This document shows positions 1 through 39,771 of a stretch of 39,771 nt of DNA, one piece after another (positions within the stretch are counted from its first letter, which is position 1; each line of letters begins with the position of its first letter). A program made the translations under genes and the position numbers. A model generated the notes under the pieces. It was given only the letters and a program-made list of their open reading frames with translations, was not told the DNA's origin and ran no database searches. Source of the stretch: Candidatus Gastranaerophilales bacterium (GTDB taxonomy: Bacteria > Cyanobacteriota > Vampirovibrionia > Gastranaerophilales > Gastranaerophilaceae); assembly GCA_944322665.1 (NCBI GenBank), contig CALUPM010000010.1, forward strand, positions 1-39,771, given 5' to 3'.

Positions 1-48
1 TTGTTGGTCGCTCCGCTGTCGCGGCATTTTGTTTTTTTGTTGTTCACC

Positions 49-122
49 GCATTCTTAGGACGCGAGTCCGAAGAATCTCATCGGGTTTTTAGGGGATCCT
101 TCGGCTAAAGCCTCAGGATGAC
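49..122. repeat. Palindromic intergenic repeat, copy A
   Basis: This imperfect palindrome runs from a CATTCTTAGG arm through CCGAAGAATC, across a T-rich centre, to GGATCCTTCGG and CCTCAGGATGAC. The outer arms pair with each other (CATTCT.AGG with CCTCAGGATG), and so do the inner GAAGAATC/GGATCCTTC arms. The same parts recur at 136-250 and 4782-5020. REP/MITE-like elements of this look occur in many bacterial genomes; mobility or function is not shown by the sequence. Confidence 0.7.
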
Positions 123-135
123 GTATATTTTTCAT

Positions 136-250
136 GTCATTCTGAGGGAGCGTAGCGACCGAAGAATCCCACTGGATTTTAGGAGGATCGTTCGCCCTCT
201 CACAAAACGATACTCAATCGTTTTGTTCGGCAGAGTGGCTCAGGATGACA
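136..250. repeat. Palindromic intergenic repeat, copy B (expanded centre)
   Basis: The element begins GTCATTCTGAGGGAGCG, continues to CGAAGAATCCC, and ends GTGGCTCAGGATGACA, so the outer arms are complementary. Its centre is longer than in the other copies and holds a second hairpin (CAAAACGATACTCAATCGTTTTG, split as CAAAACGAT / ATCGTTTTG at about 201-224). Any reading frame through here is a by-product of the repeat; I call no gene in 1-544. Confidence 0.65.
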
Positions 251-258
251 TAAAATCC

Positions 259-490
259 ATTCAACCCTCCAACTTTTCACCTCTCCTCACGCTTCACACT
301 TCACTTTTCACTTTTCAGACCCCTCACCCGAATTTGTAAGTTCGCATTTGCTCACTAACAAATTCTACCCTCTCCCACAAGGGGCGAGGGAATTGTTTTG
401 CAGCAAACTATTCATCCGTTCAACATTTCAACCCTTCAACTTTTCAACCATTCAACCCCCTTCACTCTTCACCCTTCACCCTTCACTCAG
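259..490. repeat. Pyrimidine-rich TTCAAC/TTCACT degenerate repeat tract
   Basis: Two blocks (259-333 and 417-490) are almost pure C/T/A on the plus strand and consist of short variants such as TTCAACC, CTTCAAC, TTTTCAACC, TTCACTC and CTTCACC in irregular order. A related block lies at 1430-1488. The spacer between the blocks is ordinary sequence. No start codon/ribosome-site pair supports a gene. These tracts may be slippage-prone low-complexity DNA or spacer from a dispersed repeat family. Confidence 0.6.
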
Positions 491-544
491 AGGAGCCTTA
501 ACAACGGAAAATACTCAAAAAAATGCCGCTCTGCCAGAAAAACA

Positions 545-1081
545 CTATCCTTTGTATTTTCTTTTCATGATAACTTTGCCGTTTTCATCGTAGCCGTTTT
601 CCCTGATCCAGTGGGCAATAAGCTTGCCGTCCGGATTAAAAATGAAAGTTTCCTCTTTTGAAACTCTAAGTCCCATAGTGACAAGAGTGCCTTCTGTGTC
701 ATATTTGAAGGATTTGTAAGGATAATTTGTGCGGTCTTTAATCTCAATATGTGTCAGGATTCCGGAATCAGAATAATACCAGACATACAGAGGATTGTCA
801 TGGTACATAACCGCGTAAGAACCATCCGAAAACAACGCTAGCACTCTGTCTTTAAGTTCAACATTACCCTTTAACAGCGCGGTTTTATTATCTTTGTAAT
901 TTTCATCGGCAATATGCGTTAAGAGTGTGAGTCCGTCCGGCTGAACCGCTTCCTGTTTTTTAAGTTCCGCACGGGCGCTCTCTGTCGTATAAGCTACTCC
1001 TCCTGTAAGAAGTGTTTCTGCGGACGAAGGCATCGCTAATATTGCGATAAATAATAAAATAACCGGAATTCTTTTCATCAT
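545..1081 (-). CDS. Secreted YwqK/MORN-like repeat protein, hypothetical
   Basis: A 178-residue protein with a clear signal peptide (residues 1-21, cleaved near PSSA-ETLL) is predicted to be periplasmic or exported. The mature part is a run of short beta-hairpin-like units of the form 'xYxxDGxL' (DGSYAVMYHD, YSDSGILTHIEI, YDTEGTLVTM, NPDGKLIAHW, YDENGKVIMKRKY). This pattern is typical of MORN_2/YwqK antitoxin-like or YD-type repeats, but no catalytic residues are visible and I do not know its function. The gene begins ATGATG with no Shine-Dalgarno sequence. A strong promoter sits directly against the start, so translation may be leaderless. It stands alone, flanked by repeat DNA. Confidence 0.75.
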   Translation of the reverse strand: MMKRIPVILLFIAILAMPSSAETLLTGGVAYTTESARAELKKQEAVQPDGLTLLTHIADENYKDNKTALLKGNVELKDRVLALFSDGSYAVMYHDNPLYVWYYSDSGILTHIEIKDRTNYPYKSFKYDTEGTLVTMGLRVSKEETFIFNPDGKLIAHWIRENGYDENGKVIMKRKYKG

Positions 1082-1086
1082 TAATA

Positions 1087-1115
1087 ATTTTAATAATTTG
1101 AGTAAGATTTGTCAA
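1087..1115 (-). promoter_or_regulatory. Promoter of the YwqK-like gene
   Basis: On the minus strand there is a perfect TTGACA -35 box (1110-1115), a 17-nt spacer and a TAAAAT -10 box (1087-1092). The -10 box ends 5 nt before the first ATG (1081) and 8 nt before the second (1078), so transcription should begin at or inside the start codons. Confidence 0.7.
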
Positions 1116-1199
1116 ATTATAAACGGTGCCGCTCCGGTGTAATCGTGTGTATAATGTTTTTTTTGGGGATACAACTTATAAATAATTATGGAGGCAGAT

Positions 1200-1394
1200 A
1201 TGAAAATTTATCCCGTAAATACAGCGCAGAAAAGTACATTTAAAGGCAGAATGTTTACCGTAAAAAAATTCAAATCCGACACGAAGGATTTTTTTGAAGC
1301 AGCCGGTGTTGTTTGTCTGACAAGCATCCCGATGTTTTTGTATATTGCAGGGTATCATTTGTATGAAAGGTATTTTAAAAACGAAACCTCCTAG
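1200..1394 (+). CDS. Small single-pass membrane protein with TFKG motif
   Basis: This 64-residue protein starts at the ATG at 1200, preceded by GGAGG (1190-1194) at good spacing. An ATG at 1188 in the same frame contains this ribosome site and is therefore less likely. The N-terminal third is polar with the sequence STFKGRMF. Residues of about 38-58 (VVCLTSIPMFLYIAGYHLY) form one hydrophobic span, followed by a short charged tail. I recall short proteins with an N-terminal 'FKG' motif as common in Gastranaerophilales, but their role is unknown. A TATAAT at 1150-1155 could be its -10 box; no good -35 is visible. Confidence 0.65.
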   Translation: MKIYPVNTAQKSTFKGRMFTVKKFKSDTKDFFEAAGVVCLTSIPMFLYIAGYHLYERYFKNETS

Positions 1395-1429
1395 TGCCCC
1401 AGCGCCTTAGTATCTTTTTCCGTAACAAA

Positions 1430-1488
1430 CCGTTCACCCGTTCAATTTTTCAACCATTTACCCTTTCAACTCTCTTCACTCCTCACTT
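1430..1488. repeat. Pyrimidine-rich TTCAC/TTCAA tract
   Basis: This is a third block of the C/T-rich family (compare 259-490), with units such as GTTCACCCGTTCAA, TTTCAACC, CTTTCAAC, CTTCACTCC. It ends just before the phosphatase gene, and one of its TTCACT units falls at the expected -35 position of that gene's promoter. Confidence 0.55.
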
Positions 1489-1502
1489 TTTTAAGTTATA
1501 AT
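1475..1502 (+). promoter_or_regulatory. Promoter of the HAD phosphatase gene
   Basis: A perfect TATAAT (1497-1502) follows TTCACT (1475-1480, 4 of 6 matches to TTGACA) with 16 nt between. The -10 box ends 6 nt before the ATG at 1509 and no Shine-Dalgarno sequence is present, which predicts a leaderless transcript. Confidence 0.55.
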
Positions 1503-1508
1503 TATGAT

Positions 1509-2159
1509 ATGGTAAAAGGTGCGATTTTTGATTTAGACGGAACACTTCTGTACACGCTGGAGGATTTGAAAGACAGTGTGAATTTTGCGCTTAAAAAATT
1601 CAACTGCCCTGAAAGAACTCTTGATGAAGTCAGAAATTTCGTCGGAAACGGCGTCAGGCTTTTGATGGAACGCGCCATGCCTTATGGCGTTGAAAATCCG
1701 GATTTTGAAGAGTGTCTGAAATGTTTTAAAGAACATTACGCAAAAAATATGTACAATAAAACAAAACCTTTTGACGGAATTGTTGAAATGCTTGAAACGT
1801 TGCAAGCTCGCGGATATAAAACGGCTGTTGTGTCAAATAAATTTGATGCGGCGGTTAAAGAACTATGCAAAAATTATTTCGGAAACAAAATTGAAATTGC
1901 AATCGGAGAATCGGAAGCTGAAGGTATCAGGAAAAAACCTTATCCTGACAGTGTTCTGAAAGCCATGGAAATTTTGGGCTGCGAAAAAGACAACACTTTT
2001 TACATCGGAGATTCCGAAGTCGACATTGAAACCGCCCGAAACTGCGGTCTGAAATGTATCAGCGTCACATGGGGCTACAAAAATGAAAAATATCTGAAAG
2101 ATACGGGCGCAAAACTTATTGCACAAAAACCTTCAGATATTTTGAAAATTTTAAAATAA
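1509..2159 (+). CDS. gph: HAD-IA phosphatase, phosphoglycolate phosphatase-like
   Basis: This 216-residue haloacid-dehalogenase family hydrolase has motif I FDLDGTLLYT (nucleophile Asp8, acid/base Asp10), a helical cap domain (about residues 17-85), motif II VVSNK, the motif III lysine in RKKPYPDSV, and motif IV YIGDSEVDIETARNCG. Length and order match Gph/PGP phosphatases that remove phosphate from 2-phosphoglycolate in DNA-damage or C2 salvage. Related enzymes act on other small phosphates (PpaX on pyrophosphate, YjjG on nucleotides), so the substrate is not certain. The second motif I residue after DLDGT is LYT rather than the usual LVDS/LIDT, a mild variation. It has its own promoter and no ribosome site. 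It converges on the flavoprotein gene, 7 nt apart. Confidence 0.88.
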   Translation: MVKGAIFDLDGTLLYTLEDLKDSVNFALKKFNCPERTLDEVRNFVGNGVRLLMERAMPYGVENPDFEECLKCFKEHYAKNMYNKTKPFDGIVEMLETLQARGYKTAVVSNKFDAAVKELCKNYFGNKIEIAIGESEAEGIRKKPYPDSVLKAMEILGCEKDNTFYIGDSEVDIETARNCGLKCISVTWGYKNEKYLKDTGAKLIAQKPSDILKILK

Positions 2160-2166
2160 CCGCACA

Positions 2167-2742
2167 TCATGCGTTCAATTTTTGAATAAGCATCAAAATA
2201 TTTTCGCCGAGATTTTTCATATTTGCCATAGCTTCGGCGTCAGAACTTACTTCTCCCTTATCGCGTCCGAACCCGAAGTTCCAGTAAGTAGAACCGGGAA
2301 TTATCATCTCGGACATTAACATCATTTCATGGATACTTGCCTGAATAAAGCTTCCGCCGCCTCTTCTTTCGGCAATTACAGCCGCACCTGCTTTGTGTCT
2401 GAAAAGTTTACCGTTTGCCGATGCCACAATGCCTGCTCTGTCGATTAACGCTTTCAATTCAGGCGTCATGTTGCCGTAGTATGAAGGGGTGCCCCAGATT
2501 ATCGCATCTGCAGTGAACAAGTCTTCAAGAATATCATTCACAATATCATCATTGAATGCGCATTTTCTGTTTGCCAGCTTTCCGCAAGCCCAGCAGCCGC
2601 GGCATCCGTGGATATTCTGACCTCCGACCTGTATAATTTTTGTTTCAACTCCGGCTTCTTTTAACGGTTCTAATACAGCGTTCAACATAATTTCTGTGTT
2701 TCCGCCTCTGCGAGGGCTTCCGTTTATTGCAACAACCTTCAT
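2167..2742 (-). CDS. Iron-sulfur flavoprotein / NADPH-dependent FMN reductase
   Basis: A 191-residue flavodoxin-fold protein. The N-terminal INGSPRRGGNTE binds the FMN phosphate, and IIWGTPSYYGNMTPELKALID is the family's second flavin-contact region. Cys47, Cys50, Cys53 and Cys61 form the compact CX2CX2CX7C motif of iron-sulfur flavoproteins (Isf), so a [4Fe-4S] cluster is likely. In anaerobes these proteins pass electrons from ferredoxin or NAD(P)H to oxygen, peroxide, quinones or other acceptors. It is the last gene of the thioesterase-GNAT-flavoprotein operon. Its start overlaps the preceding stop by one base (TAATG), indicating translational coupling, and GAGGAG lies upstream inside the previous gene. 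Confidence 0.85.
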   Translation of the reverse strand: MKVVAINGSPRRGGNTEIMLNAVLEPLKEAGVETKIIQVGGQNIHGCRGCWACGKLANRKCAFNDDIVNDILEDLFTADAIIWGTPSYYGNMTPELKALIDRAGIVASANGKLFRHKAGAAVIAERRGGGSFIQASIHEMMLMSEMIIPGSTYWNFGFGRDKGEVSSDAEAMANMKNLGENILMLIQKLNA

Positions 2743-3248
2743 TATATATTCTCCTCTTTTATCTCATATTCCATTAAGTAATCATCCATTTCATACCCGT
2801 TTCCTATGTTTGTGATTAACGGATGAAGAGAGCGAAACCCCCATTTTTCATATATCTCAATTGTTTTTATATTATGCTTGTTCACTGTAAGATGAATTTT
2901 GTTCAAATTGTGTTCTTTTGCGATGTTTTTTATTATTTCAAACACCATTCTGCCGATACCTTTGTATCTGTAATCTTTTGCTATATAAAATTTTGATAAA
3001 AACAAATTATCTTCCTGCGGTTCAATGCCGAAATAACCGATTTTTTTGCCGTCTTCCGTTATAAAATAGTAAGAATAATTTCCGTGTTCAATCTGATCAT
3101 TCAATGCTATTTCAGACTGAAATTTATTCACCATATAATATATCTGGCCGAGTGTCATAATAGAGTGCCAGTATTCAAACCAGATTTCTTTTGCAAGAGC
3201 TGCAAGCTCTTTAATGTCGTTCTTTTCAACTTTTATTATATCTATCAT
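2742..3248 (-). CDS. GNAT family N-acetyltransferase
   Basis: A 168-residue single GNAT domain. The acetyl-CoA pyrophosphate loop is visible as DYRYKGIGRMVFEII (the Q/RxxGxG/A signature), preceded by the core strand LFLSKFYIAKD and followed by IHLTVNKHNIKTIEIYEKWGF, which is typical of motif B. The substrate cannot be read from the sequence; small molecules, peptides and antibiotics are all possible for this fold. It is the middle gene of a three-gene operon: 9 nt after the thioesterase stop with a GAGGT ribosome site, and overlapping the flavoprotein start by 1 nt. Confidence 0.85.
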   Translation of the reverse strand: MIDIIKVEKNDIKELAALAKEIWFEYWHSIMTLGQIYYMVNKFQSEIALNDQIEHGNYSYYFITEDGKKIGYFGIEPQEDNLFLSKFYIAKDYRYKGIGRMVFEIIKNIAKEHNLNKIHLTVNKHNIKTIEIYEKWGFRSLHPLITNIGNGYEMDDYLMEYEIKEENI

Positions 3249-3257
3249 TTTTTACCT

Positions 3258-3986
3258 CTAATACCATACTGCATTTATCAGGCACAATTCTTCGCCGGTA
3301 TCGCTGTTTTTTAATTCATGCAGCGTGTGAAATTCGTCAATCAATTGTATCTGCGAGCGAACACCCTTACCGGATTTTATTTCCTTTTTAAAAATTATAT
3401 CAAGAGATTTTAAATAATGCGAGCTTCTAAAATCAAATCCAAGCGGTTCCAAAGCCCAGATTATATAGTTGCAGTTATTTGCATGACAGTTGACATCTAT
3501 ATCTTCATATCTTACAGCAAAAACCGATTCAATATCAACTTTTTCCGGAGCAAAAATCTTTGTAAAAGTTAAATCCCCGTTTCTTTTTTGATACTGCGGC
3601 ATATCAGGGTTATACTCAAGAGCAGCACCTATGTTTGCAGGTTTGCCGGTAACGGTATCCACAAGCGACCACGAACTTGCGGCTCTGGCAAGACGCACAT
3701 CTTCACTCCAGAGTTCAAAATCACGAAAAGCAAAAATTTTGTTGTATCCTCTCGGCTGTGTTTTTAGTGTAAGATTATACAGCCCGACAGGGTATTTTTC
3801 AAATTCTATCCGGTATTTAAGCAAAAACCACGCAAGATTTTTTTTAGAGATATAAGAATATCCGAACCCGAGATTTTCGGCATTTTCACTTGCCATATCC
3901 TGAAAAAAATTCAATAATACCGACGGCTTAAGCGCCAGCTTGTAGTCCATTTCGGAATATCTGACTTTTATACTCTCTTCAAACAT
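3258..3986 (-). CDS. Acyl-ACP thioesterase (FatA-like, double hotdog)
   Basis: This 242-residue protein matches the bacterial/plant acyl-ACP thioesterase family, which releases free fatty acids from acyl-ACP in the cytoplasm. The N-terminal hotdog starts VRYSEMDYKLALKPSVLLNF. The second hotdog carries the active-site segment EDIDVNCHANNCNYIIWALE at residues 161-180, which aligns with the plant DxNxHVNNxxYxxW signature (Asp164, Asn166, His168 present). It leads an operon with a GNAT enzyme and an iron-sulfur flavoprotein. The ATG sits 6 nt after an extended -10 box and lacks a Shine-Dalgarno sequence, so initiation may be leaderless. Chain-length preference cannot be judged. Confidence 0.88.
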   Translation of the reverse strand: MFEESIKVRYSEMDYKLALKPSVLLNFFQDMASENAENLGFGYSYISKKNLAWFLLKYRIEFEKYPVGLYNLTLKTQPRGYNKIFAFRDFELWSEDVRLARAASSWSLVDTVTGKPANIGAALEYNPDMPQYQKRNGDLTFTKIFAPEKVDIESVFAVRYEDIDVNCHANNCNYIIWALEPLGFDFRSSHYLKSLDIIFKKEIKSGKGVRSQIQLIDEFHTLHELKNSDTGEELCLINAVWY

Positions 3987-3992
3987 GTATTC

Positions 3993-4001
3993 ATTCTATC
4001 A
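3993..4001 (-). promoter_or_regulatory. Extended -10 promoter of the thioesterase operon
   Basis: On the minus strand TGATAGAAT is an extended -10 element (TGn plus TAGAAT, 5 of 6 matches). It ends 6 nt before the ATG at 3986. No convincing -35 box is present, as is common for extended -10 promoters. Confidence 0.5.
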
Positions 4002-4049
4002 CAAACCGCTGTGTTTGGCTTTTGATTACAAAAAATTAAATTTTCAAAA

Positions 4050-4673
4050 TTATATTTTTTCAAAAAACTCTTTGCCTTTTTTACAAATCGGGCAAACATA
4101 AGTATCGGGTTCTTTTGTTATATCGCCTTCGTAAATATATCCGCAGATTTTGCAGCGGTAGGCAAGTTTTGAATCAGTTGTTTCTTTCCTGTATGTCGGA
4201 GCATTTTTAGGACTCAAACCTTTTTTAACCGCGTGATAATAAGCATAAGTCATCGGAATTTCTTCATGAAGCATTTTTGAATCTGTTATTTTCCCTAAAA
4301 ATATCGTGTGGGTTTCCGTTTCGAGTTTTCCTGTGACTTCGCAGACCACATACCCGATGGAATCCTCCAGAACAGGCAAACCGTCTGCAATTATTGTTTT
4401 AAAATTTTGGAATTTGTCGACATCTTTTCCTGATTGAAACCCGAATACCGGAATAATATTATCATCAATGTCAACGCCAAGAATAGATAGGGCAAACTTG
4501 CCTGATTCCTGAATACATTTGTTTGTAAAGTTTGAATGATGAATGCTTACGGCAATTGTGTCATACGTCACCTGTATTGCGCTGTTGGCAATACAACCTG
4601 CCGGACGTTCCTTGCAAACCGATGAAACTACATAAACCCCGTATGACATTTTGTTCAAAACCTGTGTATCCAT
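4050..4673 (-). CDS. Flavin reductase-rubredoxin fusion (high-molecular-weight rubredoxin)
   Basis: This 207-residue two-domain redox protein has a flavin-reductase-like FMN-binding split barrel at residues 1-150, with typical GCIANSAIQVTYDTIAVSI and GKFALSILG segments. Residues 172-207 form a short rubredoxin domain, with iron ligands Cys174/Cys177 (CKICGY) and Cys194/Cys197 (CPIC). The short inter-knuckle loop is of the rubrerythrin-tail type rather than classical rubredoxin. Family members (Hrb/Nrox of clostridia and Moorella) carry electrons from NAD(P)H to flavodiiron proteins to reduce O2 or NO. No such partner is in this window. AAGGAG precedes the ATG. The promoter at 4708-4736 suggests monocistronic expression. 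Confidence 0.88.
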   Translation of the reverse strand: MDTQVLNKMSYGVYVVSSVCKERPAGCIANSAIQVTYDTIAVSIHHSNFTNKCIQESGKFALSILGVDIDDNIIPVFGFQSGKDVDKFQNFKTIIADGLPVLEDSIGYVVCEVTGKLETETHTIFLGKITDSKMLHEEIPMTYAYYHAVKKGLSPKNAPTYRKETTDSKLAYRCKICGYIYEGDITKEPDTYVCPICKKGKEFFEKI

Positions 4674-4707
4674 ATAAAATCTCCTTAAATTCCATGTTTT
4701 ATATTAA

Positions 4708-4736
4708 ATAATACTCTCTTTTTTAAAATTTTTCAA
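4708..4736 (-). promoter_or_regulatory. Promoter of the rubredoxin fusion gene
   Basis: On the minus strand TTGAAA (4731-4736), 17 nt and TATTAT (4708-4713) form a good sigma-70-type promoter. It gives a leader of roughly 27 nt that contains the AAGGAG ribosome site. Confidence 0.65.
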
Positions 4737-4781
4737 ATTTTTAAATCCGGACTTATATAGCAGATTCTGCAGATACTGTCT

Positions 4782-4860
4782 GTCATTCTGAGGACGAATA
4801 CCCGAGAAGAATCCCATTATGTTTTTTAAGAAGATCCTTCGGCTAAAGCCTCAGGATGAC
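4782..4860. repeat. Palindromic intergenic repeat, copy C
   Basis: The element starts GTCATTCTGAGGACGAATA, passes GAAGAATCCC, a T-rich centre and GATCCTTCGGCTAAAGCC, and ends TCAGGATGAC. Its right half matches copy A (98-122) almost base for base. The arms fold into a long imperfect hairpin. Confidence 0.7.
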
Positions 4861-5025
4861 AACCGTTTTTAAGAGGAGCCTTCGCCTGCGGCTCAGGATG
4901 ACGTATATTCTTCATGTCTTTCTGAGGGCGAATGCCCGAAGAATCTCATCGCACTACTTTACGTCATTCTGAGAGAGCGCAAGACCGAAGAATCTTCCGG
5001 GATTTTGAGGGGTTCCTTCGGCTTT
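4861..5025. repeat. Cluster of partial palindromic repeats
   Basis: Three more pieces of the same family follow: a right half ending GGCTCAGGATGAC (4867-4902), a left half GTCTTTCTGAGGGCGAATGCCCGAAG (from 4916, split here as GTCTTTCTGAGG / GCGAATGCCCGAAG), and a further copy from GTCATTCTGAGAGAGCGC (4963) to GGGGTTCCTTCGGC (about 5023). The left half has an inserted local hairpin GGGCGAATGCCC. The rest of the gap to the chaperone gene (5026-5182) contains the terminator listed below and nothing else I can support. Confidence 0.6.
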
Positions 5026-5124
5026 TCGCACCCGCACAATAAACAGGTAGAGCTTATGCCTTTCACCCTCTGCTCGTGCACCTCCGGACAACGCAATTTT
5101 GAATATTTATATCTTTCTTAAAAA

Positions 5125-5161
5125 CAAAAAGCACCTTGAAAAATTTCAAGATTGCTTTTTG
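5125..5161 (-). terminator. Rho-independent terminator after the adhesin-chaperone operon
   Basis: On the minus strand CAAAAAGC pairs with GCTTTTTG, and an inner stem CTTGAAA/TTTCAAG is separated by a small internal loop. The stem is followed by TTTTTGTTTTT. It lies 22 nt beyond the stop codon of the Skp-like gene. Confidence 0.7.
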
Positions 5162-5182
5162 TATCTAAATATTGATTTATTA

Positions 5183-5644
5183 CTACTTAACAGCCTTTGA
5201 AATTTCTGCTGTTATATCCTCCCCGCCGTATAAAACGCTTGATTTTGATAAAACAAGAGTGTAGCCTTTGGCTTTTGCCTGTGCGGCGATTGTTGATGTG
5301 ATATTTTTATCAATTTCAGACAACTTGGCGGTATAATCTTTTGCATTTGCTTCTTTCTTTTTGGCAAGTTCATCATTGTATTTTTTCAAAAGCTTCTGGC
5401 GGTTTGCGTCAGTAGATTGTTTTTTTATGTCAGCATTAACAGTTTCCAGCCATTTGTTAAGTTCCTGAGCCTTTTTATCCTGTTCGTCTTTAAGTTTTTT
5501 TACCTGTGTCGACTTTGCTATAACTGACGGAACATCAACTACCGCAACTTTTGATGTAATATCCGAAAATGCTGCCCCGCAGGAACCGATTGCAATTCCG
5601 GCTGCCAGAAATATTGCCGGTAAAACTTTTGAATTGATTTTCAT
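5183..5644 (-). CDS. Skp/OmpH-family periplasmic chaperone
   Basis: A 153-residue protein with a signal peptide (residues 1-27, MKINSKVLPAIFLAAGIAIG...AAFS). The mature protein has the Skp/OmpH layout: an N-terminal strand VAVVDVPSVIAKS, a charged helical hairpin with heptad character (about residues 47-115, rich in Lys/Glu/Asp), and a C-terminal strand region YTLVLSKSSVLYGGEDIT that matches the conserved 'lvl.k.avlyg..DIT' ending. Skp trimers hold unfolded outer-membrane or secreted proteins in the periplasm. It lies 36 nt after the giant adhesin gene on the same strand, with an AAAGGA ribosome site. It is therefore probably cotranscribed and may serve that adhesin or its transporter. Confidence 0.85.
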   Translation of the reverse strand: MKINSKVLPAIFLAAGIAIGSCGAAFSDITSKVAVVDVPSVIAKSTQVKKLKDEQDKKAQELNKWLETVNADIKKQSTDANRQKLLKKYNDELAKKKEANAKDYTAKLSEIDKNITSTIAAQAKAKGYTLVLSKSSVLYGGEDITAEISKAVK

Positions 5645-5680
5645 TTTTTGTCCTTTCTTTTTCGCTTAATACACTCTTTT

Positions 5681-8600
5681 TTAGTCCGCCTGAGATTTTT
5701 TAAGCCGGTTTACATTATCATTTTTCATTGATGTGTTGATAACATTCATAACATTACCGGAATTTACAATATCTCCCTGCAGAGTCCGGATAAGATGTGA
5801 TCTTATTGCATTACCGTCCATGCCGATTGCGTTCTGAACATAATTGTGAACTGTCGGCATCTTATTCAGAAGCCTGTCGGTTTTTTCAATTGTTTTTTCA
5901 CCGACATTTGTATTTTTCATAGACGCTGCATTTGATGAAGTGATTGCACCGTTCATACTGTTGTATTTGTTATCCAGATTAATCAAAATATATTCATTCT
6001 GTCTTGTGACGTTTACGGAATCGGTGATTATATTGTAGCTGCCGTCAACCTTCAGTTTTGTAGGAATTTTTGTCAGGTACATCTGGATATCCGCGTCTAT
6101 AACCGGTCTTAGAGAAGTATTATCCACAACTATTTTCTTGCTTCCTGTAGTAAATACCGCATTAGTACCGATTGTCATATTGTTGATTGCAAGATTTTGC
6201 GACAGAGTATTAAGATTTGCGGAGTCAACATTCAGAGTATCAATATTGATTGCGCTGTCGGTTGAAAATTTAATACTTTCCGTATTAATTTCGGAGAAAT
6301 TTGCACCGGCGCCGCTTGTTGAAAGGGAAATTGAATCGCCGGAAACCATTGTGATTTTATTTCCGTTAGCAAGAAGCATTTCTATCGGTTTTTCTTCTGT
6401 GCTTATTTTGTTACCGGCATTCAGGTCAATATTCTGGGCGTATATGTTTGTGCCGCCGTCGTTACGACCGTTGAAGATTGATTTGTCCGACGATATGTCA
6501 ACGTTTGTCGTATAATCTTTTGAATTTCCGGAAATACTTCCGATATTCAAATCGTTTGAAGTATTAACCGTCAAATCGTCAACGATTGAATTTATATTAC
6601 CTTTTAAGTCAAGCTCATCTATTTTAATAACCGGTGCATTAGCGTTCAAATCACCGCCTATTTGAGCGTCGGATATTGTAATTGTGTTGTCTGCTGTTAT
6701 ATTGGTGTTTCCGCCGACTGTCAGTTTCTCTGTTACCGTTGTGTCGGAGGAGATGTTTGTGAAGTCGCCGCTGACAGTTGCTGTGCCGATTTCAGTTGTA
6801 CCGGTTGTTGTTATATCAGCATTACCGGTTACTGTCATGTTATCTACTTTTGCATTTGTTGAACTTGTGATTACATCTTTCAACTCTGCGTCAGCTATTG
6901 TGATTGTATTGTCTGCTGTTATATTGGTGTTTCCGCCAACTGTCAGTTTCTCACTTACCGTTGTGTCGGAGGAGGTGTTTGTAAAGTCGCCGCTGACGGT
7001 TGTTGTGCCGATTTCAGTTGTGCCGGTTGTCGTTATATCAGCGTCACCGGTTACTGTCATGTTTTTGATGTCGGCGTCTGTTGAACTTGTGATTACATCT
7101 TTCAACTCTGCGTCAGCTATCGTGATTGTGTTGTCTGCTGTTATATTGGTGTTTCCGCCGACTGTCAGTTTTTCTGTTACCGTTGTGTCGGAGGAGGTGT
7201 TTGTAAAGTCGCCGCTGACGGTTGCACTGCCGATTTCAGTTGTGCCGGTTGTTGTTATATCAGCATTACCGGTTACTGTCATATTATCAACGCTGGCGGT
7301 AGTTGAAGTTGATTGCAGAATTCCGGTTACTGTCGAATCTGAAATTACAGCTTCACCTGCAGAACTTATCGTGGTGTTACCGGTAATATCAGAACCGGCA
7401 ATCAACGCATCTGCCGCGCTTTCAATTGTTAAACCGCCTTCTACTGTTGCATTATTAACAGTTATATTAATATTTTCATCTGAAGCAAGATTAGAAGAAC
7501 CTGTTGTCTGCGCTCCGACTATATTCATATCACTGCCAAGACCCTTAATATATGCGTTATCCGCACTGTATTCCAGACCTTCTGTGATATCTCCGGATGC
7601 TGTTTCTACCGTGAAGTATTTAATTACAGAACCAATATCTCCGCCGGCGGTTAATGAAATATTATTTGCCGACACATTGATTTTGTCATCGCCGCTTGCA
7701 GCATTTGTAATGTTTCCGCCGGAAGTTAAGACAACTTTTTCTAATACACTGTCTGCGGTTGATGTTCCTGTTTCAGCGTCGTATGTCCTGTAAGAACGAA
7801 TTTCATTTACGTTCAAATCTCCGTCTGATGTCAGGTAAACACCGCTGCCGTTGCCCGCAAAAACAGTTATATCCCTGCTTGCATTAAGATTAAGTGCTGA
7901 ATCTTCTTCACCTACATTTCCGTTGCCGGAAGATATTATTATCTGACGTCCTGTCAGTGATGAATTTTTATCAGCATTTACTACCGATTTTTCTGCCTGT
8001 ATAAAGATATCTTTGGAAGCTTTTATAGTTCCGATTTGCATATCTTTAAGACCGTTTGTATAGTCTTTATAAGCCTGTTCGCGCTCTGCATCATCCGTTA
8101 ATGAATCCAGATATTCCTGTGACAATTCGGGTTTTGATATCAGAGTCAGGGAGATGTCGCTCATACCTGATGCTGTTCCGTCCGTATAACCGGCTGATGC
8201 GTTTATCACACCGTTTGTGTTTATTGCTATGTTTTCAATGTTGCCGGACTGCGAATTCAAATTTACACCTGCTTCTGAGTAAATATTGTAAACAAGATCG
8301 TTTGTGCTGGATGATGCGATAATTCCGTAATCCGCATCCAGATTTACTGCTCCTGATGTTGAACTGATTAAATCAGTGTAAATTCTGCCTGCCGAATAGA
8401 TATTAACATCACCTTTTGCATTAACATTGTAAATTCCGTCACGCGCAACTTTAATTTTATCGGTTTGTGTTCCGATAGAACCGTTTACGGCATTTAAAAT
8501 AACATTTCCGCCGTTGATGTTATACGGATTCAAAGATCCTGTATCCGCTGCAATTATCGAACCGTTTTGCGAACCTAAGGTTATTGTTCCTCTTGTAGTC

Positions 8601-11600
8601 GATACTATTGAAGCTATCTTCAAATCGTCCTTGTTTGTTATTGCTATATCGCCGTTTGCTCTTGCACTGAGTTTGTTGACTTCTATATTAATTTTATCGT
8701 TCTTTGAAGTATCAAGATCTATGGAACCGTTTTCTGCTCTCAATTCCAGAGAATCAGCTGTTATATTTACGGAACTGCCGCTTCCGCCGAGTTGTGAACC
8801 GGCCGTTCCCAGATAAGCATTGCCGTCGGCTTTGAGAATAATGTTGCTTATATCGGAATACGGATAATTTATATATACATTTTCGCCTGCGGCATTCAAT
8901 GTTCCGCCGTTATAAACCGCTGTCTGCATCGGCTGAAGCGAAGTTCCGATATCTCCGTTATCCGCCGACAAACCTATGTTTGTAGCTGAAATTACATTAT
9001 TTATGTTATTTGTTCCGATTGAACCGTTTGTTGAGGTTAAATTTACATCGCCGTTCAATGCGCTTATACTGCTGTTCATTACAACGGAACCGTTTGAAGT
9101 TACGTTAATCTGCGGGGTGTCAAAACCCTGGAATTGAACCTGAACAGCATTTTTTGCAACTCCGTATTCAGGATCGTGGCTTACTGTATAATATACCGTT
9201 CTATACAATTTGCCGTGCCACAATTCCGTCCACCATGAACGTTTTACGTATTCCTGATAAGATTTTTGTTCTGTATATCCGGCTTTTGTAACAACATAAG
9301 CATCGTCGCCCGGATTGTAGGTAATAGTATCAACATTTGCGCCGTCTGCACGTGTCGATGATGTTGAACTTCCCCATGAGCCGTTTCCTGATGTCTGGCC
9401 TGATGTTGTTGTAACTATTTTACCGTCTTCGCCTACCTGAGCAGTATATGTGCCGGTGTTTTGTGAAATCCAATCAGGATTTTCCAGATCAGACTGGGTT
9501 ATACTATCAAATTTTGCTCCGCCCTTATCGTCTTCAGAAAGCTTAAAGTCGTTTATGGTCAATTTTCCGTTCAGATTTGCGTCTGCATTCAGGGCACTTG
9601 TAACCAGATTGAAATCCGAATTGTTGGTGATATCTATATGACCGTATCCGTTTACAAGCACTATTTTACCGTTTTCGGAGGAGCTTACAACATTACCCGT
9701 CAGGGTTATGTTTCCGCCCTGAATTTCGGCTTTAAATAAGTGGATGTCCCCTTGAATATCGTTTAAATTAGATTCATCAGAGGGCTTAAAGTACGCTTTG
9801 ATTAATTCAAGGTCTGAATCAAGTTCGCCGTTGCCTTCAAGGTTCAGATAATAATATCCGTCAGAACCTTCCGTCATCTCGGTTTTAACACCGTTGACTA
9901 TCTGATAATAAGTCTCCCCTTCTTTTACAACCGTAAATTCAGGAATTGTAACTGACTTGATTTCCGAACCGCTCTGGAGAAGTCCGTTAATATCAATAAT
10001 TTTTGAAGCTATATCAATATCGCCGGAGGCTATTATCGCACCTTTTCCGTCTGTGCCGCCCACTTCAACAGTAGTAGTCTGATAGGCTTGTGTATATCCG
10101 CCGTTCGGAACTGATATATGCAAATCTTTTGCCGTTATTGAACCTTCAGAAAGAACGTTTCCTGTATTATTTACAAAACTTACAAGTCCGTTTACGTTCT
10201 CTATGTCACCCTGGAATACCATATCGCCGTATCCGCCCGAGCCGATATCTATTGTCGGATCATTTGCGTCCACGGTATTTGTAATTGAAATAGAGTATTC
10301 AGGAGTTGAATTCAATATGGTTGTCTTTATTCCGTTGTTGCTGCCGGAAATGTTTATGTTGCCTTTTACGTTTCTGTCAATAACTATATCGTTATAAACG
10401 ATATCGTTTATACTGTCGTTTACAATATTTACGGTAAACTTGTTGCCGGGTGCCGTAATTGAACCTGTTCCTGATATATTGCCGCTAATATTGGTTTCGC
10501 CCGATCTGACGTATATGTCATCTACAATTACTGAATATACAGGTATCGGTTCCTGTTCTGCCTGTGCTTTCTGAGCGTTCAATTCATCCAGTTGAATCTT
10601 AAAGGCGTCTTCTACGTCTTGTATTTGACCTTCAGCTTTTGCAATTTCAGCGTTTGCAGCCTCTATGTTCTTCTGGGCTGTTTCCATTGTCTGTTTATAT
10701 ACCGTCATATCCTGTTTATTTTCGGTTATCTTACGGTTTGCAGCTGTCACAAAAGCATCAAGATGAGTATTGTTTGTATAATCAACATTTTCACCTAATT
10801 CCGAACCGGTAATCGCAGCAGCATAACTGTTTGACTGTTCTTCTATAACGGTAATCTTATCTTGAATATTATCGCTCACGGTATCAAGACCGCCGACTGC
10901 ATTGATTAGTGCTGTCAAATTTGCCGCTGTCGGACTGCTCTTGTAACTGTTCCACGCTGTTCTTACCGAACTCAGGTTGCTGTCGCCTGCATATTTTGCA
11001 AGAACAGTGCCGAAACTGCTGTCTACCTTATCTTCTATTGAGTCATAAGCATCGCCCCAGGCTTCTGCTACATCATCAATATTGCCGGCAGATATATTCA
11101 GATTTGCAATTTTGTTGTTATTTTCTTTAATCTTTCCGGCGTTAGTTATTGCTGTTGTATAATTCTGATTTTCTGTTTCTAAATCGGTTAAATTTTGCTC
11201 TGCTTCATCATAAGTTTTCTGTGCGTCCGCTCTTACCTGCTCTTCAATTTCTATATAATCATTTATTCCTGCAACCTTATTATCTTTGTTCTGTGTATAG
11301 GCATCTATATCTTCCTGAACATCGGCTGCTGTTATTTCTCCGACCTGCTCTGTTGTAATGTTTATACCGTTAGAAGTTGTATTGCCGTTCCTGTCCATCG
11401 TAAGACTCTTGTTTGCGCCTAAACCGCTTTCCAGAGTACCGTTCAATGTAATTTTTGCGGACGAATTATCCGGATCTTTATATTCGTTTCCGCTTCCGTA
11501 TATGGTAATCGGAATACCGAACAGGATATAAGTTGTACCTTTCGCTTCTCTTGAAGCTGTCAGCTTGCCTGTTGAATCCGCTGCAGTTACGTTCATTGAG

Positions 11601-14600
11601 TCGTAAGATTTTATTGCTGAATTTTCGGCAATCGTGACTGCAGAAGTTGAATTTCTGCCGGCTGTCGCGGTTGAGCCGCCGACCGTTCCGATTAAACCTT
11701 TCGTTGCTGCATAGATGTATGCCTGAATATTGTTATCGGCTGCTGCCTGAATATATGTATCTCTGCCGCTTACGGAATTTACTCCGCTTAAGAAATTGAC
11801 TTCCGTAACCGATTTGTTATTTTTTGCAACACTATCGCCGGTTGCAACCGCAATACCGCCGTATGATTCAATGTTTGCTTTTGAATAAATATCTACGTCA
11901 CTGTTTGCAAGATAATAAATATCGTCATCTTTTGTTTTAATATCTTTGTTGGAAATGTCTGTTTTTGTTGTTATGTTTGAAACAACCGAAACATTTCCGT
12001 CTGCGGCAGGAATTGCACCGCCTGCATCAACATTGACTTTTTCATTTACATTTACTATGCTCTGGGAAGATATATTTATATATCCTTTGTTGAAAGCTCC
12101 TGTTGCGTAAGCTTTTTCTCCGCCCAGACCGGCATAGGTATTCATGGTTATTGTATCTTTCAAATCCGCAGCACCGATTCCGACAACGCCGCCGGCGCCG
12201 CCGTAAAGGTCATAATTCGAAGATGCGGCTTTGGTCGTTTCATTGTTTGCAAAGACTTCAATTGCGCCGTTTACTTCCGCATTCGCATTTGATACTGCTT
12301 TGACTGTTGAATTTACATTATTGCCGATTATACCTGCCGTAACACCGACTGCACCGTATGCTGATGAATCGTTGTATGATTTGTAAGAATTCCGGTTGTT
12401 TGCGGCAACTATATATGCGCCGTCCGTTGTTTGAACGTTGTAGTTTTTGCCGACATAAACTTCATTATTTGAATTTATATCCGTATAAACACCTGACCCG
12501 CTTATACCTGCAATTGCACCGGCGCCTGCTTCTGTTTTTGCATCAACTTTGTTTTCGGCAGATGATGAAATATTAATTGATCCTGCCTTAATAGATTTTG
12601 AAGCGTTCGCATCGGCATCAGCAATATTTACGCCGCCTGTATGATTAATATTTGCGTAAGTTTCCGTGCCGCCTGCCGAAATTCCGCCGTAAGCCCTGCC
12701 GTTTGAGGAAGCTGTTGCCGTATTTTTGGCTATTGAAGATATTGCAGCCGCAAGTTTTGCAAATATATTTACATTTTTGCCGATTTTAACTGTATTATTC
12801 TTCCCTGCTTCTGCTGTAACATTTGCACCCGAGCCTCCGATAAGACTTCCGGTTGCAGCACTTCCGGTTGCGGTTGAAGTTTCTTCTGTTCCGGCTTTAA
12901 TTGTAATGTTGCCCTGATTGCTGTTTAAGGTTACGTTGTCGCCGATATCAATTTTTGTATTGCCTTTTAATGAAGCACCTGCGACTGAAACTCCGACTCC
13001 GACACCGCCGTAAGCACCTGCGGTTACCGTCGAATTTGCTATTCCTTTTGAATTTGCATTAATCAGCAAATCATTATTTGCATCAAGAAGCGACTCTTTC
13101 AGAATATATGAATTTGTCGTCTTATTTGAATTAATTTTTGCAATTGCGCCGGAACCTGAAATAATTCCGCCGGAAGCCGCACTGACATTGACATCCTGAT
13201 TGTCGAGTGAATCCGCTTTGATATCAATTTTGCCGGTGGAATCAATTACAACGTTATTTGAAACAAATGCGTTTGTTGTAGTGTTTACATTTGAAATACC
13301 TGCGGAAACACCGATTGCTGCACCGCCGTAAGTGTTTCCGTCAACTCTTAAGTCAACGTCATTTGTATTTTTGGCAAGAATTGTAACGTCTTTTGCGTTA
13401 ATTTTTGCACCTGTATCAACAAAAGCTGAAGTTGTTTCATTTCTGTCTGTAGAACCGTAGCTTGAACCGGACTCATCCGACTTTGTAAACAGCGAGAAGG
13501 TTGAATCTTTCTGTGCTATGTTGTCAGCCTTAACTTCAATTGAAGTACCGCTTTCAGCATCTGTGAGGTAAGTATTTATATTATTGTTAGCGTCGTTGAT
13601 TGCGCTGTCTACGTCTGAAGAAGCGTCATTATAGTAAGATTTGAAGGTTTCATCCGCATCGTTCTGATAACCTGCAGAGGCTGCAAGAACTTCATCAGCC
13701 TGAGCCTTTGCAGAGTTGTAAGATTCTGCATCATCACCGCTCAAACCGTTTGCTTCGGCGTTACCGACGGTTTTTCCGATGGTATTGTAAAGAACTCCGC
13801 CGCTCAGAGCAACAGATCCGCCGCCTACAACATTTGCGTTTGCATTAATCGTTTCATTACTCAAAGCATTCAATGTAAGATTTCCGTCCGGCATTGCAAG
13901 AGTTGAACCCGAACCAATTGATGAAATTACAGTGTTATTAATATTATTTACACCGACAGATGCGCCGACACCGGCAATTCCGCCAACACCAAGAGCACCG
14001 ACTGTTTCATAAATCTTTGTATCATCCTGAGCTTTTACACTCAATGCGCCGGAAGCGTCAATATTATTACCTGTTCCAATATATGCGCCCACGTGGTCTT
14101 CAACCTGATTTACAAGAACTGACCCTGCAAGGCTTCCGCCGGCTGCTACTGAACCTGCCGTAAGCGACAGCGCATTCTTATCAGTACCGAGATTGTTGAC
14201 TGATTTTGCGTCAAAATCCGCTGTTTTTACATCTAATGTAACGTTTTTACCTGTATAGGCTTCGACAGTGTTTGTAATTTTATTTACGCCGACAGTAGCC
14301 CCGACCGCCGCATATTTTCCGACAGCACCGGAACCTATTGTTTCAGTAATTGTTGTTGTATTTTCTGCCTTTACATCCATATCGGAAGCAGATGTAATAT
14401 CTGCATTATCCGCAACATAAGCTTTTGTAGTCGCGTCAACAATATTTGCAAGCGATGAACCGTTTACTCCGACCTGTCCGCCGCCAAAACCTAATACCAG
14501 CAAATCATTGAAGTTTTGAATTCCTGTTGCGTTTACGTCAATATCGTTTGCATTAACTTTTCCGCCTGTATAGGACAAAATCGTGCTTGTTACGGAATTG

Positions 14601-17600
14601 GTCTGGATTGTGGCTCCGACACCGGCAAGTCCGCCGCCGGCAAGAGTTCCGGCAATTCCGTTAAAGTTTACGGTATCTTTTGCAATGACTTCGAGTTTTT
14701 CTCCGTTTATACCGTCAGTCGAAGAGTTTCCTGTTACGTAAGCTTTTACGGTATTATTTACAACGTTGGTTGAAATTACGCCGCCAACTCCCGCAACTCC
14801 GCCGCCGGCACCTGAAATTGAATATAAATCATAGCTTGAATCAGCTTCTGCATTTACGTGAAGGGTTTTAAATCTGTCTGCAGATTTTCCGCTGACGGAA
14901 GAATTTTCAACGTAAGCTGATGCATTGTAGCCGATAACGTTGGTTGCAACGGATGCTCCGACACCCGCAACTCCGCCGGCTCCGGCTCCGCCTGTAATGT
15001 TCAGGTAATCAGCCGTTGCTTTTGTATCTACATTTGTATTATCAGCGTTTACGGTTGAATTTTTAATTCCTGATTTTACAGTAGAACTTACGACAACCGT
15101 ATTAACAGCGCCTGCAACTCCTGCAGTGCCGGCTCCCGAGCCTGCGACAACCGTGTTTGTCACATTGTCTGAAGCGGTTGCGTCTATATCAATATTTGTT
15201 GAAGAAATGTTTGTATTTGAGGCTTCTGCTTCAATGTCTTTATTAACAACAAGCGTTCCGACAGTTGCGCCGACACTTGCCGAACCCGAACCCGATACTG
15301 CACCAGAGGTTATGAAGATGTTTGTTGTGCCGCTTGCAAGAAGTGCTGTTTTATCTCCGGCAATTAAACCTGTCTGTTTCTTGCCTGACACGAGTGCTTT
15401 TGCGGAACTGTCAAGCACAAGCGTATCTACAGCGCCTGAAACCGCTACAGCTCCCGAACCCTGAGCAGCTATTGTTATAAACGGATTGTCCGAACTTCCG
15501 ATAACTTCGTTTGCTATTGCATTTACAATAATATCAGCGCTGCTTGCGGTTACGTCGGAATTTAAGATTTCCGAAAGAACCGTGTTATTTATAACGCCGG
15601 TAATAATTGCCCCGCCTGCTGCAACTCCGCCGGCTCCGCTTGCAGAACCTGTACGGCCTACTATACTCAAGGTGTCTTCTGAAGTTACAATGACGCCGCT
15701 GTCTTTATTTGCAGCGTTTGCAACAGTTGTTGAAACCGTTGAGTTTGAAATTCCTGCCGTCACTTTATCAGAGGAAACAATTGTGTTTACAGCCCCCGTA
15801 ATTGCAGCAATACCCGCTCCTGCGCCGCCGACTACCGTCGCGTCTATAGTATTTCCGGCATCGGCCTCTACCGTAATATTTCCTGTTGAACTTAATGTCG
15901 TATTTTTAATTTCAGCTTTTGATTGTTTTGAAGAAACAAAGGTATTTACACCGCCGTTTACGGCTGCTTCTCCCGAGCCGCTTGCCTGAAGCATTACAAC
16001 CATCGCATCAGAAGTGTTGTTTGAGGATACCCCGACATTTCCTGCATTGGTTATGGCTGCACCGTCAATTATTGCATTGGCCTGCGAGTTCAAAACCATT
16101 GTGTTTACCGTACCGTTTACGGCTGCCGTGCCTGCTCCGCTTGCGTTGAACATCGTAACAAGATAATCAGAATTCATTTCGGCGTGATTTTCAAGACTTC
16201 CCGCACGATTTATCTTGCTGCTGCCGTCAATCACAGCTTCCGATTTTGAATTATCCACCAGTGAATAAACAACACCGCCGACTGCGGCAGATCCTGCACC
16301 GTTTGCTGAGGCTACATACATATCAATATCTGTTTTGTTTGAAGATGTGTTTTCTAATTTGCCGCCTGCAGAAACTGTTGAACTATTGATATTTGATTTT
16401 GCATCGACATTCAAAACATGTGTTGAAACCGTTCCGTTTACAGCGGCGCTTGAAGCTCCGCCAAATCCCATAGCAACGGAGGTTATGTCAATGTCCGCAG
16501 AAGAAGAGTTTTTCAAATCTCCTTTTGAAGCCAGAGTAGAGTTTAAAATTTCGGCATCAATGTTTTTATTCAATACAAGAGTATTAACAGCACCGCCAAC
16601 CCCGGCACCTCCCGTACCTGCCGCAACCTGTCCCGTGCCGTGGCCGAAATCCGTGCTTGAAGAGGCATTTACTTCGGCTTTTGCAAATTCAGATCCGGAA
16701 ATATTTTGCAAATCATTAACTTTTGCCTTTACATCCTTGTTTATAACAATAGTATCAACCGTTCCAGCTACTGAAACCGATCCGACAGAACCGGAAATCG
16801 TGGCTCCGGTAAATTCATCGGACTGTGTTGCTTTTACAAGAAGATTGCCTAATGTATCGTTATAGTTTGAAACATCTACATTATTAACTTCCGCATTAGC
16901 ATGTCCCGTCATTGTTACGGTCAAAATTGAACCGCCGACGCTTGCTCCGCTTGTAGAAACAGCAACAGCACCTGCTGCAGAACCGAGTATAAGTTCATCA
17001 TCCGCCTGAACACTTATGTTGCCGTCTGATTTAACATTTACATTTTTCAAATATGCGTCCATTTCCTGCGACATCACAAGGGTGTCTATCGAACCTTCAA
17101 CAGCCGTGCTTGAACCGCCTGCAGCTCCGATTACAGTTGAAAGATGATCCTGATTTGCTTTTGCTTTAATATCAACACCATTTTTTGCGATTACCTCCGC
17201 ACCGTCTATTCCGGCTGTTATGTCGGATGCGTAAACCGTTGTATTTACCGCTCCGCCTGCTGATACGCTGCTTGTTGATATACTTACGTTTCCGTCAACC
17301 GTTATTGTATCTATGTCGTTTTCTGATTTAACTTTTACCGCTCCTGCTGTTGAATGAAGCTTATTATTTTTCCCTGCTTCGGAAAGAACATAGGTGTTTA
17401 CGGAGGAATTATTAACAATCGCACTCAATGCGCCTGATGCGGAAACTTTGCTTCCGCCGGCTCCGCCGAATATAATACTTAAAAAGTCCTGATCAAAGTC
17501 TGAGGCAAGGTCTATATCACCTGTTGAATATATGTCGGAATTTTTAATATAAGTATCTATATCATGCTGTGCGCCTATTGCATAAACGGATGCTCCGACA

Positions 17601-20600
17601 GAAGTTCCCTGCGCGGCGGCTGCTATTGCACCTGTTACGGAAATTGTATCAAGAACTTTATCCGTATCAAGAGTTAAAGCACCTGTTGTGACTGTGGAAT
17701 TGTCTATGTAATTGTCCTGATCGGTCGCATCTACCAGAATGCTTGCAACACCTGAGCCTGCGCTTTCACTCGTTGAACCCGAACCCGCAACCGCTACGGA
17801 AATCTGTTTCATTGTATCAGAATTGCTTAATTTCGTTGATCCCCCTGCGTTTACGGTTGAATTTTTAATATAAGAACCTACACTGTTTGCAACAACGTCA
17901 GTTCTCACCGAAGCGCCTGCACCTGTTTTGTTTCCGGCTGCAACCGTGCCGACTACGGCAATTTCATTAAATTCACTTTCGGCTTTTACATTAACCGACT
18001 GGCTGTTTTTATCAGCTGTCGAGGCTTTTGTGTTAATTTGAGAATTTTCAATATAAGCGTTTACATCGTTTACTGCGATATAAGCACCGACCGTTCCGCC
18101 ATAAGCTGAAGCCTGTGTAGATACGCTGCCTGCGATATCAATAACAATAACCCTGTCATCATTCAGGGCATTTACATCTATTGATTTGAGCGCATTAACC
18201 TCTGCATCTTTAATATAGGCGCTTACGGAATTAACGACAACATCACCGTCTATCGTACCGCCTACCGAACCTGTATCGCCTTTTCCGCCTGCCTGAATTG
18301 CCATTGCACCGACAGCTTTTATTACGCTGCTGTCTGCTGACGCTTCAACTTTTACACTCTGGTTTGCATTTTCTTTTCTTGTGTTAATCTTTGCGCCGTC
18401 TTTAATTGCCGCTTCTATGTTATTAACCTGAACCGCAGAAGACACGTTTCCGGCACCTGCCGAATCTTTTTCCTGCGCAATACCGGCCGATGCCGCAATC
18501 AAATTGTATTCCTCTTTTGCTGTTACGTTTATTGAATTATTTGCATCAACCTTTGCATTTCCGATATATGATTGAACGTTGCTGTTTGTAACATCTGCCA
18601 TAACCGTTGCACCTGCGCCCGATTTTCCGTTTGCTGCCACAACGGCATTTGCGTTTATTGTTTTGTCATGAGATGCGGCATTTACATCTACACTGCCGTT
18701 TGACATAACATCTGCACCGTCTGCGATATAAGCTTTTACTTCGTTTGTTGCAACATTCGCGTTGATACCGCCTGCATAAGCAGTTGTGTCTTTAGAAGGA
18801 TTTGCTCCGCGTTCAAAATCATAATCCAAATTTAAGGCATTTTTTAAATTATTTATTCTTTCGGTAACACCTTTCCATCTGGTTATAAAGCCCGGTTTTA
18901 ATGATTCGGGAACAATGTGTTCGCTGAACAAATTGTTCATATCAAGATAGTCATCCGCAGCATCGCCTGAACTGTCAAGTTTTCCAACAGGCGCGTCCGT
19001 TCCTTCTTTTGCAATTCCTGCATTTAAGTTTGCGTTTACGATAAGTTTGTTGTAATCAGCATTTACCTTTACGTTGCCGCGGGCATTCACCCTGCCTGCA
19101 ATGTAGGATTCCACATCATCCGTCAAAACAATTCCGGAAATCCCGAAACCGTAAGCGTCCTGACCGTTTGCAAAAGATATAATCGCATTTACGAAATTGT
19201 CATCTTTTGTAGCGCTGACGTTCACGTTGTTTGCGTTAATGACGGTATCTTCAAGTGCTGATTCTATTGCGGCTTTGACTATCCCGTTGCCCAAAGTTGT
19301 CATTCCGATTGAGCCGGAAAGTCCGGTATCATCCGGAGATGAAGAACCGACCGACAGAGTCAGGTAATTGCCGTCTTCATGCGCTGTTACGTTTAAATCC
19401 CCGACCGTTGAATCTTTTACAGCCGTGTCATTTACTATTTTTACGTTCTCGCCGACCCTTGCAATTACGTTTGAATCAGAATAAGAAAATGCCATTCCTC
19501 CGCCGTAAGCAGAGCCGTCACGTGCCGAAGCTCCGGATAAAAATGTTGTAAGATTTGTAATATCCATTAATGTTGCGGCTGTCCAGATTTCGTTTGAAGC
19601 ATTTGAAGAAATATTTATGCCGGCTTTATCCGGATCCGCCGTCTGTATTGTTACGGTAGAATTGTTATCCAGCAGAGCATTTGCATCCGTGTTAAACAGT
19701 GCAAGAGAAAGCGCGCCGGACATTGCTTTTGTATCGCCGACCGTCTGTTTTGCACTTGCTTTTGACTGCGCAAACGTATTGAAGAAACCGTATGCGCCGA
19801 GGTTGTTAAAATCTATTGATTTAATCAACAGGTCAAAAGCACCGCTGTCGTACAATTCCGTAATATGCCCGACAGGTTCAAGGTATGAAAGATAATCCGC
19901 AGACGAATTGGCCTCTATTGAATTCCAGTGATCTCTTATATTGTTTCCAGAATCATCCCAATTCTTTTTAGAAAAGAAATCCGCAAACTGAGGCCACCAG
20001 TCAATCCATGCCATCGGATGAATTATATCGGTTGTTGCGGTTATCGTAAGAGAATCTCCCTCGTTTTTGTTATTCAGCGTAAAGTCGCCGTAAGCATTGG
20101 CGTCTGAATTTAAGTCTTTATAATTAACCGCAATTGCACCGCTTGCGGCTGTTTTGCCGTTCTCAGTTTCTGATTGAACATAGAGTGTGCTTTTTTCGTC
20201 AACGGTTTTAGCCGTAACCTCAACCTGTCCTGCGGAAATTTCGGGCTTGATATTATTTTCTCTGTCGCCGATTTGTGCTGTGGAATTAACTTTATCAACC
20301 GCAACACCGATTGAGGCTGCCATATCTATATTATTGAATTTCGCGTTTGCACGGGTTATAAGATCTTTTACGGAATCCGCGCCTTTGATATGCATTAAAA
20401 GATTTTTTGCAACTCCTGACATTTTACCGGGTTCACCCTCACCGCCGGAGTATCCTGCAACTGTTGATGTTATATGGCCTTTGTAATCAACATTCACGCT
20501 TAATTTTCCGGAAATATCCGCATCTGCATTCATTACGGCTTTATTGTCAACTTCGGAATTTACAAAAAATATTGATGCCCCGACAGCTCCGCGGTTTTTG

Positions 20601-22195
20601 TCTACAACAGGGATTAAACCGTTTTTGGTAGTGTCGTCGTGTTCGCTTATCGTGCTGGCATTAACTGTTAAATTGTTATCAATATTAACCTTTGCGCCAT
20701 TTTCAATAACTGCCTGGTTATCAAGATCGGTTGTTATTATGCCTATTGCATAACTGCCTGCGTGTTTGCCGATTTTGTCATCTATAAGATTTGTTGTTTT
20801 AGTTGTTGTTGCAAGTTTCAAATCGGTGCTGGCATCTACTGTCAGATTTCCCGCATTTATCGTTGCACCTTTTTTAACAACTGTTGCGGTATCAGAAGCT
20901 ATTTTGGTAAAGTTGAAATTAACAACCGGAGCTACTGTTTCAAGAACGCCGGCACTTATATCCATATCGGAAAGGGATTTTAAAACCACTTCGTTTGCGG
21001 CGTTAATCACGGCACCGTTTTCAATATTTACGGCAGTATCGACGCTTGCAAGATGGACAAAACTGTCTGAAAGTATCTCCGGAATTTCACCGAGATATCC
21101 GTAATACTGTTCCTGCGAAAGGTCGGTAATTCCGACCATATTCTTGTCAGTTTCGGAAACTTTTGATACGGCTTCCATTATAACGTTATTTCCGTTTATT
21201 TCAGTGCCTGATTTAACGTTGATATGAGATTTTGCATCCCCTGCCTTATCCGTCTGGAAAACTTCCGTTCTTGCGATTACGTCGCCGCCGTTTGCGTCAA
21301 CTTTTCCTTCCAAATTTACAATTGCGCTGAGGGCATCTTTTGAAACGTTATTATTCGAGGCGACTATTACAATATTTTTGCCGTTCTGCATTGCAAGCTT
21401 TTGCGGATAACTTGCTTCGCCGGATGAAATAACCGCATTTTTTTTGCTTGCGGTAACATTTCCCGCTCCGTCGGTTGAGAATTTCATATTTGCGTTAAGC
21501 TCAGCATCCGGTTTAATAGTAATCTCGCCGCCGGAAATCAGGTCAATTCCTTGAGCCGAATTGATTTTACCCGCAACTTCAATACCGTTTGCAGAAAGGG
21601 CAAAAGGCTCATACTCATTTCCGGCAATCAGGTAATTGTTATCGTCAAACTCAAAACTGATTAATCTGTCTACGTTAGTGGTGTTGTAGCTTGTCGGACG
21701 GTTAAGAACATCAAAATTTATAAGATCTTTCATCGTTTCCTGCGTCGGTGTCATCAAAGTCAAAGAACCGACGTTAAACACGCCGCTGCTGCCGACTACA
21801 ATGCCGTTCGGGTTTGCAAAAAGGACATTACCGCCTATCTGCCCGTTCATATATGAGTTTACTATACCGTTAATCTGGGATGCCGAATCATCAAAAATCA
21901 GGTTTACGAGTTTGTTCTGTCTGTCTATAAGGTTCAGGTTTACGGTATCTCCCTTATCAACATTAAATCTGTCAAAAGAGTTTATACCAATCTCACCGTT
22001 TGAAGTGGTTGTACTGGTTTGAATATTAAAGATATGATCATTTACATTATGATCTATGGTTGTATCCGTCGGAAGCTCACCTCCAACAGTAATTTCACTT
22101 GCTGCAAATGCTGCAAGTGAGGTTTGCTGTAATACAAATGCACCTATTAAATAAGCAGACAACAACCTTTTAAAATCTATTTTCTTTTTCATCAC
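5681..22195 (-). CDS. Giant TpsA filamentous adhesin, LktA/FHA-like
   Basis: This 5504-residue secreted exoprotein belongs to a two-partner secretion system. Residues 1-31 are a signal peptide (LLSAYLIGAFVLQQTSLAAFA). Residues of about 33-270 form the TPS secretion domain with the hallmark NPNGIVVGSSGVFNVG near residue 128. The rest is a predicted right-handed beta-helix: long stretches of 'V.A.....I.A.......' with Gly/Ala/Ser/Thr/Asn/Asp, almost no Cys, and many repeats. Breaks in the pattern are a Trp-rich segment (about residues 720-820), a short helical stretch (about 2815-2905), a long coiled-coil-like domain (about 3618-3885), a second Trp/Tyr-rich segment (about 4290-4360) and a 74-residue triplicate (about 4966-5176). 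Domain style and size recall Fusobacterium leukotoxin LktA-like adhesins. There is no C-terminal beta-barrel, LPXTG or CdiA-type toxin. The start is ATGATG with a weak GGGA upstream. Its partner TpsB is divergent, and a Skp-like gene follows. Confidence 0.93.
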   Translation of the reverse strand: MMKKKIDFKRLLSAYLIGAFVLQQTSLAAFAASEITVGGELPTDTTIDHNVNDHIFNIQTSTTTSNGEIGINSFDRFNVDKGDTVNLNLIDRQNKLVNLIFDDSASQINGIVNSYMNGQIGGNVLFANPNGIVVGSSGVFNVGSLTLMTPTQETMKDLINFDVLNRPTSYNTTNVDRLISFEFDDNNYLIAGNEYEPFALSANGIEVAGKINSAQGIDLISGGEITIKPDAELNANMKFSTDGAGNVTASKKNAVISSGEASYPQKLAMQNGKNIVIVASNNNVSKDALSAIVNLEGKVDANGGDVIARTEVFQTDKAGDAKSHINVKSGTEINGNNVIMEAVSKVSETDKNMVGITDLSQEQYYGYLGEIPEILSDSFVHLASVDTAVNIENGAVINAANEVVLKSLSDMDISAGVLETVAPVVNFNFTKIASDTATVVKKGATINAGNLTVDASTDLKLATTTKTTNLIDDKIGKHAGSYAIGIITTDLDNQAVIENGAKVNIDNNLTVNASTISEHDDTTKNGLIPVVDKNRGAVGASIFFVNSEVDNKAVMNADADISGKLSVNVDYKGHITSTVAGYSGGEGEPGKMSGVAKNLLMHIKGADSVKDLITRANAKFNNIDMAASIGVAVDKVNSTAQIGDRENNIKPEISAGQVEVTAKTVDEKSTLYVQSETENGKTAASGAIAVNYKDLNSDANAYGDFTLNNKNEGDSLTITATTDIIHPMAWIDWWPQFADFFSKKNWDDSGNNIRDHWNSIEANSSADYLSYLEPVGHITELYDSGAFDLLIKSIDFNNLGAYGFFNTFAQSKASAKQTVGDTKAMSGALSLALFNTDANALLDNNSTVTIQTADPDKAGINISSNASNEIWTAATLMDITNLTTFLSGASARDGSAYGGGMAFSYSDSNVIARVGENVKIVNDTAVKDSTVGDLNVTAHEDGNYLTLSVGSSSPDDTGLSGSIGMTTLGNGIVKAAIESALEDTVINANNVNVSATKDDNFVNAIISFANGQDAYGFGISGIVLTDDVESYIAGRVNARGNVKVNADYNKLIVNANLNAGIAKEGTDAPVGKLDSSGDAADDYLDMNNLFSEHIVPESLKPGFITRWKGVTERINNLKNALNLDYDFERGANPSKDTTAYAGGINANVATNEVKAYIADGADVMSNGSVDVNAASHDKTINANAVVAANGKSGAGATVMADVTNSNVQSYIGNAKVDANNSINVTAKEEYNLIAASAGIAQEKDSAGAGNVSSAVQVNNIEAAIKDGAKINTRKENANQSVKVEASADSSVIKAVGAMAIQAGGKGDTGSVGGTIDGDVVVNSVSAYIKDAEVNALKSIDVNALNDDRVIVIDIAGSVSTQASAYGGTVGAYIAVNDVNAYIENSQINTKASTADKNSQSVNVKAESEFNEIAVVGTVAAGNKTGAGASVRTDVVANSVGSYIKNSTVNAGGSTKLSNSDTMKQISVAVAGSGSTSESAGSGVASILVDATDQDNYIDNSTVTTGALTLDTDKVLDTISVTGAIAAAAQGTSVGASVYAIGAQHDIDTYIKNSDIYSTGDIDLASDFDQDFLSIIFGGAGGSKVSASGALSAIVNNSSVNTYVLSEAGKNNKLHSTAGAVKVKSENDIDTITVDGNVSISTSSVSAGGAVNTTVYASDITAGIDGAEVIAKNGVDIKAKANQDHLSTVIGAAGGSSTAVEGSIDTLVMSQEMDAYLKNVNVKSDGNISVQADDELILGSAAGAVAVSTSGASVGGSILTVTMTGHANAEVNNVDVSNYNDTLGNLLVKATQSDEFTGATISGSVGSVSVAGTVDTIVINKDVKAKVNDLQNISGSEFAKAEVNASSSTDFGHGTGQVAAGTGGAGVGGAVNTLVLNKNIDAEILNSTLASKGDLKNSSSADIDITSVAMGFGGASSAAVNGTVSTHVLNVDAKSNINSSTVSAGGKLENTSSNKTDIDMYVASANGAGSAAVGGVVYSLVDNSKSEAVIDGSSKINRAGSLENHAEMNSDYLVTMFNASGAGTAAVNGTVNTMVLNSQANAIIDGAAITNAGNVGVSSNNTSDAMVVMLQASGSGEAAVNGGVNTFVSSKQSKAEIKNTTLSSTGNITVEADAGNTIDATVVGGAGAGIAAITGAVNTIVSSDKVTAGISNSTVSTTVANAANKDSGVIVTSEDTLSIVGRTGSASGAGGVAAGGAIITGVINNTVLSEILNSDVTASSADIIVNAIANEVIGSSDNPFITIAAQGSGAVAVSGAVDTLVLDSSAKALVSGKKQTGLIAGDKTALLASGTTNIFITSGAVSGSGSASVGATVGTLVVNKDIEAEASNTNISSTNIDIDATASDNVTNTVVAGSGAGTAGVAGAVNTVVVSSTVKSGIKNSTVNADNTNVDTKATADYLNITGGAGAGGVAGVGASVATNVIGYNASAYVENSSVSGKSADRFKTLHVNAEADSSYDLYSISGAGGGVAGVGGVISTNVVNNTVKAYVTGNSSTDGINGEKLEVIAKDTVNFNGIAGTLAGGGLAGVGATIQTNSVTSTILSYTGGKVNANDIDVNATGIQNFNDLLVLGFGGGQVGVNGSSLANIVDATTKAYVADNADITSASDMDVKAENTTTITETIGSGAVGKYAAVGATVGVNKITNTVEAYTGKNVTLDVKTADFDAKSVNNLGTDKNALSLTAGSVAAGGSLAGSVLVNQVEDHVGAYIGTGNNIDASGALSVKAQDDTKIYETVGALGVGGIAGVGASVGVNNINNTVISSIGSGSTLAMPDGNLTLNALSNETINANANVVGGGSVALSGGVLYNTIGKTVGNAEANGLSGDDAESYNSAKAQADEVLAASAGYQNDADETFKSYYNDASSDVDSAINDANNNINTYLTDAESGTSIEVKADNIAQKDSTFSLFTKSDESGSSYGSTDRNETTSAFVDTGAKINAKDVTILAKNTNDVDLRVDGNTYGGAAIGVSAGISNVNTTTNAFVSNNVVIDSTGKIDIKADSLDNQDVNVSAASGGIISGSGAIAKINSNKTTNSYILKESLLDANNDLLINANSKGIANSTVTAGAYGGVGVGVSVAGASLKGNTKIDIGDNVTLNSNQGNITIKAGTEETSTATGSAATGSLIGGSGANVTAEAGKNNTVKIGKNVNIFAKLAAAISSIAKNTATASSNGRAYGGISAGGTETYANINHTGGVNIADADANASKSIKAGSINISSSAENKVDAKTEAGAGAIAGISGSGVYTDINSNNEVYVGKNYNVQTTDGAYIVAANNRNSYKSYNDSSAYGAVGVTAGIIGNNVNSTVKAVSNANAEVNGAIEVFANNETTKAASSNYDLYGGAGGVVGIGAADLKDTITMNTYAGLGGEKAYATGAFNKGYINISSQSIVNVNEKVNVDAGGAIPAADGNVSVVSNITTKTDISNKDIKTKDDDIYYLANSDVDIYSKANIESYGGIAVATGDSVAKNNKSVTEVNFLSGVNSVSGRDTYIQAAADNNIQAYIYAATKGLIGTVGGSTATAGRNSTSAVTIAENSAIKSYDSMNVTAADSTGKLTASREAKGTTYILFGIPITIYGSGNEYKDPDNSSAKITLNGTLESGLGANKSLTMDRNGNTTSNGINITTEQVGEITAADVQEDIDAYTQNKDNKVAGINDYIEIEEQVRADAQKTYDEAEQNLTDLETENQNYTTAITNAGKIKENNNKIANLNISAGNIDDVAEAWGDAYDSIEDKVDSSFGTVLAKYAGDSNLSSVRTAWNSYKSSPTAANLTALINAVGGLDTVSDNIQDKITVIEEQSNSYAAAITGSELGENVDYTNNTHLDAFVTAANRKITENKQDMTVYKQTMETAQKNIEAANAEIAKAEGQIQDVEDAFKIQLDELNAQKAQAEQEPIPVYSVIVDDIYVRSGETNISGNISGTGSITAPGNKFTVNIVNDSINDIVYNDIVIDRNVKGNINISGSNNGIKTTILNSTPEYSISITNTVDANDPTIDIGSGGYGDMVFQGDIENVNGLVSFVNNTGNVLSEGSITAKDLHISVPNGGYTQAYQTTTVEVGGTDGKGAIIASGDIDIASKIIDINGLLQSGSEIKSVTIPEFTVVKEGETYYQIVNGVKTEMTEGSDGYYYLNLEGNGELDSDLELIKAYFKPSDESNLNDIQGDIHLFKAEIQGGNITLTGNVVSSSENGKIVLVNGYGHIDITNNSDFNLVTSALNADANLNGKLTINDFKLSEDDKGGAKFDSITQSDLENPDWISQNTGTYTAQVGEDGKIVTTTSGQTSGNGSWGSSTSSTRADGANVDTITYNPGDDAYVVTKAGYTEQKSYQEYVKRSWWTELWHGKLYRTVYYTVSHDPEYGVAKNAVQVQFQGFDTPQINVTSNGSVVMNSSISALNGDVNLTSTNGSIGTNNINNVISATNIGLSADNGDIGTSLQPMQTAVYNGGTLNAAGENVYINYPYSDISNIILKADGNAYLGTAGSQLGGSGSSVNITADSLELRAENGSIDLDTSKNDKINIEVNKLSARANGDIAITNKDDLKIASIVSTTRGTITLGSQNGSIIAADTGSLNPYNINGGNVILNAVNGSIGTQTDKIKVARDGIYNVNAKGDVNIYSAGRIYTDLISSTSGAVNLDADYGIIASSSTNDLVYNIYSEAGVNLNSQSGNIENIAINTNGVINASAGYTDGTASGMSDISLTLISKPELSQEYLDSLTDDAEREQAYKDYTNGLKDMQIGTIKASKDIFIQAEKSVVNADKNSSLTGRQIIISSGNGNVGEEDSALNLNASRDITVFAGNGSGVYLTSDGDLNVNEIRSYRTYDAETGTSTADSVLEKVVLTSGGNITNAASGDDKINVSANNISLTAGGDIGSVIKYFTVETASGDITEGLEYSADNAYIKGLGSDMNIVGAQTTGSSNLASDENINITVNNATVEGGLTIESAADALIAGSDITGNTTISSAGEAVISDSTVTGILQSTSTTASVDNMTVTGNADITTTGTTEIGSATVSGDFTNTSSDTTVTEKLTVGGNTNITADNTITIADAELKDVITSSTDADIKNMTVTGDADITTTGTTEIGTTTVSGDFTNTSSDTTVSEKLTVGGNTNITADNTITIADAELKDVITSSTNAKVDNMTVTGNADITTTGTTEIGTATVSGDFTNISSDTTVTEKLTVGGNTNITADNTITISDAQIGGDLNANAPVIKIDELDLKGNINSIVDDLTVNTSNDLNIGSISGNSKDYTTNVDISSDKSIFNGRNDGGTNIYAQNIDLNAGNKISTEEKPIEMLLANGNKITMVSGDSISLSTSGAGANFSEINTESIKFSTDSAINIDTLNVDSANLNTLSQNLAINNMTIGTNAVFTTGSKKIVVDNTSLRPVIDADIQMYLTKIPTKLKVDGSYNIITDSVNVTRQNEYILINLDNKYNSMNGAITSSNAASMKNTNVGEKTIEKTDRLLNKMPTVHNYVQNAIGMDGNAIRSHLIRTLQGDIVNSGNVMNVINTSMKNDNVNRLKKSQAD
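6666..7296 (-). repeat. Three tandem 222-bp repeats inside the adhesin
   Basis: The anchor ATTGT(G/A)TTGTCTGCTG begins at 6681, 6903 and 7125, exactly 222 bp apart each time. One unit encodes 74 residues containing DITTTGTTEIG, TVSGDFTN, LTVGGNTNITADNTITI and AELKDVITSS. The copies differ at scattered single bases (for example GAGATG/GAGGTG; ACAGTTGCTG/ACGGTTGTTG). The frame is kept, so copy number can change without breaking the gene. The third copy is incomplete at its left protein end. Confidence 0.9.
10540..11340 (-). other. Alpha-helical/coiled-coil island within the adhesin beta-helix
   Basis: About 265 residues here lack the beta-helix pattern. They are rich in Glu, Lys, Gln, Asp and Ala in heptad-like runs (for example EEQVRADAQKTYDEAEQNL, MTVYKQTMETAQKNIEAAN, IQLDELNAQKAQAEQE), with asparagine-rich links between. 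The island is flanked on both sides by normal beta-helix sequence. It may form a hairpin protruding from the fibre or a hinge. Confidence 0.7.
13900..18750 (-). repeat. Degenerate ~53-residue module array in the adhesin
   Basis: Roughly residues 1150-2765 are built from diverged modules with the pattern G.G.A.VGG.V.T.V......A.I.NS.V.A.G...V.A. Spacing between successive 'AAVNGTV' positions in the cleanest part (about 15.7-16.6 kb) is 53, 54 and 53 residues. Modules are too diverged to recombine at DNA level except locally. Boundaries given are approximate. Confidence 0.75.
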
Positions 22196-22310
22196 ATTTA
22201 TCCCGATTCAACTTACCACTAACATTTAAATTTTCACATAAAAATAATCAAAAATCTATTGTTTATTAAGAAACAGAAACAACGCCCGTTGCAACATTTA
22301 CAAATCTTAA

Positions 22311-22346
22311 TTTACATGATTAATTATCTAATATTTATGATATATT
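22311..22346 (+). promoter_or_regulatory. Candidate tpsB promoter in the divergent spacer
   Basis: The 195-bp spacer between tpsA and tpsB is very AT-rich. TTTACA (22311-22316) followed at 19 nt by TATGAT (22336-22341), with an overlapping TATATT (22341-22346), is the best plus-strand candidate. Another TTTACA lies at 22297. No convincing minus-strand promoter for tpsA stands out, although one must exist in or near this spacer. Confidence 0.3.
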
Positions 22347-22390
22347 TTTAATGTAGTTATTTTTTAAGATTTAAGAATTGATTGGATTTT

Positions 22391-24247
22391 ATGAAACCTA
22401 AAAAAACACTGCTTTCGGTATTAATTTCTTTAGTGCTTATTTCCGCTTTCAGCGGCAGCTGCTTTGCGATAGTTGACACACCTGAAGATACAACAGCGCA
22501 GCCGCTGTCTAAAAAAGAATTGAGAAAACAAAAAAGACTTCAGCATAAGGCTGAAAAAGAGGCAAAAAAACAAGAAGAAGCCCTCCTTAAAGAAAAAGTC
22601 AATAAAAATATTTTAAGACCTAATGAATCTCCCGGGCTTATGACGGACACCGACAGAACAAGAAGATATTTTGAATCTCTCGAAGATGCCCACCGCGTCG
22701 AAATGGAAGAAGAACTTGACGAGTCAATAATTATTGACGAAGAGCCTCTGAAACTTCCGGCAAGAATTGAAAAAAATGCCGCGACCACAAAAATTAATAA
22801 ACTTGAAATATCTAATTCCGAAATATTTTCAGACACGGAAATGGCTGAATTTGCTTCACTCGTTGAAGGTCAGGAGCTTACAGCAGAAGACATCAACAAT
22901 TTTGTACAAATCATAAACAATCAATACGCAAAGAAAAAAATCATAACCGCCAGAGCATATCTTGAAAGCCTTGAAAACGGCGTATTGAAAATTGAACTGA
23001 TGGAAGCAAAAATCGGCGCAATTTACGTTGAAGGAAACCGCTTTAACCGGAAATTCTTCCTCAAGAAACAAATTTCCTCAAAACCTTCAGACGTATTGAA
23101 TTTGCAGGTTCTTGAAGAGGATTTGAAAACCTTCAACAAAAACGCAAGAAGCATAAAATTAACTGCAAAATTGAAACCCGGTGAAGAATACGGAACAACT
23201 GACGTCATTTTGCAGGCAAACGAATCTTTCCCGTATCATTTTTCAGCTTCGTGGGACAGTTTCGGGCGTGAGTCTACCGGACTTTTGCGCGGCGGCTTAA
23301 TGCTTTCAACGGACTCTCTGTTCGGATTTCAGGACAGATTGACCGGTGCCGTCAACCTTGCCCGCTCAACTACAAACCCGTTTGTTGACTACAACTTTCC
23401 GGTAAACAGAAAAGGCACAAGGGTCGGCGGCAGCTATATGTTCGGCAACAGCAAAATCACAAGCGGAGAATACAAAGACTTTGACCTGACAGCCAAAACT
23501 CATATTTTCAGTGTTTACGCTTCACACCCGCTTGTTGACAATGAAAAAATGCAATTAAAATTCAACACTTCCGCAAACATCAAACTGTCAACCTCCGACA
23601 TTTCAAATTTCAGATACACCAACTACAAAGATTACAACCTTGCAGTCGGGTTCGGCGGAAGATACAACTTTAATAAAAGCGTACTTTTCGGATCTTTATA
23701 TTCTACAAACGGTATAATTGAAGACGAAATCCGCTCATTTTCACAGTATTTTACAAAGGTAAATGCTGATGCTTATTATATTCACTATCTGCCGAAAGGC
23801 ATAATCGCGACCGTCAGAGCCGGCGGACAGTATTCACCTCACGACATTTCTTATATTGAACAATACCAGATAGGCGGTATTTCAAGCGTCAGAGGATATT
23901 CTGAAAGTTTGCTTTTAGGTGCAAGTTCATACTTTGTCAGCCTTGAAATGCTTTTCCCGATACCGTTTCTGCCGGAAGAAATCAAGGTTCCGTTCAAAAA
24001 AGACAGCACTTTCAGGCTGAGAGATTCTATAAAAGTGGCGGCATTCTTTGATAACGGCGCGGTTTTCCCTCACGAAGGAAAGACCGGAACAACAAACTTC
24101 CTCTCCAGTGTGGGCGCCGGCATAAGACTTGCAATATCAAAATATTTAACAGCAAGAGCTTACGTGGGTATTCCGCTTATGAACTGCGGAGTTTACGATC
24201 AGGCGAGCGCAAGACTTCACTTTGATATAATCGCTTCTCCGTTCTAA
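22391..24247 (+). CDS. TpsB outer-membrane transporter (ShlB/FhaC, Omp85 superfamily)
   Basis: A 618-residue protein starting at the ATG at 22391; a TTG 9 nt upstream is possible but gives no better ribosome site. A signal peptide covers residues 1-26 (LLSVLISLVLISAFSGSCFA). A Lys/Glu-rich linker (about 40-75) is followed by POTRA-like domains (about 125-285; KINKLEISNSEIF...GAIYVEGNRFNRKFF). The C-terminal half is a 16-strand-type barrel with the Omp85 loop-6 motif GGISSVRGY (VRGY at about 500-503) and a terminal Phe (IASPF), the usual barrel-assembly signal. TpsB proteins recognise the TPS domain in the periplasm and thread the adhesin outward, so the divergent 5504-residue protein is the obvious client. 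Divergent arrangement is unusual; most TPS pairs are tpsB-tpsA operons. Confidence 0.9.
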   Translation: MKPKKTLLSVLISLVLISAFSGSCFAIVDTPEDTTAQPLSKKELRKQKRLQHKAEKEAKKQEEALLKEKVNKNILRPNESPGLMTDTDRTRRYFESLEDAHRVEMEEELDESIIIDEEPLKLPARIEKNAATTKINKLEISNSEIFSDTEMAEFASLVEGQELTAEDINNFVQIINNQYAKKKIITARAYLESLENGVLKIELMEAKIGAIYVEGNRFNRKFFLKKQISSKPSDVLNLQVLEEDLKTFNKNARSIKLTAKLKPGEEYGTTDVILQANESFPYHFSASWDSFGRESTGLLRGGLMLSTDSLFGFQDRLTGAVNLARSTTNPFVDYNFPVNRKGTRVGGSYMFGNSKITSGEYKDFDLTAKTHIFSVYASHPLVDNEKMQLKFNTSANIKLSTSDISNFRYTNYKDYNLAVGFGGRYNFNKSVLFGSLYSTNGIIEDEIRSFSQYFTKVNADAYYIHYLPKGIIATVRAGGQYSPHDISYIEQYQIGGISSVRGYSESLLLGASSYFVSLEMLFPIPFLPEEIKVPFKKDSTFRLRDSIKVAAFFDNGAVFPHEGKTGTTNFLSSVGAGIRLAISKYLTARAYVGIPLMNCGVYDQASARLHFDIIASPF

Positions 24248-24467
24248 TATTTGACTTAAAGCTGCGTTTTTGTGCCGCATGCCTTGTGCCGGCAAAGTTT
24301 CCGGTAAGTTTGTGTGCTGCCTGATATTCTTGTTATTTTCAAGCAAAATCAAAATTATCTCTTGACTGAGAGCAGCTATCAGCTGTTAAAATTCTGCTTG
24401 CAAGATAAAAAATACTGCTTACTTTTTAAAGCGGCATTTTATATTAATAAAAACACAGGAGAAATTT

Positions 24468-25502
24468 ATGAGTTTAAAAAGAATTTTAAGCGTGAGTTTA
24501 TTGTTATTAGTTGTAAATCTATTTACAGGAGGATTTTGTATGGCAAAAGAAGCTTTGAATAAAAAAGAGGCAAGTATCGCAAAAATTTCATCATACACGG
24601 CCGCAGGCGACATTGAAAGCCTTGAAAAAGAGCTGAATACAGGATTGGACAACGGTTTAACCGTCAACGAAATAAAAGAAGTTCTGGTACAGTTGTATGC
24701 GTATTGCGGATTTCCGCGGAGTTTGAACGGGCTTTCGGCATTTATGAAAGTGACGGAGGAAAGAAAAGACAAAAACGACAAAACCGGCGATGAAGGGAAA
24801 ATTCTGCCTGCCGGAACGGACAAATTCGCTTACGGCGACAGGGTTCAGGTGGAATTGACGGGGGATCATGTAAAAGGGAAGTTATTTGAATTTGCGCCGG
24901 CGATTGATCAGTATTTGAAAGAACATCTTTTTGCGGATATTTTTGCACGCGGCGTTCTGACAAACAAAGAAAGAGAAATCGCGACAATCTCGGCTTTAGC
25001 TTCAATGCAGGGGACAGACTCCCAGCTTAATTCGCATATTCAAATGGGTAAAAACACAGGCTTGAAAGACGATGAAATCGCAGAAATTCTGGAAATCGCA
25101 AGTGTTCCGAAACTTAATGAAATGTTCAAAAAAGGCGCCCCGAACACGGCTTACGCGAAATATTTCACCGGTCAGAGCTATCTTAATCCGCTGACAACAG
25201 AAGGCGTAAAGATTTCAAACGTAACTTTTGAACCGGGCTGCCGCAACAACTGGCATATCCACCATAAAGGCGGACAAATTTTGATAGTCACGCAGGGCAG
25301 AGGCTATTATCAGGAATGGGGCAAACCCGCACAGGAACTACACCCCGGAGATGTAGTAAACATTCCGGCGGAAGTCAAACACTGGCACGGTGCGGCTCCG
25401 GACATCTGGTTCTCCCACCTTGCTATAGAAGTTCCCTCCGACGGCGGCACAACCGAATGGCTGGAAGAGGTTTCCAATAAAGATTACGAACAATTGAAAT
25501 AA
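24468..25502 (+). CDS. Carboxymuconolactone decarboxylase-cupin fusion, exported form
   Basis: A 344-residue protein with a signal peptide (residues 1-25, ending GGFCMA) and an AGGAG site 6 nt before its ATG. Two CMD/AhpD-like helical domains follow: about 30-95 (EIKEVLVQLYAYCGFPRSLNG) and about 125-220 (LTNKEREIATISALASMQGT...HIQMG). A cupin (about 250-325) has metal-ligand-type histidines in NWHIHHKGGQ and VKHWHG; the usual Glu of cupin motif 1 is Gln here. CMD-cupin proteins are common in gut bacteria and usually annotated as lactone decarboxylase or mandelonitrile-lyase-like, but the reaction is seldom known. A second ATG at 24540, 7 nt after a perfect AGGAGG (24527-24532), could make a cytoplasmic form lacking the signal peptide. 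A strong terminator follows. Confidence 0.85.
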   Translation: MSLKRILSVSLLLLVVNLFTGGFCMAKEALNKKEASIAKISSYTAAGDIESLEKELNTGLDNGLTVNEIKEVLVQLYAYCGFPRSLNGLSAFMKVTEERKDKNDKTGDEGKILPAGTDKFAYGDRVQVELTGDHVKGKLFEFAPAIDQYLKEHLFADIFARGVLTNKEREIATISALASMQGTDSQLNSHIQMGKNTGLKDDEIAEILEIASVPKLNEMFKKGAPNTAYAKYFTGQSYLNPLTTEGVKISNVTFEPGCRNNWHIHHKGGQILIVTQGRGYYQEWGKPAQELHPGDVVNIPAEVKHWHGAAPDIWFSHLAIEVPSDGGTTEWLEEVSNKDYEQLK

Positions 25503-25528
25503 AAAATTAATATCAATATTTATATTCA

Positions 25529-25565
25529 GGCGCGGATTTATTTCATAAATCCGCGCCTTTCTTTT
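25529..25565 (+). terminator. Rho-independent terminator of the CMD-cupin gene
   Basis: Perfect 13-bp arms GGCGCGGATTTAT and ATAAATCCGCGCC enclose a 3-nt loop (TTC) and are followed by TTTCTTTTC on the plus strand. The minus side lacks a T-run, so it mainly stops the plus-strand gene although it lies between convergent genes. Confidence 0.9.
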
Positions 25566-26210
25566 CTATTTCCTTATAATCTCTTTTAAAATTTCCTGTT
25601 TTTGCGAGAGGATTTTAAAAAACGCCTCCGGCTTTTTCTTCAAAAACCCCATATTTGCCATATTTTCATACTGTGTCTTGAGTCCGGAGAAGAACTCTTT
25701 TCCGACAAGCACAATTTTTTTCAACCCGTTTTCAGCCGAATGAACATTCAGGCGGATGAGCGTTGCCGCCTCCTGAAGCGTTGTTGTTCCGCCGGGAAAG
25801 ATTACAAAATTGTCCGCAACTTTTGCAAACTTTGCGATTCTTTCGGATTCCGAGAAGGCCTTGCCGATAATCACGCAGTCCTGAAGGTTTTCGTCGCCCC
25901 AGAGAGGATTAACAACAATACTCAGATTTTGAACCGGTTTTCCGCTCAGGTCAACGGCAGAAGCTTCTTTTGCCGCATTGTATGCCGCCCCCATAATCCC
26001 TTTTGTTCCGCAGCCTGTCACAATGTTATACCCGTGATTTACAAAATCTTTCGTGGTTTTTGCGCACAAATCCATATACTCCATAAGAGGTTCTGTTGTT
26101 CTGGAACTTCCTAGAATTACCACCGCTTTTGCTCTTTTCTCCGGTTTTGTGTAATTTTTGTCCAGTGCCGGTGTGTTTCTAAGAATATCTACTGCAAGAT
26201 TGTTGTTCAT
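25566..26210 (-). CDS. LOG/TIGR00730-family nucleotide-processing Rossmann protein
   Basis: This 214-residue protein has the LOG/'lysine decarboxylase-like' fold. VVILGSSRT forms the first strand and phosphate loop, GYNIVTGCGTKGIMGAAYNAA the second conserved block, and FVIFPGGTTTLQEAATLI the signature. Characterised members are phosphoribohydrolases that cleave nucleoside 5'-monophosphates to base and ribose 5-phosphate (cytokinin-activating LOG in plants, PpnN in bacteria). Here the canonical PGGxGTxxE reads PGGTTTLQE, so the second glycine is Thr while the catalytic Glu is kept. Substrate specificity is therefore open. It is a single gene. An extended -10 lies 6 nt before the ATG with no ribosome site. 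Confidence 0.82.
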   Translation of the reverse strand: MNNNLAVDILRNTPALDKNYTKPEKRAKAVVILGSSRTTEPLMEYMDLCAKTTKDFVNHGYNIVTGCGTKGIMGAAYNAAKEASAVDLSGKPVQNLSIVVNPLWGDENLQDCVIIGKAFSESERIAKFAKVADNFVIFPGGTTTLQEAATLIRLNVHSAENGLKKIVLVGKEFFSGLKTQYENMANMGFLKKKPEAFFKILSQKQEILKEIIRK

Positions 26211-26216
26211 AAGTTT

Positions 26217-26225
26217 ATTTAATCA
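26217..26225 (-). promoter_or_regulatory. Extended -10 element of the LOG gene
   Basis: Minus-strand TGATTAAAT (TGn plus TTAAAT) ends 6 nt before the ATG at 26210. TTAAAT matches the consensus at 4 of 6 positions and no clear -35 is seen, so this is weaker than the other promoters listed. Confidence 0.35.
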
Positions 26226-26328
26226 CAAACAAATGTAAAGTAATATTAAATCCGGCAAAAAATTTTATCAATTTTCAATACAGAAAATACTTTATATGTA
26301 TATACAGGGGATATATTTGGAGATTATT

Positions 26329-28992
26329 ATGCTTACTATTTCGGAAGCAGCTAAATACAGGGAAATAGAACCGGCACAGACAGTAACGTCAAAAGCAGGA
26401 CAGACAAAACCTGTTCTGTTCAAACCTGTACGCAGCAATAAAGAAACTCCGTCAAAAGAAGAATTATGGAGCGAAAATACAAGGGCGATTTTATATAATA
26501 TTACACAAAATACCGGCATATCAGCTTACAAACCTTCACTTTTGAAAGACGACAACACTGCAATTCAACATGCTCAGACACATCTTATTGATTTATTAAA
26601 ATACTATGAAGGCGACCGATATCACTATTATGAAGCCATAACCATACCTTACAAAGACAGATATAACACCTGGACATGCGGATTTGGCGAACTCACTGAC
26701 AAACCGCGCACACAGGAAACAGCATACAAAAAACTCGGCGAAACAATCGAACAGTATGCAGGAGAAGTAAAACGCCTGCTTAACGCAAGACTCGGCAAAA
26801 ATACTTATGAAAAACTTCCTGATTCCATAAAAGAAGGTCTGATTGACCTCTGCTACAACAAAGGGCTTTCAAGGATTAGCAGGAACAAAACCCTTATGAA
26901 TGCTCTTAAAAATAAAGATTATTCAACGGTCATCGACAATCTCGATTATGTTTATTCCGGCAAAAAAGCAGTTAAAAAAGATGAAGATGCCGGATTATAC
27001 AGACGAAGCCTCAACAGAATGATGCTTGCTGCAAGAGATTTAGACGGCAAAGAACTAAAAGAGGCAAAACAAAATATAGAAAAATTTTACCGGAAAGCCC
27101 TCAACTGCCACAAAGAAAACCATATCTCAACAGCAGAGCTTGATAAAATATACGAAAACTTTACAACAGGCAAAATTTCAGGGACACCCGTAAGCGCAGA
27201 ATCTTCTAAAATTAAAGTAACTGACAAATATAAAGGGAAAGGGCTTTTTGCCGTTGCGCAGGATGCCTATGCAAATATTGAAAATAAAGGGGATATAACT
27301 TTTAAAGAATTTTATGAAGAATTCAAAAAGATAAACAGAAATCCGGAAAGCATTACTCTCGGAACAGAACTGAATGTTCCTTTGACAGAGAACCTTCTTC
27401 AGAAGAAAACGCAAACCGGAATTCCTGCTGCTACAGCCACAGCCGCACCGGCAGAAGTTCAAACTCTTGCTATACCTCAAGAAGAAAAACCCGCCGCTTC
27501 CGGAGAAAAAACGGCAGAAACAGAACCTGCAAAAACAGAAAAACAGGAAAAAAGTTTCTGGCAAAGATTGGGTGACGGTTTCAAATCAGTATTGAGAACA
27601 ATCGGTAAATTACTTTCGGGATTTTTAAATATATTTTCAAGCTGCAGCAGAAAAGATGAACCTGAAGCTGTATCAGAACTAAGCGACGAAGAACAAACCC
27701 GATTTCAAAAAATGCTTGACGATAAAAACGTAAAAATAACACAGGACGGAGAGTTTTACGTTGTATCAGGCGAGCACACCGTTAAAAAAGGTGAAACTAT
27801 CTGGAGAATTGCCAGACAATACGAAATTGATGAAAACATTTTATGCGCCAATAACAACATAAAAGATAAAGAAAAAATCTTTGAAGGACAGACTCTTAAT
27901 ATCCAGAAACTCGGCTACAAAGTAGAAAAAGGGGACAACCTCTTCAGAATAGCCAAAAAATTCGGTCTGACGGTTGAAATCTTGAAAGATATAAACAACA
28001 TCGTTGACGTAGATAAAATTGATGCCGGTCAGATGCTTGAAATTCCGGGATTTCTTTACACCGTAAAAAAAGGAGATACCCTTTTTGCAATTTCAAAAAG
28101 AGTCGGTGTAAAACTTGAAGATTTAATTAAAATCAACAACCTTGATAAAAACGGAATAATCTCACCGGGGCAAAAGATAAAAATAATTTACAACGACAGC
28201 GACTTTGCGATTTCGCCGGACAAAAAGAAAATCACCGTAGACAGAACCACTAACACTACAACGGAAATCGTTGATATGAGCGGGGTTGTAAAACTTGATA
28301 ACAGAACACTTTTAAAACAAAAACGCAAAATAAACGGGAAAGTTGTTGCAACCCGCGCTGTATTCAATCCTACAAAACAGGGAAGCCTGAGCGGAAAAAC
28401 AATTATTGTAAACGCAGGCCACGGCTATTCACAGAACGGTATTGACACAGGCACCCTCGGTCAAAAAGGACTTGAGGATGAATGGCTGATAAACTATGAC
28501 AATGCAATGAGATTAAAAGATAAATTATGCGCAAACGGTGCAAAAGTCATATTTTTACAGGGCAAAAAACGTTTAATTATGTCAGAAATTTCCAAACCGG
28601 AAAACAGCGCGGATATGTTCATCTCGGTTCACGTAAACTCACACGACAAACCGACACAGGACAGAACTCAAATCTACTATGCAAAACAAAACCACAGCAA
28701 AAAACTTGCACAAATTATGGAGAATCAGTTTGACGAATGGATTCCGGAAAACGAGCACATCTCAAGCAAAGACAAATTTACGTTTGAAGGCAAACAGGAC
28801 TATGCCCAGTCAAAACACGCAAACTATGATGTTCTGACAACAATGGAACACGAACAAAATAAACCCGGAGTTCTGTGGGAAGTAGCGTTTATGGTATCTC
28901 CCAAAGGCAGAGAAAGAATGAGAAACTCCGAATTGATGGAAGATTACGCTCAATGTATGACCGAATCGGTTATTGAATACTTTGACTCTTAA
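26329..28992 (+). CDS. Bifunctional peptidoglycan hydrolase: GH24 lysozyme, LysM x3, amidase_3
   Basis: An 887-residue protein starting at the ATG at 26329, which has GGAG 6 nt upstream; the earlier in-frame ATG at 26296 has none. Residues of about 78-240 form a T4/phage-type GH24 lysozyme with catalytic Glu94 (YYEGDRY) and the Asp110/Thr116 pair (YKDRYNTWTCGFG), plus the helical core LPDSIKEGLIDLCYNKG. A degenerate LysM-like segment (about 295-350) and a Pro/Glu/Ala-rich linker follow. Three LysM domains start at about 482, 530 and 577 (HTVKKGETIW, YKVEKGDNLF, YTVKKGDTLF). The end is a zinc amidase_3 domain with His698 (NAGHG), Glu716/718, His768 (SVHVNS) and catalytic Glu851 (LWEVAF). The enzyme would cut both glycan and stem-peptide bonds. 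No signal peptide is visible. Confidence 0.88.
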   Translation: MLTISEAAKYREIEPAQTVTSKAGQTKPVLFKPVRSNKETPSKEELWSENTRAILYNITQNTGISAYKPSLLKDDNTAIQHAQTHLIDLLKYYEGDRYHYYEAITIPYKDRYNTWTCGFGELTDKPRTQETAYKKLGETIEQYAGEVKRLLNARLGKNTYEKLPDSIKEGLIDLCYNKGLSRISRNKTLMNALKNKDYSTVIDNLDYVYSGKKAVKKDEDAGLYRRSLNRMMLAARDLDGKELKEAKQNIEKFYRKALNCHKENHISTAELDKIYENFTTGKISGTPVSAESSKIKVTDKYKGKGLFAVAQDAYANIENKGDITFKEFYEEFKKINRNPESITLGTELNVPLTENLLQKKTQTGIPAATATAAPAEVQTLAIPQEEKPAASGEKTAETEPAKTEKQEKSFWQRLGDGFKSVLRTIGKLLSGFLNIFSSCSRKDEPEAVSELSDEEQTRFQKMLDDKNVKITQDGEFYVVSGEHTVKKGETIWRIARQYEIDENILCANNNIKDKEKIFEGQTLNIQKLGYKVEKGDNLFRIAKKFGLTVEILKDINNIVDVDKIDAGQMLEIPGFLYTVKKGDTLFAISKRVGVKLEDLIKINNLDKNGIISPGQKIKIIYNDSDFAISPDKKKITVDRTTNTTTEIVDMSGVVKLDNRTLLKQKRKINGKVVATRAVFNPTKQGSLSGKTIIVNAGHGYSQNGIDTGTLGQKGLEDEWLINYDNAMRLKDKLCANGAKVIFLQGKKRLIMSEISKPENSADMFISVHVNSHDKPTQDRTQIYYAKQNHSKKLAQIMENQFDEWIPENEHISSKDKFTFEGKQDYAQSKHANYDVLTTMEHEQNKPGVLWEVAFMVSPKGRERMRNSELMEDYAQCMTESVIEYFDS

Positions 28993-29013
28993 CAGCCTGA
29001 AATCTTTCTGTAA

Positions 29014-30609
29014 TCAATATTTCACGGTTTCATCATGCCTGTGTTCGGTAAACTTTTCAACAACGCAATGTTTTTTAGTTTGATTACCCGTCCTGAAAAG
29101 AAAAGCCAGCGGGATTAAACAGAAGGCAATCAGCGCAAAAAGTTCAAACACATCCACATAAGCCATCAAACGCGACTGTGTGAGAAGCGACCTGTAAAGA
29201 TAAGAATTAGCCTTGACTGCTGCATAAGAGCTTGAAGCATTTGACATAAATGTGCTTATCAAAGCCGACATTTTCTGCTGGAACACAAGGTTAAAGTTTG
29301 AAAGGTTTTCAACAAGATAAACCTGATGAATCTGCGCGTGCCGTGCAACAAGAGTAGACGCAACAGATGCGACAATTGCCGTCATTGTACTTTTGCAAAG
29401 GTTGTGAAGGCTTGCCCCGTTTGTCAAATCAGCTTTCGGCAGAGTTCCGAGCACAAGCGCCGACACAGGGATAAACGTCATAATAACCCCGACTCCCATC
29501 AGAACCTGCGGGATTGCAATGTATATAAAAGATACGCTTAAGTTTAAATTTGCAAAAAACAATATCGAAACCCCGAGAAAAAAGAACCCGATTGCTATCA
29601 AAATTCTGTTATCAAAAATTTTCATCAGCGGGTTAATCACAATCATCATCAACACGCACGATATAATTCGCGGAGCCAGCGCATAGCCGCTTAAGATTGC
29701 CGTATATCCCATCATATTCTGCAAAAACTGCGGGATTAAAACAATACTTGAAAACACAAGCATATTAATCGACGGACTTAAAATAGTTCCGATTAAAAAG
29801 TTTCTGTCCTTAAAGAGTCTTAAATTAATCAGCGGTGAATGGCTTTCAAGCTCTCTGATTACGAAAAACACAAAAGCGCAGACCGAAAATCCCGCAAGCC
29901 AGCTTATCCACGCACAGTCAAACCAGTTGTACTGCTGGCCTTTGTCTAAAACAACCTGCATTGACAAAAGCCACAGAACAAGCGAAATCATGCCCCAGTA
30001 ATCGGTTTTTCCTGCTTTGCGTTTAGTATCAGGATCCTCAATATTTGCATGCACCATTGCAACTGAAAGGATTCCGACAGGAACATTGACAAGATAAATC
30101 CACTGCCAGTCAGCATTGTCAACAATAAATCCGCCGAACGTCGGCCCCAGAATTGCAAACACCATAACGGCAATCCCGTACAAACTCATCGCAATCCCTT
30201 TTTTGTCAGGAGGAAATGCCGCAAGCAAAATTGCCTGCGAAACAGGTGTCATAGGCCCGCCGCCTATTCCCTGAATAAGACGCCCCAGAACCATTAAATT
30301 AAGATTAGGAGCCATCGCGCAAATCAAAGATCCAACGGTGAAAATCCCGATAAAAATCTTTAAAAAACGTTTCCGTCCGAGCAGATTTTCCAGCCATCCG
30401 GACATCAAAATCAAGCAGGAATTCGCAATCATATATGAAGTTATAATCCAGTTCGCCTCGTCAATCGTAGAACCGAAATATCCCGAAATATGCGGAATGG
30501 CAACGTTTGTGGCGGAAGTCGCAAGACACGCAAATGATGTCGGCAAAAGTATTGACAGTGCAACAAGCCACAGAGGCGCCGGATGATGTTTATATATGAC
30601 CTTTTCCAT
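29014..30609 (-). CDS. emrB: EmrB/QacA-type MFS drug efflux permease (DHA2, 14 TM)
   Basis: A 531-residue inner-membrane proton antiporter with 14 predicted transmembrane helices. TM1 carries NVAIPHISGYFG (the family's 'NVALP.I' motif D1), followed by WIITSYMIANSCLILMSGWL, GRKRFLKIFIG (motif A) and GRLIQGIGGGPMTPVSQAIL (motif C-like/antiporter region), all typical of EmrB. It exports hydrophobic drugs or uncouplers together with the membrane-fusion protein EmrA and an outer-membrane channel. Its ATG overlaps the emrA stop by one base (TAATG), which is translational coupling. It is the last gene of a marR-emrA-emrB operon and converges on the peptidoglycan hydrolase gene 21 nt away. Confidence 0.92.
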   Translation of the reverse strand: MEKVIYKHHPAPLWLVALSILLPTSFACLATSATNVAIPHISGYFGSTIDEANWIITSYMIANSCLILMSGWLENLLGRKRFLKIFIGIFTVGSLICAMAPNLNLMVLGRLIQGIGGGPMTPVSQAILLAAFPPDKKGIAMSLYGIAVMVFAILGPTFGGFIVDNADWQWIYLVNVPVGILSVAMVHANIEDPDTKRKAGKTDYWGMISLVLWLLSMQVVLDKGQQYNWFDCAWISWLAGFSVCAFVFFVIRELESHSPLINLRLFKDRNFLIGTILSPSINMLVFSSIVLIPQFLQNMMGYTAILSGYALAPRIISCVLMMIVINPLMKIFDNRILIAIGFFFLGVSILFFANLNLSVSFIYIAIPQVLMGVGVIMTFIPVSALVLGTLPKADLTNGASLHNLCKSTMTAIVASVASTLVARHAQIHQVYLVENLSNFNLVFQQKMSALISTFMSNASSSYAAVKANSYLYRSLLTQSRLMAYVDVFELFALIAFCLIPLAFLFRTGNQTKKHCVVEKFTEHRHDETVKY

Positions 30610-31589
30610 TACTTAACCTTAACCTCCGGAACAACAGACATTCCAGGGACTATATTGTATTTTGAAATATCTTCCGTAAATACGATTTTGACAGGAACCC
30701 TCTGGACGATTTTTACGTAGCTTCCGACAGCGTTTTCAGGCGGAAAAAGGCTTGCCTTGGCGCCGGTTGAACGCTGTATGCTGTCAACTTTTCCGAGGAA
30801 TTTTCGACCGCCGTAAGTGTCGATTTTTATTTTAACCGGCTGTCCCGGTTTCATATTTGCAATCTGGGTTTCTTTGAAGTTTGCCACAATCCACATTTTC
30901 TCCGGAACAATCGCAAACATCGGCTGGGCAGTCTGGACGTAATTCCCCTGTTCAACCGAACGGTTTGTAATCTTGCCGTCCGAGGAAGCGTAAACTTTTG
31001 TGTATGAAAGGTTTAATTCGTCCTGCTCTACTTCCGCCTCAAGTCTTTTTATTGAAGCTTCAATTTCGTTGTATCCGGCTTTTGCGGAATTGCTGTTTGA
31101 TTGTGCAGCCGTCAGTTTGTTCAGGCTTGATTCGTAATCCTGTTTTGAAGAAATCCCTTTCTCGCGCATTTTGGAATATCTTTCATATTCGTTCTTTGCA
31201 AAATCTAAATCCGACAGAGTTTTTGCAACCTGATTGTCAGCACTCACAAGCGCTGCCTTTGCCTCTTCAAGCTTTGCCCTTGTTTGTTTAAGCTTTGCCT
31301 GATAATCGTTAGGGTCAATTTCAAGAAGAAGATCGCCTTTTTTAACCTCCTGATTATCTTCAATATTCAACTTCAAAACAGGTCCCGAAACCCTCGGTGC
31401 AACCGTGATTATGTGCCCTTCTACAAACGCGTCGTCCGTGGATTTATAGTAAACTGTATGTACTCCGTAAAATATCCCGCAGATTAAAAATACTATTGCA
31501 GTAATTGCCGGAACCAATACTCTTTTTTTCATGTATTCGGGGCGTGTATCTTCTATTTCAATTGTGTTTTCGGCTTTTTTATCTTCCAC
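30609..31589 (-). CDS. emrA: EmrA/HlyD-type membrane fusion protein
   Basis: A 326-residue periplasmic adaptor. A short cytoplasmic N-terminus is followed by one membrane anchor (about residues 22-43, VLVPAITAIVFLICGIFYGV). A lipoyl/barrel-sandwich half (ITVAPRVSGPVLKLNIEDNQEVKKGDLLLEIDPNDY) leads into a long alpha-hairpin (about 100-190) and the return half VYASSDGKITNRSVEQGNYVQ (YASSDGKITNRSVEQGN region). A beta-barrel ends the protein. The domain order matches EmrA, which links EmrB to the outer-membrane channel. It lies 20 nt after the marR gene with a GGAG ribosome site and is coupled to emrB. Confidence 0.92.
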   Translation of the reverse strand: MEDKKAENTIEIEDTRPEYMKKRVLVPAITAIVFLICGIFYGVHTVYYKSTDDAFVEGHIITVAPRVSGPVLKLNIEDNQEVKKGDLLLEIDPNDYQAKLKQTRAKLEEAKAALVSADNQVAKTLSDLDFAKNEYERYSKMREKGISSKQDYESSLNKLTAAQSNSNSAKAGYNEIEASIKRLEAEVEQDELNLSYTKVYASSDGKITNRSVEQGNYVQTAQPMFAIVPEKMWIVANFKETQIANMKPGQPVKIKIDTYGGRKFLGKVDSIQRSTGAKASLFPPENAVGSYVKIVQRVPVKIVFTEDISKYNIVPGMSVVPEVKVK

Positions 31590-31609
31590 GTTTGTTTCTC
31601 CTTTATTTT

Positions 31610-32068
31610 TTAAATTTGTAATTTTACTTTATCTCTGAGATTCATATTCATTTTTTCAAGGGTATTGAAAGTAACGGCCAAATCTTTCGCTGAAATTCCA
31701 TTTGTTATTTCACCGCGCAAATAAATGTCCGTCTGAAAAACTTTTTCTTTTAACTCTTTGCCTTTTTCGGTCACAACAAGTTTATAAATTTTTCTTCCGT
31801 TTGAGTCCGGAATCTTTTCGACAAGTCCGTTTTTGTGCATAATATCAATAATTCTTGAAATATTTGCCCTGTCCTTGAACATAATCTCCGCAAGCTGCCT
31901 CTGGCATACGATTTCGTCGTTTTCAAGAAGCAGATACAAAATTACATACTGATCCGGCGTAAGCCCGAAATTCTTCTCCGCAAACGTCTGCGTAGAAAAA
32001 CCTCTTATCAGGGTGCCTGTAATATAAATCAATGAACCTATTCTTTTTTTCAAATATTCTCTATACAT
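31610..32068 (-). CDS. MarR-family regulator of the efflux locus
   Basis: A 152-residue winged-helix dimeric regulator. The HTH is VCQRQLAEIMFKDRANISRI, followed by a recognition helix IIDIMHKNGLVEKIPD and wing DSNGRKIYKLVVTEKG, which is the MarR consensus. N- and C-terminal helices form the dimer interface. As the first gene of the marR-emrA-emrB operon, and divergent from the tolC-like gene, it most likely represses both transcripts and is released by a phenolic or drug ligand. The dyad at 32158-32185 is the probable operator. Its leader is about 95 nt long. Confidence 0.9.
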   Translation of the reverse strand: MYREYLKKRIGSLIYITGTLIRGFSTQTFAEKNFGLTPDQYVILYLLLENDEIVCQRQLAEIMFKDRANISRIIDIMHKNGLVEKIPDSNGRKIYKLVVTEKGKELKEKVFQTDIYLRGEITNGISAKDLAVTFNTLEKMNMNLRDKVKLQI

Positions 32069-32143
32069 ATCTGTCCTTCAAGCCGCCGGCAAAATGGTTT
32101 GAGAAACGGGGCTGCCGGTGTTTTAATATTTATTTTGAGCTTA

Positions 32144-32172
32144 TTTACATTTAAATGTTCTTGTGATGTAAT
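32144..32172 (+). promoter_or_regulatory. Promoter of the TolC-like gene
   Basis: TTTACA (32144-32149), a 17-nt spacer and TGTAAT (32167-32172) make a good plus-strand promoter. The predicted start of transcription near 32179 falls inside the putative MarR operator. Confidence 0.65.
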
Positions 32173-32185
32173 TATAGCACAAGAA
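32158..32185. promoter_or_regulatory. Putative MarR operator overlapping divergent promoters
   Basis: TTCTTGTG (32158-32165) and CACAAGAA (32178-32185) form a perfect 8-bp-arm inverted repeat with a 12-nt centre. The centre and left arm overlap the plus-strand -10 region, and the minus-strand extended -10 TGCTATAAT (plus-strand 32171-32179) also lies within it. A dimeric repressor bound here would block both marR-emrAB and the tolC-like gene. Confidence 0.6.
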
Positions 32186-32205
32186 AATTTTTGAGGACAC
32201 AATCT

Positions 32206-33582
32206 ATGAAAAAAATTTTTATAATTACCCTGCTTACAATAATTACCCTGCAAATTCCGGCTTTTGCAAAACAGACCGCCCCGCAGAAAGCAAATCATAT
32301 TGAATACATGAACATGTCATGGTGGGAAAAATATAACGACAAAAATTTGACAAACAACCTCTTAAAACTTTACGAAAACAATTATGACCTTAAAAATGCG
32401 GCTTTAAAAGTTAAAGAAAACGAACAGGCTGTAAAGATGCAGTTTGCAAACCAGCTTCCGGCACTCGGACTTTCCGGACAATTATACAGAGATATGCGTT
32501 CTTCAATGAAGCAATACGGAAGCATGCAAATCCCGAGTTACGCGCAGTACAATTATTACCTGCCAATTACCCTCAACTACGAAGTCGATATCTGGGGCAC
32601 AAACAGACTTAAAACCAGAAGCGTAAAGCAGCGTCTGGAAATTATAAAACAAGCTGAGCGCGCAACTTATATTTCGCTGACGTCTGATTTTGCGGCGGAT
32701 TATTTTAACCTCGTAAGAGCCGACGAATTTTTGAAAATTCAGGAAGAACTCATTAAAACTCAGGAAAAAATCGTTGAAAAAGTAAAAGACAAATACGATA
32801 TCGGACTTTGCACGATTAACGAGCTTCTCTCGGAGCAAAGACTTCTTACAATAATGAATGAAGAACACAACCGCCACCTCAAAACCCGCGACACGCTTGT
32901 TGATACAATGAAAGTTTACCTCTCCTCTTCTTCAGGCGATATAACAAGAAGCCCTTATGATACCCTGACGGTTATGGAAGGAATTCCGGTTGAATACAGC
33001 ACTGCTATCGTTGAAAACCGCCCCGACTACCTTCAGGAAGAAGCCAACATAAAACGCATCGGCTTTGACGTGAGCGCAGCAAAACGGGAATTTTTGCCAA
33101 AATTTATAATATTCGGACAAATCGGTTTAAACGCATATCATCTTGACACTTTATTTAATTCGGTTTCTCAAATGTTCAGTGCCGGAATTTTGCCATCTAT
33201 TGATTTATTCGCAGGCGGAAGAAAAATTGCTATGTTAAAATTGAAAAAATTCCAGTATGAAGAAGCCCTGAATAATTATCAAAAGGCAATTTTGACAGGC
33301 ATAAAAGAAATGAATACAGGGCTTGCTGAATACAAAGAGGCCTGCGAAAACTACAAAGAAAGCCTCAACCGCCTGAACCTCCAGAATCAAACGTATTCTC
33401 TTGCAAAAGACAAACAGGATATAGGTTCAGCAAGCGACCTTGATGTTTTATACGCGAAAGAAGCCTATTTAATGGTTAAAAAAGACGAGGTTTCAAATAA
33501 AATCAATTCTCTAATCTCGACAATCGGACTCTACAAAGCCGCAGGCGGCGTTGACCTTTACAAAATTAACGAAAATCTCTAA
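32206..33582 (+). CDS. TolC/OEP-family outer-membrane efflux channel
   Basis: A 458-residue protein starting at the ATG at 32206 with GAGGAC upstream; a TTG 15 nt earlier would destroy this ribosome spacing. A signal peptide ends PAFA (residues 1-20). The mature protein has the duplicated OEP layout: long amphipathic helices (YDLKNAALKVKENEQAVKMQ, ...RADEFLKIQEELIKTQEKIVEK, and the second-half NYQKAILTGIKEMNTGLAEYK) and the repeat hallmark NRPDYLQEEANIKRIGFDVSAAKREFLPKF. There is no lipobox Cys, so it is TolC-like rather than an acylated OprM-type. It completes a tripartite pump with the divergently encoded EmrA and EmrB. Confidence 0.9.
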   Translation: MKKIFIITLLTIITLQIPAFAKQTAPQKANHIEYMNMSWWEKYNDKNLTNNLLKLYENNYDLKNAALKVKENEQAVKMQFANQLPALGLSGQLYRDMRSSMKQYGSMQIPSYAQYNYYLPITLNYEVDIWGTNRLKTRSVKQRLEIIKQAERATYISLTSDFAADYFNLVRADEFLKIQEELIKTQEKIVEKVKDKYDIGLCTINELLSEQRLLTIMNEEHNRHLKTRDTLVDTMKVYLSSSSGDITRSPYDTLTVMEGIPVEYSTAIVENRPDYLQEEANIKRIGFDVSAAKREFLPKFIIFGQIGLNAYHLDTLFNSVSQMFSAGILPSIDLFAGGRKIAMLKLKKFQYEEALNNYQKAILTGIKEMNTGLAEYKEACENYKESLNRLNLQNQTYSLAKDKQDIGSASDLDVLYAKEAYLMVKKDEVSNKINSLISTIGLYKAAGGVDLYKINENL

Positions 33583-34063
33583 ACCCTGCCTGATTTTCCG
33601 GCTGGCTTTAACCGGCTTATGCAATCAGAATTGTCTTATTCAGCCATACAAACAAATGAAATTTACGAACATGTATTTTTGTAAATTACCTGGTGAATAA
33701 TAAATGATTTTTATAATGATTTTTTTTATTTTATGTCCTGATAAATTACGATTCCGACCGGTTTGATTTTGTATAATCAAGCAACTTCCAACCTCTACAA
33801 ATTGGCTCAAGTAGCATTTTTTTAAAATCCTGAAACAAGTTCAGAGCCTGCCCTGAATTTATTTCAGGGATGACATTTTAAGATTTGACATCTATTCAAA
33901 CCGGAAATTAAAATACATCTAATCAATACCCGAATGTAAAAGAACACATGCTTTGATTATTTCGGGCAACTTTACCTTAAAAATTTATAAAAATGAGTTG
34001 ATTTTTCTCAAAATACCTTGATTTGTATCAATTTATACTTATTCTATCATTTTTGTGAAACTT
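33583..34063. other. Intergenic region, no gene seen
   Basis: This 481-bp AT-rich spacer separates the efflux locus from the accessory island. A weak hairpin GCTGG/CCGGC occurs at about 33600-33616 after the TolC-like stop. A palindrome CCCTGAA-TTTAT-TTCAGGG sits at 33851-33869 followed by GATGAC, which recalls the tail of the intergenic repeats near 100 and 4800. I see no start/ribosome pair that supports a coding region. Confidence 0.6.
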
Positions 34064-34909
34064 TTATTGAATCTGCGCCCAAATATCAGATTTAAATTTT
34101 AAAAAAGGTTCATCCTCCGAAAATAAATCCTGCTTAATTAAACTCGCCTCAATAAAATCAGGGCTTAGATTACATTCTTCCGCAATTTTTTTAATGTATT
34201 CAGGGCTATATCTAATTCTTTTTTTGATTGTAGATTTTATTATCCCTTGATAATATTCGTATCTTTCTTTAAGTTTTAACGTACTAACATGATTTTGAGT
34301 CAATTCGTTGTTGCAAGCAATGTCAACAAAAATTTTTTTATTATTCATATAATTAGGAATATCCGAATTTTTAAGCGAAAATTTTATAGATTCACCCAAT
34401 TCACCAATATAAGGATTAATTATAATATCATTATTATCTAGTTTATAAGTGCTATTGCAACTTCTGCAAACAGGAATAAGGTTATATAAATTTAGAGCTA
34501 GAAAAGGATATGTTGATTTATTATAATAATGATCAAAAGTTGCCTCTGCAATAATATTTCCATTTTTATCCTGAATTGTTGAAAAATAATGTTGACCGCA
34601 ATAAGGACACACCTCTATTTTTAAAATTTTTATTAATTTTGCACCATACCAAGATGGAAGTTTTTTGTTATTAGGCGTTCTAAAATTTTTATATTGAGAT
34701 ATTAAATTTATCTTGGTATTGCCTTTTTTATATTTACCGTATCCTCTTTTTAATTTCATATTTTCATCAAAAGGATTCTCTATAAAAACTTTTTTCATAT
34801 CATCTTCAGATAAATTCTTTTTATTCTTAAATCTAAGTTTTTTACAGTATGCTAAATGTTTATGTTTTATATTTTCAAATTCTATATTAGTTAGATTTAT
34901 TTTTTTCAT
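34064..34909 (-). CDS. HNH endonuclease, PtuB-like partner of the ATPase
   Basis: A 281-residue nuclease. Zinc-knuckle cysteines Cys101/Cys104 (CPYCGQ) and Cys148/Cys151 (CRSCNS) bracket the HNH core FDHYYNKSTYPFLALNLYNL (Asp126-His127, Asn152), which has the order C..C-DH-YP-NL-C..CN of HNH proteins paired with ATPases in Septu-type defence. The basic N-terminal 90 residues and helical C-terminus are unassigned. The ATG lies inside the end of the ATPase gene (23-nt overlap), so the two are translationally coupled. The region is much more AT-rich than the genes to its left, consistent with horizontal transfer. The expected role is cleavage of DNA or RNA once the ATPase senses phage. This is inference from family and pairing. 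Confidence 0.82.
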   Translation of the reverse strand: MKKINLTNIEFENIKHKHLAYCKKLRFKNKKNLSEDDMKKVFIENPFDENMKLKRGYGKYKKGNTKINLISQYKNFRTPNNKKLPSWYGAKLIKILKIEVCPYCGQHYFSTIQDKNGNIIAEATFDHYYNKSTYPFLALNLYNLIPVCRSCNSTYKLDNNDIIINPYIGELGESIKFSLKNSDIPNYMNNKKIFVDIACNNELTQNHVSTLKLKERYEYYQGIIKSTIKKRIRYSPEYIKKIAEECNLSPDFIEASLIKQDLFSEDEPFLKFKSDIWAQIQ

Positions 34910-36929
34910 CTACCTGCCTTTGTAATTTTTCAAACTTATCTTTCAAGTTAATATATTGAATTAATAATTTATTCGGTTCAAACAAATACCAACTATATGG
35001 CGAAGAGTATAGTTCTTTTAATAATGCATTTTTAATTACCGGTTCACCAATAATCTCAATTTTTTTATGAATATCCTCGATGTTTCCCTTTAAATTTAAT
35101 TTATTATCATTTATCAATGCTGGATGCATAAAAATAGTATCACAAATAAAAGGTTCATAAATATTCAATCTTTTTTGGATTTCTTCTATATATTCTTTTG
35201 CAAATTCGCCAATTGTACAAATACCATCACAATCACCTAAAAAAAAGTTATTATTAAATAAATCATAAATATTTGCACAAAACGTATTTTCAATATTGGG
35301 GACAATTTTAGCATTCCCGTTTTCCCCTCTTTGAAGCATAATAACATTCTCTTTTGGCATATCAGAAAGAATAAAAGGGGAATGTGTTGTAAATATTATA
35401 TTGTTTATACCATTGAGGTTTATTTTCTTAAAGAAATCAATAATATAATATACCATTTTTCGTTGCCATTCAGGATGCCAGCTTAAATCCATTTCATCAA
35501 ACACAAAAATAGCAGTCTCTTTTGTTTTCTCATTATTTTTCACTGATAAAATGTCTGCAAAGAAACGCAAAATTCTTTGCTCTCCTGTGCTCAAATCATA
35601 AAAGGAGTATAGCTTATCGTTTCTAATATTATAGAAATTTTGTTTAAAAATTCCTAAATTATTTAATGTTTTCATTTCTTTTGTTAATTTATTTATATTA
35701 ACATCTATCATGTGTTCTAGTTTAGGTCTATAAACATTACCATCATCTGTTGTTAATATATTTTTCAAAAATTTATTATTATCTATAAGTTTAGATTCAA
35801 ATAAAATGCAAGTTTGTATTAAATTGATAAAATCATCTATTAGATTAGACCTTTCTAATTGTGATTTAATTTGTTCATCTTTAAGTTCTTGATTGAATTT
35901 TGATAAAATTTCTTCATAAAAACCTTTTAATTCAATGTGTTTCTTTTTGTAATCAATCTCATTAAGATTAATAAGAATTTTATCTAAATTCTTTAAATTG
36001 ATTATATTTTCCTGTCCTTCTAAAAAATAAAATATTTCTGCTATTTTAATGAGTACGAATTCAAAACATCCATTAGATATGACAACATGAGCAACTTCAT
36101 CTATATTTTTATATTCAAATCGTTTTGCTTTATCAATTATTAAATTATTTGAGTCTCTTAGCATATCTACAAGATTCCAAATACTTGAAAAGGCTGTATT
36201 TCCTTTTTTTATACCCAAACACAGTTTATTATTAATTTGATGGGTCAACCACTCGAATTCTTGTAAAATATTAATTTCATATCCATACTTGTCAAAAGTA
36301 AGATATTGATTTTTATCACTTAGTATTTTAAATTTTTTTTCTTTATTTTCATTGAATAATTCTCTTAAAGCATGACTTGTAACATACAATCGAAAACGAT
36401 CATAATAAAAATAATTTTCCATTTTCTTTTTTATAATATCTTGCATGTGTACTTCTTTAGGAAAAATTAAAAGATTGTCCTCTTCTATATTCAAAAATGG
36501 CTTAAATAAAGCACACCATTCATTGGCTTTTTTAGTTTCTGCTTGTATCAAGTCATTATTTATCCGCACTTCTGTTTTATTACAGTTTGTAAAACACTCA
36601 TACTTTTCATTATTTTTATATAATAAAAAGTATTTTTCAGGACAAATCGTATCAAAATAATCATCAACATCTCTAGTATAACAGCCCCTTAAAATAGAGA
36701 TTAGTGCACTACACAAATTACTCTTACCGGAGCCATTTGCTCCAATAATTGTTTTTATATTCAAATTGTTATCAAAAACATTTACATAATCCTGCTTAAC
36801 TAAAGTTATTAAAAGAAAATTTTTATCAACATTGTATTCGGTCTCCATTTCACTATAATTTGCATTTAATGAACAACCTATCTGTTCAATATTTTTATAA
36901 TCTTTTAGCCATAAATACACTAATTCCAT
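34887..36929 (-). CDS. AAA/ABC-type ATPase, PtuA-like defence sensor
   Basis: A 680-residue SMC/RecF-like ATPase. Walker A is GANGSGKS (63-70), the ABC signature is LSTGEQ (446-451), Walker B is AIFVFDEMD (473-481), and the H-loop is TTHSPF (about 514-519). Between the halves (about 150-430) is a long helical insertion. A C-terminal region (about 545-680) follows that I cannot assign. It carries no TOPRIM signature, so it is not an OLD nuclease. The pairing with an overlapping HNH gene matches Septu (PtuA-PtuB)-like anti-phage modules; no reverse transcriptase or retron RNA is nearby. Its ATG comes 1 nt after the stop codon of a broken ABC exporter gene, and no promoter of its own is obvious. 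The AGGAAG upstream lies about 13 nt away. Confidence 0.85.
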   Translation of the reverse strand: MELVYLWLKDYKNIEQIGCSLNANYSEMETEYNVDKNFLLITLVKQDYVNVFDNNLNIKTIIGANGSGKSNLCSALISILRGCYTRDVDDYFDTICPEKYFLLYKNNEKYECFTNCNKTEVRINNDLIQAETKKANEWCALFKPFLNIEEDNLLIFPKEVHMQDIIKKKMENYFYYDRFRLYVTSHALRELFNENKEKKFKILSDKNQYLTFDKYGYEINILQEFEWLTHQINNKLCLGIKKGNTAFSSIWNLVDMLRDSNNLIIDKAKRFEYKNIDEVAHVVISNGCFEFVLIKIAEIFYFLEGQENIINLKNLDKILINLNEIDYKKKHIELKGFYEEILSKFNQELKDEQIKSQLERSNLIDDFINLIQTCILFESKLIDNNKFLKNILTTDDGNVYRPKLEHMIDVNINKLTKEMKTLNNLGIFKQNFYNIRNDKLYSFYDLSTGEQRILRFFADILSVKNNEKTKETAIFVFDEMDLSWHPEWQRKMVYYIIDFFKKINLNGINNIIFTTHSPFILSDMPKENVIMLQRGENGNAKIVPNIENTFCANIYDLFNNNFFLGDCDGICTIGEFAKEYIEEIQKRLNIYEPFICDTIFMHPALINDNKLNLKGNIEDIHKKIEIIGEPVIKNALLKELYSSPYSWYLFEPNKLLIQYINLKDKFEKLQRQVDEKNKSN

Positions 36930-36930
36930 T

Positions 36931-37718
36931 TTAAATATTCACTTCCTGTTTTTTGAATTGCATTTCATAAAGAGCCTTGTATTGTCCGTTTTCTATGGAC
37001 ATAAGTTCGTCATGATTTCCGAGTTCTACCAATTCACCTTCATTTATAACTGCAATTTTGTCGGCATTTCTTATTGTTGAAAGTCTGTGTGCAATGATAA
37101 ATACTGTTTTATCTTTCATTAAATTATCAATAGCCTGTTGGACAATAGCTTCTGACTTATTATCTAATGCTGATGTCGCCTCGTCAAGTATTACTACAGG
37201 TGCGTTTTTGATAAGATAAATGCTCTTGCTATAGCAATTCTTTGTTTTTGACCATCTGAAAGCATCACTCCTCTTTCTCCGATATAGGTTTTAATACCAT
37301 CATCAAGAGTTGAGATAAATTCTTCTAAGCAGACAATTTGAATAGCAATATTTAATTATTCCTCTGTTGCGTTTGGTTTACCAATTAAAATATTTTCTTT
37401 GATACTACCTGCAAATAAAAAATCATCCTGAAAAACAATAGAAATATTATTTCTAAGCGATTCTATTTTATAATCGGCAATATCAATGCCGTCCATCTTT
37501 ATTTTCCCGTGCTTTATCTTATAAAAGCAAGGAATAAGATTTACTATTGTAGACTTTCCACCGCCGGAATTTCCGGCAAGCGCCATTGTTTCACCCTTAT
37601 TTACAACAAAACTGATATTTTTTAAAACAGGTACTCCTTTTTTGTATTCTTTTGATGTGAGATATTTAGGCAGTTTAAATGATACTCTTCTAACATATTT
37701 GAGGGGACATTTTTGCAA
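36931..37718 (-). pseudogene. Broken ABC exporter ATPase domain (MsbA-like)
   Basis: Only the nucleotide-binding domain of an MsbA/LmrA-type exporter remains; the membrane domain is gone. Recognisable are Walker A GNSGGGKST, the Q-loop [29 protein letters not shown] (signature LSDGQ), Walker [13 protein letters not shown], and the H-loop IIAHRLSTI. The frame is interrupted by a TAA at 37356-37358 (after NATEE) and by a one-base deletion at about 37215-37222, after which the original frame resumes at IKNAPVVIL. The N-terminal end before 37690 is foreign sequence. The reading order is intact enough to show recent decay. Confidence 0.85.
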
Positions 37719-37719
37719 T

Positions 37720-37903
37720 GCCGGGACATTACCATAATTTGATAATCCTTAAATCCATTTTTTAATTCTTCATAAGAATTATTTCTAATGAGATACACAA
37801 ATTACTTCAAATTCTGTTAAAGTTTGATTTGAATGCTATCTAAACTTTTTTTCAAATATTTTTCTGCATTATAAATAGGTATTATTATACTAATTTTAGG
37901 CAT
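37720..37903 (-). pseudogene. Glycosyltransferase family 2 N-terminal fragment
   Basis: From an ATG at 37903 the minus strand reads MPKISIIIPIYNAEKYLKKS, the classic start of a GT-A family 2 glycosyltransferase. Then LDSIQ is followed by a frameshift (one A missing), after which the next frame gives QTLTEFEVICV, the expected continuation. The DDGS/DxD region is missing, and the remainder to 37720 (frame containing SYEELKNGFKDYQIMVMS) is not recognised. Its start codon comes 2 nt after the stop of the 206-residue gene. It is a deletion remnant abutting the ABC exporter fragment. Confidence 0.7.
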
Positions 37904-37905
37904 TT

Positions 37906-38526
37906 TTATTTCTTTTTCTCCCCGCCATACATCCACATAAAGTGATCCAAATCCCTTATTGAATAATCTTTTTCACTTAAGTCGTAATAATCTCTAAACT
38001 TATTAATAATTTTTTTAAATGTTGTATAATTTCTTAAATCGGCAGCTGTATATTTTGGGGACAAAGACTGTTCTTTTATAAAAAGTTTAAGAACATATTC
38101 TACATTTGAATCAAAAATAGGAAAAGCCGATTTATTGTATCTAAAACAGTATTTTGTTGCAAATGAGTAAAACACCCTATTTTTAATTTCAGGTACCATG
38201 GCTATTTCAGATACTAAATTTTCTTCTCCATCTTTTAGTCTTTTGTCTATATTCTTTATTGAAACAATATGATTCGCCATTTTACTTAATGCTAATACAT
38301 TTGTACTGTAATATGCATTTAAACAGGCAACTTTTGCTAAAACCTCTGTCTCATCAGTATTACAAGGATAAATTTCTTCGAAAAGTTTATTTAAACATTC
38401 TTCTTGTTTTATGTAATGTTTATAATACGTGTCATTATTATATTTATTCAAATACTCATTTATAACTCTTTTAAACACTCCCTTATTTGGCAATATTTTA
38501 TTTACTGGTTTAAAAAAATTAGTCAT
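37906..38526 (-). CDS. Uncharacterised conserved 206-residue protein
   Basis: A mostly helical protein with two segments I recognise as conserved in a widespread uncharacterised family: FYSFATKYC (119-127) and PIFDSNVEYVL (136-146), followed by YTTFKKIINKFRDYYDLSE and a terminal DLDHFMWMYG. I recall relatives scattered in mobile or defence contexts and some database resemblance to helix-hairpin-helix/OGG-like glycosylase folds, but no catalytic Lys/Asp motif can be confirmed here. It could bind DNA; this is only a guess. It is intact, unlike most neighbours. Its ATG overlaps the stop of the recombinase-like gene by one base (TAATG), so the two are expressed together. Confidence 0.65.
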   Translation of the reverse strand: MTNFFKPVNKILPNKGVFKRVINEYLNKYNNDTYYKHYIKQEECLNKLFEEIYPCNTDETEVLAKVACLNAYYSTNVLALSKMANHIVSIKNIDKRLKDGEENLVSEIAMVPEIKNRVFYSFATKYCFRYNKSAFPIFDSNVEYVLKLFIKEQSLSPKYTAADLRNYTTFKKIINKFRDYYDLSEKDYSIRDLDHFMWMYGGEKKK

Positions 38527-38897
38527 TACAAAACAACTCCTTCTATGTATCTAAGATTCATATTTTCCTGTAAATCAATAAATTTTAAGGTCAGGGCAAC
38601 CGTTGTTTGGTGGAACAACCATTGAAGATATGACAAATCTTTATATTTCAGGTAATGATCATAATCAAATATTTTTCGCCATGAGGCAACGGATTTTAAC
38701 TGAAAAGTCTTCGTTTCGTCTGTTAGATAATATTTATCTTTTACATCTTTTACATGAAGTTTTAGCAATGTTTTTAAGTTCATGCCGGTATTTATCTTGA
38801 ATTCAAACAACAGCAGGTCTCTTACCATACCCTTCTTCCTGTACAATTCTTTTATCATTTCTATTGTGGATATATCTTTTATTGGAGAAGTTATCAT
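38526..38897 (-). CDS. Catalytically dead mini tyrosine recombinase (or integrase remnant)
   Basis: This 123-residue protein aligns by eye with small phage-integrase-like proteins of about 180 residues. The N-terminal half ITSPIKDISTIEMIKELY...RDLLLFEFKINTGMNLKTLLKL matches the box I region, where catalytic Arg of 'TGLR' is Asn (TGMN). About 70 residues in the middle are missing in frame. SVASWRKIFDYDHYL corresponds to 'HxLRKTFGYHHYL', keeping one Arg but losing His. VALTLKFIDLQ stands where 'ITLRYIGI' carries the nucleophile, so Tyr is Phe. It therefore cannot recombine DNA. It is an open frame with a coupled downstream gene, so it may still be a DNA-binding protein. No strong ribosome site is visible. 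Confidence 0.6.
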   Translation of the reverse strand: MITSPIKDISTIEMIKELYRKKGMVRDLLLFEFKINTGMNLKTLLKLHVKDVKDKYYLTDETKTFQLKSVASWRKIFDYDHYLKYKDLSYLQWLFHQTTVALTLKFIDLQENMNLRYIEGVVL

Positions 38898-39149
38898 AAT
38901 TGCTTATATTTCATTCTTTCCGAAAAATTTTCTCTTTAACATCACTTCTGCAAATATTCTCTTAACTTTTTTTAGCCATTATGTAAATCCTGTATTTTCA
39001 AACTTACGGGAACCTATATTATCACAAACCAAAATGGAATTTTATATTTATTAAAAAATGTTATGAATTCCCATTTTTTAAAACAATTTCCATACAAAAC
39101 CCTTTTAAATCAGGTTACTTGCCAATCTTAACTTTTTGGATGAAATACT
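38898..39149. other. Intergenic region upstream of the recombinase-like gene
   Basis: This is AT-rich sequence without an intact gene. On the minus strand an ATG at 38979 with AGGA upstream opens a frame reading MAKKS, stop, then ENICRSDVKEKIFSERMKYK, up to the start of the recombinase-like gene. It may be a decayed N-terminal extension or leader peptide gene. GATAATAT upstream of it (near 39020) could be a -10 element. Confidence 0.4.
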
Positions 39150-39412
39150 GTTAAGAAGATAAGCCTTTCATATCAGGAAATGAATTTTGTGCAAATCTTT
39201 TGACAGATTTTCAATAACCTTTGAGCCCCACCCTGCCTGTTCTTGCTGGTTTAAAATGTTTTACCTATATTCCAATACAAAATTATAAACTCTGAATTAA
39301 CGGACAAAGCCGCTTTTACCTGAGCACTTCTGATTTCATTTTTCAGATTTTCCAGAACTTGAATATATGATTTATCTATGTTGTCCAAAATTCTCTGCAA
39401 ATCTTCTGAATG
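39150..39412 (-). pseudogene. DUF1016/YhcG-like PDDEXK nuclease, N-terminal fragment
   Basis: The minus strand reads SEDLQRILDNIDKSYIQVLE, then NLKNEIRSAQVKAALSVNSE and FIILYWNIGK, the typical DUF1016 N-terminal domain. A frameshift follows. The next frame continues ILNQQEQAGWGSKVIENLSK with DLHKI, and a third frame reads SFPDMKGLSS, as expected for 'KDL...FPDMKGLS'. The PDDEXK nuclease half is absent. Intact relatives (YhcG) are nucleases linked to restriction-modification and defence islands, so this piece is a relic of such cargo. Confidence 0.75.
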
Positions 39413-39684
39413 TTAGATTACAAGGAATATTTTCATATCCTCATTTTTCAAGGTTTCATTTGCTCATTTAAAATCGTATTATATTCACCCTGTTGATTAG
39501 TTCTGCGTTTTTGTAAAAGTCCCTCTGTTCCGTAATCTTCAAACATTTTAACCCAACGATGAAGTGTTCCTATCGAAATTGAATCAACAAACTTATATAT
39601 TTGTTACAAATACATTCCGCTGTTATATAAATCTAAAAATACTGAATGTGTTCCTGTTTTTCTGCTTTTGTAACAGAATGACAT
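39413..39684 (-). pseudogene. Helix-turn-helix (IS3-type orfA-like) transposase remnant
   Basis: From an ATG at 39684 the minus strand encodes MSFCYKSRKTGTHSVFLDLY, then NSGMYL, a TAA stop, QIYKFVDSISIGTLHRWVKM and FEDYGTEGLLQKRR. This is the HTH pattern of transposase OrfA-like proteins ('ialYl.G.s...I......is.sTlyrWvk.f...G..gLl.k'). A later frameshift near KP/TLKNEDMKIF leads into a stop right before the DUF1016 fragment. Terminal inverted repeats were not found. A non-transposase HTH regulator is possible. Confidence 0.6.
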
Positions 39685-39697
39685 AATCCAGATTATG
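39682..39697. promoter_or_regulatory. Palindrome CATAATC-CA-GATTATG
   Basis: Perfect 7-bp arms with a 2-nt centre overlap the start codon of the broken HTH gene and lie just left of the tandem TGAC dyads. It may be a binding site for the protein once encoded next to it. Confidence 0.4.
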
Positions 39698-39722
39698 ACT
39701 ATAGGTCATTGACTTTTAGTCA
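39695..39722. promoter_or_regulatory. Tandem TGAC-GTCA dyads (putative operator)
   Basis: Two dyads lie 14 bp apart: ATGAC-TATAG-GTCAT (39695-39709, perfect 5-bp arms) and TGACT-TTT-AGTCA (39710-39722, perfect 5-bp arms). The second covers the -35 box of the following promoter. The arrangement fits cooperative repressor binding; I do not recognise the regulator family. Confidence 0.5.
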
Positions 39723-39737
39723 TTTATTTGTTATAAT
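39709..39737 (+). promoter_or_regulatory. Near-consensus promoter of the last gene
   Basis: TTGACT (39709-39714), a 17-nt spacer and a perfect TATAAT (39732-39737) form the best promoter in the window. It overlaps the TGAC dyads and is followed by AGGAG (39749-39753), 6 nt before the ATG at 39760. Confidence 0.8.
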
Positions 39738-39759
39738 ATTTTATAATCAGGAGTATTTT

Positions 39760-39771
39760 ATGAATAAAAGA
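39760..39771 (+). CDS. Start of a gene cut by the window end
   Basis: Only four codons (MNKR) are present. The strong promoter and the AGGAG ribosome site at ideal spacing make this a real start. Nothing can be said of the product. Confidence 0.6.

Follow-up and report, generated by a model that had tools for sequence, protein, structure and literature searches.

Septu systems, in which an ATPase (PtuA) is paired with an HNH nuclease (PtuB), assemble as a 6:2 oligomer and restrict phage. Reported targets of PtuAB cleavage differ between systems and comprise phage DNA, single-stranded DNA and host tRNA-Tyr (PMC11555353, PMC13096335, PMC12948488), and in the E. coli Septu system B88 both the Walker mutants and the H75/N91 mutants are without defence (PMC13096335). 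PDC-M62, a catalogued candidate defence type, is named in the searchable literature only in a genome survey; there, within the Bacillus cereus group, Septu calls coincide with 203 calls of PDC-M62 (PMC11811056).

The pair of genes considered here lies in a window of 39,771 nucleotides, an entire contig of the 1.9-Mb assembly of a Candidatus Gastranaerophilales bacterium (102 contigs, 96.6% complete). It is probably a PDC-M62-type defence module, Septu-like and operating without a reverse transcriptase (RT), in which the C-terminal tail of the ATPase and the HNH nuclease would together form an exchangeable cassette on a common sensing body. The features of the locus are collected in Table 1.

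Table 1. Features of the ATPase/HNH module and its surroundings (window coordinates)
Feature	Coordinates	Strand	Evidence
Whole insertion, 6.1 kb, between TolC-like and TetR genes	33577..39705	.	Empty site, about 42 bp, in G143 (L086) and G374 (L088)
PtuB-like / PDC-M62B HNH nuclease, 281 aa, class A	34064..34909	-	Profiles, motifs, fold match
PtuA-like / PDC-M62A ATPase, 680 aa, SMC/ABC-type	34887..36929	-	ORF, profiles, motifs, PDB matches
ATPase C-terminal tail, residues 526-680, predicted HNH-docking segment	34887..35354	-	Swaps with HNH gene; dS 1.4
ATPase residues 1-525, head domain and long helical insert, shared platform	35355..36929	-	92% aa identity to G170 relative
Pseudogene, 3' end of MsbA-type ABC exporter	36934..37649	-	Residues 359-595 of G170 homologue; frameshift and stop
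N-terminal fragment, family 2 glycosyltransferase	37817..37903	-	PF00535 3.9e-4, below curated cut-off
206-aa protein, intact ORF, rare in family	37906..38526	-	ORF
Integrase fragment	38526..38897	-	phrog_216 E 1.4e-8, profile positions 51-109 of 301
DUF1016 (YhcG-type nuclease) fragment	39258..39412	-	PF17761 E 1.1e-5, below curated cut-off
Helix-turn-helix (transposase-like) fragment	39500..39601	-	PF13518 E 0.0026, weak

The ATPase and HNH proteins

An initial annotation had described a 680-residue ATPase with intact motifs overlapping an HNH gene by 23 nt, and both the reading frames and the motifs are found where it had placed them. The overlap (34887-34909) is real because the HNH start is conserved, reading MKKIN, MKKID or MKKLD in three loci, and its length differs among relatives from 0 to about 20 nt. 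The AT-richness noted earlier is also borne out, GC content falling to 24-26% at 34-37 kb versus 36-45% across most of the window. A promoter scan gave nothing above shuffles.

In the ATPase, the Walker A (GANGSGKS from residue 63, containing K69), signature (LSTGEQ, 446), Walker B (FVFDEMD, 475, containing D478) and H-loop (TTHSPF, 514) motifs are intact, with K69, D478 and H516 invariant in eight aligned sequences. The protein scores 61 bits against PF13304 (AAA_21-type, cut-off 27), its best PDB sequence match is PtuA 8ee4 (3e-8), and a profile search of the PDB ranks the PtuA of retron Ec83 first (2e-18), followed by other PtuA chains and then AriA. The structure prediction reaches only moderate confidence (pLDDT 68, with parts of the tail at 30-64), and a fold search with it places PtuA on top (Z 15.8) with Rad50/SMC heads within about 1 Z, so that the sequence profile decides the identity of the protein. 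Residues 1-525 are under purifying selection (dN/dS about 0.18), which indicates just maintenance of the ATPase body.

The HNH protein, for which intact zinc cysteines and a DH core had been claimed, indeed retains CPYC (101), FDH (125, containing D126/H127) and CRSC (148), and residues C101, C104, D126, H127, N143, C148, C151 and N152 are invariant in 11 sequences. Its match to PF01844 lies just above the cut-off (21.9 versus 21.4 bits). Over its full extent the predicted model (pLDDT 84) can be superposed on the PtuB proteins of Septu and of the retrons Ec78/Ec83, with Z 10-12 (11.4 against 8eea_G), the next fold scoring 3.4, and the H127-N143 spacing of 16 residues is the same as that of H75/N91 in PtuB of E. 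coli Septu B88 (PMC13096335).

Family assignment

When the PADLOC profiles were run, as the initial annotation had proposed, both proteins landed in the defence candidate PDC-M62 with Septu next. The best profiles for the ATPase are those of PDC-M62A (PDLC04737, 2.3e-53, residues 1-643; PDLC04734, 1.1e-47, residues 1-675), and for the HNH protein that of PDC-M62B (PDLC04743, 3.4e-37, residues 40-265), whereas PtuA and PtuB profiles rank lower (5.6e-19 and 1.5e-6, respectively); the ATPase also matches AriA (3.5e-17) and AbiLi (2.3e-19) profiles. The near full-length matches to a two-gene candidate system, together with a pairing kept in related loci, argue that the two genes are not together by chance. 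Thus the Septu-like ATPase/HNH pairing proposed at the outset stands, its finer placement shifting to PDC-M62 on the better profile scores with PtuA/PtuB second, and the pair is, by its sequence, a new Septu-like member of this catalogued candidate type.

The long helical insert of the ATPase (about residues 150-430) had been taken as a possible mark of a distinct subtype. The models of PDC-M62A have lengths of 597-746 positions, and the alignment to one of them runs from residue 1 to 675 and spans the insert, which therefore belongs to the PDC-M62A family, is normal for it and does not set a new subtype apart. The C-terminus, put forward as a second such mark, did prove to be the informative region, although as a segment exchanged along with the HNH gene.

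Exchange of the ATPase tail with the HNH gene

A natural exchange of the tail together with the HNH gene, examined within one bacterial family, is well supported by sequence comparison among relatives. Between the window and its closest body relative, genome G170, 93 of 1575 nt differ over the ATPase body (residues 1-525; dN 0.035, dS 0.19), while dS reaches 1.4 in the tail and 1.7 in the HNH gene, a synonymous jump that relaxed protein selection alone could not produce, so that the body and the tail/HNH part have different histories. The body tree makes the window and G170 sisters (99/99), and the HNH tree pairs G170 with G139 (97/94). The pattern recurs elsewhere, as in G033 and G014, sisters by body (100/100) yet carrying different HNH classes (split 100/99), and in G435 and G438 (body support 92/98), again with different HNH classes; in all, the tree of the ATPase body requires three or more shifts of HNH class. 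The grouping of the window with G170 is rejected on tail plus HNH (p-AU 0.0013) and on HNH alone (0.00016), and the body data reject a tree in which HNH class forms a clade (p-AU 0.00026), p-values that are somewhat optimistic because the groups were named after the data had been seen.

The tail, for its part, follows the nuclease. Its tree recovers HNH class with weak support (79/90), and tail lengths by HNH class do not overlap (129-156 versus 97-123). In a partial Mantel analysis by permutation over 13 modules the correlation of tail with HNH given body was 0.39 (p 0.0004), to be read against the adjacency of the two on the DNA, by which linkage alone moves both together to some extent; that of body with HNH given tail was 0.23 (p 0.05), a weak residual over the same 13 modules. 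A duplicate module (G033 = G019) was removed before this estimate, since with it the partial r is inflated to 0.70. From this pattern we infer that tail and HNH gene may constitute an exchangeable effector cassette.

An assembly chimera was considered as the cause of the mosaic and is unlikely, given that the reading frame is kept and that the pattern recurs in diverged lineages. A search at the level of the order yielded two extra modules, of which the first is identical to a module already known and the second diverged throughout, and no new exchange event, and no description of a tail/HNH exchange was found in searchable papers. Enterobacteriaceae plasmids (L152:2921-5618 and L151, the latter with its ATPase region annotated in pieces) carry a PtuA-like ATPase that overlaps a partner without a Pfam HNH match, and a tyrosine recombinase follows; the matches listed for these plasmids are either whole or a 41-bp end.

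The mosaic also bears on whether the pair might simply be a diverged canonical Septu system, with PDC-M62 a branch of Septu and the exchange an ordinary recombination devoid of functional meaning. Such an interpretation, which we regard as unlikely, would account for the full-length match of the HNH model to PtuB, the PtuA/PtuB profile matches and the coincidence of PDC-M62 with Septu calls in the B. cereus group. Against it, the PDC-M62 profiles score far better, the pair misses the cut-offs of the NCBIfam PtuA equivalog NF041760 (Ec78 PtuA; 55.7 of 500 bits) and of TIGR02646 (12.7 of 52), and the tail tracks HNH class in both sequence and length in several lineages, part of which DNA adjacency would give.

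Insertion site and a probable exporter slot

The accessory island suggested by the initial annotation takes the form of a 6.1-kb insertion, the corresponding site being empty in two genomes of the same genus, G143 and G374, where only about 42 bp separate the TolC-like gene from a TetR gene behind it; in the window the start of the TetR gene sits at the contig end. In a further genome, G078 (L087, 5947-7924), the same chromosomal site holds a truncated TolC-like gene and then an unrelated gene, so the site is variable within the genus. Broken mobile or defence genes had been reported on one side of the module, and decayed genes do lie on its high-coordinate side; the main one is no defence gene but what is left, at the 3' end, of a conserved ABC exporter. 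On the same side, the intact 206-aa ORF overlaps the integrase fragment by one base and has only two weak relatives in 191 genomes of the family. Elsewhere in the window, an 898-aa protein (26296-28992) with phage-lysozyme, LysM and amidase_3 domains is a cell-wall hydrolase of an unusual, double kind.

The stop codon of the exporter remnant immediately precedes the ATPase start. The same junction is seen in G170 and G475, where the exporter gene is complete or nearly so, and in G033, where it is truncated, and the module lies behind this ABC exporter in three other genera; other relatives have a different gene upstream of the ATPase. Of 40 relatives, 38 have MsbA-type exporters, and further copies are present in the window genome. 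The slot behind the exporter thus seems to be one usual position of the module, which in the window genome seems to have moved elsewhere together with the exporter 3' end, and the glycosyltransferase fragment is consistent with a source in a glycan locus. In G124 the place behind an exporter gene of 95% identity is occupied by a caspase-domain gene (L132:2753-3961; PF00656, 5.5e-15), 13 bp from the exporter and itself followed by an unassigned 158-aa ORF, from which it is possible that the place is a shared slot for defence-like cassettes.

Distribution and mobility

Of the family's 383 genomes, 20 (about 5%) match the ATPase at a threshold of 1e-15, and none of the 13 other genomes of the genus does. 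The conserved co-occurrence that had been set as a check is found: in M62-like loci the HNH gene directly adjoins the ATPase gene, in the order ATPase-HNH, wherever the contig flank suffices, and PDC-M62A+B pairs are also present in other phyla, on Bacteroides, Haliscomenobacter and Paenibacillus plasmids. Modules identical over their comparable parts occur across different genera or species (G033/G019 and G438/G566). This points to recent transfer, although a mix-up between assemblies may be another source of such identity. No match was found in 50,697 phage records, and viral contigs gave remote ATPases only. Some relatives have restriction-type, PDDEXK or WYL genes near the module; in G014 (L053, around 1934-9168) the module is clustered with an RT gene, a PDDEXK_4 nuclease gene and a WYL regulator gene, likely a defence island. 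The two genes form a horizontally acquired module, very probably an anti-phage system related to Septu.

Linkage to a retron was also considered, and an RT search of 18 genomes together with the Rfam families found none. A type I-A retron lacking, or lying apart from, its RT/msDNA, which would leave the pair a stranded toxin, is very improbable even with the Ec83 retron ATPase ranked first in the PDB profile search (2e-18): the pair is not read as a retron because no reverse transcriptase (RVT_1) was found in its own 96.6% complete assembly, an RT lies within a few kb in one relative only (G014, on the opposite strand), there is no Rfam match in 30000-39771, and an unrestrained PtuAB-type toxin should not stay under purifying selection. 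Less credible still is a housekeeping, repair-type ATPase/nuclease pair devoid of a defence role, which the SMC/Rad50-like head fold would allow and against which stand the patchy occurrence, the AT-rich setting inside an insertion, the plasmid-borne pairs of other phyla and the restriction-type, PDDEXK or WYL neighbours of some relatives.

Proposed tail docking and mechanism

Read most simply, the swap reflects docking of the HNH nuclease by the tail, as we infer with indirect support from the extent of PtuA chains in the PDB, which tend to be resolved further with HNH bound. Specifically, chains C/D of 8eea are resolved for 445/456 residues versus 375/372 in A/B, 9n69_A/B for 525/512 versus 425-447 in 9n6c, and 9e90_C to residue 540 versus 457 in 9e91_A. 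For the PDC-M62-type module proposed here, an ATPase dimer or oligomer would sense infection while holding the nuclease via its C-terminal tail (residues ~526-680) and, by analogy with PtuAB, would restrain the HNH protein until infection. A change in nucleotide state or the binding of a phage product would then free or activate the nuclease, which may cut phage DNA or a host tRNA, both being targets reported from one PtuAB system or another, and so stop phage growth, with tail and HNH acting as a swappable effector cassette upon the common sensing body.

A more far-reaching proposal, made with less confidence, casts the ATPase body as a reusable sensor, re-armed with nucleases of different targets through repeated exchange of tail and HNH gene between genomes, and the exporter 3' end as a shared slot for defence cassettes; this is perhaps the case. 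For the questions of target choice and of the control of the nuclease by the ATPase in PtuAB, near-identical bodies with different tails and nucleases are natural chimeras, ready-made pairs for separating the phage-sensing part from the target-choosing part.

Comparison with known systems

The kinship with PARIS (AriA-AriB) and AbiL is confined to the profile matches of the ATPase to AriA and AbiLi, since the partner here is an HNH/PDC-M62B protein and there is no AriB (TOPRIM) or AbiLii profile among the matches listed. Type I-A retrons (Ec78/Eco7, Ec83) come closer, their PtuAB effectors being homologous and among the nearest solved structures, but no reverse transcriptase was found in the present assembly and there is no RNA family match near the pair. 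With Septu the locus shares the ATPase/HNH pair, the intact Walker motifs, a PtuB-like fold over the entire HNH protein and an H-N spacing of 16; it differs in the distance from Walker A to Walker B, which is 409 residues here versus 273 in E. coli B88 PtuA (K43/D316, PMC13096335), and in that PtuA/PtuB profiles are far weaker on this pair than those of PDC-M62. The likeness to PDC-M62 extends to both proteins, and there the ATPase gene is followed by the HNH gene, as it is here.
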